From: a virus | Virus record (IMG/VR): IMGVR_UViG_3300047560_002518 | Span: 16,263 to 80,262 of that record | Direction: 5' to 3' (one strand) | Length of the DNA: 64,000 nucleotides | Shown: piece after piece, positions 1 through 64,000 of the stretch | Layout of the letters: every line of letters starts with the position of its first letter | Numbering within the stretch: position 1 is the stretch's first letter | The notes under the pieces: model-generated | Told to the model about the DNA's origin: nothing | The model's input: only the letters and a program-made list of their open reading frames with translations | Database searches by the model: none | Made by a program: the position numbers and the translations under genes

Positions 1-100
1 CTGTGTTGTGCTTTTTATGAATATTGATGGCTGCTGTGATATATTTGATTTTAGACAGAGCGTCATCTCTATTTGCAAAATCAATATCTATATCTGGCAT
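1..100 (-). CDS. DnaE-like (DNA polymerase III alpha motif) protein, 5' part only
   Basis: This reading frame starts at ATG 100-98 and runs off the left window edge after 33 codons. It opens with MPDIDIDF followed by a basic stretch. That matches the catalytic aspartate motif of bacterial DNA polymerase III alpha subunits (E. coli DnaE MPDFDVDF), here placed at the very N-terminus, so the usual PHP and N-terminal regions are missing. A GGAGG lies 10 bases before the ATG and an in-frame TAA lies upstream, so the start is well supported. From memory, short DnaE-motif proteins occur in marine T4-like phages. Function is unknown; it may be a relic or an accessory of the replisome. The 3' part is outside the window. 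Confidence 0.6.
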   Translation of the reverse strand, partial: MPDIDIDFANRDDALSKIKYITAAINIHKKHNT

Positions 101-148
101 TTGTAGTGAACCTCCAGTGTAAGTTTATTTCAATCTCAATATTTATGC

Positions 149-841
149 TCATAGCGAACTCTCCTTAACCACAGTTTTTACAAGTTCTACATCGCTTGCA
201 TTCTTTTTAAACTTATCAAACCAAAATGGTAAATCTAATACAGCACTAACAGCTGCCAATTGTTCGTCATTAAATTTTTTAATCATTAGCTTACCTGAAT
301 TTGAGTTTAAAATAAGCCATGGGCTAATCTTACCATCTTTAATATCATACATTGTTCTATTTAAACTAGCATATAAGAAATAATGATTCCATTGTGAATC
401 ATGAGTATCGGCCCATGTTATCATATGCGATATACTACGTTCTAATGCAGTATCAACACATTCAGTTTTAATTAGATTAACTACGTATTTGTCATACAAA
501 TCATCTTTACACCAGTGATCAAGTTTAGCTCCACTTGTTACTACATATTCTATAAACTTTTCAGGATATAATGGTTTTACGTTACTAATAAAACTACCAA
601 ACTTTACAAACGCATTATAGTATGGACTTTTACAAAAATCCTCATATGTTTTTGAACCATTAAAGTTTTGAGTTTTTTGAAAAAATATGTTGTATGTTCG
701 AAACCCTATCACAACGTGTTTAGCAGATTTTGCTAATGCTCTACGTTTTTGTTCGCAGACATGCACTGCAAGAGTAGATTCTTTTACGAATTTACTTTTA
801 CAGTACTGACATACAAATGGTTTAGATGCGTCAACTTTCAT
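149..841 (-). CDS. Zinc-finger-like conserved phage protein, unknown function
   Basis: A 230-residue protein whose N-terminus carries a C2HC-type finger: C-x2-C at about residues 11-14, then an H-x-C about 13 residues later (CQYCKSKF, LAVHVC). The rest is a mixed helical region rich in Trp, Tyr and Phe with no motif I recognise. It sits directly downstream of the gp62 gene (sharing one base) and 48 bases upstream of the DnaE-motif gene, inside the replication operon. The finger suggests nucleic-acid or protein binding. I infer a role linked to replication only from position. Confidence 0.7.
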   Translation of the reverse strand: MKVDASKPFVCQYCKSKFVKESTLAVHVCEQKRRALAKSAKHVVIGFRTYNIFFQKTQNFNGSKTYEDFCKSPYYNAFVKFGSFISNVKPLYPEKFIEYVVTSGAKLDHWCKDDLYDKYVVNLIKTECVDTALERSISHMITWADTHDSQWNHYFLYASLNRTMYDIKDGKISPWLILNSNSGKLMIKKFNDEQLAAVSAVLDLPFWFDKFKKNASDVELVKTVVKESSL

Positions 842-1335
842 TATTTTAAATTCTTTTTAATAGTACTGTCGTCAAACCCATGCTCTTTACCAATTGCCAT
901 TATATCTTTATCTGTGTATAACTTAGCCATCATTTCAATTTCATCTATTTTCATACTTGGATAAAGATCTGCTAAAAACTTTACTCTTTTATTTGTACTG
1001 CTTGCGCCATCTTTTTTCTTATTGCCAATCCATTCATGAAAGAATTTTTCACTACCATAGTTATAACTACACATACATAGCAGCATCCAAAGTAGTTTTG
1101 GATGATTCTTTTGTATAGCATAAAAGTTCTTATTAAAAACTTCATTAACACCTAATACAAAATGTTCTTGTATTTCTCTTGATTGCCCTTTTACATTACT
1201 AATATATCGATTTAAAATAAAAAAGTCTTTTTTAATATCATTTTGTGAGTCTTCAGAAAGCGTATCCCATAATTCTCTTGAGTTAAGATCAATTGCTAAT
1301 AGTTTTTCTTTAAGGGTTAGTTTGTCATCAATCAT
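841..1335 (-). CDS. gp62: Clamp loader small subunit gp62
   Basis: 164 residues, close to the small T4 clamp-loader subunit (187 residues). In T4, gp62 joins the gp44 ATPase to load the gp45 sliding clamp onto primer-template DNA. The layout agrees: an N-terminal LW-containing helix, a central FILNRYIS segment followed by a VNE helix, a hydrophobic LLWMLLCM helix, a WIGNKKK basic turn, and a helical C-terminus with an LADLY segment. There is no ATPase motif, as expected for gp62. It overlaps the upstream gene by 4 bases (ATGA), implying translational coupling. The call rests on pattern and context, since sequence identity in this family is low; gp44 and gp45 are outside the window. Confidence 0.6.
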   Translation of the reverse strand: MIDDKLTLKEKLLAIDLNSRELWDTLSEDSQNDIKKDFFILNRYISNVKGQSREIQEHFVLGVNEVFNKNFYAIQKNHPKLLWMLLCMCSYNYGSEKFFHEWIGNKKKDGASSTNKRVKFLADLYPSMKIDEIEMMAKLYTDKDIMAIGKEHGFDDSTIKKNLK

Positions 1336-1838
1336 AATAATTTGTCCAAATGTATTAATTCACTTTGTCTTGAGATTTCTTTTACAAAAAATACGCACTC
1401 GGGATTTGAACCACTACTTATAGGAGTAGTTAATAAATGTCCAGGTTTCATTTTTGGAAAATACCATTTAACATCATTATAGAAATTTATAATTTCAATC
1501 TTTTTAAATTCAATTCTAAAGTCAGATAATGGATTAAACACTAATGCATTAAACCCTCTATCATTTAAGCTTGTTAGCGGTAATATCTCAATGTGTGCAG
1601 AACTGCTACTATCGCCAACTGCAATACACCAGTCAATTGGCATTGATACTTCGTTATCGCCTATCTTTAATACCATTGCTGGTGCATTAAACGATTCTAG
1701 ATAGATTAGTTGCATAAAAAAGAAATCCGGATCGTTTGGATTGCTATTGTCTAAGATATTAAATCTCATGTTATCGTCAACTTCATCTGGCAAATTGTTT
1801 AACGAAAATGCAGTATTGTTAAGTGTTAAAATATTCAT
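1332..1838 (-). CDS. Conserved T4-like protein between uvsW and gp62, unknown function
   Basis: 168 residues, mostly predicted beta strands, with a striking central segment ending in an aromatic stretch (DVKWYFPKMKPGHLL). I recall similar proteins next to uvsW in marine T4-like phages, always of unknown function. It overlaps both neighbours by 4 bases (uvsW stop and gp62 start), so the three genes are read as a coupled unit. No catalytic motif, signal peptide or membrane segment is visible. A role in replication or recombination is inferred only from position. Confidence 0.7.
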   Translation of the reverse strand: MNILTLNNTAFSLNNLPDEVDDNMRFNILDNSNPNDPDFFFMQLIYLESFNAPAMVLKIGDNEVSMPIDWCIAVGDSSSSAHIEILPLTSLNDRGFNALVFNPLSDFRIEFKKIEIINFYNDVKWYFPKMKPGHLLTTPISSGSNPECVFFVKEISRQSELIHLDKLL

Positions 1839-3298
1839 TGCCAGTCTACCTTTTTAATTTCAAATTGATATTTTGCTTCTTTATAGAATTTCTTTCTATC
1901 AGCAAGATGTTTTTTTGCATATTTACAGGTACTAGTAATATCATAAATCTGCACAAAATCTTTATCATGTGCTTTTCTAATACCACGACCAATACTTTGA
2001 ATTACTCGTGTAAAACTTTTACCTGGTTCAATTAGTACTAAATTAAAAATTCGTGGAATATTAATACCAACAGCAGCTACACCATATGTTGCTACGATAA
2101 TTTTATTTGTTGATGTTTTAATTTCGTCATATTCTGTTTTTCTATTTTTTGTTTTAACATTACCAGACACAAATACTGCACCTTCAATTTCATCAGTTAT
2201 AATTTTACCTGATTCAATTCTTCCAACTAATACTAATGTGTTGCCGCTTTCTGCTATGTCTTTAATAACACCACTAATGTATTTCATTCTATCTAAGTTA
2301 GTAACTTGATATGAGATTTCATCAGCATACGATTTAAATTCTTTTAAGTCAATTAGTTGCATTACTCTTACATGGCAGTCTGAAAGTACACCGATCTCTT
2401 GTAACTCGTGTGCTTTAATTCCGCCAATAACTGGTCCAATGCTTGCAAAGATTTGTTCATATTCAAATTTTTCTTTAGGTACAGTTCCTGTTAATCCCCA
2501 TCGAATCGGTGCGTTACATAGGTTGTGTGTTAATAGATTTTTTAGAACTTCTGCTTTAGCCATGTGAACTTCGTCAACAATAACTGCACATACTCCATCG
2601 AGAAATTCTGCTAATGTTAAAATTTCATGTTCTGAATTTTTACTTTTCTTATCTAAAATATTAAGACTTTGCCATGTGCATATAGTATGAGTTTTGTTTA
2701 GTTCTTTTCGATCGCCATAGTACATTCCAACATCTAAATCAACATTAACAAAATCTTCATAAGTTTGTTCTACTAAACTTTTATTTGGTACAATAACAAT
2801 AGTACGTCCATACGGTTCGCATACATGAGCAAGTGTTGCAGTAGTAATAGTTTTACCAGCACCAGTAGCAATTTCTTGTAATGCCTGTGTATTTGACAAA
2901 AACTTATTGATTGCGTCAACTTGATAATCACGTAGCATAATAGGTTGGCCTTCTTGTGTATGTCCTTCTGGCCATACTTTACCTTGATCTGCCCAATATG
3001 TTTCTGTAACTTCTTTAAAATCTAATTTATGATGATGTCGTAAATCTGATACTTCATCTATGTCAATACCTAATGATGATAGTATACCAAGTATTTTTTC
3101 TAAATTGTTTATATACCCTGTGCCACCTAAGCCAAATAGACTAACAGTCCCGTCCCATCTTCCTAACTTAAAGGCAGGACGGTATCTCGCAGTCGGATCT
3201 TCAAATTTAAATGCGGCTACTAATTTTTTTCTTGCGTCAAGTGGTAAGTTTTCAAATTTAATGTTAACTTCATCTTTTATAATTAGTTTAACTCCCAT
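1835..3298 (-). CDS. uvsW: UvsW-type superfamily 2 helicase
   Basis: 487 residues, the size of T4 UvsW, a RNA-DNA and branched-DNA helicase that removes R-loops and drives fork regression and branch migration in late replication. The N-terminal 90 residues match the UvsW DNA-binding domain (KLGRWDGTVSLF). Then come a Q-like region (LRDYQVDAI, about 122-130), Walker A ATGAGKT at 144-150, motif II DEVH at 242-245, a GLTGT motif III near 275, and motif VI with QSIGRGIR. All superfamily 2 motifs are intact. The start overlaps the end of the upstream unknown gene by 16 bases. Confidence 0.95.
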   Translation of the reverse strand: MGVKLIIKDEVNIKFENLPLDARKKLVAAFKFEDPTARYRPAFKLGRWDGTVSLFGLGGTGYINNLEKILGILSSLGIDIDEVSDLRHHHKLDFKEVTETYWADQGKVWPEGHTQEGQPIMLRDYQVDAINKFLSNTQALQEIATGAGKTITTATLAHVCEPYGRTIVIVPNKSLVEQTYEDFVNVDLDVGMYYGDRKELNKTHTICTWQSLNILDKKSKNSEHEILTLAEFLDGVCAVIVDEVHMAKAEVLKNLLTHNLCNAPIRWGLTGTVPKEKFEYEQIFASIGPVIGGIKAHELQEIGVLSDCHVRVMQLIDLKEFKSYADEISYQVTNLDRMKYISGVIKDIAESGNTLVLVGRIESGKIITDEIEGAVFVSGNVKTKNRKTEYDEIKTSTNKIIVATYGVAAVGINIPRIFNLVLIEPGKSFTRVIQSIGRGIRKAHDKDFVQIYDITSTCKYAKKHLADRKKFYKEAKYQFEIKKVDWQ

Positions 3299-4473
3299 GT
3301 ATTCCTCGTTTCAATTAATGGTTCAGTTGCTGAATAAGTGATCACTAAATCACAGCATTTTGCATATATTGCAGTTTTACTTTGTCGTAATGTGTTGTTT
3401 ATACTAATAATACTCATTGGTTTCCAAGTTTCTTTAAGAAAGAATTTAGGTAATTTTCCTGCTCGTACACACGCTACTTGGGTACTATCACTTAAATTAC
3501 AATTATACTTTCTTTTTGCGATTACGTCATTAAATATTTTCCCATCTGGAGTATTATCTAATCTAAAATATACACCTATATCATCAGTAATATTATTTGT
3601 AGTTAGCGCATGAGAAATCTCATTAAATTGAACAATTGTATTGAAATCTGTGGTTTGATCAAATACAAATAGTATTGGAGTTCTTTTTAATTCAATTAAC
3701 GATTGAACTAAATTAGATAATGGGTGTAACCGGCTATTAACCCATAATTTAGTAGTTGGTCGATTTGCAATTGTTTCAGTTAGAGTATTGCAGTTACCTA
3801 CATAGTTGTCTGTGTATTGGTATCGATGTCTTCTATCTATAAGTAATAACGGATTAGTATTATCAATATCTTTTGAAAATATTTTATTAAAGTTATCATT
3901 TAGATTAGCTGATAAAAATCGATTTTTTATTTCTTTTTCATCCCAAGAACAAATAGTATCATAATATTGTTGTATTTTAGGGTCAACTTCAAATTTATAT
4001 TCTTCAAGAGTTTTTAGTATGAGAAAAATATTCTTTTCAGTGTAATCTGCAATGTAAAGAGAACCTGATCGTACTTGGATTATATTAGAAGATAAATGTT
4101 GTAATTGTGTTCGGATAACACTTGAAAATGAAAATTCAATTACAATAACACCGTTTCCGTCAAATTTTGATGATCGAATTGGACTTGTAGGAGAAAAATA
4201 GATTTTGCGAACTTCTGGTATAATTCTAAAAGGATGTTCCCAAACTGGGTTATCTAATATTTCAAGTTCTTCAGGGTTAAAGAATGCTCGAATATAATCC
4301 TGATTTAAGATTTGTAGACATAAATTACCTTGTTTTTCAGTAATGTATGTAGGGCTTGATATTGTTTCGTATAAACTATTGATTGTTTTTGTATCGCGAT
4401 TTGACAGTGTTATTTCGCGATAAAATGAAGCTTTGGATACAATATGAGTAACTAACTCGTCTACTGATTTCAT
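3283..4473 (-). CDS. Unknown protein encoded immediately upstream of uvsW
   Basis: 396 residues that I cannot assign to a family. The start is supported by GAGGTG about 8 bases before the ATG. The sequence is mixed alpha/beta with a hydrophobic ILFVFDQTTDF strand near residue 280 that looks like a Rossmann-like strand followed by acidic residues. There is no P-loop, zinc site or membrane helix. Its 3' end overlaps the uvsW start by 16 bases, so the two are probably translated together, which suggests a partner of UvsW. It is preceded by a 9-bp hairpin separating it from uvsY. Confidence 0.65.
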   Translation of the reverse strand: MKSVDELVTHIVSKASFYREITLSNRDTKTINSLYETISSPTYITEKQGNLCLQILNQDYIRAFFNPEELEILDNPVWEHPFRIIPEVRKIYFSPTSPIRSSKFDGNGVIVIEFSFSSVIRTQLQHLSSNIIQVRSGSLYIADYTEKNIFLILKTLEEYKFEVDPKIQQYYDTICSWDEKEIKNRFLSANLNDNFNKIFSKDIDNTNPLLLIDRRHRYQYTDNYVGNCNTLTETIANRPTTKLWVNSRLHPLSNLVQSLIELKRTPILFVFDQTTDFNTIVQFNEISHALTTNNITDDIGVYFRLDNTPDGKIFNDVIAKRKYNCNLSDSTQVACVRAGKLPKFFLKETWKPMSIISINNTLRQSKTAIYAKCCDLVITYSATEPLIETRNTWELN

Positions 4474-4495
4474 GTGTTATACACCTCGTAGTAGT

Positions 4496-4518
4496 GATAG
4501 GCTGAGTTACAGCCTATC
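4496..4518 (-). promoter_or_regulatory. Perfect 9-bp hairpin in the uvsY-to-downstream gene junction
   Basis: GATAGGCTG and CAGCCTATC form a perfect inverted repeat around a 5-base loop, between the uvsY stop and the ribosome-binding site of the next gene. No T-tract follows on either strand, so it does not look like an intrinsic terminator. It may be an mRNA processing or stability element. Function is inferred. Confidence 0.55.
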
Positions 4519-4525
4519 GTTGTTG

Positions 4526-4981
4526 TTAAAGGGTTGCGTCTTCCATGCCTGCACATCTTAATCGTATAATGTTGCTCAATGCATACGATTTCTGATCTAA
4601 GGCTTTAGTAATACCTAACCATTGATTTCGTAGTAATGCAAATTCGTTAATGATAAGTTCATATTCAATTACATCATCTTCACCATCGACATACTTTTCA
4701 CAATCACGACTACTCAATGCTCTTGCGTATGTTTCTAAGTATTTTTTAAAATGATAACTGCGTAATCGTTTAAGTTCTATATTAAGGAACTCTAAGACAG
4801 CTTCAATCTCTTGAAGCTGTCCATATCTGTGTTCTACAATGCCCGGCATTGCTGCAGTTGCACGTTCTACATTACCTGTTATTTTACATTCTTCTTTAGC
4901 AGTTGTCAACTCAGATTGGTAATATACAATACCATCGGGCAATTTAGTTATATCTTTTGAGATTGTAGAATACCAACCCAT
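4526..4981 (-). CDS. uvsY: UvsY-like recombination mediator
   Basis: 151 residues, almost all helical, matching the size (T4: 137) and layout of UvsY, the mediator that loads UvsX recombinase onto gp32-coated single-stranded DNA. Supporting points are an N-terminal YYQSEL segment, a long charged middle region, a conserved-looking RALSSRDCEKY segment, a Trp-containing helix (LRNQWLGITKAL) and a C-terminal IIRLRCAG that lines up with the C-terminal helix of T4 UvsY. It lies in the expected operon with uvsX and gp32. Identity to T4 is low, so the assignment rests on pattern plus synteny. Confidence 0.7.
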   Translation of the reverse strand: MGWYSTISKDITKLPDGIVYYQSELTTAKEECKITGNVERATAAMPGIVEHRYGQLQEIEAVLEFLNIELKRLRSYHFKKYLETYARALSSRDCEKYVDGEDDVIEYELIINEFALLRNQWLGITKALDQKSYALSNIIRLRCAGMEDATL

Positions 4982-5223
4982 TAGACCTCCCAGTCTAAGT
5001 CGTCATCATAATCGTCATCGCCGTTATCTTCAAGATAATATCCAATTGCTTGATCTAATACTGGGTCAATGCCCACTGTATTTTTAAATGTACGATCAGT
5101 TGCACCCATGTCAGCGAGTAATTCAATATATCTTTCAGCAGCATTTTCTGCTTGTTTTTTATCAATATAATCTGCAAACATTAACCATACATCAGCAATT
5201 TGTGTTTCATTCAACATTGTCAT
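4981..5223 (-). CDS. Small acidic conserved protein between uvsX and uvsY
   Basis: 80 residues ending in a very acidic tail (DNGDDDYDDDLDWEV). The N-terminal half is helical (QIADVWLMFADYIDKKQ, then a Tyr-rich helix). I recall homologues beside uvsX in T4-like cyanophages, all without assigned function. It overlaps the uvsX end by 17 bases and touches the uvsY start, so all three are coupled. The acidic C-terminus resembles those of proteins that contact DNA-binding partners; a recombination-accessory role is inference. Confidence 0.75.
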   Translation of the reverse strand: MTMLNETQIADVWLMFADYIDKKQAENAAERYIELLADMGATDRTFKNTVGIDPVLDQAIGYYLEDNGDDDYDDDLDWEV

Positions 5224-6280
5224 CCTCCATGCTATCGTTATCTATAATGTCTTCTACTTCAACTGGTTCATCTTTAAATTCAGACATAGCTTTATCTAGT
5301 GAATTGTTAAGGTTAGCTTCCCATTCCTTACGATATAATTTAGTTTCAGAGCCATCAGTAGCCACATATTTAAGTCTATTTCCATCTTTTGTTAAGATGT
5401 TCTTTTTCTCAAATAAGTCAACTAGCCCGCTATATGGATTCATACCTGTAGTATATGGAATCTTAATTTGTAATGATTCAAACGGTTTTGCATAGCGTGT
5501 TTTCATAATTTTACAAGAAGCTCTAATACCATTGACTTCACTAACTTTGTTACCGTCTTCATCTTCTTTCAGTTTAAGTTTTTTCATTGCAACAACGATA
5601 CTTGATGCATAGATAAACCCTTGACCACCTGAAATCTTATCATCTGGGTCAAACATATCTTGTGATGCATAACTATGATTGGTACATACTAAACCTACAT
5701 TGTGACTACCAAACATGTTGACACAATTGCGAACTAATGCAGTTAAGGCTTTAGGTTTACGACCCATATCACCTTTTAAATCACCTGCTTCAAATTGATT
5801 GATATCAGTTGGGGTTAGTAACATACCTAATGAATCTACTACAAAGAGAACTTTAGGTTTTTCTTCCATAGTTTTATATTCTTTCATAAACTCGCTAATA
5901 GTTTTAGCTACGTCATCGATCATAGCCATATTAAGTTTAAGAAGTTGATCTTCGCTAGTTGATACACCCAATGCATGCAGCCATGATTCGTCTAATGCAT
6001 TTTCACTATCAATTAGTACAACATAAATGCCTTGTTCTTGTGCGTGTTTGATAATATTACCAGAACATATATAACTTTTGCCTGCACCTGATTCACCTGC
6101 AAATACAGTTACTTTACCTAATGGAATGCCTTTATTAAAGTCTGAACTAATAAGATAGTTTAATGCGTAATTACCTGTACTTACCCAGTCAGTTGGATCG
6201 TTAAAGCCTACACCAAGACCGTCAATACTTTTTGTTAGTGTTTTTCTAAATTTTGTTAAATCAAATGTTTTCATTGCCAT
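5207..6280 (-). CDS. uvsX: UvsX RecA-like recombinase
   Basis: About 357 residues. UvsX forms ATP-dependent filaments on single-stranded DNA and carries out strand invasion for recombination-dependent replication and repair. Walker A GESGAGKS lies near residue 62-69, a Walker B-like strand VLFVVDSLG near 143-151, and CTNHSYA and KISGGQGF segments match the RecA-fold DNA-binding loops. I chose the ATG at 6280-6278 because AGGA lies 7 bases upstream. An in-frame ATG at 6295 is possible but has no such site. The C-terminus is acidic. Upstream lies gp32, downstream the acidic small protein and uvsY. Confidence 0.95.
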   Translation of the reverse strand: MAMKTFDLTKFRKTLTKSIDGLGVGFNDPTDWVSTGNYALNYLISSDFNKGIPLGKVTVFAGESGAGKSYICSGNIIKHAQEQGIYVVLIDSENALDESWLHALGVSTSEDQLLKLNMAMIDDVAKTISEFMKEYKTMEEKPKVLFVVDSLGMLLTPTDINQFEAGDLKGDMGRKPKALTALVRNCVNMFGSHNVGLVCTNHSYASQDMFDPDDKISGGQGFIYASSIVVAMKKLKLKEDEDGNKVSEVNGIRASCKIMKTRYAKPFESLQIKIPYTTGMNPYSGLVDLFEKKNILTKDGNRLKYVATDGSETKLYRKEWEANLNNSLDKAMSEFKDEPVEVEDIIDNDSMEDDNVE

Positions 6281-6299
6281 AAAATAATCCTGCATGAAT

Positions 6300-6329
6300 T
6301 TAACGTGGCAAGACCCCTTACCACGTTAA
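6300..6329 (-). promoter_or_regulatory. Perfect 9-bp hairpin between gp32 and uvsX
   Basis: TTAACGTGG and CCACGTTAA form a perfect inverted repeat with a 12-base loop, just after the gp32 stop and 20 bases before the uvsX start. It lacks a T-tract. It could be a weak terminator, an RNase processing site setting the gp32-to-uvsX ratio, or a stability element protecting the gp32 mRNA 3' end. Confidence 0.55.
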
Positions 6330-6340
6330 CCTTGTAACCC

Positions 6341-7354
6341 TTAACCGCGATTACGAATTCTTGCTAAAATATCGTTAGCTCTAGAATCACTAGATGTAGT
6401 TGTTTCTACAGCAGTTGGTGGAGTAAACGCAACGATCTCAGCTGGTTCATCCCAAGGCATAGCTTCATTTTCAGATACCTGCACAGTTTCTGTAGTATGA
6501 ACTACTGGCTGTACTGATACTGTTGGTGTTGGTGTTGGTGCTGATACTGTAGGTGATTCTGAAATACCATATGGTCTAAAGTATTTGCCCCAACGTTCAA
6601 TATCGTATGCTTCACCATTCACTGATGCTTCAAACATTTCCATCATAACTTTAAGTTCAACTTCACCTGGTTTTTTAGGTAAATGATCTGCTAAGTTTGG
6701 TAATTGATATTGTTCAAGTGCAGCGGTTTCATCGCTTGATAATGGACGTGTACGTCTGCTCCATACTGAAGTTGAATAATCAGCGTAACCGCCTTTGGTT
6801 CCAACTTTTAAACGGAAGTCAATACCATTTACATAATCAGTTGGTGAATCTTCTCCAAATTCAGGATCAAGAATTGCTGCATGAATTATTTTATAAATTT
6901 GTGGTCCAATAACGAATCTACGAATTGGATTTTCTGGTTTTTCTTTTTCATCTAAACCGTCTTCAACAACAAAGCCTTGGAAAATATAAGATTTCTTTTT
7001 CCAGTATTTGCGACCCATATCTTCTAATGAAGGATCTTTAAACCAATTGCGTACTTCTGAAAGAATTGGACAAACTGAACCGTCGTCATACATTTCAACG
7101 CATGGTACATTTACTACTATTGGTTTATTGTCGTTACGACCTTTGATACCTGCGAAAGGTAATTTGATTACAGAACGTTCAACCCAAAATAATGTATTTT
7201 TTTGATTGCCGTCTGGTAGGAATCTAAAAACTGCTTCACCGCCATTTTTAATAGTCCAAAAAGGATAAATTGCTTTATCACCGCCTGTATTGCTATCTGT
7301 TGTACGTGTTTCTGCCGCTTTTAATTTTGCTCTAATTTCTGCTAAAGTTGCCAT
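6341..7354 (-). CDS. gp32: Single-stranded DNA-binding protein gp32
   Basis: 337 residues. gp32 coats single-stranded DNA and recruits UvsX, UvsY and the replisome. The basic N-terminus (MATLAEIRAKLKAAE) corresponds to the cooperativity segment; the core starts with YPFWTIKNGGEAVFRFLPDG, typical of the family. A VPCVEMYDDGSVCPI segment lies where T4 gp32 has its zinc site; two cysteines are visible, so zinc binding is not certain. A Pro/Thr/Val-rich linker precedes a C-terminal segment that is only weakly acidic (MPWDEPAE), and the last residues are basic (ARIRNRG), unlike the T4 acidic tail. Long hairpin leader upstream. Confidence 0.93.
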   Translation of the reverse strand: MATLAEIRAKLKAAETRTTDSNTGGDKAIYPFWTIKNGGEAVFRFLPDGNQKNTLFWVERSVIKLPFAGIKGRNDNKPIVVNVPCVEMYDDGSVCPILSEVRNWFKDPSLEDMGRKYWKKKSYIFQGFVVEDGLDEKEKPENPIRRFVIGPQIYKIIHAAILDPEFGEDSPTDYVNGIDFRLKVGTKGGYADYSTSVWSRRTRPLSSDETAALEQYQLPNLADHLPKKPGEVELKVMMEMFEASVNGEAYDIERWGKYFRPYGISESPTVSAPTPTPTVSVQPVVHTTETVQVSENEAMPWDEPAEIVAFTPPTAVETTTSSDSRANDILARIRNRG

Positions 7355-7381
7355 ATTTTAATTTCCTATTGTGTTTTGATG

Positions 7382-7407
7382 TAACACACAGGTTGCCCTG
7401 TGTGTTA
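7382..7407 (-). promoter_or_regulatory. 11-bp hairpin in the gp32 leader
   Basis: TAACACACAGG and CCTGTGTGTTA form a perfect 11-bp stem with a 4-base loop, 28 bases upstream of the gp32 start on the minus strand. No T-tract follows in the direction of gp32 transcription. T4 gp32 represses its own translation through a structured leader; this hairpin is a candidate counterpart, although it may alternatively protect the transcript 5' end. Confidence 0.6.
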
Positions 7408-7502
7408 TATAGCCTATGTGTTTTATTACTAATATTTTTTTGTTTTTATACTTTAATATATAATGCCTTACTGTTAAAGTAAGCGTGTATTATATACTCT
7501 AT

Positions 7503-7510
7503 TATTTATA
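7503..7510 (-). promoter_or_regulatory. TATAAATA late-promoter motif upstream of gp32
   Basis: Exact TATAAATA on the minus strand, 149 bases before gp32. A TATAAT lies a little further downstream in the same direction (in TATATAATACAC), so the stretch 7411-7546 could hold both a late and a host-type promoter. The rest of this gap is AT-rich with a short 5-bp stem near 7467-7483. Confidence 0.5.
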
Positions 7511-7546
7511 AGAGCAAGTGAAATCTTTCACTTTTTTATAGTCATT

Positions 7547-8893
7547 TTACCATTTTACTAATTGTAAAATTCTTGCTAAACTATCTTCATTTCCAAATGA
7601 TACATGATTGGTTGATTCGGATACATGTCCAACGCCTGGCATTGTAGGTGGTGCAGCCGGAGGTGTAGGTTGTTGCATTTTTGAAATTTTCCACAAGCTA
7701 TCACCTGGCTTAACTATGTATGTTGAACCATTTGGCATTTTTAATTGCTGTCCTGGATATATTTTATTTGGATTTTTACCAATTACTTGTTTGTTTAAAT
7801 CGTAAATTTCTTTCCAGTTATGCGATGTTTTGTTAGCTGCAGGTACTGCTGCAGTTGGTGCAGGATGCGCTGCTAATACTCGTTTAACTACTTCATTAGG
7901 TGATGGATCAGCATTAGGATTATCTAATTCCATTGATAATGCTGCGTATGCATCTTCGGAACTCATACCAGTACCTGTGATAATTTGTTGAATAGCATCG
8001 TTCCATATATTACTTGCATCAGTAGTAGGTTTAGCACCTGCACCAGTTTCGTCACTGCCATCAATTCCAATTACTGCACCTGATTGAGGTGGAGTTCCAG
8101 TTTGTACAGGTGTGCTAGGCGAAACAATTGGAGCTGGTGTTTCTGGAGGAGTTACATACTTATCAGGTGTTACTGGTCCATTTTGCACAGGTGTACTAGG
8201 TGAAACGATTGGAGCTGGTGGTTCTGAAGGAGTTACATACTTATTAGATGCTTCTGGTTTGTCTGCTGGTAACACAAAGTTATCAGGAGCCCCGTACTCT
8301 TGTATTAGACTATTTAATGAATTGATTGATTCGAAAAGTGTTTGTTCATTATGTTTTTTCATTTTGTTTTCCTGTATATTTTCAGCAACTTTATCAAACG
8401 GTGAAAGCGTTATTTGCCGAGGACCGTTAGGTGTTCGTATAATTTCTCTTGGCCAATCACGTCTTGGATTCATTACCTCAGCAGGAGACTTTGTTGCTGA
8501 ATCCTGACTAAAATGTGGATTATCAAAGTAATCATAAGAAAATGCATCACCTGGTTTTACTCTAATCTCGTTTTTATCTTTAGGAGGCGGAGTGTTAGGC
8601 GGGCGTGTCCATTCGTAGTTAGGTCGTGAAACATCTTTTGGAGAATTAGGATTTACTTGATTCCATAACTTATCTTGCTGTAATGCAGAACGTGGACCAA
8701 TGCTGCCAGGTGGGACTGTAGATCTATACGAATTAGGTGGTTGACTTTGAGGATTTGGTTTTCCTTGCATCTGTTGATCTAACTCGTCTTGAGTTCCATA
8801 TCTAACCGGCTGAACATCAGCTTCAATTAGTTTAATCGTTTCTTTTAATGATTTAACGGAATCTTGAAGTGTTATTTTTGTAATTTCTTTCAT
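7547..8893 (-). CDS. Pro-rich protein with a LysM-like segment, putative virion protein
   Basis: 448 residues. The N-terminus MKEITKITLQ followed by LKE and LIE sites resembles capsid-targeted T4 proteins. The middle is low-complexity, rich in Pro, Thr and Ser, with a 27-residue tandem repeat (KYVTPxExPAPIVSPSTPVQ). Near the C-terminus the typical second half of a LysM domain (NWKEIYDLN, IYPGQQLKMP) comes before the typical first half (TYIVKPGDSLWKISK), so the domain looks circularly permuted. LysM domains bind peptidoglycan or chitin-like glycans. The start overlaps the upstream gene by 41 bases. Virion location is inferred. Confidence 0.7.
   Translation of the reverse strand: MKEITKITLQDSVKSLKETIKLIEADVQPVRYGTQDELDQQMQGKPNPQSQPPNSYRSTVPPGSIGPRSALQQDKLWNQVNPNSPKDVSRPNYEWTRPPNTPPPKDKNEIRVKPGDAFSYDYFDNPHFSQDSATKSPAEVMNPRRDWPREIIRTPNGPRQITLSPFDKVAENIQENKMKKHNEQTLFESINSLNSLIQEYGAPDNFVLPADKPEASNKYVTPSEPPAPIVSPSTPVQNGPVTPDKYVTPPETPAPIVSPSTPVQTGTPPQSGAVIGIDGSDETGAGAKPTTDASNIWNDAIQQIITGTGMSSEDAYAALSMELDNPNADPSPNEVVKRVLAAHPAPTAAVPAANKTSHNWKEIYDLNKQVIGKNPNKIYPGQQLKMPNGSTYIVKPGDSLWKISKMQQPTPPAAPPTMPGVGHVSESTNHVSFGNEDSLARILQLVKW
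8104..8264 (-). repeat. Two tandem 81-bp coding repeats
   Basis: Within the LysM-like gene, two near-identical copies spaced 81 bases apart encode KYVTPSEPPAPIVSPSTPVQ and KYVTPPETPAPIVSPSTPVQ. The in-frame length (27 codons) shows a duplication retained as protein repeat, probably an extended linker. Confidence 0.8.
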
Positions 8894-11267
8894 AGTTGTT
8901 TCTCATAGTTCTACGAGCTTTGTGTTTATCAATACTACTTAATTTGTATCTTTTACCAAACCCGTACAATTCTTTCATCAATAACTCGATAGATTTTCCA
9001 TCATCCATTTCGTCTGGATTATGTTCATCGGTATTACCAACACCTGCTAATCTCATTATATCTGAATGTTCGCTGTCAGCATCTTCACTCGGATCTAACT
9101 GACTAACTTTTTTCATTACATATCTAACATCATCTTCTGATACACTGCTGTCGTATTCGTTATCATCAAAATTCTTTTTAATAATAGTTTTAACACGAGT
9201 TCCGCCAATTGTGAAATTCTTTTCTTCGTTATTCCAAAAACCTTCAATTGAATCTAAGATTTGTTGAATACCTGATTTTTCAGTTTCTTTAGAATCATCA
9301 ATCTCTTCATATCCAACTTCATCCGGAGTCATACCTGATTCTCTAATAAGATCACGTATAGTCATACCTTCTGCAATTTTAGTATCAAGTTTTGCACCTG
9401 CAGCTTTAGCTTTAATGAATTTAGCTTTCATTTTATTTTTCTTATGCTGCATGCCTTCATTTACTTGTGTAGGTTGTTCATAAACTATTTTTGGTTCAAT
9501 GTGTTCAACTTCAACTTGTTCAGATTCAACTTCATCTTCGCCTAATAATCCAGCAAGTTTACGGTATCTTTTTAATTCTTCTTTTACTGGTTCAGCTGGA
9601 GCTTCTGCTGGAGCTTCAGGTGTTTCTGCTGCTGCCGGACCTGCTGGAGCTGCACCTGGCGCTGCGCCTGGGGGAGGTAATTCACCCTCTGCACCTGGTT
9701 CACCTTCTGGTGGTGTTTCGTCGCCGCCTAACGGTGGCATACCGCCGCCTCCGCCTAATGCAGGTAACCCGCCAGCACCTGCTGTTGAATCAGGTGGCAT
9801 ATCACTTGGCTCAGAAGAGTCTAATGGTTCACCACTATTTGCATCTGGGGGTAAGTCTTGTCCACCAATTTCTTGAGGTGTTTCAATATATAGATTTGGT
9901 AATGCTTCAAGGTCTTTTGCATTATGACCTTTGATATAATCAGCAATAATATCACGAACTGCTTTATCTTCTGCGTATGAGTCTTGATAATCAATATTTC
10001 GAATTAGTTCAACTATGTGTTTGTCGTCAATTAACCCTTTTAATGCTAATACTCCAGTTGTTCCACCGTTCATATTATTTTTAAGACGATCATTTAATCT
10101 TTCTAATGCTGGTCCTTTATTTGGACCTGTTATTTCATTTTTATCTTCTGAAACAATAGATTCAAGCATATCTTCAATTTCAAGTTCAGGGGCACGATAT
10201 TTAATTGTCTTAGTTTCTGATGTAACAGTAGTATCAGTTTTAATTCTACCCATTAAATCTTTTGCAGATAATTTACGAACTGGTAAATCACTTTCGTGTA
10301 CAATGTTGTACAAGAATGGAAATACTGCTTTCATATCTTCATTAAATGTACGAATTGTTAAACGATCAATCCAATCGTTCATAACTGTTTCTGGTACTTT
10401 AAGTTCTTCAGCTGCAATAAATGATTCTGCAAATTGTTCATAATATGCAGGGCGTTGCAGATTTTGTATTTCTTTTTTAACTTCATCAATACGATCAATT
10501 ACTTGATTAGTAATTGAACCCATTGCTTCTGATATTTGTGTTTGTCTACCAACGTATCCTTTAAATTTACGAAGGCTATTTAATTCTTCACTTAACTTAG
10601 TAATGTATTTTCCAATCTCGTCATATGGGTTGCCACCATGATTGACATGTTCAGCTAATGCACGAGCACCGGATAAATGTTTATAGGGATATTTAAATCT
10701 TTCACCGTCTGCATTTTCAATATAAATGCTTGAAATATGCATGGTTCTCCCTGCAGCTAAGTCTGGATTGATAGGTTGGCTATGTTTAACAACTAAACGT
10801 GCTTCTCCTAAATTTTGGTAACTCAATCGTGAAGTACCAAACATTTTATTTTCCATAACTGGTTCCTTATGTTTTGACTGAAATTCGTAGTCGCGTTTGT
10901 CTAAGTTGCTCTTTCCAATATTTTGCACATCAAAATTTAACAATCTACTTTTAGCAAACTGTCTAAATGAACGTATAAACTTATACGCTTTTTTGTGAGA
11001 GGCTTTGTGATCATCGTCAACGATATCTCCGCTAACTTGAACTACAACACCATCGTCTTGGTCTAATGTAATAGTAATAGTTCCAATTGGTTCACCGTCC
11101 TCGGTGTAGTCAAATTCAAAGAATCTGGCCTTTGGAATATCAACTTTTTTAGTTAAGACATCTGCGTTTTCGTCACCGATATTTATGTCAGTGAATCGTG
11201 TTTGTATTTTGCCATAAAGGTCTGAAGCGATTTTATCTAAATTATTGTCCATGTTTATATTTATCAC
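8853..11267 (-). CDS. Large conserved phage protein with Pro/Gly/Ala-rich centre, unknown function
   Basis: 804 residues. The N-terminal part (about 1-450) is mixed alpha/beta with an MHISSIYIENADGERFKYP segment that I recall from marine T4-like genomes without a function. A low-complexity region rich in Pro, Gly, Ala and Glu spans roughly 470-580, followed by a charged C-terminal helical part ending in basic residues. The reading frame opens with GTG at 11267, overlapping the gp17 stop (GTGA); an ATG at 11254 is an alternative. Neither has a clear ribosome-binding site. Position after gp17 suggests a head or packaging-associated protein, but this is inference. Confidence 0.75.
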   Translation of the reverse strand: MININMDNNLDKIASDLYGKIQTRFTDINIGDENADVLTKKVDIPKARFFEFDYTEDGEPIGTITITLDQDDGVVVQVSGDIVDDDHKASHKKAYKFIRSFRQFAKSRLLNFDVQNIGKSNLDKRDYEFQSKHKEPVMENKMFGTSRLSYQNLGEARLVVKHSQPINPDLAAGRTMHISSIYIENADGERFKYPYKHLSGARALAEHVNHGGNPYDEIGKYITKLSEELNSLRKFKGYVGRQTQISEAMGSITNQVIDRIDEVKKEIQNLQRPAYYEQFAESFIAAEELKVPETVMNDWIDRLTIRTFNEDMKAVFPFLYNIVHESDLPVRKLSAKDLMGRIKTDTTVTSETKTIKYRAPELEIEDMLESIVSEDKNEITGPNKGPALERLNDRLKNNMNGGTTGVLALKGLIDDKHIVELIRNIDYQDSYAEDKAVRDIIADYIKGHNAKDLEALPNLYIETPQEIGGQDLPPDANSGEPLDSSEPSDMPPDSTAGAGGLPALGGGGGMPPLGGDETPPEGEPGAEGELPPPGAAPGAAPAGPAAAETPEAPAEAPAEPVKEELKRYRKLAGLLGEDEVESEQVEVEHIEPKIVYEQPTQVNEGMQHKKNKMKAKFIKAKAAGAKLDTKIAEGMTIRDLIRESGMTPDEVGYEEIDDSKETEKSGIQQILDSIEGFWNNEEKNFTIGGTRVKTIIKKNFDDNEYDSSVSEDDVRYVMKKVSQLDPSEDADSEHSDIMRLAGVGNTDEHNPDEMDDGKSIELLMKELYGFGKRYKLSSIDKHKARRTMRNNYERNYKNNTSRFR
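11258..11265 (-). promoter_or_regulatory. GATAAATA motif at the gp17 3' end
   Basis: GATAAATA on the minus strand overlaps the gp17 stop and the first codons of the next gene. If used as a late promoter its transcript would start at or after the alternative ATG at 11254, so its relevance is uncertain. It is listed because the same motif recurs before other structural genes. Confidence 0.3.
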
Positions 11268-12856
11268 ATATTAGAGGAAACAAATATTGGTAGAGGTGCT
11301 TCCCAGTCCTCTAAACGTTCTTCAATTCGCATTCTTTCAAATACCATAGGATCCCATTCTGCTAATACATCCGTCATACGTACAATAAGTAGTAATGCTG
11401 AAACTAAATCATCATGTTGTCCTGGTTTACCTTTAAAACTAATTCCATGTGCGATAAATGTTTTTAATTCACTTATAAGAGGTTTACTATAAATTTGCAT
11501 TTTATCTTCTTCAATAAAATACTTTAACCTTGCACATGCCGCTAATTTAGAATTAAATGTAGTATTAAATCCTTTACGAAATTTACGAACATGCCCTTTT
11601 TTGCCCGGTTCACTTACGAAATATCCCGGAAATGTATCTTCTCCTAAATTCTCAACAACTACTAAAGCACTTTCGCCTACAGTATTATTTTCAATTGACC
11701 AATATATTGAATTATATTGTTCATATCCTAATTCATCTTGTATATATTTTAATACATCTCTTAACAATTTAACTTGACCTTGAATGGTAGTAATGTTATG
11801 ATGCCATTCGCCAATTTGTTTTTGCGATGGTAATTCAAATATTGTAATAGCAGAATAGTCGCCGCCTGTACCTAAACTTGGATCTAATGCAACCAAATAT
11901 AAATTACCAGGTTTAGGATGATTATACCATCTAACTTGGCCTAATTTTGTTAATGGTTCTTTACCTACTATCTCTGCTAGTTTCATACTGCTAATAAGCG
12001 TTTCGTCATAGATTAAGAATTCACAACCGTATTCACGTCTAAACATCTCTTCGCCAATACGACCTAACTCAGCTTTCTTCCATTCTTCATCGCGATCCGG
12101 GTGATCCCACCAATTAGAACGAAAACCAGAAAAGCCATTAATCCCAATCTTATCTGCTTTTTCATTACCAAATTCATCAAAAAATTGTTGGCTTTCTTTC
12201 CAGATAGTTGCAAATTGGTCTTCGTCACTGTTTGGTGTTGAAGTAATAATACAACGTCCACCAGTTGCTAATGTAGGGGAAATTGAAGTCCAAAACTCTT
12301 CAGCAATGTTAGGTTGTAAGAATGCAAATTCGTCACAGTATAATAACGAAATAGCCATACCCCGTCCAGTTGTACCTGTAGTAGTTTGACTTACAATACG
12401 TGACCCATTATCAAATTCCATTGAACCCTTGTTATAACTGATTACACCTGCACGTAAAAAATCTGGACATAGTTCGTATCCATATCTAATACGTTGCATA
12501 ATCTCCTGGGCACCTGTATATTTGTGTGCTGCAATTAGCACAGTTTGATCTGGGTGAAACATTGCATACCATAGTAAATATGACGATGCACAAGTTGTTT
12601 TACCAGATTGTCTTGGTAACATATTGATATTAAATCGATATGAATTATAACAATTTAGTAAATCAACTTGGTAATCAAAAGGTTCAAATAATAATTTACC
12701 CTTTACTGCGTGTTGTATGTGAAAGAACTTTTTTGAAAAATGTAAATAACCAATGTCAGGGTCAGAACATAGTTGTAAATCAAGAATCTGTTCTTCACTA
12801 AATTTTTCAGTCTTGTGTGCTTTTTTAGTTAGAACACCTTCTAAACTTTTAGCCAT
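11264..12856 (-). CDS. gp17: Terminase large subunit gp17
   Basis: 530 residues. gp17 is the ATP-driven DNA packaging motor and headful nuclease. Walker A MLPRQSGKTT ends near residue 88, Walker B LLYCDEF lies at 171-177 with the catalytic Glu after the Asp, and the coupling ITSTPN motif is near 201-207. The RNase H-like nuclease domain begins at ALDPSLGTGGDYSAI (about 321), with acidic residues at SIENN and a final QHDDLVSALLL. All key residues are present. A strong intrinsic terminator lies just upstream, so gp17 probably has its own promoter or depends on readthrough. AGGAG precedes the ATG. Confidence 0.97.
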   Translation of the reverse strand: MAKSLEGVLTKKAHKTEKFSEEQILDLQLCSDPDIGYLHFSKKFFHIQHAVKGKLLFEPFDYQVDLLNCYNSYRFNINMLPRQSGKTTCASSYLLWYAMFHPDQTVLIAAHKYTGAQEIMQRIRYGYELCPDFLRAGVISYNKGSMEFDNGSRIVSQTTTGTTGRGMAISLLYCDEFAFLQPNIAEEFWTSISPTLATGGRCIITSTPNSDEDQFATIWKESQQFFDEFGNEKADKIGINGFSGFRSNWWDHPDRDEEWKKAELGRIGEEMFRREYGCEFLIYDETLISSMKLAEIVGKEPLTKLGQVRWYNHPKPGNLYLVALDPSLGTGGDYSAITIFELPSQKQIGEWHHNITTIQGQVKLLRDVLKYIQDELGYEQYNSIYWSIENNTVGESALVVVENLGEDTFPGYFVSEPGKKGHVRKFRKGFNTTFNSKLAACARLKYFIEEDKMQIYSKPLISELKTFIAHGISFKGKPGQHDDLVSALLLIVRMTDVLAEWDPMVFERMRIEERLEDWEAPLPIFVSSNM

Positions 12857-12881
12857 AAATTCTCCTTTATTGTTTATTTAC

Positions 12882-12909
12882 AAAAAAAAGCGGACATATT
12901 GTCCGCTTT
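12882..12909 (-). terminator. Intrinsic terminator upstream of gp17
   Basis: AAGCGGACA and TGTCCGCTT form a 9-bp GC-rich stem with a 3-base loop, followed on the minus strand by a run of Ts. It lies 5 bases after the stop of the -1 frame extension of the preceding gene, which supports that extension as the true gene end. Confidence 0.85.
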
Positions 12910-12913
12910 ATGA

Positions 12914-13225
12914 TTATACTGTAGGATCTTTAAATGTATCTCTAATTTCGTAATTTTTATTAGCCTGATCTGCATAATAGTTTGCTTTATGCCGAGCTTT
13001 ATGATGTGCAGCTTTGTGTTCTGCAGTTCCTTTTACACCGCCAGCAAACACCATAAATGGAACATCAGTTCCTGGATTAAATAACCCAACATTTACAGTC
13101 TTACCTAAGTCACGTATTGCAGGATGGACTTTATTTGCATCATCATAAGAAAAACCGCCACGTCCGCCGTAGACATGATCATGTTCTTCAGGACCGTGTA
13201 TACGATTCTCTTTTATCTTTTTTTT
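12914..13225 (-). CDS. -1 frame extension of the gene at 13213-13707
   Basis: After the zero-frame stop at 13215-13213, the -1 frame stays open for 101 codons and ends at TAA 12916-12914, right before a terminator. The text reads like real protein, rich in His, Gly and Ala (PEEHDHVYGGRGG, FNPGTDVPFMVFAGG). It has no usable start codon of its own: the first ATG is far inside and lacks a ribosome-binding site. The upstream frame reaches it through CAA AAA AAA AGA, that is A AAA AAA, a known -1 slippery heptamer, inside a run of nine As. Either a programmed -1 frameshift gives a 264-residue product, or the A-run is one base wrong in this assembly. Confidence 0.65.
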   Translation of the reverse strand, partial: KKKIKENRIHGPEEHDHVYGGRGGFSYDDANKVHPAIRDLGKTVNVGLFNPGTDVPFMVFAGGVKGTAEHKAAHHKARHKANYYADQANKNYEIRDTFKDPTV

Positions 13226-13707
13226 TGAGGACGAGCTTTAATATCTTCGTATAAAGAAGAAAGCTGATTTACTAACGATTCATGTTGTAATTTAAATGGA
13301 TTTTCTCCACCGTTAGCTTTTACTGCGCCACGGCCTTTACTTGCTAAATCGTCGCCTGTAAAAATAACAGAATCTAAACCATGAACTTTTGGTCCTTTAT
13401 CGTTATGTTTTGCGTTTTTAAAATCGTCGCCAATGACAATTTCATGTTCTTCGTCATCTGATGCCATTTCAGAATCGCTACCACTGATACCTTTTAAAAT
13501 ATCCATTAAATCGCGTATTCCGTCAACACCTTTACTACTGATTGAAATATTCATTTGTGTATCGCTAGATGAATTGTCACCTTGTATAACCATAGGTTCC
13601 ATATCACCACCGCATTCTTCAACATCCATTTCAGCAGCTGATTCGATATCTAAATCACCGCCATCTTGAATCTCTTTTAATTTTCTTGCAAGTTCTGTAA
13701 AATTCAT
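13213..13707 (-). CDS. Conserved acidic phage protein, zero-frame product
   Basis: 164 residues with a helical N-terminus (MNFTELARKLKEIQDGGDL), a strongly acidic, Ser-rich middle and a C-terminal helix that ends QKKR at the A-run. I recall proteins with this type of N-terminus beside gp16/gp17 in marine T4-like phages, unknown in function. It touches the upstream gene by one base. If frameshifting or a sequence error is accepted, the full protein continues into 12914-13225. A role in head assembly or packaging is inferred from its place between gp16 and gp17. Confidence 0.7.
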   Translation of the reverse strand: MNFTELARKLKEIQDGGDLDIESAAEMDVEECGGDMEPMVIQGDNSSSDTQMNISISSKGVDGIRDLMDILKGISGSDSEMASDDEEHEIVIGDDFKNAKHNDKGPKVHGLDSVIFTGDDLASKGRGAVKANGGENPFKLQHESLVNQLSSLYEDIKARPQKKR

Positions 13708-14324
13708 TATAATTTTCCTAAGTTAGCAGTTGGCAATTTAACTTGGCGAGATCCAATTGGACTTGTTGTTCCAACATTTGTACATACTGATGCCGGTTTT
13801 TCCGATGGTGATTTTTTAGCTAATAATGAATCATTAACACCTGTATATTGATCGCCTTGAGTTTTAACTTTACCTAACTCTTTTAGCAATGACATAGTGT
13901 GAGCATCGCCTACTATTTTTTGGTTGTTTTCGTTTTCATAATCTTTTGTAAGTAATGATTCACCAGATGCAGTATTAAATTTGTTATTAAGATCAATTTC
14001 TTGTTCTTCTAACATACTACGAACTTTGATGCAGCATTCTGACAAGCCCATAGTTTCGGCTGCCATTTGATGTATTTGAAAACTAGTTGCCGGATATCCT
14101 AAGACTACATCATAAACTGTAGCTGCAACATTTTTATGTGAAGGAAAATCAACTTGAGTTTCCTGTATTGGTGTACGTGTGCCTGAAGAAAATGATTCAA
14201 CAGAGAACCTCGCTAATGCACCTTTAAGTTTATCGAGTTGGCAAGTAGTAAGTTCATCTATTACTTTAATTTTAAACTCGTACACTTGTTTTGATTCTAA
14301 TAAGTATTGTTTAAATGATTTCAT
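13707..14324 (-). CDS. Conserved protein with capsid-targeting-like N-terminus
   Basis: 205 residues. It begins MKSFKQYLLESKQ, very like the capsid-targeting sequence of T4 internal proteins (MKTYQEFI), and has an LLE site at residues 8-10 that fits the gp21 cleavage rule (I/L)xE. The next 90 residues alternate strands and helices (YEFKIKVIDEL, TRTPIQETQVDFP) and are conserved among marine T4-like phages as I recall. The C-terminal third is Ser/Lys/Asn-rich and probably disordered. It lies between gp16 and the acidic gene. Packaging into the prohead is inferred. Confidence 0.75.
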   Translation of the reverse strand: MKSFKQYLLESKQVYEFKIKVIDELTTCQLDKLKGALARFSVESFSSGTRTPIQETQVDFPSHKNVAATVYDVVLGYPATSFQIHQMAAETMGLSECCIKVRSMLEEQEIDLNNKFNTASGESLLTKDYENENNQKIVGDAHTMSLLKELGKVKTQGDQYTGVNDSLLAKKSPSEKPASVCTNVGTTSPIGSRQVKLPTANLGKL

Positions 14325-14345
14325 ATTATATCCTTGATAATATAT

Positions 14346-14825
14346 TTATTTCATATTCTTTAATTTTTCAATCAGACTATTTCGATCAGAAACAATAAAT
14401 CCTTCACCAGAAATATTGATCCCAGGGTCTTCTGGATGGGCATCGTAATCTAGTTTTTGTTTCTTAAGTTGCAAATCGATCATTTTAAGTTTTTTATCTA
14501 TTTTTGCAGCTTTTGCATCGATTGCATTTTTTAACATGCTTGATGCAACTTCAAAAATTCTGCCACTATATCTTGCTTCTACGTTCATACCTAAGTCCAT
14601 TAGATCGTCGTAAGCATCAGTTGCGCGTTGTGCTAGTGCGTCAAATTCTGTATCGCTTACGTCACCTAAGCCTTTTACTTGCGGCAATGCTGCTGATATT
14701 TTATCAAATTCGGCCATATCACGAAATAACGGTACTGGATCAGTAGGTACAGTAGCAGGTTCTGCTTCTGATATTATTTTTTTATTTTCTGGTAAATTTA
14801 GAAGTTCTTCTAATTTGCGAGTCAT
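14346..14825 (-). CDS. gp16: Terminase small subunit gp16
   Basis: 159 residues, near T4 gp16 (164). The small terminase subunit forms a ring that recognises DNA and regulates gp17. The central region is a long helical hairpin (FDALAQRATDAYDDLMDLG, then YSGRIFEVASSMLKNAIDAK) followed by KIDKKLKMIDLQLKKQK, the coiled-coil core expected for this family, with short flexible ends. The sequence closely resembles what I remember of cyanophage gp16. Synteny (near gp17) agrees. Confidence 0.8.
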   Translation of the reverse strand: MTRKLEELLNLPENKKIISEAEPATVPTDPVPLFRDMAEFDKISAALPQVKGLGDVSDTEFDALAQRATDAYDDLMDLGMNVEARYSGRIFEVASSMLKNAIDAKAAKIDKKLKMIDLQLKKQKLDYDAHPEDPGINISGEGFIVSDRNSLIEKLKNMK

Positions 14826-14861
14826 GATGTATCCTTTTATAGTATAAGTGTACTATTTAAG

Positions 14862-15302
14862 TTATTTGGAACCATTATGAAAAATATCATTTTCATTAAT
14901 GACTCTAAATACAAGACCATTTTGTTTACAATATGCAGAAGCAGCAGCCCATTTGGCTTGATTTTTAATAAATTGTGCTTGATTGTATTTGTTTTTTCCT
15001 ACACGTTCTAATATTTGCTGACTTGCAGGTTTTATTTCAATCAATTCATTATGTATGTGATTATTTTTATCTACGTATTGAATAAAAAAATCAGGTAGAT
15101 AAATGGTGTTACGATTAGTCAATGGATCTCTATATGGAATAGTTACTGCTTCACTTGCCCATTTTTGTACTGCAGGGTTAGTATCGCACATGTGCATAAA
15201 TGTCATTTCCCATGAACTTCTGTAATATGGTATTTTGGTTCCTATGTATTTGTCAGGGTGTTTAAATTTAAAAGACCCCTTGGCAAATTTTCTACTACTC
15301 AT
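14862..15302 (-). CDS. gp4: Head completion protein gp4 (nuclease-fold)
   Basis: 146 residues, like T4 gp4 (also called gp50/gp65 complex), which finishes filled heads before tail joining. The start (KGSFKFKHPDKYIG) and the YRSSWEMTFMHMCD segment match the family. YLPDFFIQ followed by ELIEIKP gives the D...ExK arrangement of a PD-(D/E)XK or TnsA-like nuclease fold, and the NQAKWAAASAYC segment also fits. It overlaps the upstream small gene by 4 bases. Confidence 0.9.
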   Translation of the reverse strand: MSSRKFAKGSFKFKHPDKYIGTKIPYYRSSWEMTFMHMCDTNPAVQKWASEAVTIPYRDPLTNRNTIYLPDFFIQYVDKNNHIHNELIEIKPASQQILERVGKNKYNQAQFIKNQAKWAAASAYCKQNGLVFRVINENDIFHNGSK

Positions 15303-15670
15303 ATTACTACATTCCTTAATTCGTATGCGTTATTTTCTACAGAAGTTCTATATCCAAGTAAACTTGTTTTTTCTCTATATGCATTTAATATTTGAGTTAC
15401 TACACGAGATAGTTGAATAGCTGGTACTAATGTTAATGTATCTAATAATTCAAATACATTTACATTTTCATTTCTAGCTTGATTTAATAACATAATTGTA
15501 AGTGATCTTGCACTTTCTAAATCAAAATCTCTACGCTGAAAGAACCCAACCACTGCGTCAATTTCGTTACTTGGAAATGTAACATCTTCAATATAAAATT
15601 TATCAAAGAATTGTTTTATTTCTTGATAACTTGTTTCTGGAGTAAGTGGTAAATTTGCAGTAATTGTCAT
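15299..15670 (-). CDS. Conserved small protein upstream of gp4, unknown function
   Basis: 123 residues, mostly helical, with EIKQFFDKFYIEDV near the N-terminus and a VVGFFQRRDFD turn. I recall near relatives in T4-like cyanophages in the same place before gp4, without a known function. It overlaps gp4 by 4 bases and starts 6 bases after the tube-like gene ends. A tail or neck assembly role is plausible from position only. Confidence 0.75.
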   Translation of the reverse strand: MTITANLPLTPETSYQEIKQFFDKFYIEDVTFPSNEIDAVVGFFQRRDFDLESARSLTIMLLNQARNENVNVFELLDTLTLVPAIQLSRVVTQILNAYREKTSLLGYRTSVENNAYELRNVVI

Positions 15671-15676
15671 AATAAT

Positions 15677-16714
15677 TTATATTTTGTTTGTATAACTGGG
15701 AGATGTCCCTGTTGTAGCTGTAGTAGTTGGTGTATTACCGGTTGTAACTTGTGTAGCTGTTATTGTATTTGTAGAACTACTTGCTTGCGGAACTGATATT
15801 CCATTTAATCCTGATGTTGTGTTAGTTTGCCCATATACTAATGTCGATGCAGTTGTTCCTGCTGTCTTAGTAACGGCTGTTGTACTAACGGTAGTAGTTG
15901 CTGCGGGATCTCGTTTCCCGCCAAACGCAGTATTAGCAAATGATGGATACGGTGCAGTATCTTGAGGCCAACTACTTGTTAATGGTGACGGTGTGAAGTC
16001 ATAATGTAATGATCCAAACCCTTCCATATCTCCTGAACTAACAAAACCAACATCATAATAAACTGATTCATATGCTATTTTAAAATCAAAATGATGAGAA
16101 TTACCGTCAGCGTATGCAAGTTTATTTCCATTCCATTGTGTTATAACAGGATTCATTAATTTGTAACTAACATATTCATGTCTTGACATTTGATATATCG
16201 TAATATAATTAAAAAATGCAGGTATGTGGCCAACATAACCATATGGTGATTTAATTGCTGACGATGCTAAAGTTGCATTTTTCTTATACGCACCTTTTAC
16301 ATTTGATGCCACAGGATCAGCATAATAATATTTGTAATATGTTTGCCATAATTTATTTATTAACCCCATATTATCATCATGAAATGACATGTTTATTTCA
16401 TTATATTTGTGCTGATATTGTGCTATTCGTTTTCTATTATATTGATTTAGCACATCGTGGCTTACTGTATACGAAGGTAAATCAGTAGACTTAACAAGAA
16501 GGTTTATTTCATCTTTCAATGTTAAAATCATTTGCGTATCGATGTTTTTAATATTCAGCGCAGGCCAATTGATATTAAATGCAACATGATACAAGAATTT
16601 TGTTTTTGGTAATAATCTGAAACTATCGTCAACAAAAGTTCTCGCAGCGTGTTGTTGGCAGCGAAAATGTTCTACAGGATCAGCTTTTAAATATTGATTA
16701 GGACTAAATGACAT
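15677..16714 (-). CDS. Second tail tube-like protein (gp19 family)
   Basis: 345 residues. Residues about 35-140 read like the T4 gp19 tube fold: FLYHVAFNI, then VKSTDLPSYTVSHDVLNQYNR, a KYNEINMSFHDD strand and an LWQTYYKYYYAD helix. After about residue 250 the protein becomes Thr/Ser/Gly-rich and disordered. T4 has gp19-fold relatives gp48 and gp54 that cap and initiate the tube, so this may be a tube initiator or a special tube ring. A GATAAATA motif abuts its start and no clear ribosome-binding site is seen. Confidence 0.75.
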   Translation of the reverse strand: MSFSPNQYLKADPVEHFRCQQHAARTFVDDSFRLLPKTKFLYHVAFNINWPALNIKNIDTQMILTLKDEINLLVKSTDLPSYTVSHDVLNQYNRKRIAQYQHKYNEINMSFHDDNMGLINKLWQTYYKYYYADPVASNVKGAYKKNATLASSAIKSPYGYVGHIPAFFNYITIYQMSRHEYVSYKLMNPVITQWNGNKLAYADGNSHHFDFKIAYESVYYDVGFVSSGDMEGFGSLHYDFTPSPLTSSWPQDTAPYPSFANTAFGGKRDPAATTTVSTTAVTKTAGTTASTLVYGQTNTTSGLNGISVPQASSSTNTITATQVTTGNTPTTTATTGTSPSYTNKI

Positions 16715-16719
16715 ATATA

Positions 16720-16727
16720 TATTTATC
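16720..16727 (-). promoter_or_regulatory. GATAAATA late-promoter-like motif before the tube-like gene
   Basis: GATAAATA on the minus strand lies only 6 bases before the ATG at 16714, after the gp19 terminator. If active, the transcript would be nearly leaderless, or translation starts further in. The placement after a terminator supports a new transcription start. Confidence 0.4.
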
Positions 16728-16760
16728 CATTTAATAAGGTGTGTGGTTAAATGATCATAA

Positions 16761-16785
16761 AAAAAGCCCGGAATACGGGCTTTTT
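16761..16785 (-). terminator. Intrinsic terminator after gp19
   Basis: AAAAAGCCCG and CGGGCTTTTT form a 10-bp stem with a 5-base loop, 14 bases beyond the gp19 stop. The flanking A and T runs make it usable in both directions. It probably gives gp18-gp19 transcripts a defined end. Confidence 0.88.
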
Positions 16786-16798
16786 ATAAGTTGAGTTA

Positions 16799-17437
16799 TT
16801 AGCCCAACGGACCGCCACCCATAATTTGTGGGGACGAAGTAACTGCTGGACGTTGTGTATCTTGAGCACCAATTGCACCACCTGCTGTTTGAATACAGTT
16901 GTCAGGTTGGATTGACATTTGGATTTCCATTGGACTTGCGTCTGAATACACTAATTCGCCAAATGATGATGAAACAATGTAACAACCATAGCATTCCCAA
17001 GTTTCTAAAATGTTAGCTTCAGAATAGTTGTTATTGTTAGCACCGTCTAGAACGTAAATAGTCATTCTAAATTTGTAATCACCTGCAGCAGCAGCAGAAC
17101 TTTGTTCAAAGAAATCAAATTGTTTCTGATTTTGTTGACCAACAATTCTATTAACTGTACCGCCGGCATCGTCACGAATAGTAACAGAAATTGGATCCCA
17201 TGTTGGTTTCCCAGCATAGTTAATTTTACTGTTGTAAACGTCAATTACTTTAGCTTCAAACTTCACATTAGGACGTGAAGCTTTAGAAACCTGTTTAGTT
17301 AATTCTGTTGTATCAGTTTCAGCACCTAAACCATCGAAGATAATTTTAAAACGGTACTTTAACTTAGGCATTAACAGGCCTGTATTATCACTTCCGTTAA
17401 TAGGAACTGAAAAGTTTGATAATGATGATATTGACAT
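16799..17437 (-). CDS. gp19: Tail tube protein gp19
   Basis: 212 residues, somewhat longer than T4 gp19 (163). gp19 hexamers stack to form the rigid inner tube. The N-terminal LKYRFKIIFDGLG strand, the SRPNVKFEAKVIDVYNSKI segment, WDPISVTIRDDAGG, and a late ILETWECYGCYIVSSSFG strand are typical. The C-terminal 25 residues are Gly/Thr/Pro-rich. It starts 14 bases after the sheath gene ends and is closed by a strong terminator. Confidence 0.95.
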   Translation of the reverse strand: MSISSLSNFSVPINGSDNTGLLMPKLKYRFKIIFDGLGAETDTTELTKQVSKASRPNVKFEAKVIDVYNSKINYAGKPTWDPISVTIRDDAGGTVNRIVGQQNQKQFDFFEQSSAAAAGDYKFRMTIYVLDGANNNNYSEANILETWECYGCYIVSSSFGELVYSDASPMEIQMSIQPDNCIQTAGGAIGAQDTQRPAVTSSPQIMGGGPLG

Positions 17438-17451
17438 ATATTATTCTCCGA

Positions 17452-20400
17452 TTATTTACCAATAGTTTTAACTTCACCGGTGTTCGCTAAACGTAATGGA
17501 ATATAAATGAATTCCACAGCTTTTGTCGGTTCGATTGCAATGTCAAGATATAATTCGCTTCTGTCTACTCTTGCTGGTGTGTTATTAGAAGTATCACATT
17601 GAACAACAAAGTCGTAAATTGCACGTTGTCCTTGCAATTCGAGTAATAAACTTTCAGCAGCATGTTTGATTTGTTTGCGTGTTGCATCATCATTTGGTTG
17701 GAACAAATACGCTTTTGACATCAATGATAATCTACGACGTAAACTTACTACCAATCTTGCAACATTAATACGATCTAAAGAAGTAGTTTCTGGAGAACGA
17801 GTATATTGGGCCATGTTAACTAAGCCTGATCCAGCGATAAATGTAATTGGATTAACTTTAATGCCAGCTAACGTATCACGTTGTCCAGTGTTTAAAGCAA
17901 CTGTTTGCCATTCACCATTTTGATCAATGTATCCAACTGATGTTGCATTTGAAATAGTACCACGTTGTGTACCTGCAGGTGCATACCATGGGAAGCTTGC
18001 AGCATCACTCAATGCAATTGTACGTAACATCATGTGGCTTGGAGGAACAACTATGTTACGACCTAAGTTGTCACTTGTGTAACCCCATGGATAAAAGAAT
18101 GCCAAGTATGGATCAGCTGAAACTAAACCATTATCGTCATCTTCTGAAGTTCCGTTAACATTATTTCCCCAGTTTAACAATGTAGTTGCATCTGGTTTCA
18201 ATCTTGATGGAGTATCACCGATAACAAATGCTGTAAGACCACGTGAAGTATTCAAGTCTTTCATTTCGCCAACAAGTTCTGGATATCCAGGTGCTGCAAT
18301 CAAGTTAAATACGCGATATTCTTCTTCACGAATTTCTACATTGCTGTTAACTAATGCTTGTAATGATTGAACAACTACTTTACGTTGTGCTTTACGACCA
18401 AATGATCCTGATCCATTTTCGTTATTACCTGATTCAGTTACCCATCTGTCTGGGAAATAATTAATCATTGATTCATTGTTATAACGTGTGTTGTGATCTA
18501 AGATGTTAACGTAGTTTTTACGATATTTTTTAACATTGTAACCACTTCTACGTAAATTCCACAATAAACAACCTTCTGGATATAATGCAGGGTTTGGTGC
18601 ATCAAAGTCAACAAAGTTAGCAGCTTCAATTGCATCAAGTGATAATTCAGATGGAGGACCACCTAACAAATCAACAATTGCCGAAGGACTTGAAGAAATA
18701 CCATCAATGTTCCAACGTGCATCAGCAAAAACTATACCATCTTCTGTTGTTTGATCAGTTGTATCAATTTTAACCCATTTTTTAGTAAAGTTGATATATC
18801 TGTAAATTTGTGGATAGTTTTCTAAATCTGATGTATCAATCCATAAATCACCTTCAACTAACAATGATTTATCAGCGTCAGTTTGTGTAGTTGGTTTAGT
18901 TGGGCTTAAGATTGGACCAGTTTTGTTAGTAGCACCAAGACCTTGTCCATGATCGACACTACGATATGCCATCCATTTATGACCATGGTTGATCATAATG
19001 TCAACATCTTCAATGTTGCTATCATACCATAATAAGCCATCAGATGCATTACCAATTGGTGTTGAATCACTTGGTTGAATGAACGATTTTGTTCTGTCAG
19101 CGCCGTATTCAGACCAAAGACTTGCAAGGTAATGGTTACTAATACCATTTGGGTGATGGAAGAAGTTAGTTGTTTTGTTAGCATCGAACAATTTTGCAAT
19201 TGGTTCGTTTGTACCATCAACTAATCTAATTTCACCGCCAGTTACATGGGTAATAACAATTTTGTTACCATCTAATTGCGATGCATGTACGTTAGTATCA
19301 CCTGAACTTGAGTTAATTTTTGATTCAATTTCATCTAACATTGCTTGAATAACAACTGCATCTGAATCAGATTCACTTGGTTCGTCAATGTTAAATTGAA
19401 CTAATCGTGTAGCCAACAGTGTACTACCAATAACACTTTCACCAATTGCAAAATTGTATGTTCCTGATTGGAATGACGATCTTGTGAATTTTTTAGAAAT
19501 GATTTTAGTAGTAGATGATGCAGTACGACGATATATTTTAAAGTTTGCAAACAATGTTGGGCTTTCAGATGTATTGTATTTCACATACACTGTGTTTCCA
19601 GCAAGATTTAACCCACCATTAGTAGGATCTAATGCCGCAATTGCTGCTTCGTTATTTTGGAATATAGGAGCAGAAATAGTTACCCATGATTTAATGCTTG
19701 CATCATAGCGTTTAACATTCCAATCAGCACCTTTATTAACAACTGTTGTTTTGATCCATAATGAACCAGTTGGACGACCGTTAACAGTAGTTGGTAAATC
19801 TTTACGTTTGTATGTTGGGATAGTAACATGATTTGAAATTGTCAAAGCAGGTGCTTTGTAAATACCAATTTCAATACCAATTTTAAGAGCAGTATCAACA
19901 TCAGTACCATTTATATCAATATCAACTCCTGTTGAATACAAATATAATCTGTGATTTGAAACAACGGCAAAAATACCATCATCGATTGCATCAGTATTAA
20001 TCAGTAACGCTAATTCGTCTAATGTTGAAAAACCAATAAATGGGTTATAACCATTAATTACAAATACATCAACATCAGGATCTAATGGGCTTGCAAATGC
20101 AAGTTCCGAATTTACACCTTGTGCAGTTGGAATACTTGAAACCCAAGCTTCACTACCAATCTCAACCCAAGATGATGTTCTTTTTGATTTATACCAAAAT
20201 GATACAAGACTTGACGTTGCAACTACTGCATATGAACCAGTAGCACCAATACTTGCTTTTGGTGCACCTGTAAGGTCATCAACTTTAGAAATTTCAGTAA
20301 TTACAGTTGGTGTGACATTTGTAAATGTTTGTCCGTTTGCTGTAGTAGCAGCGGCAGAGTCCCATGAAAATAAACCCCAATGCGAACTTGCAGTGTCAAA

Positions 20401-20820
20401 CCAGAATGTGTTATCATCTGGTGTACCAGTTGGGATCGAAGTAGAAGCCTGAATTGCATCTAAATCAATATCTGCACGTACTACAAATGCACGGTTACTA
20501 ACATTCAAATAACTATAAGCAGCTTGTAATCCATATTCATTTTGTTCATGACCATGGATAGGTTTGTTGTTTGAGTCGGTTTTAAAAACCGGTGTACCGA
20601 ATGTATCGGTTAATTCTTTTGGACTAGTAAGTAATCTTACTTTTCCATAATCTTTATCTGTTTTTAATGTGCCTGGGGCAATTCCAGTCCCAGAACCGTT
20701 TAGTTTGTTTGCTGCAGTGGCAACAAAGATCAACGGAATTGTTCCAGCGCCAGCTGATGTATACATGCTATCATCAGTAACAGATATACTTACGCCTGGT
20801 GAACTAAGTGTTTGAGCCAT
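17452..20820 (-). CDS. gp18: Contractile tail sheath protein gp18, enlarged
   Basis: 1122 residues against 659 in T4. The sheath contracts around the tube to drive DNA injection. The N-terminus (SSPGVSISVTDDS) and the C-terminal core (TSLDRINVARLVVSLRRRL, then ELQGQRAIYDFVVQCD, ending with VEFIYIPLRLANTGEV) are classical. The middle, about residues 150-700, is much expanded with Asn/Thr/Ser-rich segments, consistent with extra surface domains inserted between core strands. An exact TATAAATA lies 33 bases upstream of the start. gp19 follows directly. Confidence 0.96.
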   Translation of the reverse strand: MAQTLSSPGVSISVTDDSMYTSAGAGTIPLIFVATAANKLNGSGTGIAPGTLKTDKDYGKVRLLTSPKELTDTFGTPVFKTDSNNKPIHGHEQNEYGLQAAYSYLNVSNRAFVVRADIDLDAIQASTSIPTGTPDDNTFWFDTASSHWGLFSWDSAAATTANGQTFTNVTPTVITEISKVDDLTGAPKASIGATGSYAVVATSSLVSFWYKSKRTSSWVEIGSEAWVSSIPTAQGVNSELAFASPLDPDVDVFVINGYNPFIGFSTLDELALLINTDAIDDGIFAVVSNHRLYLYSTGVDIDINGTDVDTALKIGIEIGIYKAPALTISNHVTIPTYKRKDLPTTVNGRPTGSLWIKTTVVNKGADWNVKRYDASIKSWVTISAPIFQNNEAAIAALDPTNGGLNLAGNTVYVKYNTSESPTLFANFKIYRRTASSTTKIISKKFTRSSFQSGTYNFAIGESVIGSTLLATRLVQFNIDEPSESDSDAVVIQAMLDEIESKINSSSGDTNVHASQLDGNKIVITHVTGGEIRLVDGTNEPIAKLFDANKTTNFFHHPNGISNHYLASLWSEYGADRTKSFIQPSDSTPIGNASDGLLWYDSNIEDVDIMINHGHKWMAYRSVDHGQGLGATNKTGPILSPTKPTTQTDADKSLLVEGDLWIDTSDLENYPQIYRYINFTKKWVKIDTTDQTTEDGIVFADARWNIDGISSSPSAIVDLLGGPPSELSLDAIEAANFVDFDAPNPALYPEGCLLWNLRRSGYNVKKYRKNYVNILDHNTRYNNESMINYFPDRWVTESGNNENGSGSFGRKAQRKVVVQSLQALVNSNVEIREEEYRVFNLIAAPGYPELVGEMKDLNTSRGLTAFVIGDTPSRLKPDATTLLNWGNNVNGTSEDDDNGLVSADPYLAFFYPWGYTSDNLGRNIVVPPSHMMLRTIALSDAASFPWYAPAGTQRGTISNATSVGYIDQNGEWQTVALNTGQRDTLAGIKVNPITFIAGSGLVNMAQYTRSPETTSLDRINVARLVVSLRRRLSLMSKAYLFQPNDDATRKQIKHAAESLLLELQGQRAIYDFVVQCDTSNNTPARVDRSELYLDIAIEPTKAVEFIYIPLRLANTGEVKTIGK

Positions 20821-20852
20821 ATTATAATCTCCATATATACAAGTTCTAACTG

Positions 20853-20860
20853 TATTTATA
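20853..20860 (-). promoter_or_regulatory. TATAAATA late promoter upstream of gp18
   Basis: Exact T4 late promoter core on the minus strand, 33 bases before the gp18 ATG, in a non-coding gap. Spacing and position before the most abundant tail genes make this one of the best late-promoter candidates here. Confidence 0.75.
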
Positions 20861-20881
20861 GGAAAATGGCATTTTATGGCA

Positions 20882-21499
20882 CTATAACTTAACTATAGCT
20901 GTAACTTTATCATATAACTCTTCAAGTGTTCCGTTGTTATCAATTACATGATCTACATGTAATCCATACCATGCCCACTCACTTTCATGAATTTTATATT
21001 CTTTTAATATTGCAATTGATTCTAAATCACCAGTCAACGCTAATTCAACAAATTGATGCCATTCTGGTTCTGGTCCTCGTTTTACACGAACAATAATTCC
21101 TCCTGCATTTCTAATAGCAGAAAATTCATTTGGAAATCTACAATCGCTGATTACGACATTACCGTTAGATTGTCTTAATCTATTTTCTAAACTTGCAATC
21201 CAAATATCATCATGGAAACTTCTTCTAGCTACTTCTGTACCCCATAATTGTAACACTAATCGTGGTGTTAAATCTGGCATATTTAAACGGTGTGCCCACC
21301 ACGGATCGACTTGTTCTCTCCATGCTCTTGATTCTGCAGTTTGACCTTCTAATAGAGTTCGATCCCATCCAAAAACTGATGACACTGCGTCTTTTAATGA
21401 ATTTGCAAAACTTTCTCTTGCAAAATTATAATTACTAACTAAGTATTCAGCAACTGTATCCTTACCTTCACCTATATTTCCAACAATTCCTATAATCAT
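20882..21499 (-). CDS. gp1: Deoxynucleoside monophosphate kinase (T4 gp1-like)
   Basis: 205 residues. It phosphorylates dNMPs (in T4 dGMP, dTMP and hydroxymethyl-dCMP) for phage DNA synthesis. The P-loop GNIGEGKDT is at residues 7-15, followed by FARESFANSLKDAVSSVFGWDR, the substrate-binding region WWAHRLNMPDLTPRLVLQLWGTE, and a DCRFPNE motif that is diagnostic of the family. It sits between gp18 and gp13, as in some marine T4-like phages, rather than with other nucleotide genes. Confidence 0.9.
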   Translation of the reverse strand: MIIGIVGNIGEGKDTVAEYLVSNYNFARESFANSLKDAVSSVFGWDRTLLEGQTAESRAWREQVDPWWAHRLNMPDLTPRLVLQLWGTEVARRSFHDDIWIASLENRLRQSNGNVVISDCRFPNEFSAIRNAGGIIVRVKRGPEPEWHQFVELALTGDLESIAILKEYKIHESEWAWYGLHVDHVIDNNGTLEELYDKVTAIVKL

Positions 21500-21548
21500 A
21501 TTATTCTCCTAAAAAAGCATTATATGATCATTTTATCAAAAAGTCAAG

Positions 21549-22319
21549 TTATCCTATTATAAATGCATACCCTGTTCCACCAGAAATAAGTGTTTCAAGT
21601 TCTTTATCAAGTTTTTCAATTTCTTCTTTGCCAGCTGTTTTTAAATCATTGCCATTCATTGTAATGCCACCGCCCGGTCCTGCAATACTTGAAAATAAAC
21701 TACGAGCTTCACCTAACATAATTTTACAAGTAGCAAGCGTGTAATCACGTAACCATTGTTTAGCATATATGTCAGTTAGTAAGACAAAGTCAGGGCGATA
21801 GTTATGTGATTTAATTAGAATCTGTTCACCTTGCGCAAACGGACGTTGTAAAATTGTTAAAATATGACTTTGTGGTTTCCATTTAAATTCAATATAACTA
21901 CCAAACATTCTACCAACTAATTTTTGGTATCCTGAAAATAGTTCATAAGTTGCAAGTCCGCCCATCATACTACCACTCATTAGATATGTGTTAGTATATG
22001 CTAAGTTAAATGGTTCAAATAATGTACCACCTGCACCAATACCTGACCGTGAGCCAATTGCTCTTCTAAATACACTTTGTACTTCAATAATTTCGTCAGG
22101 TAATCTATATTCGTTTTGATCTTGTATTAATTCTAAAAAGCTGTAACTTTCTTCTACTGCATTTGGACTGCGTTGTCTAAAGCGTGTTAACGCTCTGTCT
22201 AATGCGGTTTCGTAATGAATTGGATCTAAGTCTATGTCAATGAGGCCATCTCCCAACATTACTCGTACATAATCAAATACTTTATTTCGTTCTATTAATG
22301 AGGTTGTTTCATCAGACAT
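21549..22319 (-). CDS. gp13: Neck protein gp13
   Basis: About 256 residues. gp13 joins gp14 in the neck ring that seals the filled head and binds the tail. Helical N-terminus (NKVFDYVRVMLGDGLIDIDL, ALDRALTRFRQRSP), then the conserved YRLPDEIIEVQSVFRR and later YRPDFVLLTDIYAKQWLRDY segments match the family. The ORF opens at 22382, but I place the start at ATG 22319 because GGAG lies 8 bases upstream. gp14 is on the opposite strand beyond an HNH gene. Confidence 0.9.
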   Translation of the reverse strand: MSDETTSLIERNKVFDYVRVMLGDGLIDIDLDPIHYETALDRALTRFRQRSPNAVEESYSFLELIQDQNEYRLPDEIIEVQSVFRRAIGSRSGIGAGGTLFEPFNLAYTNTYLMSGSMMGGLATYELFSGYQKLVGRMFGSYIEFKWKPQSHILTILQRPFAQGEQILIKSHNYRPDFVLLTDIYAKQWLRDYTLATCKIMLGEARSLFSSIAGPGGGITMNGNDLKTAGKEEIEKLDKELETLISGGTGYAFIIG

Positions 22320-22343
22320 ATATTGCTCCATGTTAATCGTTGT

Positions 22344-22351
22344 GATAAATA
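22344..22351 (+). promoter_or_regulatory. GATAAATA late-promoter-like motif upstream of the HNH gene
   Basis: GATAAATA on the plus strand lies 62 bases before the HNH start and about 730 bases before gp14. It probably served the gp14-gp15 operon before the HNH gene entered. The gap 22320-22412 holds this motif and a GGAGG ribosome-binding site. Confidence 0.5.
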
Positions 22352-22412
22352 AAAATGTAGCTCGCGGAACGGCAATTCCCAACTACCTTAATGCCTCAGG
22401 AGGACATCAACA

Positions 22413-23054
22413 ATGATATTTATCAATAATAAATATACCAACATCTATTTTAATATAATCAGATCTGCACAAATACGAGAGTCATTAACTGGATATACTG
22501 AAAAACACCATATCATACCAAGGAGCTTATGCGGCTCAAATAAAAAAGATAACTTAGTTATTTTAACTGCTAGAGAACATTTTATCTGTCACTGGTTACT
22601 TACTAAAATGGTAGCAGGCGATAATCTAAGAAAAATGAAACACGGGTTATGGAGAATGTTAGTTCAAGGTGCAACTTTTCAAATAAGATATAAACCAAAT
22701 TCTCGTACATATGAAACACTAAGATACAAATACGGATCATTACGAAAAGGAATAAAAACTTCAGATGAGGTTAAAGCAAAAATCTCAAAAGCAAATAAAG
22801 GTAGATTAAAAGGTGAAAATAACCCAATGTACGGAAATACTCATACTGCAGAATCTAGAAAGAAGATATCAGAAAAAGCACAAGGTAGAACGCCATGGAA
22901 CTTAGGTGTCACACATACTTATGAAGTAAAACAGAAAATGTCAATATTAGCATTACAAAGAACAAAATATAAATGTGAACATTGCGGTGTAGAATGTGTT
23001 AAATGTAATTATAATAGATGGCATGGAGCAAACTGTAAATCTATCGTAAGATAA
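22413..23054 (+). mobile_element. Free-standing HNH homing endonuclease with NUMOD3 motifs
   Basis: 213 residues. The HNH domain shows HHIIPRSLCG (H32, H33), then N47 and REHFICH (H56, H60). Residues about 108-155 hold NUMOD3-type DNA-binding repeats (GENNPMYGNTHTAESRKKIS). The C-terminus has a CEHCGVECVKC zinc-like cluster. Such genes cut allelic sites in related phages and copy themselves in. It is inserted between gp13 and gp14, on the gp14 strand, with its own GGAGG. It is full length and looks intact. Confidence 0.9.
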
Positions 23055-23057
23055 ATA
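23050..23057 (+). promoter_or_regulatory. GATAAATA late-promoter-like motif upstream of gp14
   Basis: GATAAATA on the plus strand overlaps the HNH stop and lies 24 bases before the gp14 ATG, which has AAGGAGA in between. Together with the copy at 22344 it brackets the HNH gene. Confidence 0.5.
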
Positions 23058-23080
23058 TCATAATACCAAGGAGAAGTACT

Positions 23081-24496
23081 ATGCCGAGACTTAGTCTTTA
23101 TAAGCCGGAGAAAGGAAATAATTACAGATTTATTGATCGACAAATATCAAGAATGTTTCAAATTGGCGGAACTGACGTTCATTTTCACAAATATTTAGGT
23201 CCAAAAAACCAAACAGAAGGAACAGCAGATCAACCAGTTTACGATGTAATAAAAGAAACTAACATTCAAGATTTGTTGTTTTTAGAAAATAGAGATCGAA
23301 AATACGAAGAAGAAATATATTTGCTTAGAGGGCATTATCAAGTTCAAAACATTGATTTTAGTTTAAGTCAATTTGGGTTGTTCATTGATAACGACACAGT
23401 GTTTATGACTGTGCATATCAACGATTTTATTACATCAATTGGTCGTAAACCACTTACAGGTGATGTTATAGAATTACCACATTTACGAGATGATTTTGCT
23501 TTAAATGAATTAGATTTAAGTGTTCCAAGATTCTTTGTAATAGAAGATGTTGGTAGAGCAAGTGAAGGATATAGTGCAACATGGTATCCACATTTATATA
23601 GATTAAAGTTGAAAAAAATTACAGACAGTCAACAATATTCTGACATCCTTGATCAACCTGCGGGCGAAGATGCACCGTATGCATTACGTGAATTATTAAG
23701 CACTCGTAATAAAGAGTTAGAAATAAATGATGCTATTTTACGTCAAGCAGAAGCTGATTCTCCAATGAGTGGATTTGAAACTCGTCAATTTTATACAATA
23801 GCAGTTGATCCTATAACAGGTGAAACATTATTATCTACGGTTGACAATGCAGATTTATATGCAAGTTCAAATGGCGCTTCAATAAATTCAAGCAGTGTAA
23901 ATGCAATACCATTAAGATCAGGATATACTGGTTACTTATTTGGTGACGGATATCCGCCAAATGGTTATCCATTTGGACAAGGTATACATTTTCCAGAAAA
24001 TCCAGCAAAAGATGATTATTATTTACGATTAGATTTCGTACCAAACAGATTATTTGTATTCAATGGTCAAAGATGGCTTAAAGTTGAGGATAACTTAAGA
24101 ATGACAATGACTAATACTGATACAAGACGAACACCAAAAACTAGCTTTATTAACAATAGCAATTATACATATAATGACGAAGTTGCAACTGATTACGTTA
24201 GACTTATTTCTGGTGTTACTACATTTACTACTAAAATTGATTACACTACAGAAGCGTTATATTTGGTTCTAAAATTAGAAATTACTCGTTTAGAATTTGT
24301 TATAGCAGACACTGATAATTTAATTGAATCGTACAGTCTTAATGGAGTTGATAAAATAAAAATCAACTTACCAGTAGTAAAAGATACACAACTTACTATA
24401 CCATATGATGGAGCATGGAGAGTTAGTTTATATACCTATAGAGAAGCAGAGCGTCAAAGTCTTTCTAAAGCTCTTAGACCAAAAGCAGACTTGTAG
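23081..24496 (+). CDS. gp14: Neck protein gp14
   Basis: 471 residues, larger than T4 gp14 (256) as in marine relatives. gp14 forms the lower neck ring. N-terminus MPRLSLYKPEKGNNYRFIDR, then GGTDVHFHKYLGPK, the NIQDLLFLENRDRKY segment and YPHLYRLKLKKI match the family. The C-terminal half has Tyr/Asn-rich beta segments that may be an added domain, including a YLRLDFVPNRLFVFNGQRW strand pair. It is preceded by AAGGAGA and followed 36 bases later by gp15. Confidence 0.92.
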   Translation: MPRLSLYKPEKGNNYRFIDRQISRMFQIGGTDVHFHKYLGPKNQTEGTADQPVYDVIKETNIQDLLFLENRDRKYEEEIYLLRGHYQVQNIDFSLSQFGLFIDNDTVFMTVHINDFITSIGRKPLTGDVIELPHLRDDFALNELDLSVPRFFVIEDVGRASEGYSATWYPHLYRLKLKKITDSQQYSDILDQPAGEDAPYALRELLSTRNKELEINDAILRQAEADSPMSGFETRQFYTIAVDPITGETLLSTVDNADLYASSNGASINSSSVNAIPLRSGYTGYLFGDGYPPNGYPFGQGIHFPENPAKDDYYLRLDFVPNRLFVFNGQRWLKVEDNLRMTMTNTDTRRTPKTSFINNSNYTYNDEVATDYVRLISGVTTFTTKIDYTTEALYLVLKLEITRLEFVIADTDNLIESYSLNGVDKIKINLPVVKDTQLTIPYDGAWRVSLYTYREAERQSLSKALRPKADL

Positions 24497-24532
24497 AACT
24501 GCAATATGTTTAAATAAAAGAAGGAGAACGCA

Positions 24533-26017
24533 ATGCAACATTTTTATGACGGTGCCATAAGACGGTACCTTACTCAAACAATTCGAGTTTTTAGTGAATT
24601 TACAGTACGATACGGTGACGGAACGCTGCATCGTGTACCTGTCGGTTACGGTGACGGTGATCGGCAAACTACTAGTGTTATTAGACAAAATTCAGAAAAC
24701 ACTCTAAATTCAATACCACGTATCAGTATATACATATATGGTCTTGATTTAGACCGAGATCGTCTTGCAGATTCAACATTTGTTAGTAAAAAAAGTATAA
24801 GAGAACGAGATATCAACGGAAACGCTTACACTAATAATCGAGGTAGAAATTACACAATCGAACGCGTAATGCCAACCCCATTTAAATTAACTATGAAAGT
24901 TGATATTTGGTCTGCAAATACTGATCAAAAATTACAAATTTTAGAACAAATTTTAGTGTTATTCAATCCAAGTTTAGAAATTCAGTCGACTGATAATTAT
25001 ATTGATTGGACGAGTATTTCTGTGTTAAATTTAGATAGTGTTGCTTGGACAAGTAGATCAGTTCCTGTAGGAAATGATAGTCCTATTGATATTGCTACAT
25101 TAACAGTAGACTCACCAATATGGATTAGTCCTCCTGTTAAAGTTAAACAACTTGGTGTTATTACTAAAGTTATTACTGGAATTACTGATGCAAATGCAGC
25201 AGGATCAACTGGATTTGGTACAGACTATGTAGTACCTGATTATATTCAATCTGCACTGTTAACTGAAGTTATTTCGTGTGTAGAAAATTACACAATTGAA
25301 GTATTAGGAACACAAATCACATTATACAGTTCACATGAATCAGATTTAGCAAATTACGTTTCATTTGATATGCCATCTCATAGCGAATATCCACGTAAAT
25401 GGGAAGAAATATTTGAAAAATATCCTAAAAAATTTATACCAGGAGTTACTCGTGTTTTCCTAATGCAACGCAATGGTACAGAAATTAATGGTACTGTATC
25501 ACTTCATCCAACAGATGACGGTATTTTACTAGTTGATTGGGATTATGATACATTAAATCCTAATACTGGTATTAACAGTCAAGGTTATTTAGATACCGAT
25601 GATACAAGTTTGTATAATCAATCTCCGCAATATAGACCAAATAGCCCTGGAACATTTGATGCAATTATAGATCCGTTATCATATGATCCACATAGACCAT
25701 TAAAAGAAAGCACAGATCAGCCTATTCCAGTTGGTTTAAGATATTTAATAATTGAAGATATTGGTAGTGATATAAATGCCGACGGAGCAAGTGCTTGGAA
25801 ATCTAATAACGGAAGTGATTTAGTTGCTCATGCTAATGATATTATTGAATGGACAGGCAGTCAATGGAATGTTGTTTTTGATTCGATACATGAAACAGAT
25901 ACTATGATTTGGCAAACTAATACATATACAGGTATACAATATCTATGGAATGGTATTTCATGGGTTAAAAGTTTTGAAGGAATTTATCCGGTGGGAAAAT
26001 GGCGATTAGAACTGTAA
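24533..26017 (+). CDS. gp15: Tail sheath completion protein gp15
   Basis: 494 residues. gp15 hexamers cap the finished tail and connect it to the neck. YDGAIRRYLTQTIRVFSE at the N-terminus, the VPVGYGDGDRQ and IPRISIYIYGLDLD strands, and TPFKLTMKVDIWSANTDQKLQILEQIL correspond to the T4 gp15 core (272 residues). The C-terminal 250 residues are an extra beta-rich part; its end (WTGSQWNVVF, YLWNGISWVKSF) has Trp-rich fold elements like those of other virion proteins. AAGGAG precedes the ATG. Confidence 0.9.
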   Translation: MQHFYDGAIRRYLTQTIRVFSEFTVRYGDGTLHRVPVGYGDGDRQTTSVIRQNSENTLNSIPRISIYIYGLDLDRDRLADSTFVSKKSIRERDINGNAYTNNRGRNYTIERVMPTPFKLTMKVDIWSANTDQKLQILEQILVLFNPSLEIQSTDNYIDWTSISVLNLDSVAWTSRSVPVGNDSPIDIATLTVDSPIWISPPVKVKQLGVITKVITGITDANAAGSTGFGTDYVVPDYIQSALLTEVISCVENYTIEVLGTQITLYSSHESDLANYVSFDMPSHSEYPRKWEEIFEKYPKKFIPGVTRVFLMQRNGTEINGTVSLHPTDDGILLVDWDYDTLNPNTGINSQGYLDTDDTSLYNQSPQYRPNSPGTFDAIIDPLSYDPHRPLKESTDQPIPVGLRYLIIEDIGSDINADGASAWKSNNGSDLVAHANDIIEWTGSQWNVVFDSIHETDTMIWQTNTYTGIQYLWNGISWVKSFEGIYPVGKWRLEL

Positions 26018-26448
26018 CAGACAGTATTGTATGTAGTGGATCGTTGATTTATTCAAGATCTACTCATAGATTTTTACTCATTCAAAAGTCTTCAGGCAAA
26101 CATCAAGGAACTTGGGGATTAGTAGGAGGCACAAATTTAGCCAACGAAAATCCCTGGCAGGGTCTTACCCGTGAAATTGAAGAAGAAATAGGCTTTTTAC
26201 CAGACATTAAAAAAACTCTACCATTAGAAAAATTTGTATCAAATGATAGTATTTTTAATTTTCATACATATTTTTGTTTAGTTGATAACGAATTTGTTCC
26301 AATTCTAAGTGATGAACATATTGCTTGGGGTTGGTTCAGTATGTCTGCATTACCAAAGCCAATACATCGAGGGTTAAATCTTAGTTTGCGTAATAAAATT
26401 ATTCAAACTAAGATTCAAACTGTAATTGACATTATTGATAGTTTATAA
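25999..26448 (+). CDS. Nudix hydrolase
   Basis: 149 residues with a perfect Nudix box from G44 to F66: G-x5-E50-x7-R58-E59-I-E-E62-E63-I-G65-F66. Nudix enzymes cleave nucleoside diphosphates linked to another moiety, such as oxidised dNTPs, NDP-sugars, NADH or RNA caps. The substrate cannot be told here. It overlaps the gp15 end by 19 bases and uses a GGTGGGAAA upstream site, so it is co-expressed with late neck genes. Its stop overlaps the stop of the opposing glycosyltransferase by 6 bases. Confidence 0.92.
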   Translation: MAIRTVTDSIVCSGSLIYSRSTHRFLLIQKSSGKHQGTWGLVGGTNLANENPWQGLTREIEEEIGFLPDIKKTLPLEKFVSNDSIFNFHTYFCLVDNEFVPILSDEHIAWGWFSMSALPKPIHRGLNLSLRNKIIQTKIQTVIDIIDSL

Positions 26449-27366
26449 TTTTGCTTTAATATCAGCTAACATATTGTCAATTAGTCGTTTTGTTTCGTCT
26501 TCGTTAAAATCCATTGCAGTATCGTTTAGCTGATCAGCTTCAAACGACGAAAACATGTTAATTCTAATTGGACTATATCGTTTATTAAATCCTTCTTTTT
26601 CAATGATATTAAAATGATTTGGATAAGTTACATTTTCAGCAAATGTACTTCCTAAAATTACAGTTCCCGGTGTATTAACTGCGTAAGCTAAATGTTGTCC
26701 TACACTATCACACCCTATAAAATAATCAGCATGTTGAATAATTGAACCCCAAGTACGCAACGGAACATTTTCTGGGTGTCTTGTATATTCATTATTTGGT
26801 ATTTGAAATTCTGACATACTGATAATATTATAATACTTGCTTAATTCTTTTGCAATTGATATAAATGTAGATAAATTTAAACTTCTACTCATTGGGTCAA
26901 TTACTGTATTAAGATCAGTGCATTCTTCAGAACTGCGACCAAATGGTTGAATTACAATAGTTTTTTCTTTGTTAAACTGTTCTTTTGCTCTTAAACATGC
27001 TACTTTCCCAGTAATATCGTCTTGTTTGTTAAACATAATATTAGGTCGGTAATCAAAATCTTCTCTAATACTACCATTTATTAATTTATCAAATGCCTGT
27101 GAGATATTAATTTTTTGATTATAGTATTCATAATCAGCATACGGTTCTGGTATAATTAATTCACTACCTTTAATAATATTTTCAAATATGCCTTTAGTTG
27201 ATGATTCGTACATCCTATCTTGTAATAACGGATTGCCTAATAAAAATTCAGACCCGCCATCAAGAATAATATACGAATCTGGGTTTTCAATAATAAACCG
27301 CTCTAACGCCGGAATAGCGCATATTACTCTCCCCATACCACCGTTGATTAAAATTGTCTTTTTCAT
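26443..27366 (-). CDS. Glycosyltransferase family 9-like (heptosyltransferase-type)
   Basis: 307 residues. It begins KTILINGGMGRVICAIPALE, like the N-terminal glycine turn of ADP-heptose:LPS heptosyltransferases, has a TIVIQPFGRSSEE segment where the family has its donor-binding strand, and a FIGCDSVGQHLAYAVNTPG motif that closely follows the GT9 nucleotide-sugar pocket. Substrate unknown. It is the last gene of the sulfotransferase cassette and overlaps the APS-kinase-like gene by 80 bases. It may modify host or virion glycans. Confidence 0.8.
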   Translation of the reverse strand: MKKTILINGGMGRVICAIPALERFIIENPDSYIILDGGSEFLLGNPLLQDRMYESSTKGIFENIIKGSELIIPEPYADYEYYNQKINISQAFDKLINGSIREDFDYRPNIMFNKQDDITGKVACLRAKEQFNKEKTIVIQPFGRSSEECTDLNTVIDPMSRSLNLSTFISIAKELSKYYNIISMSEFQIPNNEYTRHPENVPLRTWGSIIQHADYFIGCDSVGQHLAYAVNTPGTVILGSTFAENVTYPNHFNIIEKEGFNKRYSPIRINMFSSFEADQLNDTAMDFNEDETKRLIDNMLADIKAKL

Positions 27367-27802
27367 AAATCCTCAATTTGTTTTCATTATTTACACAGTA
27401 TGATAGCAAGATATCTCTAATATGGTTTGACCAAAATTCTGCATCTTGTGTGCTAACTCTAACATTGTAAGTTATTGGCGGTTGAAATATTTGATTAGTA
27501 TTTTGGTATTTACAAAATAAACATGTATCAACAAATACTGTAAAATCTGCATTAAATAAGTTTCTTATTTTAGCAGTAGGCGCAATAAAATCACAAATAA
27601 CATATTTTGATTTAGATTCATCTGCTAATGATTTCATTCTAATGCCTTGTCGTAACCGACCTTCATCACTAAAATCCCAATCATTATAAAGTGATCGAAT
27701 AGTATCACCGTTATAATATGTTGAATTTGGTAATTTTTCTATTAATTTACGAGCTAATGTAGTTTTACCGGCCCCTGATAATCCCATAATTAAAATTTTC
27801 AT
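27287..27802 (-). CDS. APS-kinase-like P-loop kinase
   Basis: 171 residues with a P-loop GLSGAGKTT at 7-15, then YYNGDTIRSLYNDWDFSDEGR, which follows the adenylylsulfate kinase pattern (DGDNIR, then DLGFS and DR). APS kinase makes PAPS, the sulfate donor of sulfotransferases, from ATP and APS. Three cysteines occur in the CLFCKYQ region and downstream. The last 26 residues overlap the GT9 gene in another frame and look atypical. Small phage P-loop kinases of this kind can act on other substrates, so specificity is inferred from the neighbouring sulfotransferase. Confidence 0.75.
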   Translation of the reverse strand: MKILIMGLSGAGKTTLARKLIEKLPNSTYYNGDTIRSLYNDWDFSDEGRLRQGIRMKSLADESKSKYVICDFIAPTAKIRNLFNADFTVFVDTCLFCKYQNTNQIFQPPITYNVRVSTQDAEFWSNHIRDILLSYCVNNENKLRIYEKDNFNQRWYGESNMRYSGVRAVYY

Positions 27803-28320
27803 ATATTAAAAAAGTCAGTAGCACTGTTTCTAATGTTTTCGCATTTATCGTATAATGCAACATAGTCGTATCCTAACTCTTCAAATGCTTCGTGTCTAAT
27901 AGCATTTTCAAAATCAGTTTTAGCCTCAACGGTATAACCCCATCGTCTATAAGCTTCTTGTCGTATTTCTAACGATTGATCATTTACTGCTTCTGGCGGA
28001 TATCCAAATGTTCGATACGCAAGTCTACGAATAAAGAAAAACGGACTTTCGCAAGCTTCTAGTTTAATACCAGTAAATGCCCAATATCGCATATTATAAC
28101 TTAAATCTGGATCAGGTAATGTAAATGTGTTTAAAGCCATACTTGCTTCCCATCGAATATCCGGATCTGGATCAGTTAGTGCCGCTTCTGTAAATCCGTT
28201 TGTTCGATATGCATATTCACGAATTTGGTAATCTGGGTCGTCGTATGCTTCATCTGTTATTCCGTTTTCCTTGTAGTATTGTAGTCGTTGTTTTGTTGTT
28301 AACTCACTCATTTCTGTCAT
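27799..28320 (-). CDS. HEAT-like alpha-repeat protein
   Basis: 173 residues made of about six repeats of roughly 23 residues with the pattern D..xxIRxEAYRxxGYxxEA (for example DPDYQIREYAYRTNGFTEAA and DQSLEIRQEAYRRWGYTVEA). This is the look of HEAT or leucine-rich-variant alpha solenoids that bind other proteins. No catalytic site is visible. It lies between the sulfotransferase (17-base overlap) and the APS-kinase-like gene (4-base overlap), so it is probably a scaffold or regulator of the cassette; that role is inference. Confidence 0.7.
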   Translation of the reverse strand: MTEMSELTTKQRLQYYKENGITDEAYDDPDYQIREYAYRTNGFTEAALTDPDPDIRWEASMALNTFTLPDPDLSYNMRYWAFTGIKLEACESPFFFIRRLAYRTFGYPPEAVNDQSLEIRQEAYRRWGYTVEAKTDFENAIRHEAFEELGYDYVALYDKCENIRNSATDFFNI

Positions 28321-29101
28321 AAAATTTTCTCCAGTATTCTAAATCTGAGTATCGTTCTATAATATCATCAGGCAAAAGCATATGATTATTTATTTTGTTA
28401 ACACTTGGTCGAACATCATGTAATCCTGGTAGATTAACTTCGGCATCGCAACCGTTATCGTTAACTGTTGGAAGATTTGTAAAATCGTGTTTAAAATTTT
28501 CTATTTCTAAAAACTGATATAATGCATTAATCTCAAATTCTGTATTTGAAACTAACGATTCATATTCTATCAAATATATAGAATGCGAATATTTTGAATG
28601 TATTGCTTGTTTTAACGCATTTAAACTATATCCAACTACACCATTCCAATCCATTAAGCATTCAGCTCTTGAATATACATTTACATATTGTGAACCATAT
28701 ACTTGTGAATATATTGAATACGGATTTTTTCTGTATATAGTTTCAAACGAATTTAATATATCACATATTGAGCGTACACAGCAAATAATTTTTACATTAG
28801 GCATTGCGTTGTATAATATATCAATGTGTCCAGCCCACATACGATTTGTATCAAAAATTATTTCATTTGGTATAGATTCATAGACTGTATCAAACACTAA
28901 TTTTATAAGTTTTTGTGTATGTTCAGTAGTAACTATATGATTTGTTCCTGAATAATCAGGTTTAAGAAGTGAATCAACTAATGGCCCTACTCCTGATGTA
29001 ATATTTGCATAGCATTTTGGATTCTGTGATAAGATTGACGATAATAATGTTGACCCAGATCTTGGTAATCCAGATATAAAAAAATATTGTTTGTTAGACA
29101 A
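28304..29101 (-). CDS. Sulfotransferase (PAPS-dependent type)
   Basis: 265 residues. The 5'-phosphosulfate-binding loop GLPRSGST is at residues 11-18 and the 3'-phosphate-binding segment KIICCVRSICDILNS at about 104-118, with R110 and S118 in the expected places. A LIEYESLV segment and a C-terminal Trp-containing helix fit the family. It would move sulfate from PAPS to a hydroxyl or amine, often on a sugar or tyrosine. The start overlaps the stop of the adhesin gene by 8 bases, so the two are translationally coupled. Confidence 0.88.
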   Translation of the reverse strand: MSNKQYFFISGLPRSGSTLLSSILSQNPKCYANITSGVGPLVDSLLKPDYSGTNHIVTTEHTQKLIKLVFDTVYESIPNEIIFDTNRMWAGHIDILYNAMPNVKIICCVRSICDILNSFETIYRKNPYSIYSQVYGSQYVNVYSRAECLMDWNGVVGYSLNALKQAIHSKYSHSIYLIEYESLVSNTEFEINALYQFLEIENFKHDFTNLPTVNDNGCDAEVNLPGLHDVRPSVNKINNHMLLPDDIIERYSDLEYWRKFYDRNE

Positions 29102-31664
29102 GTGCTCCTCCTCGATAGCCTTTTGTTACCCATGTTACATTGCTGTTTCCGCATACTGCTGCTCCTCCGGTACCGCCCGGTCTTCCTCCACCATAATACA
29201 CAGTTGTATTTTGAGCAGTACTTTGTCCGCCACCCTGGCCACCAGAACCGCCATATGTGCCTCCACCGCCACCACCTCCACCGCCGAGTCCGCCAGTAGA
29301 ACAAAACCCACCAGATGATCCACCAGAACCGCCAGTTTGCGTACAGCATATAGTATCAGTAGCATTAGTAGTACATGCTTTCCACCCTCTGCAGCCTCTT
29401 CCTCCTGGATTACATGATGATCCAATGCCTCGTCCAAATCCACCATTACCGCCATTGCCAGCGTAGTAATACGAATATGATGAGCACCAACCAGCTGCGG
29501 TACCGGCAGTACCTGCTGTTGAACCAGCATAGTTACCGGATGTTTTATATGCTGCTCCATATGTTCCACCTGCTCCTCCTGGTATACCACCACCGCCTCC
29601 ACCGCCACCACCGTGCCACGCGTCGCCACCACCACCACCGCCACCACCACCGCCAATTGTGCAGTTGTTTATTATACGCAATGGGATATTAGTCCATATT
29701 GCTGGGCCACCATTAAAACCAGCAACACCTGTGCTTGTTCCTTTACACCCTCTTCCGCCAGCACCGCCGCATCCCATTACTGTTCCATAATTAATAAATG
29801 TAAGTGATTTACGAGCAGGCATTGTGATTCCACAGAAACAGAACATAGGATTAATGTTTGATGAGCATAGTCTGCTACCAGAACCTATACAAACATTAAC
29901 TGCTTTTATCCCGTCCCATCCATAATTAGATAATGTAGAACTATTAAAGAGTATGTTACCTGAACATGAATAGTATGTTATGTTTAAAACAGTTGGTACT
30001 CCGGCAATTGTTGGTCCAGTTTCGTATGTTTGAAATGAAGAACCAGTAGCTGTACATGCAGTTAACGTGTAATAGTAGGTATTTCCGTTAGTTAATGGGC
30101 CCACACATACTGGAGATACTGTAGTAACTGTATTTTTAACAGTGTCTAAATATGTTCCACCGTTAGCTATATTTGCATTTGATTGCGAAGTATATGCACG
30201 AAGTGTATATGAGTTAATAACGCTATATGGGTCATATGGTACATTAAATAACAAGTATGTACATTGATTATTAGGTTCTACTATAATCGATGACGGTGCA
30301 GACGGGGCTGCACGAACAGTTACCGCAGACGATGTTGCAGTACCTCCGGGGTTTGATGCTTTTAAATAAACAGTATTATCAAGTGCCGGTGTTAATCCGC
30401 TAATTGTAAAATTTGTAGACGAAAGCTGTGTACTAATATAGAAAAATACTAATGAACCAATAGATCCACTTGCAGTAGTCGTAATTGGAGGGCCGTTAAA
30501 TGTTGCAGATAACTGAAATTGATTAGAATATACTGATGTATTAACAATATAATATGTAGTTGGGTTAACATATCCAGTTATTGTTCCTGGACTCGTACCA
30601 GAAACCATTATAGTAGCACCTCGTTCATAAGAAACTGTAGTAGTTGTAGTAGTAAACCAACCATTTGTTACTGCGTTAATTGATACACTAGATAATATAG
30701 TCGCGTCATGACAATATGTAAAAGTATATCCACTTGTAGATCCACCATTTGTAGTAGTGATTGCTGCTCCGCCTTGTGTTGCTGATAATTGAAATGTAGT
30801 AGGATTAGAAGATCCTATTACATAGTAAGTTTTAGGATTTGAGTATCCAGTAATAACTGCTGCACCGGTACCACTTATTATTACTCTACAACCAACTGAG
30901 ATATTTGGATAATAAATATCGCCAGTACCGCCGCATGCAAAATTCCCAGTTGTGCTTGTAATAGTTACACTTGATAATGGAAAAATACCAATATTAATAG
31001 GTACAAGTGTGCTTCCAACCCATGCAGTATAATACCCACCGGATCCTGTAAAATTAAGATATGCAGAATTTGATCGTATATTACCGGTTGAACTATATAC
31101 TGGTGCATTAGGTATTGTCCATGCAATTAAAACATCTGATGATGTTGATCCAGACGAATTAGTTGCATATACATACATATTATATGAAGTATTTGCAACA
31201 GGTGATAGATTAGTTGAACTATTAATAGTAGTTCCAGTGTATGCTGGTGTAACACCGGTTATTAGCGTAGAATTATTATAAATTGAATAAGTTAATCCTG
31301 AAACATTTGTCCATGATATTATAAATGATGTTTGCGTTGAACTAGAATATGCCAATCCTGTTGGTGCAACAGGTGCAGTTAATACTGTATAGTTTGCCGA
31401 ATCAGTATATGCTGTTCCTAAAAATGCTCTAACTCTCATTACATATGATGTATTTCCAGTAAGTCCACTAATTGATGAACCGGTATTGCTAGTAGCTCCT
31501 ACAACTTCAACACCTGCTTTATAAACCTTATAAGTTATGCCCGGAATTGATGCAGCATCCCATGTAAGAATAAATCCTGTACTTGTAATCGACGATGCAG
31601 CTATATTTGTCGGTGGAGGTGGTCCGCCGGCACTACCTACTAATATTAAGTTATTTCCACTCAT
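29094..31664 (-). CDS. Tail adhesin: fibronectin type III domains plus polyglycine receptor-binding domain
   Basis: About 856 residues from the ATG at 31664, which has AAGG upstream and avoids overlap with the previous gene; the frame is open back to 31712. The N-terminal and middle part has FN3-like units (PPPPTNIAASSI, APVAPTGLAYSS, APSAPSSIIVEP) with Trp/Tyr spacing typical of the fold. The last 200 residues are packed with glycine runs separated by short variable loops and several Cys, a design like the receptor-binding adhesin gp38 of T2/S16-type phages. It is probably the distal tip that decides host range. Confidence 0.8.
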   Translation of the reverse strand: MSGNNLILVGSAGGPPPPTNIAASSITSTGFILTWDAASIPGITYKVYKAGVEVVGATSNTGSSISGLTGNTSYVMRVRAFLGTAYTDSANYTVLTAPVAPTGLAYSSSTQTSFIISWTNVSGLTYSIYNNSTLITGVTPAYTGTTINSSTNLSPVANTSYNMYVYATNSSGSTSSDVLIAWTIPNAPVYSSTGNIRSNSAYLNFTGSGGYYTAWVGSTLVPINIGIFPLSSVTITSTTGNFACGGTGDIYYPNISVGCRVIISGTGAAVITGYSNPKTYYVIGSSNPTTFQLSATQGGAAITTTNGGSTSGYTFTYCHDATILSSVSINAVTNGWFTTTTTTVSYERGATIMVSGTSPGTITGYVNPTTYYIVNTSVYSNQFQLSATFNGPPITTTASGSIGSLVFFYISTQLSSTNFTISGLTPALDNTVYLKASNPGGTATSSAVTVRAAPSAPSSIIVEPNNQCTYLLFNVPYDPYSVINSYTLRAYTSQSNANIANGGTYLDTVKNTVTTVSPVCVGPLTNGNTYYYTLTACTATGSSFQTYETGPTIAGVPTVLNITYYSCSGNILFNSSTLSNYGWDGIKAVNVCIGSGSRLCSSNINPMFCFCGITMPARKSLTFINYGTVMGCGGAGGRGCKGTSTGVAGFNGGPAIWTNIPLRIINNCTIGGGGGGGGGGDAWHGGGGGGGGGIPGGAGGTYGAAYKTSGNYAGSTAGTAGTAAGWCSSYSYYYAGNGGNGGFGRGIGSSCNPGGRGCRGWKACTTNATDTICCTQTGGSGGSSGGFCSTGGLGGGGGGGGGTYGGSGGQGGGQSTAQNTTVYYGGGRPGGTGGAAVCGNSNVTWVTKGYRGGALV
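29110..29690 (-). repeat. Glycine-run coding region of the adhesin
   Basis: GGN-rich simple sequence encoding repeated glycine motifs (GGGGGGGGGG, GGAGGTYG, GGSGGSSGG) alternating with variable loops. Both strands show long open shadows rich in Pro or Ala. This type of region recombines easily. Confidence 0.75.
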
Positions 31665-31681
31665 ATTTTTAATTACCTTTT

Positions 31682-34600
31682 TTATGAAATTCCGGATCCG
31701 GAAATGACCCAAGAAGTAGAACCTATCTTAAGTAAAGTAGCAAGTCCGGATGCTCCTAATGTTCTTGTTTTTGTAGTATCTGAAGTTCCTGCCCAAAATA
31801 AATTATCAGTTGTTGTAATAGATAATGCAGCTGATGTTACATCATTAACAATCGTAATTGCAGTTCCTATTGGAAATGCAACTGACGAGTTTGCAGGTAT
31901 TGTATAAGTATGCCCAGTTGTTGCACTACTATGGAAAACATGTTTTCCAGAATCAGTTAATGCAAAACTGTATGATCCTACTTGTGCATTTTGAGGTACT
32001 TCTAAATAACCAACAGTAAATGTTCCAGCCGGTAATGTAGCATTTGTAGTAGCCGTTGATGTTAATGTTATCGAATTTGCACCAGCTGTTATTAATGAAG
32101 AACCATTTGCAATTGTTAGTGTAGTAGTTCCAGATGCTCCAGGATCTGTAATCACTAAGTTATTTACTTTAGTAAATGTACCAGTGCTTGCAGTAGTTGA
32201 ACCAATTGGTGTATTTTGAATACTTAAAGCTTCAAATCCAACATTACTAACCCATCTTCCTGATGTAGATGACCAAGTTAATGTTTTATCAGTAGCACCT
32301 TTTAATGTAATACCGCCACCATTTGCCGTTGCATCAGACGGAGTAGTAACTACACCTAATTCTATATTTTTATCATTAACTTGAATTGTAGTAGAACTAA
32401 TAGTAGTTGTTGTTCCGGATACGGTTAAATTACCATTAATAGTTGTTGTTCCTGATGACGAACCAATTGATATAGTTGTCGCAGCACCAAATGCATTTAT
32501 AGTTGTTGCTGTAGTATTAAACACTGAAAATACAGTTGAATCTGTAACAACTGATGTTGTAAATGTTGGGCTTGTTGAAAGTACATTATTAGTTGAACCG
32601 GTTGATGTAGTAACACCTGTACCTCCATTAGCAACTGCTAATGTTCCAGTAACGCCAGTTGTTAATGGTAACCCGGTACAGCTTGTTAATGTACCTGATG
32701 TTGGTGTTCCTAATGCAGGTGTTACTAATGTTGGACTTGTATTGAACACTAATAAACCAGAGCCAGTTTCATCTGAAATAACACCAGCTAATTCAGATGA
32801 AGTTGTTGCAGCAAATACTGATAATTTGTTTGTTGTGTAAGTAACGGTACCACCGCCACCTAATGAAATTGTTGCTGAATCAGTTCCACTAAATGTAAGA
32901 GTATTGTTTATACCAAGTGTTTTTCCATCTACAATAGTAATTGTAGATCCTGTAGCTACTGCAGTAAATGCAATCTTATTAATTGAAGTTGCAGTTGCAG
33001 CACCAAGTACTGGAGTTGTTAGTGTAGGACTTGTTGATAACACGTTGTTACCAGAACCAGTTGATGTAGTAACACCTGTACCGCCATTAGCAACTGCTAA
33101 TGTTCCGGTAACACCAGTTGTTAATGGTAATCCAGTACAGCTTGTTAATGTACCTGATGTCGGTGTTCCTATTGCTGGTGTTACTAATGTAGGACTATTA
33201 CTAAACACTAATGATCCAGTACCAGTTTCATCTGAAATAACACCAGCTAATTCAGATGAGCTTGTTGCAGCAAATACTGATAATTTGTTTGTTGTGTAAG
33301 TAACGGTTCCACCAAGTCCAAATGACACTGCTGCAGCACCGGTAGCATCGTTTGAAGTTAATGTTATTGAATTACTAACTAACAGTGTTTTACCGTCTGC
33401 AATAGTTAATGTTGATCCAGTAGCCGGAGCAGTTATTGTAACTTTGTTAATTGCACCTGATGTTAATGAACCGTAAATTGTCGCTGACGTAGTGCTTGCA
33501 GTTCCAATAACTGTAGTGTTTGGTCCTGCTCCAATTGCATTTGCACCAATAACAATTGTATTACTGTCTGCCGGAGCAGCACTAGTTGTATTATAACCTA
33601 TAAATGTGTTATTATTACCGCTAGTTACTGAATTTGATCCATTTGCATACCCTGCATACCATCCTACTGCAACGTTGCCGGCACCGTTTAATACATCGTG
33701 TAGTGCATAATGGCCTACTGCAGTATTGTTGCTAGAAGTTGATGTTTTAAGAGCATAATAACCAATTGCAATAGAACTTGATCCAATTAAGTTAGCCGAT
33801 AATGCACTACTACCAATAGAAATATTATTACTTCCAGTAGTATTTGCAAGTAATGATTGATGACCAAATGCAACGTTATCTGAACCAGTTGTTGCTGCTT
33901 TAAGAGTCTGATATCCAGATGCGGTATTTCTTGCACCACTTGAAACTGCAGCAATTGACGATAAACTTTGATATCCAAATGCAGTATTTGTTGCTACTGA
34001 GTTAGCACCTAACCCAACTGTGAGTGTATGCAGAGATGCATCTGTTGTTGTTGTAATTGTGCTTGACCAAGTACCTGTTGTAATTGTACCAACTGAAACT
34101 AATGATGATAATGTTGTTACATCAGTATTAACTAATGTACCAGTAGTAGGCAATGTAACAGTAGTTGCACCAGTAGAAGTTAGTGTAATTGAATTTGCAC
34201 CAGATGTTGCTAATGTTGATCCTTGTGCTAATGTTAATGTTGCACTTGTTGTTGGTTCAGTGATTGTAACTTTGTTTACTGATGTTGCAATTAATCCACC
34301 AATTTTTAAACTATCATATGTAGCTGAAGTAAAATCAACTACATTTGATGCAGGAGCAGTAGGTACTCCGCTGAATATTTTCCACACAGAATCACTTGCG
34401 TCTCTAATAACCCCTGTATAATACTGTGTTGAATTTTGTCTATAAGTTGAAACGATACCAATATCAACTAGATCTTGTAAATTAGTGTAACCGGAAAATA
34501 CGTACGAATTAGAAATTCCTTTATTTAATGTTACAGTATTTTTAATTGTAGTTGCACCGGTGCTTGCACCAATATTAACTACAGTACCTGCACCTGCAAA

Positions 34601-35377
34601 GTTTACAGTAGTGGCAGTTGTATTAAGTAAATCAAAACTAGTAGATGCAGTAGTTACTGAAATTGCTATATTTGGACTTGTTGTAGTTAGTGTATTAGCA
34701 ACAGTTGTGGTACCAGTGCTTGCACCAATACTAACCAAAGTACCTGCACCTGCAAAGTTTACAGTAGTGGCAGTTGTATTAAGTAAGTTAAAACTGGTAG
34801 ATCCAGTAGTTATTGAAGTTGCTATATTTGGACTTGTTGTAGTTAGTGTATTAGCAACAGTTGTGGTACCAGTGCTTGCACCAATACTAACCAAAGTACC
34901 TGCACCTGCAAAGTTTACAGTAGTGGCAGTTGTATTAAGTAAATCAAAACTAGTAGATGCAGTAGTTATTGAAGTTGAAATACTTGGGCTAATACTGAAT
35001 ACAGCTTTTGCACCAGTAGAATAACCAGTTTCGTCTGTTAAGTTACCAGCTAAATCTGCAGAACTGCTTGATGATAATGCAGTTAAATTATCGGATCTAT
35101 AAACACCATTTGTAACAGTTGCGGCATTTCCGCCAATATTTAAATTAGCAACAGCAGTAGTTGATAAAACAGTGAACGGTGCTGTGCCGGTTGCAACAGT
35201 TGAAACAAATTGTGTTCCTGTAACTGTGCTACTTGAATATATTTTTTTACTAACACCGATACCACCAGTAACTATTAAAGCTCCAGTAGAAGACGATGTT
35301 GAGTCGGTTGATAACTTCAAACTTACAAGTTCGTTAACTGTTAAACCGTTTTGTACAATAAAATCGACTGCTGCCAT
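31682..35377 (-). CDS. Long tail fibre protein with several repeat types
   Basis: 1231 residues, low complexity in Thr, Ser, Gly and Asn. It contains three 52-residue repeats near the N-terminus, YadA/head-type repeats (NTAxGxxxL, NNTAVGHYAL) in the middle, and two copies of a module beginning AVANGGTGVTTSTGS. The C-terminus (YSFALTDSGKHVFHSS, then TIPANSSVAFPIGT) resembles C-termini of marine phage fibre proteins. It is 13 bases downstream of the giant fibre gene and 17 bases upstream of the adhesin start. Likely a trimeric shaft. Confidence 0.82.
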   Translation of the reverse strand: MAAVDFIVQNGLTVNELVSLKLSTDSTSSSTGALIVTGGIGVSKKIYSSSTVTGTQFVSTVATGTAPFTVLSTTAVANLNIGGNAATVTNGVYRSDNLTALSSSSSADLAGNLTDETGYSTGAKAVFSISPSISTSITTASTSFDLLNTTATTVNFAGAGTLVSIGASTGTTTVANTLTTTSPNIATSITTGSTSFNLLNTTATTVNFAGAGTLVSIGASTGTTTVANTLTTTSPNIAISVTTASTSFDLLNTTATTVNFAGAGTVVNIGASTGATTIKNTVTLNKGISNSYVFSGYTNLQDLVDIGIVSTYRQNSTQYYTGVIRDASDSVWKIFSGVPTAPASNVVDFTSATYDSLKIGGLIATSVNKVTITEPTTSATLTLAQGSTLATSGANSITLTSTGATTVTLPTTGTLVNTDVTTLSSLVSVGTITTGTWSSTITTTTDASLHTLTVGLGANSVATNTAFGYQSLSSIAAVSSGARNTASGYQTLKAATTGSDNVAFGHQSLLANTTGSNNISIGSSALSANLIGSSSIAIGYYALKTSTSSNNTAVGHYALHDVLNGAGNVAVGWYAGYANGSNSVTSGNNNTFIGYNTTSAAPADSNTIVIGANAIGAGPNTTVIGTASTTSATIYGSLTSGAINKVTITAPATGSTLTIADGKTLLVSNSITLTSNDATGAAAVSFGLGGTVTYTTNKLSVFAATSSSELAGVISDETGTGSLVFSNSPTLVTPAIGTPTSGTLTSCTGLPLTTGVTGTLAVANGGTGVTTSTGSGNNVLSTSPTLTTPVLGAATATSINKIAFTAVATGSTITIVDGKTLGINNTLTFSGTDSATISLGGGGTVTYTTNKLSVFAATTSSELAGVISDETGSGLLVFNTSPTLVTPALGTPTSGTLTSCTGLPLTTGVTGTLAVANGGTGVTTSTGSTNNVLSTSPTFTTSVVTDSTVFSVFNTTATTINAFGAATTISIGSSSGTTTINGNLTVSGTTTTISSTTIQVNDKNIELGVVTTPSDATANGGGITLKGATDKTLTWSSTSGRWVSNVGFEALSIQNTPIGSTTASTGTFTKVNNLVITDPGASGTTTLTIANGSSLITAGANSITLTSTATTNATLPAGTFTVGYLEVPQNAQVGSYSFALTDSGKHVFHSSATTGHTYTIPANSSVAFPIGTAITIVNDVTSAALSITTTDNLFWAGTSDTTKTRTLGASGLATLLKIGSTSWVISGSGIS
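32580..33310 (-). repeat. Duplicated NGGTG module in the fibre gene
   Basis: Two long near-identical stretches encode LSTSPTLTTPVLGAATATSI and the LAVANGGTGVTTSTG module with the following SxELAGVISDETG segment. A related copy opens the giant fibre gene at about 44530-44890. Confidence 0.7.
33500..33990 (-). repeat. YadA-like head repeat region
   Basis: Encodes a row of about 14-16-residue units such as NTASGYQTLKAATTGS, DNVAFGHQSLLANTTGS and NNISIGSSALSANLIGS, with regularly spaced Asn and Gly-x-x-Ala/Ser-Leu. These form left-handed beta-rolls in trimeric adhesins. Confidence 0.75.
34550..35020 (-). repeat. Three tandem 156-bp coding repeats
   Basis: Three copies spaced 156 bases (52 codons) apart, encoding STSFDLLNTTATTVNFAGAG and the following GTTTVANTLTTTSPNIA. 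Copies two and three are almost identical in DNA, which suggests recent duplication or gene conversion. Confidence 0.85.
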
Positions 35378-35390
35378 TCTAAATTTCCTT

Positions 35391-38300
35391 TTATATAATT
35401 GTTAAACTACTTATTACGCGAACTGAAATTGTATCAGTAGCTGCTGCAGCTTGGGCAAGAATTCTTACATTTCCGCTATTAATATCACAGGTAAATGTTG
35501 CTAACATAGCACCACCTGATACTGTTGATATATCACCATATTCTACCATATATGCATTTGTTCCATTATGCAATACAAGTATTTCTGCAACTTGATATGT
35601 ATTCAAATTTGATCCAGAACTTGCTGTACAATTAGCTTGTACTATGAACTTAGCACTTCTATATGTTGTCGCTGAAAATGATTTAATAGTAGTAGGAGTA
35701 GTTGTAATTCCAGTTACAACTGTACCTTGTACTTCCAGATCAGTTTTAATTACTACTGAATTTACAAAAGTAGCAAGGCCATTCCCGTCAATTGTTAATC
35801 TTGTAGTAGCACTTTGTGTAATATCACCTGATGTTCCAGGAGCTCCTGTTTTAATTATAAAGTTACCAGTGGTACCTGTTCCTGTTGCTAAACCTGGAGT
35901 AATTGTAAAATCACTTGCGGAAATATTAGTTCCAACTGCATTTTCACCTTTAAGGGTTGCAGCAACTGGTGTTGCACTTGCTTCGCTACTACCTAATGTA
36001 ACCGTTTTATTTCTTAATAATAATGTATTGATTTTTTCAATAGTTCCAACACGCGGTGACGATGACAATGTAATTATTGTTGCTATTTTAACAGTAAATG
36101 ACGATGATGAACTACCTGCACTTGTCACAGGCCATGTTCCGTCTAAGTTAGCAATGCCTGATGAAGCTATTGTTACTTGATCACCTGCTTTAATACCTAA
36201 ACTTGTATTGGTATGTGCAAAAACAACGGTTGTTAATGAAGTAAGATCAGTTGAAATTGCGTTGCTAAGATACACCGATGTTGCATCAATACCTGTTACA
36301 AGTGTATTTGATGGTATACCTGCTGCAGATTGAACTAATTGTCCAATTACAATTCCAGTTGTACCTGAAAATGTTAATTTTGTACTTGAGCTTGTGGCTG
36401 CTGTGAATAGAGCAAATCCAGTTCCGCCTGTATATACAGTACCAACACCTGCGACCGTGCTTAATGTAGTACCAGTATTTGCATACGTAAATGTTGTTGT
36501 ATTAACTACCGTTACTACTGATAAATTTAATCCATTAAATGTTGTATTGTTACATACAATCGTAACAGTATCACCAGAAGTTAATCCATGTGCAGTTGAA
36601 GTAACAATAGTTGCAATATTGCTGCCATTTCTTGCAACAGTTGAAATTACTAATGCTGATGATATAACTGCACTAATTGAAGTTGTAGCACTACCTGATG
36701 TGGTATAATTCTTAACGATTGTAGTAAATGATCTAGTATTTGAACTTGCACCAATTACTACACTGCTTGCAGATCCACCTACATTTATTGATAATGCATT
36801 AGTGTTGAATACATTTGCAGTACCTGTGGAAACAGTTTGTATTTCTCCAGAATTAGTTTTAACTATAGTTGCTAATGTTAATGAATCTGCCCAGTATGGC
36901 AATGAACCATTACTGCTTAAAATTGTATTTGCTGGGCCAATTGCTAATTTACTAAGTGAAGATGCATTATTAGCATAGAGTAAATCGCCTGCTGTATAAC
37001 CAGTTAAACCAGTACCACCTTTATCTACTGGTATTGAACCAGTAAAGTTAGCTGGATCTAAGAAGTATGATGAATCATAAGTATCAAGTGTACCTGCATC
37101 AACAACACCGGCTTTAATAAACACACGCCCAGCGGTATTTCCAGTACCAACATCAAATTGCAAGACGTTAAATTGTGCTACACCCATAGTTGAATAATCA
37201 CTATTATCAGTTGGGAAAGTTGCTTTTGCAATATCCATTGTAACTGCACCGTAGTACGGTGATACACCAGTTCCGCCAAGTGTTATTATAGATGTGTTAG
37301 ATTTTAAACTGGCAACAGCAGTTGCCCAAGATGAATCACCTCGTAAATATGTACTTGAATTTGCAGTTCCAGAACTTGCTAATCGACTAGTTGAAATTGT
37401 TCCAGAAACGATGTTACTTGCATCAACACCTGATGTAGTTAAAAGTCCCCAGTTTGATAAATTTTTACCACTAGTATTTGAGAACCCAATTATTTGTACT
37501 TGATCATGAATTAACCAATAAGTGTTTGAACCGGTTGAACTAAAATCAACTGCTGCAATAGTAGAACCTGATACACTTACTAACGAATCTGCTCTATAAA
37601 AATGTAAAGTAAATGAATTAGTAGTAACTGATCCAATAAAGAATGTTTGTCTATCAGTTATTTGTATAATAGATCCAGATAACAAATAAGACGGTAACGT
37701 TGATCCTGTAATCGTTACAGCATCACCTGTTGCTAATCCATGACTTGCAACATATATTCTGTTGTTAGTGGTATTAACTGTACTAATTGTTAAAGTGTGG
37801 CTACCTGTTGAACTTGTACCTAATGTTACATACGTAGCACCATTGTATTCAGTTGATAATCTAAATGTATTAGCCGATAGCACTATAATATAATACGGTG
37901 TAACAATAGATAAATTACCAATTGCAGGATTTACACCTGGGCTATATATAACTGGGTCACCATTTGATAATCCATGTGAGTTAATTGTGATTATATTATT
38001 AACATAATCAACTGCTGATGCAGCATTAAATGTTTTTGTTATAGTAGTACTAACAGTTATTGGTAACCAAGAACTATTGTTATCAGTAACAAAATCTGGT
38101 GAATTTGAAGATCCAGTAAACTGCCCACCTGTCATATTATTGATATACAGTCTAGTTTCAACTGTTGATACTGTTATACTAAATCCAGAACCAACCGGTA
38201 ATGATGCTGATAATGTATTGCCAATTCCGTAACCTGTACCTGCATATACTAAATCAACTGCGGTAACTGCTCCACCTGTTACTGTAATATTTGCTAATGC

Positions 38301-41300
38301 GCCAGACCCTGCACCGCCTGTAAGTGCAACACGAGAGTAAGATCCATTAGTGTATAATGATCCACCTGATATTGTTAGATTGTTTACAACAACTACCATT
38401 CCTCTGCGCACTTCATATACTTCGCCTTGTGCTTGAGAACTTGCTGCAGTGATTACAGAATTTACAGTTCCAGTTTCAGATACTGGGGTAATAAATGTTA
38501 ATGCTGCCGTGCTTGTTGATGTCACTGACGATGTTGTTGGAAAAGTAACAGTAAAGGTACGTGGACTTGCAGACATGTTAACTGCAGAAATAATAGATCC
38601 AAGAGGTAACCCGCCACCAAACACATAATCATTTACATTTATAGTTCCGGATAATGCAGCACTTGCTACTGTTCCAGTTGTAGTTGATGCATTTGATGCT
38701 GCATTGATAGTTGCTGTAGCAGTAGTAGTTGCTGATGCAGTAGTTGCAGTATCAGTATTTGGATAACTAAACTTCGTTGTTGTTAAAACAGTAACATACG
38801 GTGAAGTGTTATACGATGTCAACGTGGTTGCAGTAACCTTAACTTGATTATTTGTAACTAAATTATGAGCTGCAGTTGTGATCACATAAGCAATATTGTT
38901 ATATCGTATTACTGAGCTGATAGTTGCATTTGTATAGGTGTACGTACCGTTGTATGGAATTACTAAGTATTGATTAGTTGATGAATCTCTTAATACGTTT
39001 GTATCATTTGCTTCAACTGCGGCGCTAACTGCAGAACAATAAACTGAAGTATTTGTTGTGCTTGGTGTTGCATCTCCGCCAATTGTTAGTATATGTGCGC
39101 TGTTAGTATCAAATGATACGCTAAAAGTTTCATATTGACTTGCAATTACTACAGTTGTACTGTTCGTAACATCACCTTTAATGTAACCAGTTGCTCCACT
39201 TGTATCTTGTGTAACTAATGCAAAATCTAAAGCAGTAATTGGTAGGCTTAACGTAATAGTAACTGTTTGGAATTTTTCAGTACAAGTGTCGCCTGCTATA
39301 AAACTAACAGACGGAACATCTTCGTATGCAGTTAACCGTGAATGATAACCTAATCTAATAAGTGCAGTTGGTGCTCGTTGTGCCGGAATCAAATCATTAT
39401 TAATTTGTCCAGCCGAGTTAAGTTGAACAACTGCACCTGGTACTGCGTTTGTGCTAACTGATTTATCAATAAATGATCCTAATCGAGTTTTAAGATAAGT
39501 CCACATAGCAAGCTGTGTGCTTAATTTATTATTAGCTGGTCCACTGATTTCGTTTTCACCTAATCCAATATCGCTGCTAATTGCATCAATTGAAATATCA
39601 CTTAATGCTAATTTTAATACATTTAACTGGCTAACTGTAACTGTATTTTTAAATACGATATTACCTGTTCTGTTGTAAGCAGTAATAAAGTTACCAACTT
39701 GGAAGTCACCTAATTCGTTAGTTCCTGATGAGTAAACTCGTCCTGCGTTCTCTTCAAATTGTTGGAAAGCAGGGTAACCTTGTCCACCGTTAACTGGTAA
39801 TGCATTATAGTCAATACCAGAACCTGCATATTCCCATGTATGACCTGATGAGTTAACAATACTTGGTCTATGGAAATAAACTTTCTTACCTGGTAATGAG
39901 TTAATATTGTTTAATGATCCATCTAACAATGATGGCATTACTGTAAATGTTGCACCATATAAGTCACTTCTTAATGTTACAGAAGTAACACTAATTGCTG
40001 GACTAAACACATCTGAACCAGCTTTAGTTATAGTTGATCCAGCTGCAAATAATTTTCTAATTGGATTGTTATAAATGGTAACAACATTGATTGCAACTAC
40101 TAATGTATTTTCTCCATCAAAGCTATAAACGTTTGCACTATTTGGTTGTCCAGTTGTTACACCTTCAAGTTTTTGTCCAGGAACAAATGTATAGGTATTG
40201 TTATTAAGAACAATAGTTTGGAATACATGATGTGTTTCTATTACATCATCAACAAATAATTCGTAGTCGTTTTTAACGATTGAATGTAAACCGGTACTAG
40301 TGCGTGTAACATTAAGTAATAATGATAAACTATTATCATGTGCCAATTTAAATTGTGTAGTGTTCAAAAATACTACATAGTATTGGCTACCTGTAAACAT
40401 ACCACCAAGCGGTACTTGATTATTTGTATTGTAAACAACCGCATCACCATTTACAAATCCATGTGGACTGCTTGTTGTGAAGATATCATTTACTATATCA
40501 ATTTCAGTTGCAGCATTAAATGTCACTTCTAAGTAACTTGGTGATCTTGTTTTATAATTTGAAGTAAGATCAAGTGGTCCAAATTGTGTAGAAATATAAT
40601 CAGTTACAAATGTTTTGATTGCATCTTTATTAGTTTGTAAAATTGTACTTTGAACTACTAAATTCGTATCTTCAACCCAACCTACACCTGGTTCAAATAC
40701 TGATGGTTCAGTCCCAGTGCTAACCATTATGCGTAACTCTTCAAGTCTTGCAACAACAAATGCAGTTGCATCTACTGACCCTGGATTACCACTAATGTAT
40801 TGCCCATTACCAGCTCCGTATCTTAGTGCAACATAGTTAGATATTTCAGTTTGACTTGCACCTTTATTAGAAACTAAGTTGCTGTTTTGAGTAGTTAAGT
40901 TTGAACTAACCCATGATGTACTTGGAGAAATAACAGTTGGTTCAACACCTGTACTAACCATTACACGCAATTCTTCTAAACGAGCAACTGCAAACGTAAC
41001 TGCATCTGATGAAGCAGCAGTTCCACTAATTACTTGTGTTGCACTACCAGTAACTGAAGTTATATAAGTTGTAACTGCAGTTTGACTTGTTGATTTATTT
41101 GTAACTAGTGTACTATTTTGAGTAGTTAAGTTTGAACTAACCCAAGTAGTGCTAGGCGAAATAACACTTGGTTCAGTTCCGGCACTAACCATTACACGTA
41201 ATTCTTCTAAACGAGCTACTGTAAAAGTAACTGCATCAGTAGAACCTGCATTTCCGCTTACTACTTGAGTTGTTACATTTCCAGTTGATTTAGTCCAAGA

Positions 41301-44300
41301 TGTATTATTAGTTAGAATGCTTCCAATGATTGCTTTTAGTCTTACATAAACTGCAGTCAATGCAGTTTGTTGATCACCTACTTCAACTAGTGTGCCTGTT
41401 TGTTGATTTTTATATAATCTAGCACATACTGCAGTTTCTAAGTTGCCACCATATACTAAATCATAACGTATGGCATCAACAATATAACCTATATCACGAG
41501 TACATAATGATTTTTGAGTTTGTGTAAACCCAGACCAAAGTGTGTTATAATTTGTGTTTAAGTACGCAGTTACTTCGTCTTGAATAAATGCTTTATTTGC
41601 ATAAAGTAATCGGGCTGCATCTGAAAAACCAGTTAAAATGTTAGATGGTTCAGGCAAAACTACCGCAGGAACTACACTTAAACCATTGTTGATTATATTG
41701 ATAATTGTGTTTAAACTGTTAGTAACTGATGTTGCAGCAGGTGCATATCCGCTAACTTGTGTAGCTAAGTAATCTCTCAAATAAGTAAATGCATCAACTG
41801 TGATTGCTTTTTCAGTACTTAATAAGTTAGCTGATTGAGCAGTATAATAGCTCATACCAGCTTTAATAGATCTAAAGTTAGATCCAAACATCATATCATA
41901 TCGCAACGCATCGATAACAAATCCAACATCTCGCTGACATAAAGATGAGTCATAAACAAATGCACTTGTTGTCCAAGATGTATTATTGGTTAAAATATTG
42001 CCAATAATTGCTTTTAATCTTGCGTATACCGCAGTAACAGCAGTTAGTTGGAGTGCAGGTTCAACTAATACACCAGTTTTTTGATTTTTATATAATCTAG
42101 CACATACTGAAGTTTCTAAGTTACCGCCGTAAATTAAGTCATAACGTATGGCATCAACAATATAACCCATATCGCGCTTACATAATAATTTTTGAGCAGG
42201 TGTTAAACCTAACCAAGTTGACGTGTAGTTAGCCAGTAAATACCCACTTACTTCGTCTTGTATAAATGCCTTGTTAGCATTGATTATACGAGCTGCGTTT
42301 GAGAAACTTGCAACGATGTTAGATGGTTCAGGTAATGTAATAGTAGGAACAGCACTTAAACCAGTATTGATAATACTAATAATAGTGTTCATATTATCAG
42401 TTACTGATGTTGCTGCAGCTGAGTAACCACTAACTTGTGCAGCAATATAATCTCTTAAGTGTGTAAATGCATCAATTGACGCAGCTTTTTCATCACCGAC
42501 TACTGCAGATGCTTGGGCAGTATAATAGCTCATACCTGCTTTAATAGATCTAAAGTTAGATCCAAACATCATATCATAACGAACTGCATCAATAATAAAA
42601 CCAACATCTCGTTGACACAGTGTTGGATCATATGCAACTGATGATTTAGTCCAAGATGTATTATTAGTTAGAATATTTCCAATAATTGCTTTTAATCTTG
42701 CGTATACCGCAGTTACTGCCGCTTGTTCTGATGAATCTTCAACTAACACTCCAGTTAACTGATTTTTATATAACCGTGCTGCTACCGCAGTTTCTAAGTT
42801 GCCACCGTATATTAAGTCATACCGTATTGCATCAACAACATAGCCCATATCACGTTTACATAATGTGCGTTGATTATCAGTTAAACTAGTCCATAATGAT
42901 TGGTAATTTGCATATAAGTAAGCAGTTACTTCGTCTTGAATGAACGATTTATTAGCATAAAGTAGTCGAGCTGCATCTGAAAAACCTGATAATAACGTAG
43001 GTGGTTCTGGAAGTACAGCAGTAGGAACAGCACTTAACCCATTAGTAATAATATTGATAATGGTATTCATGTTATTGACTACAGAAGTACCAGCAAGTGG
43101 GTCACCATTTACTGCGTTTGCTATATAATCTCTTAAGAATACATACGCTGCAATGGTTGCATCTTTTTCAGATCCAATTACATTTGATGATTGTGCAGTG
43201 TAGTAACTCATACCTGCTTTAATAGATCTAAAGTTAGATCCAAACATCATATCATATCGAATTGCATCAATAATAAAACCAACATCTCGTTGGCAGATAT
43301 CAACATCATAAGTAAAGTTAGCTGTATTGCTGTATACTCGAATAATATATTGTTGTACAGGACCATCTGGTCTAGTAAAACCAATAACGGTTAACGTTTG
43401 GTTAACTCCTGAGTAACCAACTTCAGTAACAATACCTCTATCAAATGTAAATGAAGTAGGTGAAAACCCTGACGATCTAAGAGCATATATACCAAAGTTA
43501 GTAGCAGAATTAGTAATAGACGCATAACCGCCGCTTTGTGTATACACACCATTTAATGCAAACAGTTGGAAACATGATACTAATTGAACGTAAGCTTCGT
43601 TAACAACACGCCATGCAGTACCACCAAATAAGATCATTGTAAACGCTGCAGCAACCATTGACTTACATTGTACTGGAACAGCACCGGTTGGATTAACTTC
43701 AACCTCTAATAAGCTAACTGGAACGTTAGGGTTAGCAATCTTTCCACCATCAATGTATGCTCCGTTACCACCTAAGAAGCTAAGAGCTGTACAGTTTTGA
43801 ATATACGGTGATAATGTCATTAATGGTTTAGTTGTAGGTAAGTTAATATACCCACTACGATCGGTGTTTGTATCAAAAACATCGTCAAATGCAACAGCAT
43901 AGTCCCATGTGTATGATGCAATCCCATTTGCATCAACACCATCTCTAAATGTAAATTCAGAAAAGTAACAACCATTTCTAACTCTAAATAAGTCTTTATT
44001 TGCGTTTAATGGTCGGAAGATACATGAACGCAATGCTGCACCAATAACACTTACGTTATCTGGTATAATAATTGGGTTATCTTCAATATATTCACCAGCA
44101 GCTACGTTGACTACTACTCTTGTACCGTTTGGTGCTTTTACTGAGTTGTAAACAAGTCCTGATGCAATTTGCAAACCTCGTTTAAGTGTTCTTACTGGAG
44201 AAGTAATACCGTCATTAGTATCACTACCTTTAGTGGCTGAAACGTAAATGCAGTTACCTCCAAAGGTATCAGAGTCAGTAAATGCTAAATTTCCATTACC

Positions 44301-44906
44301 ATCAGTTGATATTATTTGTCCTGCTAACCCTGTACTTGAAGGAAGTGTTAATGTATAATCAGCAGCTAAGTTAGCTGGTGATCTAAGTCCAATAAAGTTT
44401 ACACCGTTAATAGTTGATTCAAAGAATTTAACTGACCCACGGTTTGTAACTGACACAGATGAAGCTGATGCATCACCTATTGTTGGTGAAATCAGTACAG
44501 GATTGTTAGAAAATACAACTTTACCTGTGCCTGTTTCATCGGTAAGAATGCTTGCAAGTTCTTCAGATGAAGTTGCAGTAAATGCTGATAACTTATCTTC
44601 TAAGTAAGCAGCAGTGCCGCCTGTTCTAAACGTAACAGTTGAACTATCAGTACCAGAAAATGTTAAAGTATTGGTTACAGATAGAGTTTTACCACCAGTT
44701 AATGTCAAAGTTGCATCTGATGTAGGCATAGTGAATGCAATCTTATTAATAGTTGTTGCAGTTGCAATTCCTAAGTCTGGAGTAATCAATGCTGGATTAG
44801 TTGATAGAACTACCGCACCAGTACCTGTTGAAATAGTTACACCAGTACCTCCGTGGATAACCGGAAGTGTTCCTCCTTTTAGAATGCTTGAAAGAGTTTT
44901 TGACAT
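35391..44906 (-). CDS. Giant 3171-residue tail fibre / structural protein
   Basis: The largest gene in the window. The N-terminus (SSILKGGTLPVIHGGTGVTI) shares modules with the next fibre gene. Around residues 210-500 lies a beta-helix-like region of pectate-lyase type (CIYVSATKGSDTNDGITSPV, then IIIPDNVSVIGAALRSCIF). Residues about 537-1215 are three 226-residue repeats, each holding two related halves (CQRDVGFIIDA.RYDMMFG and CKRDMGYxVDAIRYDLIYGG). Three 77-78-residue repeats (VARLEELRVMVS) follow. The C-terminal half is Thr/Ser/Ile-rich beta sequence. It lacks enzyme motifs that I can see and is probably a long fibre or a baseplate-linked spike. Open throughout, so no frameshift. Confidence 0.85.
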   Translation of the reverse strand: MSKTLSSILKGGTLPVIHGGTGVTISTGTGAVVLSTNPALITPDLGIATATTINKIAFTMPTSDATLTLTGGKTLSVTNTLTFSGTDSSTVTFRTGGTAAYLEDKLSAFTATSSEELASILTDETGTGKVVFSNNPVLISPTIGDASASSVSVTNRGSVKFFESTINGVNFIGLRSPANLAADYTLTLPSSTGLAGQIISTDGNGNLAFTDSDTFGGNCIYVSATKGSDTNDGITSPVRTLKRGLQIASGLVYNSVKAPNGTRVVVNVAAGEYIEDNPIIIPDNVSVIGAALRSCIFRPLNANKDLFRVRNGCYFSEFTFRDGVDANGIASYTWDYAVAFDDVFDTNTDRSGYINLPTTKPLMTLSPYIQNCTALSFLGGNGAYIDGGKIANPNVPVSLLEVEVNPTGAVPVQCKSMVAAAFTMILFGGTAWRVVNEAYVQLVSCFQLFALNGVYTQSGGYASITNSATNFGIYALRSSGFSPTSFTFDRGIVTEVGYSGVNQTLTVIGFTRPDGPVQQYIIRVYSNTANFTYDVDICQRDVGFIIDAIRYDMMFGSNFRSIKAGMSYYTAQSSNVIGSEKDATIAAYVFLRDYIANAVNGDPLAGTSVVNNMNTIINIITNGLSAVPTAVLPEPPTLLSGFSDAARLLYANKSFIQDEVTAYLYANYQSLWTSLTDNQRTLCKRDMGYVVDAIRYDLIYGGNLETAVAARLYKNQLTGVLVEDSSEQAAVTAVYARLKAIIGNILTNNTSWTKSSVAYDPTLCQRDVGFIIDAVRYDMMFGSNFRSIKAGMSYYTAQASAVVGDEKAASIDAFTHLRDYIAAQVSGYSAAATSVTDNMNTIISIINTGLSAVPTITLPEPSNIVASFSNAARIINANKAFIQDEVSGYLLANYTSTWLGLTPAQKLLCKRDMGYIVDAIRYDLIYGGNLETSVCARLYKNQKTGVLVEPALQLTAVTAVYARLKAIIGNILTNNTSWTTSAFVYDSSLCQRDVGFVIDALRYDMMFGSNFRSIKAGMSYYTAQSANLLSTEKAITVDAFTYLRDYLATQVSGYAPAATSVTNSLNTIINIINNGLSVVPAVVLPEPSNILTGFSDAARLLYANKAFIQDEVTAYLNTNYNTLWSGFTQTQKSLCTRDIGYIVDAIRYDLVYGGNLETAVCARLYKNQQTGTLVEVGDQQTALTAVYVRLKAIIGSILTNNTSWTKSTGNVTTQVVSGNAGSTDAVTFTVARLEELRVMVSAGTEPSVISPSTTWVSSNLTTQNSTLVTNKSTSQTAVTTYITSVTGSATQVISGTAASSDAVTFAVARLEELRVMVSTGVEPTVISPSTSWVSSNLTTQNSNLVSNKGASQTEISNYVALRYGAGNGQYISGNPGSVDATAFVVARLEELRIMVSTGTEPSVFEPGVGWVEDTNLVVQSTILQTNKDAIKTFVTDYISTQFGPLDLTSNYKTRSPSYLEVTFNAATEIDIVNDIFTTSSPHGFVNGDAVVYNTNNQVPLGGMFTGSQYYVVFLNTTQFKLAHDNSLSLLLNVTRTSTGLHSIVKNDYELFVDDVIETHHVFQTIVLNNNTYTFVPGQKLEGVTTGQPNSANVYSFDGENTLVVAINVVTIYNNPIRKLFAAGSTITKAGSDVFSPAISVTSVTLRSDLYGATFTVMPSLLDGSLNNINSLPGKKVYFHRPSIVNSSGHTWEYAGSGIDYNALPVNGGQGYPAFQQFEENAGRVYSSGTNELGDFQVGNFITAYNRTGNIVFKNTVTVSQLNVLKLALSDISIDAISSDIGLGENEISGPANNKLSTQLAMWTYLKTRLGSFIDKSVSTNAVPGAVVQLNSAGQINNDLIPAQRAPTALIRLGYHSRLTAYEDVPSVSFIAGDTCTEKFQTVTITLSLPITALDFALVTQDTSGATGYIKGDVTNSTTVVIASQYETFSVSFDTNSAHILTIGGDATPSTTNTSVYCSAVSAAVEANDTNVLRDSSTNQYLVIPYNGTYTYTNATISSVIRYNNIAYVITTAAHNLVTNNQVKVTATTLTSYNTSPYVTVLTTTKFSYPNTDTATTASATTTATATINAASNASTTTGTVASAALSGTINVNDYVFGGGLPLGSIISAVNMSASPRTFTVTFPTTSSVTSTSTAALTFITPVSETGTVNSVITAASSQAQGEVYEVRRGMVVVVNNLTISGGSLYTNGSYSRVALTGGAGSGALANITVTGGAVTAVDLVYAGTGYGIGNTLSASLPVGSGFSITVSTVETRLYINNMTGGQFTGSSNSPDFVTDNNSSWLPITVSTTITKTFNAASAVDYVNNIITINSHGLSNGDPVIYSPGVNPAIGNLSIVTPYYIIVLSANTFRLSTEYNGATYVTLGTSSTGSHTLTISTVNTTNNRIYVASHGLATGDAVTITGSTLPSYLLSGSIIQITDRQTFFIGSVTTNSFTLHFYRADSLVSVSGSTIAAVDFSSTGSNTYWLIHDQVQIIGFSNTSGKNLSNWGLLTTSGVDASNIVSGTISTSRLASSGTANSSTYLRGDSSWATAVASLKSNTSIITLGGTGVSPYYGAVTMDIAKATFPTDNSDYSTMGVAQFNVLQFDVGTGNTAGRVFIKAGVVDAGTLDTYDSSYFLDPANFTGSIPVDKGGTGLTGYTAGDLLYANNASSLSKLAIGPANTILSSNGSLPYWADSLTLATIVKTNSGEIQTVSTGTANVFNTNALSINVGGSASSVVIGASSNTRSFTTIVKNYTTSGSATTSISAVISSALVISTVARNGSNIATIVTSTAHGLTSGDTVTIVCNNTTFNGLNLSVVTVVNTTTFTYANTGTTLSTVAGVGTVYTGGTGFALFTAATSSSTKLTFSGTTGIVIGQLVQSAAGIPSNTLVTGIDATSVYLSNAISTDLTSLTTVVFAHTNTSLGIKAGDQVTIASSGIANLDGTWPVTSAGSSSSSFTVKIATIITLSSSPRVGTIEKINTLLLRNKTVTLGSSEASATPVAATLKGENAVGTNISASDFTITPGLATGTGTTGNFIIKTGAPGTSGDITQSATTRLTIDGNGLATFVNSVVIKTDLEVQGTVVTGITTTPTTIKSFSATTYRSAKFIVQANCTASSGSNLNTYQVAEILVLHNGTNAYMVEYGDISTVSGGAMLATFTCDINSGNVRILAQAAAATDTISVRVISSLTII
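40567..41267 (-). repeat. Three tandem repeats of 77-78 codons
   Basis: Units begin QVVSGNAGSTDA, QVISGTAASSDA and QYISGNPGSVDA and share VARLEELRxMVSxGxEP. Spacing is 231 then 234 bases. Confidence 0.88.
41261..43295 (-). repeat. Three tandem 678-bp coding repeats
   Basis: CQRD codons at 43295, 42617 and 41939 are exactly 678 bases apart (226 codons). Each unit contains a first half with GSNFRSIKAGMSYYTAQ and a second half with YGGNLETxVxARLYKNQ, which are themselves related, so the array is six half-domains from nested duplications. Confidence 0.92.
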
Positions 44907-44927
44907 TTAAAATTCCTTATTATATTT

Positions 44928-46562
44928 TTATCCAGTAACTTCAACATAGTTGCAGATAGCTACCCATTTAATTGTTTTGTTTGTTTCGCCTACTACTGTT
45001 ATAGATAACCCGCCATTAGTAGTATCAATTGAAATATTGCAGTCCCAACCAGTTGTATCTTTGCCTAAAACGGTTTTTACGGGTGTTCCTACAAATGCAG
45101 TTGATGCAGCATTAGCATTTCGATCTATTACCCCTTCAAACTTAAATCCTGCTGATTCATCGTCAGCATCAGTGCGTCTAGCTGATACTAATATTGAAAA
45201 TGTTTGAGTGCTATCATTTCTTAAAATTAATTGATTTGTTGCGGTTGCAGCACCAGAATCAGTCGTTAAAACTGCTGGAGTACTGCTAGTTGTAGTGTTA
45301 CGAGTTATAATTCTTCCATTAATACTTGTTAAACCGTTGCTGCCACTTACTGGTCCTAATGGTGTTTCTTGTAGTTTCCAATTACTAATTGCACTAACAT
45401 ATACAACAGTTGAAAAAGCACCATCTAAGTCTAAAATTAATGAAGTATCGCTCTCAATTGTGGTGCCTGAATTAGGAACAAGCGTTACTGGGTTTGTATT
45501 AAATGTATTTGCGATATCAATTACACCAACAACATCACCGTCGTTTGGACTGTCTGGTAAAAAGATTGAGAATGCACCAGCAGTTGAGTCTGCTCTAACT
45601 AAATTATTTGCTAAAGCGTTGTAATTTTCAGTTGCAATGCCTAAACTTGATTGCAATCCGCCGCCAACTAATCCCCATAAAGTTCCATTATACCCTTCAA
45701 ATGATCTTAATTGTGTGTTGTAACGAATGTTACCTGCGGTTGCATCACCGGGTCTTGCACCGGTATTGCCAACCGGCACAGTCATTGAAGTAGTTGTGGT
45801 TAATTTAGTGAATTTACCAGTACTTGGCGTAGTTGTACCAATTGCTAAATTATCAATTGACCCAGTAGTACCTGATGTAATAGTAATAGTTCCTGCACCG
45901 GTAGTTGAGAATGATTGATTATTAGTAGTGGTGTTAAATGCAATAGTACCTGATGCTGTAATGCCTTGTGTTGAAATACCTGAAGTTACGTATGTAGTGA
46001 CGTATTTTTTAGTAGTAAGGTCATTATCTGTTATTCTACTTTCGTATGGAACTGAGTTGTAAGTAGAGTTAGCAATCGATATAGTTGCTTGAGAATTCTT
46101 TAGATTAAAAACGATGCCATCGGTGTTAGCTGTATTACATGCAATACCAGTTACTTCAAGTGAGCCAAGTTGCAAACTGGCTAAAATTGTTGAAGATCCT
46201 CTGGTAGTTTGTGCTACAAAGGTACCGTTTATATCCATATTAGTTGATGGATCAAAATGACTTACTGATTCGTTAAAGACAAGTCTCGCTGATAATGGAA
46301 TGCTTACATCTTTACCTCGATCTATTTCAATACCAGATGTACGAAGAGAATTACGAGCAGTAATACCATTACCAAGTTCACCCTTGTTTAAAATAATAAT
46401 GTTATCTTTAACAGTTGTATCAGTTGTTGTGATATAAGTTGCAGCACCTAATATATTAAGATCTCCAGAAACAACAACTGCGCCTGCTTCAAAGATAATA
46501 GAATTTGAGGTCGATGCTTGAACCTTATAATCACCTTGGCTAATTTTTAATATTCTTGTCAT
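44928..46562 (-). CDS. Proximal tail fibre-like protein
   Basis: 544 residues, first of the fibre genes in transcription order after the 46612 gene. The N-terminus (MTRILKISQGDYKVQ, then GAVVVSGDLNILGAATYITT) and TTVKDNIIILNKGELG match what I recall from cyanophage virion fibres. The middle is beta-rich, low complexity; the C-terminus ends in strands (ETNKTIKWVAICNYVEV). Such proteins often form the trimeric stalk near the baseplate. Spacing to the giant gene is 21 bases. Confidence 0.78.
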   Translation of the reverse strand: MTRILKISQGDYKVQASTSNSIIFEAGAVVVSGDLNILGAATYITTTDTTVKDNIIILNKGELGNGITARNSLRTSGIEIDRGKDVSIPLSARLVFNESVSHFDPSTNMDINGTFVAQTTRGSSTILASLQLGSLEVTGIACNTANTDGIVFNLKNSQATISIANSTYNSVPYESRITDNDLTTKKYVTTYVTSGISTQGITASGTIAFNTTTNNQSFSTTGAGTITITSGTTGSIDNLAIGTTTPSTGKFTKLTTTTSMTVPVGNTGARPGDATAGNIRYNTQLRSFEGYNGTLWGLVGGGLQSSLGIATENYNALANNLVRADSTAGAFSIFLPDSPNDGDVVGVIDIANTFNTNPVTLVPNSGTTIESDTSLILDLDGAFSTVVYVSAISNWKLQETPLGPVSGSNGLTSINGRIITRNTTTSSTPAVLTTDSGAATATNQLILRNDSTQTFSILVSARRTDADDESAGFKFEGVIDRNANAASTAFVGTPVKTVLGKDTTGWDCNISIDTTNGGLSITVVGETNKTIKWVAICNYVEVTG

Positions 46563-46578
46563 TTATGATCCTAAAATT

Positions 46579-46598
46579 AGAGGGTCTTACGACCCTCT
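46579..46598 (-). terminator. Probable intrinsic terminator after the 46612-47628 gene
   Basis: AGAGGGTC and GACCCTCT form an 8-bp stem with a 4-base loop, followed on the minus strand by TAATTTT. The T-tract is short, so readthrough into the fibre genes is likely. Confidence 0.6.
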
Positions 46599-46611
46599 AT
46601 AACAGTTGTTA

Positions 46612-47628
46612 TTAACCGTTTGCAATCTTTACTACGCCAGTTACAGCAGTAGCAAATGACCATGGAGCTTGTTGTGCAACACCGTCTGCAAGCAGTGGAA
46701 ATTCGTGTCCATTTGTTCCGTAAGGAACAATCATTGCTTTACGAGCAGTTAATTTTTGAACATAATAAGTTTTACCTAAACTGTCAGTTGCAGTAATAGT
46801 CATTTCATCAGACGCACTTGCAGCTGCTGATGTTTTCAACTTAGCAATAAAGAATGTAGAACCATTAGTTGTTACTTTATAACGGTCTTTTGCTACTTGT
46901 TTAGCAATATCAGCCAATGCATTAGTTGCACCAGCATACGCAATAATTGCAGGTTCAGAACCAGTTGTTGAAGAAGCAATAACTGAAGTTGCAGTTAATA
47001 CTGGAGTCAATGTTGTAGTACCTTGTGTACCAGTATTTAATGTAATAGTTGGTGCAGCAGTATAACCAGAACCTTGATCTGTAATTGTAATGCTTTTGAT
47101 TGCGCCAGTTGCAGTAACAAAAGTTGCAACAGTTAAAGTTAAATCGTTAGTAACGTCGGCTCCTCCTAATGCACTACCAAGAATTTTGATTGTGTTAGTT
47201 AATGCATAGCCAGCACCTGGATCTACAACAGTTACAGTGATTGTTGAGCTATATGCTGTACCGGAAGTTTTTGTTACAATAAATGTAGCACCTGTTCCAG
47301 ATTGTGCCGAAGTTGATGCTAAAGGTGCTGATGCAGAACCATATGTTGCTGCAGCAGTAACACCAGTACCGCTTGCAGTAAAAGTAGTTTTATCAGTTAA
47401 TGCACCTACTGAATGCGTTACGATTGTACCAGTGGCAGTAACACCGCCTGGTGTAGTTGGTGCAGAAAATACTGCTTGTGTTGTTGAACCGTTAGTGTAA
47501 CCAGATGAGTTGTTAACTGCAATAGTAACACTTGCTACACCTTTACCGCCAATTCCGTCGTCAGCAGTTGTTGAACTTGTACCAACGTTACGGTTACCAA
47601 AGTATTTTTTATTTAAGGGACGTCCCAT
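46612..47628 (-). CDS. Virion structural protein with GxGY beta repeats
   Basis: About 338 residues. I place the start at the ATG at 47628 (MGRPLNKKYFGNRN) because AGGAGA lies upstream; the frame is open to 47676. The MGRPLNKKYFG start is typical of a conserved structural protein in marine T4-like phages. The body has repeated PGAGYAL and DQGSGYTAAPTITL motifs, which recur in phage fibre and decoration proteins, and a C-terminal domain with YYVQKLTARKA. It follows the capsid module; capsid decoration or fibre attachment are both possible. Confidence 0.78.
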   Translation of the reverse strand: MGRPLNKKYFGNRNVGTSSTTADDGIGGKGVASVTIAVNNSSGYTNGSTTQAVFSAPTTPGGVTATGTIVTHSVGALTDKTTFTASGTGVTAAATYGSASAPLASTSAQSGTGATFIVTKTSGTAYSSTITVTVVDPGAGYALTNTIKILGSALGGADVTNDLTLTVATFVTATGAIKSITITDQGSGYTAAPTITLNTGTQGTTTLTPVLTATSVIASSTTGSEPAIIAYAGATNALADIAKQVAKDRYKVTTNGSTFFIAKLKTSAAASASDEMTITATDSLGKTYYVQKLTARKAMIVPYGTNGHEFPLLADGVAQQAPWSFATAVTGVVKIANG

Positions 47629-47710
47629 TTTATTTCTCCTATGACGTTCTATGTCATTACGCATTAGACTATGCATAAGTCTGCAAGATACAGCACTTAA
47701 AATGACTAAG

Positions 47711-47718
47711 TATTTATC
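47711..47718 (-). promoter_or_regulatory. GATAAATA late-promoter-like motif
   Basis: GATAAATA on the minus strand at the end of the 47714-48298 gene, 82 bases upstream of the next start. The gap 47629-47713 otherwise holds no obvious signal. Confidence 0.45.
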
Positions 47719-48298
47719 CGTAGGTAATACCTATTCCTACTCGATTTATAACTGGAATATCTCGATGTGGGTAAACTTTATTGCTTACAAACCCAATGAC
47801 AATACCAAAAGATGAATTAGAAACATCTGCATTTGTTAATCCATTAGCACCCCAAAGATTATCAGGCCCACCGTATATATTGTAGTCTTCCACTATTGGT
47901 GCTACTAAATTGTTATCGCCGGTATACATATTAGCTTGAACTGGGTACACTGGATCTGCAAAATTATCTCCAATTAGTTCATCATTTAATGTTAATTGAA
48001 TTGTTAAGTCTTCAATTCTTGACTTTCTGTCAATATCTAATAAGAATTCTATACCTGCAATAGGTCGAGTATCTAATGGAATGTTAAGATTAGTACACCA
48101 AAGTTGATTAGTTTTACTAAGAAATTTTTCCATCCATAGACCACTTATAGTGTATAATGGTTTTGATGTATATGCTTTGCTGTTTTCGTTAATGCTATTA
48201 TTATTAATTACCCACTCAACTGAATCAGAAATGCTTTCAACTGAATCAGGTATTGGGCGTTGTATAATATTTGTAGGAGTATAAAATATTGTGTTCAT
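47714..48298 (-). CDS. Beta-rich structural protein downstream of gp23, unknown function
   Basis: 194 residues. The C-terminal half (GIEFLLDIDRKSRIEDLTIQ, YGGPDNLWGANGLTNADV, SNSSFGIVIGF) looks like a jelly-roll type module seen in phage fibre or decoration proteins. The N-terminal region (FYTPTNIIQRPIPD) is conserved-looking. It has its own GATAAATA motif directly after the gp23 terminator. Function not known to me. Confidence 0.65.
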   Translation of the reverse strand: MNTIFYTPTNIIQRPIPDSVESISDSVEWVINNNSINENSKAYTSKPLYTISGLWMEKFLSKTNQLWCTNLNIPLDTRPIAGIEFLLDIDRKSRIEDLTIQLTLNDELIGDNFADPVYPVQANMYTGDNNLVAPIVEDYNIYGGPDNLWGANGLTNADVSNSSFGIVIGFVSNKVYPHRDIPVINRVGIGITYG

Positions 48299-48302
48299 AT
48301 TA

Positions 48303-48310
48303 TATTTATC
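48303..48310 (-). promoter_or_regulatory. GATAAATA late-promoter-like motif after the gp23 terminator
   Basis: GATAAATA on the minus strand, just past the gp23 terminator and 5 bases before the ATG at 48298. Like the motif at 16720 it leaves almost no leader. Confidence 0.4.
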
Positions 48311-48311
48311 A

Positions 48312-48340
48312 TAAAAAAAGGGCTCAATGAGCCCTTTTTA
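48312..48340 (-). terminator. Intrinsic terminator after gp23
   Basis: GGGCTC and GAGCCC with a 3-base loop, extended by A and T runs, 25 bases past the gp23 stop. Strong in both directions. It ends the gp20-gp23 head transcript. Confidence 0.88.
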
Positions 48341-48364
48341 AATATAGTTATAACTAAAAAAATC

Positions 48365-49540
48365 TTAGCTAAATTTAACACTTGTATGTGTGATACCAAC
48401 ACGACCTAAGTAGTCAGCAGCGTTACCCAAAGATGACGCAGTGTTAGAAAGTTCAACATAACCATAACGTGTCATGAACGATACAACTGGTTCAAATGTT
48501 GATGGATCAAGTACAACACCTGATGACATCAATGGAATATATGGACAGTAGAATGCAGGTGCATCTGATTCTGAACCACCTTTGTAACCAATTAAGATTG
48601 AAGTATTGTCTGTAGCATAGCTGTTTACATATACTTTTAATGAGTTGTTTAAAGTACCAACGAATTTTGTATTAGTTGGAGCTTCAAATGTACCTTCAGT
48701 TGTACGAGCAAATGCTGAAGTTGTAGCAGATTGCAAAATAGTTAATGCAAATGGAGATACAACAGCATAGTTACCAGCACCACGACGTGTACGTTGTGCA
48801 ATCAAGTTGCTTACACGGTTGATTTGAACAGCTAATGCAGCGTGTTCGTCACCTACGAATGTAGCAGTACCTGATACTGCAGATTGATTGTATGTTTCAA
48901 CATCTGATCCAGCCAATGTTAATAATGAAGCGATAATTTCTTGATCGATCTCAGCGGTAATTTCTTGAGCCAAAGCAGCCATAATTTCTGCTTCAACGTC
49001 AATACCTTGTTGTGCTTGCGCATCTTGAGCAGATTCAAATGTCCAGCGAGCTGACAACTTACGTGTTTTAGCTTCAACTGTTTGTTTCAAGATTTGAATG
49101 CTCATTTTTTTACCAGCTTGTCCTTCTAAAGTTGCAGTTGACGTAGCTTTTGCTGCGTTTGCATTTTCATTACCTGAATATGCTTCTGCAATTTTGAATG
49201 GGCTTAACGCTTCTTCGCCTGCTAATACACCTGCTCCAGTGCTTGTGTCTGCATAACGAACGCGCAATGTGTGGATTTGACCAACAGGACCAGTCATCGG
49301 TTGTACCCCAACCAATTCGTTAGCGATAACGGTTGGCATAACACGACGGATTACTGGTAAAATCACGCGGTTTAAAGTTGCAACGTTGCCAGCAGATGTA
49401 GCACCAGCAGTTGGACTTTCCATCAAATACTTACGTGTATTTTCAAGTGTTACGCCCATTACTGATTTTTTTGTACCTTGCAAGCCTTCTAAAAGAGCTT
49501 GTTTTGTTTCTGCCCAACGGCCATTAAGTAGTTCTGACAT
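48365..49540 (-). CDS. gp23: Major capsid protein gp23
   Basis: 391 residues, shorter than T4 gp23 (521), as in compact marine relatives. It forms the head hexamers. AGNVATLNRVILPVIRRVMP, then IANELVGVQPMTGPVGQIHTLRVRY, is the core signature of the T4 capsid protein. An LME site at residues 39-41 before SPTAGATSAG fits maturation cleavage by gp21, as LTE does in T4. The start has AGGAGA upstream. Order gp20-21-22-23 is the classical head cluster. Confidence 0.97.
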   Translation of the reverse strand: MSELLNGRWAETKQALLEGLQGTKKSVMGVTLENTRKYLMESPTAGATSAGNVATLNRVILPVIRRVMPTVIANELVGVQPMTGPVGQIHTLRVRYADTSTGAGVLAGEEALSPFKIAEAYSGNENANAAKATSTATLEGQAGKKMSIQILKQTVEAKTRKLSARWTFESAQDAQAQQGIDVEAEIMAALAQEITAEIDQEIIASLLTLAGSDVETYNQSAVSGTATFVGDEHAALAVQINRVSNLIAQRTRRGAGNYAVVSPFALTILQSATTSAFARTTEGTFEAPTNTKFVGTLNNSLKVYVNSYATDNTSILIGYKGGSESDAPAFYCPYIPLMSSGVVLDPSTFEPVVSFMTRYGYVELSNTASSLGNAADYLGRVGITHTSVKFS

Positions 49541-49558
49541 TTAAATTCTCCTAAATTT

Positions 49559-50650
49559 TTATAGTCCAGCGAGGCGGCGGATATCAATAATGTTTGATTC
49601 ATCTTCGCTGCTACGGTTGGTGTTGGAAATTTTATTTCCGGTTATTTCTTTAGCTTCTACAAGAGCTTGTCTTTTTTGTGGTGCTTGTTTACCAGAAATT
49701 ACTGCTGGTAAATATTTTTCAAAGCTTTCATTAAGTTTTGAAGTTTTCACACTCGTCATCAATTCGCTCATGATATCACGTTGCTCTACGCTAAGAGGAG
49801 CTAATAACTCACTCATGATATCTTTTCTTTCTTGCGTTTCTTTCAACGCACGGATTTCTGCTTGTTTGCTTTCTAATATTTTTTCAGCTTTGATAACTGC
49901 TTTAGCAGCTTCATTGATGGCCAAATCTTTCATGTCTATGACTTTGAGCAATTTTGCAGTTTCCGATTTATCATTCAAGTAACTTGCTTGATATTCAGAA
50001 GCAAATGCTTCAAATAACTTACGACCAAAATCACTACGGCGAGCTGATTCAATGTCTTCTTTTAATGAAGTAATTTCAGCGTTTAAGGTTTGACCTACAA
50101 CACTTTCAACCATTGTAGCTGCACGTTGTACAAATTGTTGTTTTACTCGTTTGATTTCTTGACGACCTTCACGAATTAGACGAACTTTTGATTCGGCTAA
50201 ATCCTGTTTGTCTTTATAAAATTCTGTAATTTCTTGAGCCAAAGCTTCTACTACAAAATGTTCCAATGTGCTAAATTTATTTGCCATTGACATTTGATCT
50301 TCGTGCAATTCTTTAACTTCTTGTGCTAATTGACGTGTAACGAATTTGTTAACCGTGTTTGCACTTTCAGTCATTTTCTTAGCAAATTTAACTTTCATTT
50401 CTGCTAATTGCATACGATCTGCAACGAATTCGCTAAGTTCATCAGATAGTTGTTCAGAGATCATACGATCAACTGCTTCAACCATGATGTTTTTGTCATG
50501 CTCATACTTTTGAGCGAATTCTTCGCGTAGTTGTTGAGCAACAATTTCACGGTTTTCAACGATACGTTGTTCCCATGCTTGCTCAATAGACTCTTTGATC
50601 TCTTGCGAAACCACATTGTTTTCAAATAATGTTTTTAATGCATCCAACAT
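49559..50650 (-). CDS. gp22: Prohead scaffold protein gp22
   Basis: 363 residues, nearly all helical and highly charged with Glu/Lys/Gln, and dense heptad patterns (VKFAKKMTESANTVNKFVTR, ELHEDQMSMANKFSTLEHFV). T4 gp22 is the main core scaffold that is digested by gp21 after assembly. It has several (I/L)xE sites. Position between gp21 and gp23 agrees. Larger than T4 gp22 (269). Confidence 0.9.
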   Translation of the reverse strand: MLDALKTLFENNVVSQEIKESIEQAWEQRIVENREIVAQQLREEFAQKYEHDKNIMVEAVDRMISEQLSDELSEFVADRMQLAEMKVKFAKKMTESANTVNKFVTRQLAQEVKELHEDQMSMANKFSTLEHFVVEALAQEITEFYKDKQDLAESKVRLIREGRQEIKRVKQQFVQRAATMVESVVGQTLNAEITSLKEDIESARRSDFGRKLFEAFASEYQASYLNDKSETAKLLKVIDMKDLAINEAAKAVIKAEKILESKQAEIRALKETQERKDIMSELLAPLSVEQRDIMSELMTSVKTSKLNESFEKYLPAVISGKQAPQKRQALVEAKEITGNKISNTNRSSEDESNIIDIRRLAGL

Positions 50651-50664
50651 GTGATTCTCCTTTA

Positions 50665-51291
50665 CTATTGGAGTCCGTTTATTATATTTAATAAACTTTC
50701 TTTAAGGTATTTTTGCGCCTTTGGATCACCTCTTACCTCTTCCGCTAAACGAATTGAATTAAGACCACCTTTACTATTCATTAAGTGTTCGTAGATTGGG
50801 GTAGGATAAGCTCCTGGTGCACTTGGTTGAGCTACCATATCAACTGTGATAATCTCAAAATCTGATACTTCACCGGATCCGGAATCACTAACATTGCCAG
50901 ATCCGCGTGAGCTAACGCCAAGTTTCACACCACTTTCTAACATGGTTTTAATTAGTTGACCCATTGGTGTTGGTAAAATTTTAAGTTTACCATAACCATT
51001 TGGACCTTCCATCCACATGTTAGTTATCATATGTGAAACTCGGTCTAAATTAATTTTTAGATCATCTGGGTGATCTACTTCTCCTAGTACAGAATAACCA
51101 TTTTGAATTTGATCGTTGAGGGTCTTAACAGCCTTGCTAATCTCACTCACAGGGTACACACGTTGATTTGCGTTTCGGATGCCACCTTGTATACAGATAC
51201 CGCTCATATACAAGTTTTTTCCTTCCTTATCGTCAGATTCAACGATCATTTGCGCTTCGTTGAAGCTAAGGTTTTCTCGGAGATGTAACAT
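50665..51291 (-). CDS. gp21: Prohead core protease gp21
   Basis: 208 residues, size of T4 gp21 (212). Serine protease of the herpesvirus-type capsid maturation family. GEVDHPDD supplies the catalytic His at 74, and LGVSSRG at 124-130 the Ser; the pair matches T4 His85 and Ser140. QGGIRNANQRVYPVSEI near residue 35-51 is also typical. It cleaves prohead proteins after (I/L)xE. The start is 3 bases after the upstream gene. Confidence 0.95.
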   Translation of the reverse strand: MLHLRENLSFNEAQMIVESDDKEGKNLYMSGICIQGGIRNANQRVYPVSEISKAVKTLNDQIQNGYSVLGEVDHPDDLKINLDRVSHMITNMWMEGPNGYGKLKILPTPMGQLIKTMLESGVKLGVSSRGSGNVSDSGSGEVSDFEIITVDMVAQPSAPGAYPTPIYEHLMNSKGGLNSIRLAEEVRGDPKAQKYLKESLLNIINGLQ

Positions 51292-51294
51292 AAA

Positions 51295-52176
51295 TTACTT
51301 GCTGCCTCTTCCGCGGAATACACTTGTAGTGTTTTGTCCGTTGTCAGGACTTTTTCCTTTTGTTTCAGGACCATGACCTGGTTCTCTTTTCTTAAATGCG
51401 GTTTTTCCAGCTTTGCTGTCTGGACGATTTTGGATTGTGCCTAAGCCTGAAGTTAAATCGCCTGCTTTAGGGCTTAACAATCCACCTTGGGTGCCTTCAC
51501 CTTTAGATTCACCTGCAAATTTAGGTGCTACGCCGCCCATGTCGTTATATTTTGCTTTGTTAAAAATACTTTTGTTATTAACACCGTTGTCACCGTGTTT
51601 AGGTAATGCAACTTTGTTTACGTATTCAAACATGCTTTGGAATTCATTTTCTTCTTCACCGGCTCCAAATTCGTCGCCGCCCATGCCCATGTCGTCATCG
51701 CCCATGCCCATTTCGTCGCCGCCAAACATGTCGTCGTGTTCTGGTTCATCTTCTTCACCAGCTAATAATTGTTCAAATTCTGATTTTAATTCGTCTAATG
51801 CATCTTCAAGATCTAATACACGATTTTCTAAATCGCCATCTTCTTCATCACCAAATTCGTCATCACCGAATTCATCACCTTCTTCATCACCGAATTCATC
51901 GCCTTCTTTATCGCCAAATTCATCGTCTTCGCCTTCTTCGTCATCACCAAAGGTGTCGCCGCCAAAGTCATCATCGCCTTCATCTTCGTCATCACCAAAG
52001 CTATCGGTGTCGTCTTCTTCAGACTCTTCTTCTTCTTCAAATTCTTCTGCTAATAATTTTTCGTAAATCTCACGTGATTTACCTACTACGATATTGTGAA
52101 AAATATCTTTTGCTGCTTCATGATCTTCATTGATCAAAGCCTCAAGCATGGCTTCAAATTTGGTACGGTCAGTCAT
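51295..52176 (-). CDS. Acidic prohead core protein (gp68-like position)
   Basis: About 293 residues from the ATG at 52176 (MTDRTKFEAMLEAL), chosen because AGGAGA precedes it. A helical N-terminus of 50 residues is followed by a 130-residue extremely acidic, Asp/Glu/Gly-rich region with repeated GDEFGDEE units, then a helical coil (LENRVLDLEDALDELKSEFE) and a basic, disordered C-terminus. T4 has small core proteins gp67 and gp68 in this interval. The acidic repeats may mimic DNA charge inside the prohead; that is inference. Confidence 0.75.
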   Translation of the reverse strand: MTDRTKFEAMLEALINEDHEAAKDIFHNIVVGKSREIYEKLLAEEFEEEEESEEDDTDSFGDDEDEGDDDFGGDTFGDDEEGEDDEFGDKEGDEFGDEEGDEFGDDEFGDEEDGDLENRVLDLEDALDELKSEFEQLLAGEEDEPEHDDMFGGDEMGMGDDDMGMGGDEFGAGEEENEFQSMFEYVNKVALPKHGDNGVNNKSIFNKAKYNDMGGVAPKFAGESKGEGTQGGLLSPKAGDLTSGLGTIQNRPDSKAGKTAFKKREPGHGPETKGKSPDNGQNTTSVFRGRGSK

Positions 52177-52286
52177 GTTTCTCTCCTGTGATATCATTTT
52201 CTACAAGGCTGTCTTATATTTACACTACTTATAAAAAATATTGCAAATATGGCGCCAAAGCGATGGTTTTTGGCATGTTCTTTAGA

Positions 52287-52541
52287 CTATATACCAGTTG
52301 GCGCAGGTGTTGAATACATTGTATGAATAAAATTTAATTCAACTTCTTGTTCTAAGATATGAGCTTCACTACTCTTCCGAAGTTCATTAATCTGTCTAAG
52401 CGATAATCTTGTTTTTCTCGTATCAGAACGATGAACTAACGATTTATCGTTATCAGAATTATACCTCATATCACTGGCAACATGCTTTGAGTTTGGGTCG
52501 TTATAAAAAAGTTCTCTAAGTATCATAGTATTATTTATCAC
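52287..52541 (-). CDS. Small conserved protein between portal and prohead core genes
   Basis: 84 residues with an SDTRKTRLSLRQINELRKSSE segment that I recall as conserved in T4-like cyanophages right after gp20. It is basic and helical, with an Asn/Asp-rich N-terminal half. It may correspond to T4 gp67 (prohead core) by position. Start overlaps the portal stop by 4 bases (ATGA). Confidence 0.75.
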   Translation of the reverse strand: MINNTMILRELFYNDPNSKHVASDMRYNSDNDKSLVHRSDTRKTRLSLRQINELRKSSEAHILEQEVELNFIHTMYSTPAPTGI

Positions 52542-54283
52542 ATTGGAGGCGGTGCCATACCCGGTGCAGCAGGTGGCGGCATAGCTCCTGGCATACCGCC
52601 AGTCATTGGATCAGGTGGCATAACCCCTGGAGGTGCTGCTAAGTTACTTGCAGAGTTCATATCTTGTTCCATACCAGCAGCTGATAGCCCAGCTCCGCGT
52701 AATTCTCCTGCTGCATCTGTGTGAGTTGGCTGGCCTTTACCTTGTTCTTCACCCCATAGACGTTCATTTTCTGCCATTTCGTCTTCAGTTAATCCTAAAA
52801 ATCTTTTTAATGCAAAGCGTTTACTCATATAAGGCACTGCTTGAATAGTATTAAAGGTATTAATTCTTTCGGAATCTAAACTTGCTTGACGTGCGCTTGC
52901 GAAGTTCATTGGTGGGTTAAATTGTAATTCAAATAAATTTGAATCAATATTTGCACCGCGCGAGTACATGTACATTTTAAATTCATTTGTAAATACATCT
53001 GTGATTAAACTTTGCAATCTTTCGCAGTATTTGTTAAATCTTAACTCTTGAATATACGCTGTACCAACACGCCCGTCTTGAAAACTTGATTGACTATCGT
53101 CTGCACCAGTTGGTAAGTAGCTACTTGGAATACGTAAGCCACGGAATAACTTGTTTGTAAAGAATTTTAAGTCATCAATTTCACCTAAATTAGTTCCGCC
53201 CGGTAATGTTTCTACTTTAGAACCGCGTCCTTCTGCAGTTTGTGGGAAGAAATAGTCTTCATTTATACTTAAAGGATTGTAAGCACTGTCAATAACGTTC
53301 TGTCCACCGCCACTTTGGCTTGGAATTCTACGTTGATGTATTTCATTTTTAACTCTTTCTACAAAGGCCATAGCTAAATGGCTTGGCATATTACCAACAT
53401 CGATATGAAATACGCGTCTTTCTGGAGCTCTTTGTATACGATATATTAAAATAGCATCTTCTAATAGTTCTTTTTGCTTATAAACTTTAAAAATATTCTC
53501 TAATAAGCTGTTACCAAACGGATAATTGTTATCTAACCCTTCAGAAAGTGATAAATGAACAACATGTTCTGCATCAACTGCGTGTTCTGTATCGCCTAAA
53601 CCAAATCTTGAACCTGCTCCTGTATTAGGATATGGACCAGATGCACCATATTGAGCACCAGATGTTCCCATATAACCTGCACCTGATGTCATTCCACCGC
53701 CGGATTGTTTTGGATTTATGTTAGGTGTAATGCGTGTTGCTACGAGATTTTCAAAGTTAGGAGCTAAATCTTTAATGATATACTGTACAGGCTTCTTTCC
53801 TTCGCTTTCATTTACGATTACAGTTTCAATTTTACTAGGATCAATCCAGTTCCATTTTTGATTTTCAGGATCTCTAATGAAAAAAGCATCACCGTATTTG
53901 AATACATTTCGAACAATCCTAAAGATTTTAGTATCAAAATTCTGTAATTTGTTCCATTGTTGTAGATATTCACCTAAAATTCTAATTTCTGAATTAGTTC
54001 CTCGATTATTCCAACGAACTGTAAATGGACTTTTACCATCTTTTAACTTTTGTGTACAAAATTCAGCGAGAATATCAAGTGCTGCGTTGATTTCAGGATC
54101 ACTATCCATTACTTCGTACTGTTGATAACGATCAACACGATTAGGGCTTCCGGTATAAACATCTGGCAAGTAACTTGAATAATTTTTTCTTGCAGGTCCT
54201 GCTTTTGATGTTAAACCTAGTGTAGGAGTAGTATTAAGTTGTGTTGTACTGGATATTTCAGTGAAATGTTTACGCCAGGCCAT
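52538..54283 (-). CDS. gp20: Portal protein gp20
   Basis: 581 residues; T4 gp20 has 524. The portal ring is the entry for DNA and the start of head assembly. Typical segments: SDPEINAALDILAEFCTQ, FKYGDAFFIRDP, DAEHVVHLSLSEGLDNNYPF, a YRIQRAPERRVFHIDVGNMP motif and NKLFRGLRIPSSYLPTG. A C-terminal Met/Pro/Gly-rich tail is extra. It heads the head operon on the minus strand. Confidence 0.96.
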   Translation of the reverse strand: MAWRKHFTEISSTTQLNTTPTLGLTSKAGPARKNYSSYLPDVYTGSPNRVDRYQQYEVMDSDPEINAALDILAEFCTQKLKDGKSPFTVRWNNRGTNSEIRILGEYLQQWNKLQNFDTKIFRIVRNVFKYGDAFFIRDPENQKWNWIDPSKIETVIVNESEGKKPVQYIIKDLAPNFENLVATRITPNINPKQSGGGMTSGAGYMGTSGAQYGASGPYPNTGAGSRFGLGDTEHAVDAEHVVHLSLSEGLDNNYPFGNSLLENIFKVYKQKELLEDAILIYRIQRAPERRVFHIDVGNMPSHLAMAFVERVKNEIHQRRIPSQSGGGQNVIDSAYNPLSINEDYFFPQTAEGRGSKVETLPGGTNLGEIDDLKFFTNKLFRGLRIPSSYLPTGADDSQSSFQDGRVGTAYIQELRFNKYCERLQSLITDVFTNEFKMYMYSRGANIDSNLFELQFNPPMNFASARQASLDSERINTFNTIQAVPYMSKRFALKRFLGLTEDEMAENERLWGEEQGKGQPTHTDAAGELRGAGLSAAGMEQDMNSASNLAAPPGVMPPDPMTGGMPGAMPPPAAPGMAPPPM

Positions 54284-54333
54284 ATATTTCTCCTAATGTT
54301 TGTTCTTTTTGTTGTATATTCATTTTTTCATCC

Positions 54334-57300
54334 TTAATAGAACCTATTAGACATATTATTCGTAGCTTTCACTTGTTTTTGACTGCTTGAACTAATAGAT
54401 TCAGTATGTGAAGCCATTTGTGACATTGTTTTATTTAACTGTATCACTGCATCGTATATCTCTTTTAGGCTAACTGTATGAGATGTTTGTGATGATGCAG
54501 GTTTTGCATTTGATTGTTGCTCTGTATGCATTGGCTCCGGTGCATGTACCGGTGCAGGTTTGGTTGTTAGTTCATGTGTTGACGGTGCAACTTGATTTTG
54601 TGTCACATCTTTAATCTGAGCATGTGAACTTTTAACACTTTCAGCATCTTTTCTTGCATTAAACTCTTGCCAAGACTCTAAACCACCAATATGATGTGGT
54701 GCAGGTTTAGCAACACCTGCAGGTTCTGCCGATTTTGCTGATTGTCCTTTAGCTTTATCTTCATTAACTATAGATTTCCAAAGATCGTCATGTTTATACA
54801 AACCAGAATTTTTTATTTGTTCTCTATATATGTTTGCCGGATCATTTGGGTCTGCTTTTCTTGCTGCAATAGCCTCTGGTGTATTCTCTGCGGCAAGTTT
54901 TGCTGCATTTTCTTCCGGAGTTTCTTGTTTAACATTTTCATACCGTACATTTCCGCGTGTAAACAATGGACTATTGTCAGGTTTGAACATATCTCCTATT
55001 TTATCAAAGAATCCTTTTGATTCTGTTGGCTGATTTGCTTCAAGTTTTTGTTCATTTTCAACTGGAACTGGAGTTTCTTGATTAGGAGCTAATGTTTCTG
55101 ATACTTTTGCAGATTCATCTTGTAATTTTGCTGCAGTAACATCTTTATTAGTTGCACTTTCAGCAAATTTATCACCAAGACTGTTAAATGACGCAGAATA
55201 GTCTGGAGATTTAAATGTTTCCATTGCATTTGTTAGCTTTTCAGTATTATCCTCTGGTTTAACAACATTAGTAGAAACAGATTCTGTAAGTTTATCACTT
55301 AAATTGTTAAATGACTTATCTAAAGATGATTCTTTTTTCTCTTCTGGTTTTTCTGTGCTAATTTCTTTAAAGTCTAAACCGGTTGACAGTACATCTTTCT
55401 CTGCAGTTTTAATTTGAGCTTTTTCTTCAGGTGGTTTTTCTGTTTTCTTTGGTTCAACTATACGTCCTTCTTCTATATCACGTTGTTTTTTCTCTGCAGC
55501 TAATGTCAGTTCACGTTGTCTAGCGGCTGCAGCAGTTTCTGCATCATATTTTGGCTTAAACGCTGCATACTGTGCTTCAAATATTGGTAGATCATGAACT
55601 GCATCTTCATCATTTCTACCTTTTAGCTCGGCAATTTTGTCAATAAAGAATTTGTTTTCACCTTCTCTTACTTTACGTTTAATTGTTTCAGTAGATTGTA
55701 TACCAGTTTCTAACTCTTTCATTTCTGCATTAGTAAACTCATCGCGAGGATCTTTTAATCCAGCTTCGGCATCTTTTGATGTACCTGCAGGAGGTGGAGG
55801 TGTGTTTTCTGCAGTCTTAATAGTTGCGGTATCAGTAGTTGTAGGCGGTGCAGTAGCTGGTAGAGTTGATTTTGCAGGTTCAGTTGTTGGTGTTGCAGGT
55901 TCTGGTTCGCGCGAATAAGTAATTTCTGGTTTATTTCTTTCAGCTATAGCTGCTTGTTCTTTATTTGCGTTTTCTTGTTGTTTCTTTTTATCTTCTGCAG
56001 AGTTATCAGCTTTATTCACAATAGAACTTTTACTTTCTTTAATGTTTCCATCAACATGAAGACCAATATTTTTAAATATTTCCATTAATTGTTCATTAAA
56101 TTTATCTGTAGCTGGAATAAATGAAATGTTTTTCATTTTATCAGTAACTTCAGACAATCTTAAGACAACCTTTTCCATTTGGTCGTTAACACGATTAAAT
56201 ACACGTTCAATATCAGCAGCATTCGAAGTTGACATTGGTTTTATTTGATTAGCAATGTCTGTACCAAAAGAAGTTGGTAATGGAAAGTTCATTGACCCAG
56301 ATTTAGACGATGAAGATGTTGAAACTTGCTGAGATAATTGTCTAAACATATCCCTAGGGAACATTTTTTCAATAAATCTCATCATTTGATCTTCATTTGC
56401 AACTATTTCATTACCGTGAAGTAATGCAGGTTCACCTTTTGGATCAAAGTTTGTAAACATATCTTTAAATCCGCCGCCACCTGACAGGAATTTTTCAAAT
56501 TCCGGTGTACCACTGGCAAAAATGTGTGGCTCTTCCTTACCAAGAGGTTTAGTTAAATCATTTGGGTCTCGAATGTTGTTTGATTCGTTTTCTTTTAGTT
56601 TAGAACCTTCGTCAAACCGTTTGCGTAAAGAATCTGGAATTATTCCTTTGCCAATATCATTTAATTCATTTGTAGCAGCATTTTTTAAACCTTGTAGTTC
56701 TTGTTTCCAACCTTCTTGAGATCTATTTCTAAGAAGATTATCAAGTTGCCCATTTTTATTAAGTGCTTCAATTACTTTGCCACCGTCTCTAGCTAACTCA
56801 CCAAAGACTGAACTCAATCCGCCAGCTGCTCCTTTTAAATTACGATCAATTTCGTTAATAGTAGTTGCTAATTTAACTGCTGGATCAGTTATAGGTTCAC
56901 CAGTAGGCTTTTGTCCTGCAGCTTCTTTACGAGCTTCTTCTTGCATTAACTTAAGAGCTTCGCCGGCACCAACATGTGCCTCTGCCATTTTAGCTTCTAA
57001 TTGTTGAAGACCTGGCGTTTTTACATATTCGTCACCTAATCGATCTGGTACAGAGCCCGCCGGGCCGCCAATCATACCTAATGTTGATACAGGTTTCTTT
57101 TCTAATCCTTCAACATGTTTAGTAATAGCAGTGTCAAACAAATTCTTTAGATTTGCAACATCTTCTGGACTTTTAGCGTTACGAATAGCGTTTCCTACTC
57201 TAACTGCCTCAGCTAACGACCCAGTTGCACCTAATGTTGCGGCAGCTTTAGTACCTTCATCTGTTCGAATTGCACCAGTAGCTTGTTCAACGATAACAGT

Positions 57301-58158
57301 TTTCATTGCTGGACTTGCATTAGATAACTGTGGTAGTATTGCATCTAATGCTTGGCGTTGCATTGGATCTAATGAACGCATCATTGCTTGAATTCGTTTA
57401 TCAGATTTTATTTGTTGCAGTTGTTCTAATTGTTCTTTTTTACCAATACCTGTTATACGTGAATTTTCGTCAATTGATTCAATTAATTTTTCAGTTGCGT
57501 CAATTTGTCGTTGCCGCATTAATGGATCATTAGCATTAAATCCAGGTTGATTCATACTTGCAACATACATTGCTTTATTAATCAGTTCTGCACTCATGCC
57601 TAATTTTTCAAGTTGAGCAATAATTGGTCTCTGATGCAACTGCTCATTCATTTCTAAGAAATTTTTCTGAGCTCGATTAACAGTTGAACCTAATGCACCT
57701 AATTCAGCAGCACCTTTTTTAACCATTTCGGTGTATTCGTCTTGGGTCATACGAGCACCTTTGATTAAAGAATCAAATTCTGCTATGTTATTTCCAAATG
57801 TTGCACCGTACTCGCTTGCTTTGTTTAAGTTTGAATTAGTTGTAAGGACAGCATCACTAATCTTTTTACCAGCGTCGCCAAGAATTTTTCCAAATGCTCC
57901 ACCATAGTCGGATAATGCTTTATTAAAATTAGTTAATGCGTCTTTAGTAGTTGCAGTACCTGAACCAAGTTTCTCAAGTGCATCCCCAAGTGTGCTTGCT
58001 CCATCGGCAGCCGTGTTAAGTCCTTTCTTAAGCGAATTAAAAGGTGTAAGAGAGAATCCGCCACCACCTCCGCCACCACCTCCGGTATTAGAGCCTTTTA
58101 ATGTTTTATTAAGAGCATCAATCGATTCTCGTAGTCGTACTGTATCTTCATCACTCAT
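54334..58158 (-). CDS. Tape measure protein candidate (gp29-like role)
   Basis: 1274 residues. After a polyglycine stretch it has long amphipathic helices (NKALSDYGGAFGKILGDAGK, QRQIDATEKLIESIDENSR). A GEPALLHGNEIVANEDQMM segment near residue 590 is like the LHGxE motif common in phage tape measure proteins. The middle-to-C-terminal part is Pro/Thr/Glu/Lys-rich with few fold signals. T4 gp29 is 590 residues, so this would suit a longer tail if the whole length counted. It stands next to gp26, a tail hub gene, which supports the call. Confidence 0.7.
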   Translation of the reverse strand: MSDEDTVRLRESIDALNKTLKGSNTGGGGGGGGGFSLTPFNSLKKGLNTAADGASTLGDALEKLGSGTATTKDALTNFNKALSDYGGAFGKILGDAGKKISDAVLTTNSNLNKASEYGATFGNNIAEFDSLIKGARMTQDEYTEMVKKGAAELGALGSTVNRAQKNFLEMNEQLHQRPIIAQLEKLGMSAELINKAMYVASMNQPGFNANDPLMRQRQIDATEKLIESIDENSRITGIGKKEQLEQLQQIKSDKRIQAMMRSLDPMQRQALDAILPQLSNASPAMKTVIVEQATGAIRTDEGTKAAATLGATGSLAEAVRVGNAIRNAKSPEDVANLKNLFDTAITKHVEGLEKKPVSTLGMIGGPAGSVPDRLGDEYVKTPGLQQLEAKMAEAHVGAGEALKLMQEEARKEAAGQKPTGEPITDPAVKLATTINEIDRNLKGAAGGLSSVFGELARDGGKVIEALNKNGQLDNLLRNRSQEGWKQELQGLKNAATNELNDIGKGIIPDSLRKRFDEGSKLKENESNNIRDPNDLTKPLGKEEPHIFASGTPEFEKFLSGGGGFKDMFTNFDPKGEPALLHGNEIVANEDQMMRFIEKMFPRDMFRQLSQQVSTSSSSKSGSMNFPLPTSFGTDIANQIKPMSTSNAADIERVFNRVNDQMEKVVLRLSEVTDKMKNISFIPATDKFNEQLMEIFKNIGLHVDGNIKESKSSIVNKADNSAEDKKKQQENANKEQAAIAERNKPEITYSREPEPATPTTEPAKSTLPATAPPTTTDTATIKTAENTPPPPAGTSKDAEAGLKDPRDEFTNAEMKELETGIQSTETIKRKVREGENKFFIDKIAELKGRNDEDAVHDLPIFEAQYAAFKPKYDAETAAAARQRELTLAAEKKQRDIEEGRIVEPKKTEKPPEEKAQIKTAEKDVLSTGLDFKEISTEKPEEKKESSLDKSFNNLSDKLTESVSTNVVKPEDNTEKLTNAMETFKSPDYSASFNSLGDKFAESATNKDVTAAKLQDESAKVSETLAPNQETPVPVENEQKLEANQPTESKGFFDKIGDMFKPDNSPLFTRGNVRYENVKQETPEENAAKLAAENTPEAIAARKADPNDPANIYREQIKNSGLYKHDDLWKSIVNEDKAKGQSAKSAEPAGVAKPAPHHIGGLESWQEFNARKDAESVKSSHAQIKDVTQNQVAPSTHELTTKPAPVHAPEPMHTEQQSNAKPASSQTSHTVSLKEIYDAVIQLNKTMSQMASHTESISSSSQKQVKATNNMSNRFY

Positions 58159-58183
58159 TTTAAAAATCCTAAAAAATTATGTA

Positions 58184-58191
58184 TATAAATA
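58184..58191 (+). promoter_or_regulatory. TATAAATA late promoter for gp26
   Basis: Exact TATAAATA on the plus strand, 33 bases before the gp26 ATG at 58224. It faces the minus-strand copy at 58205-58212, only 13 bases away. Confidence 0.75.
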
Positions 58192-58204
58192 TGGTTTATA
58201 CTTA

Positions 58205-58212
58205 TATTTATA
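58205..58212 (-). promoter_or_regulatory. TATAAATA late promoter for the tape measure gene
   Basis: Exact TATAAATA on the minus strand, 46 bases before the tape measure ATG. With the plus-strand copy it forms a pair whose transcripts cross over the same 20 bases. Confidence 0.75.
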
Positions 58213-58223
58213 CGGAGTTATTC

Positions 58224-59054
58224 ATGGAACAAAACCCTTTACAAGAATTTTTTAGACAACCAAAAATTTATATTTCATTGCCATCAAAAGGAATTTACAA
58301 TGAACTTGGATCAATTAGTGGAGATCCAAGTCATTTACCAGTGTACGGTATGACAGGAATGGATGAAATTATGATGAAAACACCTGATGCACTATTAAAT
58401 GGTGAAAGCACAGTGTTATTAATCGAAAGTTGCTGCCCATCAATTAAAGATGCATGGCAAGTAAATGCATTGGATACAGATTTACTGTTAACTGCTATTC
58501 GAATTGCAACATTTGGAAATAATTTAGAAATTATGCATACATGTTCAAACCCAGAATGTGAATCTGAAAACGAATATGACGTTGACTTAGGTACAGTTAT
58601 TGATCATTTCAATAAATGCAAATATGAAAATCAAATAAAAATTGGCGGGTTAACTATTAGACTGCAACCGTTAACATATCGCCAAACTACTGATTTTGCA
58701 TTAAAGAATTTTCAATTACAACAAAAATTATCAAATTCTAAATCATTAGATGACGAAAAACAAAAAGAAATAGTTGCTCAATTATTTAACGATCTAAGAT
58801 CTATTCAAAATGACATTTATTTTGAAAGCATTGAATCAATTGATACTGGAAAAGTCGTAGTAACTGATAGAGATCATATTCGCGATTGGTTATCAAATTC
58901 TGAAAAAGATGTATTTAAGAAAATTCGTAATACATTTGATGTTAATAAAGCCAATTGGAAAATTCCAAATGTAAATGTAAAATGTGATAGTTGTGGAAAA
59001 GAAGCTTCATTATCAATTGATTTAGATCAAACTAATTTTTTCGATCCCGCCTAA
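58224..59054 (+). CDS. gp26: Baseplate hub protein gp26 (tail-assembly chaperone-like), zero-frame product
   Basis: 276 residues from ATG 58224, chosen because GGAG lies 7 bases upstream; the frame is open further back to 58179. QPKIYISLPSKGIYNEL at the start, then VYGMTGMDEIMMKTPDALLNGEST, resembles cyanophage gp26. Two cysteine pairs (CSNPEC; CDSCG) could bind zinc. T4 gp26 helps form the central hub of the baseplate. The gene ends at a T TTT TTC heptamer followed by an open -1 frame of 77 codons, so it probably also makes a longer product. Confidence 0.82.
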   Translation: MEQNPLQEFFRQPKIYISLPSKGIYNELGSISGDPSHLPVYGMTGMDEIMMKTPDALLNGESTVLLIESCCPSIKDAWQVNALDTDLLLTAIRIATFGNNLEIMHTCSNPECESENEYDVDLGTVIDHFNKCKYENQIKIGGLTIRLQPLTYRQTTDFALKNFQLQQKLSNSKSLDDEKQKEIVAQLFNDLRSIQNDIYFESIESIDTGKVVVTDRDHIRDWLSNSEKDVFKKIRNTFDVNKANWKIPNVNVKCDSCGKEASLSIDLDQTNFFDPA

Positions 59055-59275
59055 TTGGGTTATCTCCTTCTGATATTAGAGAATATCTAATTAGGCTTGA
59101 TAATAGTGCAAAACGTATTAAGCATGAATTATTTAGAATTTGCTGGTATATGAGAGGTGGTGTTTCGATACATCAGCTGATGCATGTGTTGAGTCACGAA
59201 GACCGATCAATTATGTACGATATTATCAAAGATAACATTGAATTAACAAAAATATCTAAAATGCCATTGTTATAA
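59036..59275 (+). CDS. -1 frame extension of gp26 (gp51-like C-terminal part)
   Basis: From T TTT TTC at 59036-59042, slipping back one base gives CGA TCC CGC and then an open frame to TAA 59273-59275. The peptide (LIRLDNSAKRIKHELFRICW, then YMRGGVSIHQLMHVLSHEDR) is helical and reads like real protein; I recall similar small ORFs after gp26 in cyanophages. It has no credible start of its own. The zero-frame stop follows 9 bases after the heptamer. The fusion would be 350 residues. This mirrors the G/GT tail-assembly chaperone frameshift of lambda. Confidence 0.75.
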   Translation, partial: FFRSRLIGLSPSDIREYLIRLDNSAKRIKHELFRICWYMRGGVSIHQLMHVLSHEDRSIMYDIIKDNIELTKISKMPLL

Positions 59276-60019
59276 TTAGTAAATTAAAAATCCATTCTTA
59301 TCTCTATGTAACCCTTGTGGAGTATACTCATAATCTGGATCAGCAATTCTTGGAGTCATGTAATCATTTTGTGAATTTGGTTTTGTAGGATCAACTGGTG
59401 TAGGCGCAGGGGTTGCTGTTTGAGTAGCCTGTGGTGCTGGTTGATCAGGCACTTGTTTTTTATCTTGATTAACAGCTTCTTGAATTGTATTATGTAACCA
59501 ATCAATAGCAATTGTTCCGTATCTACCCATGTCTTTAAGAATACTTACTGATATAAGTGATGCAAGTGCCTCTGTACCTTCTTTGGTACGTAATTGCTGC
59601 ATTAAATATATTCTCGCACCTTGGCTTAATATTTTGTACATACTAGCAATTAGTGGACCTACAACTGGGATAATACTAATAAATCTTATGAATACTACAT
59701 CTGTTAGAAATGAACCAACTGCAGCTACTAAGCCAACTCCAAGCTTGGCCATCATCTCACCTGCTTTTGCAGATCGATATTCATTAAATTGTTGTTGTGT
59801 TGCGACCCCTGATTTCAATGCTTCATCTGCTTGATTCATTTGAGTAAGATAATCAATTACAGGAGATAATAACGATGCTAATCCTAACCAACCAAGAGCT
59901 GTTTTAAAAGAGTTAAAGCCAGCTTTAACTCTAGATCCTCCATTAATATTAATAGTGGGCGGAGCATCTGCTTCATTTAAATGTGTGTGGCGTTTAGCTG
60001 TTATCTCTCTGACTTTCAT
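59276..60019 (-). CDS. Hydrophobic helical protein with capsid-targeting-like N-terminus
   Basis: 247 residues. It starts MKVREITAKRHTHLNEADAPP, with LNE at residues 14-16 as a candidate gp21 site. Two or more hydrophobic segments follow (WLGLASLLSPVIDYL; LGVGLVAAVGSFL; FISIIPVVGPLIASMYKIL), enough for membrane insertion. The C-terminal 70 residues are Pro/Gln/Thr-rich. Its stop touches the end of the gp26 extension. An ejected membrane-active protein is possible but unproven. An AAGGA lies upstream of the ATG. Confidence 0.7.
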   Translation of the reverse strand: MKVREITAKRHTHLNEADAPPTININGGSRVKAGFNSFKTALGWLGLASLLSPVIDYLTQMNQADEALKSGVATQQQFNEYRSAKAGEMMAKLGVGLVAAVGSFLTDVVFIRFISIIPVVGPLIASMYKILSQGARIYLMQQLRTKEGTEALASLISVSILKDMGRYGTIAIDWLHNTIQEAVNQDKKQVPDQPAPQATQTATPAPTPVDPTKPNSQNDYMTPRIADPDYEYTPQGLHRDKNGFLIY

Positions 60020-60092
60020 TTATAATCCTTTTATTCCTTTCAGAATAATCCTTAAATATTAACGATATTTATTAAAAAAAATAAAACATATT

Positions 60093-60114
60093 AAAAGATG
60101 AACTAACGTTCATC
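60093..60114 (-). terminator. Intrinsic terminator ending the non-coding transcript
   Basis: GATGAAC and GTTCATC form a perfect 7-bp stem with a 4-base loop, followed on the minus strand by TTTTAATATGTTTTATTTTTTTT. It closes the hairpin-rich stretch and precedes the 59276-60019 gene. Confidence 0.7.
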
Positions 60115-60199
60115 TATATTTCGCTTTCGCTCAATATATTTTTTCTCTTAAAAGCAATAATGAAAAAAAATAATATTTTAATTATGAAATAATATTTTA

Positions 60200-60660
60200 A
60201 ATTAATTTAGGGAGACACATCACTTTGGAAGTTAAGGTGCACCCTGTAACCCCAGGTGCAAAGATATCTCCCCATCGTCTCGGTATATCGCAGTAAGAAT
60301 TTGTGACTGTAGACTCTTGTTATCGGCTACCTCCAAACCGTCACTTACAGGTATTTTTAAGATATAACTTTCAGGTGCATTGTATATCATTACAAGATTG
60401 TTACCATTACTGGTATTCTACAGATTTACGGCTACGCATCTGTACCCAATGCGTATACAACCTTTGCATTGACCTCACTGCGGCTCGCCACCATTCCGAT
60501 TAAACAAAGCATTGACGTCATGGGACGTTGCTTTTGGCATCCTCCTTCAGAGGGTAGTGTTTAAAAGCCGTTGCACAATCAACGGTTTGAGCAGCGGTTC
60601 TTATTCTAGAACTTAACTCAGCAGTATTACAGTCTGGCCTGCCAACCTTATGTTAGTGTA
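60200..60660 (-). ncRNA. Large structured non-coding RNA candidate
   Basis: No convincing gene lies between 60020 and 60697, and 60215-60650 is visibly richer in G and C than its AT-rich surroundings. Perfect inverted repeats occur at 60238-60260 (TGCACC/GGTGCA plus CTG/CAG), 60402-60415 (TACCA/TGGTA), 60380-60395, 60433-60455 (TACGCAT/ATGCGTA), 60506-60534 (AAAGC/GCTTT and ACGTC/GACGT) and 60568-60585 (CCGTTG/CAACGG). The loop of the 60433 hairpin also pairs with 60419-60423 (TACAG with CTGTA), giving a pseudoknot. I infer minus-strand transcription from a CATAAATA motif at 60670 and a terminator at 60093. I did not recognise tmRNA or RNase P signatures. Confidence 0.6.
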
Positions 60661-60669
60661 TTGTGAAAA

Positions 60670-60677
60670 TATTTATG
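60670..60677 (-). promoter_or_regulatory. CATAAATA motif upstream of the ncRNA candidate
   Basis: CATAAATA on the minus strand differs by one base from the T4 late core and lies about 10 bases before the structured region, just after the RNase H stop. It sits beside a T-run at 60680-60688. Confidence 0.4.
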
Positions 60678-60697
60678 AAGTTTTTTTTACAAGGTGA

Positions 60698-61126
60698 TTA
60701 AATCTGGTTGCAATTACGAGCAGCAGATTCAGCTAATGTATTAGCACGTTCGTTTCCTGGATTACCAGAATGTCCTTTTACCCAAGCCCATTCAATTGTA
60801 TGAGGAGCTGCAGCAATTTCTAATTGAAACCATAAGTCTTTATTCAAGTAGTCTTTGCGATTAGTTTTTTTCCAATTAGGAAACCATTGGGTAAAGCCGT
60901 CGATGAGATATTTTGAATCTGAATATAATTTAACATTACATGGTCTTTTTAAACGCGAAAGTGCTTCAATTGCAGCTTGCATTTCCATGCGATTATTAGT
61001 AGTTAGTGGATCATGTCCACTAAATTCTTTAATTACATCTTTATATTGCATGGTAATTCCCCATCCGCCTTTACCTGGATTTGGTACACATGCGCCGTCT
61101 GTATAAATTATTACGAGTTCTTCCAT
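60698..61126 (-). CDS. rnhA: Ribonuclease HI (bacterial type)
   Basis: 142 residues, a cellular-type RNase HI rather than the T4 Rnh (5'-nuclease family). It degrades RNA in RNA-DNA hybrids and removes primers. IYTDGACVPNPGKGG supplies D10, NNRMEM E48, LYSDSKYLIDG D70, and VKGHSGNPGNERAN a His at 119. The fourth catalytic position (D134 in E. coli) is Asn at 129. The basic handle WFPNWKKTNRKDY is present. A GATAAATA lies 42 bases upstream. Confidence 0.92.
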   Translation of the reverse strand: MEELVIIYTDGACVPNPGKGGWGITMQYKDVIKEFSGHDPLTTNNRMEMQAAIEALSRLKRPCNVKLYSDSKYLIDGFTQWFPNWKKTNRKDYLNKDLWFQLEIAAAPHTIEWAWVKGHSGNPGNERANTLAESAARNCNQI

Positions 61127-61167
61127 AGTGTTTTGTTAGATATATAGGTTTAGTATTTTTAAACAAA

Positions 61168-61175
61168 TATTTATC
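61168..61175 (-). promoter_or_regulatory. GATAAATA motif upstream of RNase HI
   Basis: GATAAATA on the minus strand, 42 bases before the RNase HI ATG, inside the gap 61127-61278 that separates it from the plus-strand HNH-like gene. Confidence 0.45.
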
Positions 61176-61278
61176 TGAACAACTTCTCCACCTTGTTAGA
61201 AATGATTATACAGTCATTAGTATCAAAAGTCAACTGCTATTATTGCCAAAGGTAAATATACACAATATAGGAACACAT

Positions 61279-62277
61279 ATGAGAGTTATAGATATTATGT
61301 TAAATGAAGAGGTAAAAGGATATGCAGTAGCAGTTGAAAATGCTCACGCTTGGATTGAACGACTTAAACAATTTATGAACCCCAACGATCCTCAACGACC
61401 ATTTGTATTAAGAAAAAATGTTAATGTTGTATATGAGTTAACAGCTGACAAATATGATGCTAATCAACGTAACGAGCAAGAGATAATATTAGAAGCATAT
61501 GACTTAATTGCTGCCGCAATTCAAACAGGTGATCATTTGCAAATGTCAGCAGCAACAACAAGACTTAGTCGAAAACTTAAAGAATATTCTAATCGAGAAG
61601 TTACTAGAATTAGAAAAGAGTCAGGAGTTCGTACAACAAAGAAAGCAGACCGAATTTCATTACCTGATCAAATAGCAAATGTAATTGATTTTATTAATTC
61701 TCCAAATAATCGACGATTAGATAATCGATATACGTATGAGAGATCATTTATGTCGCTTGCAGATAAACTGACATTAGAAAAATGGATTAAAGATACTTAT
61801 AAGACCGATAAACTAAAACTACAAGCACTTGTTAATTGGTTGAAAGATAAAGAAACTCGAACAGCAGCACCAAAAGAACTGGAAAACACTCACGGTGAAT
61901 TGCCAGAGGATTTTGATCCACAAAATCCTCTGCATGTGTATTGGAAAAATATAGTAGATACAACAAGATGGAGAGGCGATAATGTGGAAAATAGTAAAAC
62001 ACAGTATACAATGTCTTATAAAGAGCTATGGCAGATTATAACTGAACAAGATTGGAAGTGCTATTTAACTAATATTCCAATGTTAGGGATTACAAGCCAT
62101 GAAAATTCTATAAGCATAGATAGAAAAGATTCAACTGTAGGTTATATTTCTGGTAATGTTGCATTCTGTTGTTATCGAGCAAATATAATAAAAGGAACGT
62201 TAACAGTTAACGAATTAGTTGCAGTGTGTAAACAGATTCTAATACATAAAAATATAATTTCAAAGGAATTAAAATGA
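61279..62277 (+). CDS. HNH-like nuclease paralogue 1 with capsid-targeting-like N-terminus
   Basis: About 332 residues from ATG 61279, chosen because AGGA lies 6 bases upstream; the frame is open to 61243. It starts MRVIDIMLNEE, with LNE at residues 8-10. The long middle is helical and charged. The C-terminal 65 residues (CYLTNIPMLGI, then SISIDRKDSTVGYISGNVAF and CCYRANIIKGTL) match the HNH beta-beta-alpha pattern of the Ser-Ile-Asp-Arg type. It overlaps the next gene by 4 bases, and the two C-termini are clearly related. Confidence 0.7.
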   Translation: MRVIDIMLNEEVKGYAVAVENAHAWIERLKQFMNPNDPQRPFVLRKNVNVVYELTADKYDANQRNEQEIILEAYDLIAAAIQTGDHLQMSAATTRLSRKLKEYSNREVTRIRKESGVRTTKKADRISLPDQIANVIDFINSPNNRRLDNRYTYERSFMSLADKLTLEKWIKDTYKTDKLKLQALVNWLKDKETRTAAPKELENTHGELPEDFDPQNPLHVYWKNIVDTTRWRGDNVENSKTQYTMSYKELWQIITEQDWKCYLTNIPMLGITSHENSISIDRKDSTVGYISGNVAFCCYRANIIKGTLTVNELVAVCKQILIHKNIISKELK

Positions 62278-63218
62278 AAGCAACCGAAATTTTAGAACAG
62301 CTAGATAATCGAGGTAGGTACCCAGGTGAAGCAGCAACAAATGGACTAACAATACACACCAGAGTAGAAAATATAATGAATCAATCAAAAAAATTGCTGA
62401 ATTTATATAGACCGTATCTAGTTCGTGGAGAAATTAAAAATTTGGTACAAATATATAAAATTGCTTCTAAAGAATTTAAAAACCCAACAGATTTAGATTA
62501 TGCAACAATATTAGTAACATCAAACGAACTTAGACCGTATGTTAAACGACTTGCTAGTAAAATGAAAGAAGCCATAAAAAATCCATCACCTGAAGAGTTT
62601 AAATTAGCTTCTATAAGTAATCATAAAGTGTTTGGAGGATGGCCAATTGAAGATATTAAATATGATTTGAATAGTATAGCAAGAACTCGACCTGATTTAA
62701 GCGATGCAGTAAATAACTTAATACAAGATGTTGAGGGGTATAATCAAAATAAGAGGCTTCGTGGTGAAGTAACATTTAATACAGATTATTCTGATAACAT
62801 TGAAGATGCAGTAACTCGACGATATAATAATTCAAGAGTAAGAAACAAAAAAGGAAAATTAACAAATCCTAAACGAAAAAAAATAACTATATCTACTAAT
62901 TATGCAATTGAAATTGCTGCAAATCAACATTACACATGTGCGTTATCAGGAATTCCAATGACAGCAGTTCAAGGTCCAAGTCAACTTAGTATTGATCGAA
63001 TTAGCTCTAAACATGGATATCATCGCGGCAATGTTCAATTTTTATTAGCTCGAGTTAATATGATGAAAGGTAATTTATCTGAGAATAAATTTTTAGATTG
63101 GTGTTTGCAGATATACAAAAACAATTCTAATATACCGGTTACTAACTCTGATTTAGCTGCGGCACTTGCTAGACCAGTATTGTCTAATAACAATACTACT
63201 TCAAACACAGATCCTTAA
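62274..63218 (+). CDS. HNH-like nuclease paralogue 2 with capsid-targeting-like N-terminus
   Basis: 314 residues, starting MKATEILEQLDNRG with ILE at residues 6-8. The C-terminal domain (CALSGIPMTAVQG, LSIDRISSKHGYHRGNVQFL, VNMMKGNLSENKFLDW) lines up with paralogue 1 over the whole HNH-like region, while the N-terminal halves differ. The tandem pair probably arose by duplication. There is no NUMOD DNA-binding motif as in the homing enzyme at 22413. The 3' end overlaps the opposing nuclease gene by 23 bases. Confidence 0.7.
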   Translation: MKATEILEQLDNRGRYPGEAATNGLTIHTRVENIMNQSKKLLNLYRPYLVRGEIKNLVQIYKIASKEFKNPTDLDYATILVTSNELRPYVKRLASKMKEAIKNPSPEEFKLASISNHKVFGGWPIEDIKYDLNSIARTRPDLSDAVNNLIQDVEGYNQNKRLRGEVTFNTDYSDNIEDAVTRRYNNSRVRNKKGKLTNPKRKKITISTNYAIEIAANQHYTCALSGIPMTAVQGPSQLSIDRISSKHGYHRGNVQFLLARVNMMKGNLSENKFLDWCLQIYKNNSNIPVTNSDLAAALARPVLSNNNTTSNTDP

Positions 63219-63714
63219 CAACATCTTTATTTTCACTCCAAAAAGAATCGTAATCAGTAAACACCCATTTACCGTTCTTTTTGGAGTAATAGTCTACACT
63301 TTTTTGTAGTTTAAATTTTTTGATATGTTTATGTTCAAACGCAACATAAGAGCCTTTGCGATTAAACTTCATCATAATGATATTAAAGTCATCCTTATCA
63401 GCAACTTCTAAAGTTTGCTCAATCCAAGTATCTAAAATCTTAATTTCACCTGCAGTAAACAATTGATGAAATGGAAAATCAGCATAAGATTTACATTCGG
63501 CATTAAAGTGTTTCCAATTTAATGGCGGTACAATATCACCTTTCATAGCACGAATTTGTCCTTCATGTAAGAACTCTTTACGTACTGCATTCTTACCTCC
63601 GATATAAGCACCACTTCCTGGAACTCTCATAAAGTGTTCTTTAAAGAGACTAGTTAAATGTTTTGATACGGTGTTTTCCCAACTGTTTCCTTTTGTTTTA
63701 GATTTGCTTGGCAT
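63196..63714 (-). CDS. PD-(D/E)XK nuclease-like protein
   Basis: 172 residues. KGNSWENTVSKHL near the N-terminus holds a Glu at 13, MKGDIVPP an Asp at 60, and FNAECKS Glu73 and Lys75, giving the E...D...ExK set of Holliday-junction resolvase or restriction-type nucleases. Basic residues are abundant. Homologues occur in other T4-like marine phages as I recall. Its role is unclear: recombination intermediate cleavage is plausible. Confidence 0.75.
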   Translation of the reverse strand: MPSKSKTKGNSWENTVSKHLTSLFKEHFMRVPGSGAYIGGKNAVRKEFLHEGQIRAMKGDIVPPLNWKHFNAECKSYADFPFHQLFTAGEIKILDTWIEQTLEVADKDDFNIIMMKFNRKGSYVAFEHKHIKKFKLQKSVDYYSKKNGKWVFTDYDSFWSENKDVVKDLCLK

Positions 63715-63723
63715 CTTAATCCT

Positions 63724-64000
63724 TTAATTTTTATGTCTAATTTTTAATTTATTTATTGGTTCAAGTATGCCAGCTTCTTCTTTTTGAGCACGTTCTTTAA
63801 TCATAGCAATTGCTCGTTTACTTGGAATTTTTGGAGAGAAATGTGTGTATCTCCAATCTTGTACCACTAATCTTTGATCGGTACAAAGATTAGTTAGTTG
63901 TATTCCAATCTTTTTTAACAACATTAATTCTTTTCGTAAATCAACACAAGTTTGTGAATTTTGTATTGTAACCCAGTTATTATGAGCTATAAAATAGTCA
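63724..64000 (-). CDS. 3' end of a gene cut by the right window edge, unknown
   Basis: A frame that stays open from the right edge to the stop at 63726-63724. A Met at 63924 could be taken as a start, but it lies mid-frame with no ribosome-binding site, and the frame continues upstream (FIAHNNWVTIQ) to the edge, so I treat the gene as partial. The visible 91 residues contain DQRLVVQDWRYTHFSPK and a basic C-terminus (KLKIRHKN). No family recognised. Confidence 0.6.
   Translation of the reverse strand, partial: DYFIAHNNWVTIQNSQTCVDLRKELMLLKKIGIQLTNLCTDQRLVVQDWRYTHFSPKIPSKRAIAMIKERAQKEEAGILEPINKLKIRHKN

Follow-up and report, generated by a model that had tools for sequence, protein, structure and literature searches.

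A large structured RNA beside a phage RNase H gene appears to be a diverged relative of the RF01718 family

Introduction

What does a ~680-base gap between two minus-strand genes of a giant phage encode? The gap lies within a stretch of 64,000 nucleotides, here called the window, and a first-pass annotation made from the letters alone had proposed that it holds a candidate new structured RNA, transcribed from the minus strand and comparable in size and setting to GOLLD and ROOL. Those two RNAs are, according to the available text of PMC12286853, RNA-only cages of unknown function. A second point of reference is Polynucleobacter-1 (RF01718), for which the table entry in the accessible part of Weinberg et al. 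(2010; PMC2864571) gives Burkholderiales and fresh water or estuary as its setting, rates it "probably" an RNA and "probably" cis-regulatory, and marks its status as a riboswitch as ambiguous.

Results

A non-coding gap framed by transcription signals

The gap separates the minus-strand genes at 60698-61126 and 59276-60019, and its largest frames span 52 aa on the minus strand and 66 aa on the plus strand, in keeping with the non-coding character first ascribed to it. Its description as GC-richer holds toward one side, with a GC content of 0.39-0.47 inside as against 0.19 just downstream, but on the opposite flank the RNase H gene stands at 0.34-0.39, so that the contrast is one-sided. Both of the framing signals that had been pointed out are present, namely a promoter-like CATAAATA and a hairpin followed by a T-tract. 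Motifs of the ATAAATA type are enriched upstream of the phage's ORFs: no 8-mer is more enriched upstream of window ORFs than GATAAATA, which has 7 of its 9 occurrences there, and ATAAATA is found in 13 of 49 upstream stretches, with 23 occurrences in all, while exact TATAAATA is not over-represented (4 observed vs 11 expected). CATAAATA is therefore read as what we take to be a T4-type late promoter, and the RNA is placed at about 60663-60091, where both ends are estimates and the resulting length of ~570 nt lies close to the 560 bases first suggested. A promoter-like AATAAATA, separate from that of the RNA, resides between the terminator and the 59276-60019 gene. The parts of the locus, all on the minus strand, are as follows.

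60698-61126: RNase H gene, upstream of the RNA (phrog_531, E 1.3e-48)
60670-60677: late-promoter-like CATAAATA, read from the sequence
60091-60663: predicted structured RNA gene, estimated transcript ~570 nt; 73-81% DNA identity in 18 loci, 128-pair fold
60636-60654: conserved 5′ motif AACATAAGGTTGGCAGGCC, common to the bridge copies L171, L173, L072 and L096
60490-60652: 5′ domain, recognized by the bridge profile as well as the clade-free covariance model R1
60536-60562: AAACACTACCC-hairpin-GGATGCC, which alignments make the counterpart of CACTATCC..GGACG in RF01718-type copies
60427-60487: copy-specific stretch, shorter and of different sequence in the 8 other distinct homologues; holds a hairpin singled out by the first-pass annotation
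60263-60273: putative twin box 1 counterpart GGGGAGATATC, our reading of the alignment to the bridge copies, lacking strict identity with box 2
60236-60258: hairpin between the box counterparts, from alignment and fold
60212-60226: putative twin box 2 counterpart AAAGTGATGTGTCTC, our reading of the alignment
60092-60151: 3′ stem with the terminator region, hit by both the RF01718-type phage-RNA profile and the bridge profile
60116-60137: stem ATATT-GAGCGAAAGCGAA-ATAT before the terminator, with compensated changes in 2 of its pairs
60090-60114: intrinsic terminator GATGAAC-GTTA-GTTCATC plus T-tract, from the sequence; a similar hairpin occurs at the same place in relatives
59276-60019: downstream gene, whose product starts MKVREI; similar starts in relatives

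No Rfam family reaches its cut-off in the window, including the GOLLD, ROOL, tmRNA, RNase P and intron models for which a check had been proposed, and at E<=10 only chance-level matches are returned. ARAGORN finds no tRNA or tmRNA gene within the 64 kb. Self-splicing introns, RNase P and tmRNA were rejected as candidates on the same Rfam and ARAGORN results.

Close relatives preserve a fold rather than the 52-aa reading frame

Folding of the single sequence does not distinguish the gap, as the minimum free energy is no better than that of 100 shuffles on either strand (z -0.97, with 17/100 as good or better, and z -1.21, with 11/100). Comparison is more telling. An RNase H search found 22 viral loci, among them a 372,173-base contig (L003) whose sequence agrees with window positions 48179-64000 at 100% identity and which is thus treated as the window's own phage. 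At 18 further loci (L004-L021) the region lies directly after RNase H with 73-81% identity, and these reduce to 8 distinct sequences besides that of the window; the three most distant RNase H loci (L022-L024) show no match to the RNA region. Two exact-pattern scans returned 20 stretches each and one extra contig (L035). BLASTN of the region or its relatives against cultured phages and plasmids yielded short stretches at E >=0.2, or nothing, and the protein of the downstream gene has no relative beyond its own contig among viral contigs.

The consensus fold of these nine sequences comprises 128 pairs, with 97.1% of cells paired and 11 compensated pairs. Slid versions of the fold contain 0-4 compensated pairs and 0/500 shuffles reach 11, although the shuffle null ignores relatedness and, with nine related sequences, the fold test alone amounts to moderate evidence. 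In the other 8 distinct homologues, indels of 1 and 2 bases interrupt the 52-aa frame, and variable columns fall 12/17/12 over the codon positions, that is, with no third-position bias. A protein-coding region, a decayed gene or chance hairpins would fit the two short ORFs and the unexceptional single-sequence fold, but the broken 52-aa frame, the even codon positions and the compensatory pairing make such an origin highly improbable. One structural detail of the first-pass annotation is lost in the comparison: the likely pseudoknot it drew between a hairpin at 60433-60455 and 60419-60423 falls in the copy-specific stretch, which is replaced in the 8 other distinct homologues. The case for a structured RNA is one from comparison, not from the hairpins originally listed, and it supports the large minus-strand RNA gene that had been proposed.

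Related RNAs beside a baseplate-hub gene

A wider set of relatives emerges from an alignment of the baseplate-hub gene, in which the best 80 of 336 relatives were kept; 62 of these 80 are distant loci (L061-L122). Both neighbors of the gap were recognized by script in 40 of the 62, and the gap measures 460-570 bases in 36 of those 40. Its upstream neighbor is in most cases an endonuclease of the GIY-YIG type (L072, the one tested, matches Pfam SegE_GIY-YIG), and its downstream neighbor starts MK(V/I)xEI or similar. An RNA profile matches all 48 distant loci that extend at least 2 kb beyond the hub, 41 of them at the typical distance. The profile had been built with sequences from 29 of these loci, and the other 19, which had contributed none, all match as well.

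The 38 distinct hub-linked RNAs range from 429 to 543 nt. An alignment of 33 of them, from which one incomplete sequence and four near relatives were left out, gives 61 consensus pairs, of which 39 are compensated, with G-U pairs among the variants, and the covariation term contributes -12.57 of the -47.91 kcal/mol. Under a home-made, R-scape-like null that preserves the tree, 15 column pairs reach E<0.05; 13 of these can pair in 70% of sequences or more, and the other 2 do not. TAAATA is found within 120 nt upstream in 0/33 of these distant copies, and the late promoter is not general to copies of the RNA.

A guide RNA for the neighboring HNH genes was considered and dropped because the nuclease beside it changes from phage to phage (RNase H, GIY-YIG) whereas the RNA persists. 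Proteins resembling HNH or endonuclease VII are encoded at 61243-62277 (+) and 62274-63218 (+) of the window, at 3832-4878 of L004 and at 3161-4981 of L014. The proteins of window 61243, L004 and L014 have in common a short N-terminus, HNIGTHM(R/K)V.DI, followed by different bodies, and these starts resemble the T4 capsid-targeting sequence. Relatives of the downstream gene keep the MK(V/I)xEI-like start but otherwise look divergent, a pattern that would be expected of an internal head protein.

A superfamily that includes RF01718

RF01718 scores above its cut-off of 37 bits in four of the five distant loci tried, with 67-109 bits across the ~140 bases at the start of the gap; the fifth, L072, has no match above cut-off. 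The 141-nt family thus covers only the 5′ third of an RNA of ~430-570 nt. The window copy itself has no match to RF01718, either at the gathering cut-off or at E<=10. A connection is provided by four bridge copies (L171, on the window's own contig, L173, L072 and L096), in which the window-type 5′ motif is combined with an RF01718-like body or 3′ domain. A profile of these bridge copies matches the window copy over positions 1-163 (L003 5475-5637, 32.6 bits, E 1.4e-8) and again at its 3′ end (E 5e-4). Across 1.68 Mb of loci, it also matches the window clade over its full length at up to 53.6 bits (L014, E 6e-15) and RF01718-type RNAs over their 3′ half at up to 55.8 bits (L066). The window-clade profile, in turn, finds L171 at E 1.9e-5, and an RF01718-type profile (nhmmer) reaches the 3′ end of the window copy (L003 5976-6035, 18.6 bits, E 2e-4), where terminator-like hairpins that are perhaps partly generic may contribute to the profile matches.

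Model R1 is a covariance model to which the window clade supplied no sequence. In 9/9 loci of that clade its top-ranked hit is the RNA, at E 1.5e-4 to 0.11, with the best noise of that search at E 0.86. The model aligns the window copy (L003 5475-5629) over model positions 1-170 of 170 at 18.1 bits and E 0.011. The mixed 5′ covariance model kept 11 pairs only and therefore leans on sequence. Judged by this ancestry test, the window RNA is a diverged relative of RF01718 and not a formal member, and it very probably represents a structured RNA of a superfamily that contains this family. Both have the core CACTAYCC-hairpin-GGAYG, and the window's contig carries a copy above cut-off, but the window copy falls below it, the RNA is ~430-570 rather than 141 nt long, and its clade lacks the strict twin boxes described below. 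Of the idea of a candidate new structured RNA, then, the structured RNA stands and the novelty gives way to known relatives.

Twin boxes in the 3′ domain

Within the 3′ domain, the sequences that follow RACTC and RATCT flank a hairpin and are near-identical within an RNA while differing between RNAs. In 18 distinct box pairs, which are not independent and include one with a single mismatch, the two boxes agree on average at 5.94 of 6 positions; mismatched pairs agree at 3.47, and 0/10,000 permutations reach the observed agreement. In a 610-column alignment, L089, L105 and L117 share an otherwise-rare residue only at two matching box positions, and at three box positions L085 differs from every other sequence, in each of the two boxes. 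A scan recovers the box pair in 63/74 RNAs; the remaining 11 are off pattern and include 4/4 of the window-clade sequences tested. That scan kept the most identical pair among several matches, which inflates the identity, a bias from which the column test is free. No conserved complement of the boxes was found inside the RNA. Because the boxes are near-identical within an RNA and change together, the simplest reading is that one shared trans partner reads both; this co-evolving partner would most simply be a dimeric protein, or else a trans nucleic acid. For the window copy, which lacks strict box identity, the partner may have changed.

The coupled boxes also bear on the comparison with known cages. 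A GOLLD- or ROOL-type RNA, forming a homo-oligomeric nanocage without a protein partner, or a ribosome-associated RNA, would share with the window RNA a similar size, a phage setting, an elaborate conserved fold and a function that is likewise unknown. The absence of a sequence match to GOLLD and ROOL, which the first-pass annotation had already remarked on, agrees with the Rfam result, and the window has no tRNA genes; the RNA differs further in having several copies per phage and in being common to chromosomal cassettes. As the twin boxes suggest an external partner, such a cage is a rather unlikely identity for this RNA.

Copies in phages and on Polynucleobacter chromosomes

RF01718 exceeds its cut-off in 10/15 phage records, including the window's 372-kb contig, where a second place carries a copy at 353,228-353,372 (61.1 bits) and a weaker match lies at 272,537-272,684 (28.7 bits, E 3.6e-5). 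The window's phage has three copies of the RNA, counting that of the window. Copies L170 and L172 have sigma70-like promoters. The family is also above cut-off in 19/186 Polynucleobacter-group genomes, with 1-2 copies each, and in 0/14 controls. A pattern from the 5′ domain run against the genome collection returned 12 stretches, two of which (L126, L133) are taken as chance, and a pattern from the 3′ domain returned nothing. The RNA also occurs in metagenome bins named Nitrospira, Methylococcaceae, Cryomorphaceae and Methylococcales (L124, L129, L131 and L141), for which mis-binning is possible.

On the chromosomes the RNA is part of a small cassette that also contains a DUF6641 gene, ORF256, ORF262 and a tyrosine recombinase, assigned to phrog_216 in one case. 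The integrase, ORF256 and ORF262 are each present in 8/9 regions and DUF6641 in 9/9; an AAA ATPase is confirmed in the one cassette tested. Upstream of the RNA, (A/C/T)TAAATA occurs in 26/26 copies, these being the ones among 30 loci that BLAST aligned, against a shuffled mean of 2.5. A lysine/proline-rich protein whose start, in our reading, resembles the T4 capsid-targeting sequence (described in the available text of PMC3012670) has a BLAST match in 3/9 regions. With an integrase and a conserved small gene set, these cassettes look like phage satellites as far as gene content goes. Set beside them by description only, a jumbo-phage satellite reported in 2025 is integrated after tmRNA and is larger than usual satellites, according to the accessible portion of PMC12595487. 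DUF6641 was not found in 10 phage records, in a search without a match anywhere, nor in cultured phages.

Two further arrangements were seen. In L177-L180, L183 and L185, a variable ORF, possibly a defense or cargo gene, lies between the RNA and the integrase, with a Pfam match in 0/6 tried. At L161/L184, in the Polynucleobacter group, a bridge-type copy resides beside a DUF6641 gene (48% identity), and no integrase cassette lies within 17 kb.

Sharing between phage and chromosomal elements could also reflect a DNA-level site for packaging, replication or recombination, common to helper and satellite, and the twin direct repeats, which flank an inverted repeat and change together, might be viewed in that light. 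Helices over a 450-nt region covary as RNA, however, with G-U variants, the window copy lies between a promoter-like signal and a terminator, and the boxes have diverged among copies of one phage, all of which render a DNA site improbable.

Probably related RNAs in cultured jumbo phages

The gap beside the hub gene measures 766-803 bases in phages CBB, Serratia BF and Erwinia Kaldavass, with no or tiny annotated genes, and 364 bases at the same place in RaK2. That of CBB matches 41 records, 31 of them at 4-6 places (counted as BLAST pieces), and CBB, BF and Kaldavass have five loci each when pieces <65 bases are left out. Sixteen CBB-type copies align over ~650 bases, for an RNA of ~650-780 nt, although at least two of the 16 rows (BF_335 and RAK_279) begin inside the RNA, where the trimming motif matched. 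Four column pairs covary at E<=0.05, 3 of them pairable, and five more at E<=0.5, 4 of them pairable. The boxes read TCGTCAG twice in 12 copies, CCGTCAG twice in 3 and CTTCAA twice in RaK2, and the copies have sigma70-like or -35/-10-like signals. In L187, L190, L191 and other CBB-type copies, a terminator-like hairpin and U-tract fall between the boxes, so that transcription would have to read through them to reach box 2.

Sequence similarity to the freshwater RNAs is weak: profile hits of the latter in CBB-type phages reach E 0.013 at best and 0.4 next, both inside the RNA, and the reverse search, other profiles and model R1 reveal nothing that links the two. The hub loci have no credible Rfam match at E<=1. 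What the two share is the place beside the hub gene, a CCGTTGT...ACAACC core and twin boxes around a GC hairpin, and these features together with the weak profile hits indicate that the CBB-type RNA, which differs in its greater length, its weak sequence link and its absence from Rfam, is probably related. It was found in the course of this work; among the literature matches listed, no title reports such an RNA in jumbo phages, which does not prove that no report exists. Two other large gaps with no or tiny annotated genes occupy the corresponding place beside hub and recombination genes, at 5732-6747 of L186 (Sinorhizobium phage Phosso) and 5043-6519 of L189 (Pseudomonas phage Paride). These are possible further RNAs, for which none of four profiles rises above noise.

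The surroundings of the CBB copies speak to how the RNA might act. Because four of the five lie just upstream of a same-strand gene, a cis-acting leader is the main rival to an RNA that acts in trans. The RNA would then reside in the 5′ UTR of the next gene as a regulatory leader or attenuator, with the hairpin between the boxes of several CBB-type copies as its switch. The hairpin and U-tract suit that role, Polynucleobacter-1 was itself rated "probably" cis-regulatory in the table noted above (Weinberg et al., 2010), and the next gene is on the strand of the RNA in the window and in 3/8 chromosomal cassettes (one cargo ORF, two integrases). In the window, however, the terminator and the separate AATAAATA intervene between RNA and gene, the next ORF is convergent in the other five of those eight cassettes, at the end of the CBB hub copy a terminator faces an opposite-strand gene, and the genes next to the CBB copies have no common name in their annotation. 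On balance, a leader is an unlikely account of this RNA.

Discussion

The explanation that best accommodates these observations, to which we assign a probability of roughly 0.57, is a ~570-nt structured RNA that acts in trans, a copy of the superfamily described here, and that serves as a scaffold in assembly, packaging or protection. The gap in the window would encode a free-standing RNA, a mode of action that is suggested because a terminator and a separate promoter-like motif lie in the window and the next ORF is convergent in most of the chromosomal cassettes. In jumbo phages related to that of the window, one copy stays next to the baseplate-hub gene, and several of these phages have more copies elsewhere; integrase-bearing cassettes on Polynucleobacter chromosomes carry the same RNA. 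Computation shows the homology, the conservation of fold and position, the promoter-like and terminator signals of the window copy and the three copies in its phage, whereas the work of the RNA as a scaffold is an inference. Bound to the partner that reads both boxes, the RNA could form an RNA-protein complex with a part in assembling, packaging or protecting the phage, and the chromosomal elements may carry the RNA so as to exploit the same phage machinery. Such a role is proposed because of the capsid-targeting-like leaders nearby, the late-promoter-like signal and the sharing with satellite-like elements; taken separately, the part of the proposal that concerns scaffolding and assembly is tentative.

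A more specific version, somewhat more speculative still, is that of an addressable scaffold RNA superfamily that extends from freshwater to enterobacterial jumbo phages and their satellites. The duplicated box would be an address that can be exchanged as a unit, and a phage protein dimer that reads it would direct cargo, be it genome, protein or satellite, to the virion. Should packaging turn out to be the function, the nearest known precedent is phi29 pRNA, likened here by description only, and a role in packaging or satellite transfer would make this a new RNA component of phage assembly.

With these relationships, an orphan RNA of 141 nt described in 2010 becomes an RNA of ~500 nt with a likely home in jumbo phages and satellite-like chromosomal elements. 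Cultured jumbo phages appear to have an RNA of this kind as well, among them Escherichia phage Sharanji, for which E. coli K-12 MG1655 is the listed host, so that the function of the RNA should be directly testable, and the coupled twin boxes offer a concrete handle for finding the partner. In the window phage's own contig, the bridge copy L171 (267.5-278.5 kb) is followed by genes that, from their sequence, read as NAMPT-like, NMNAT-like and macro-domain genes.
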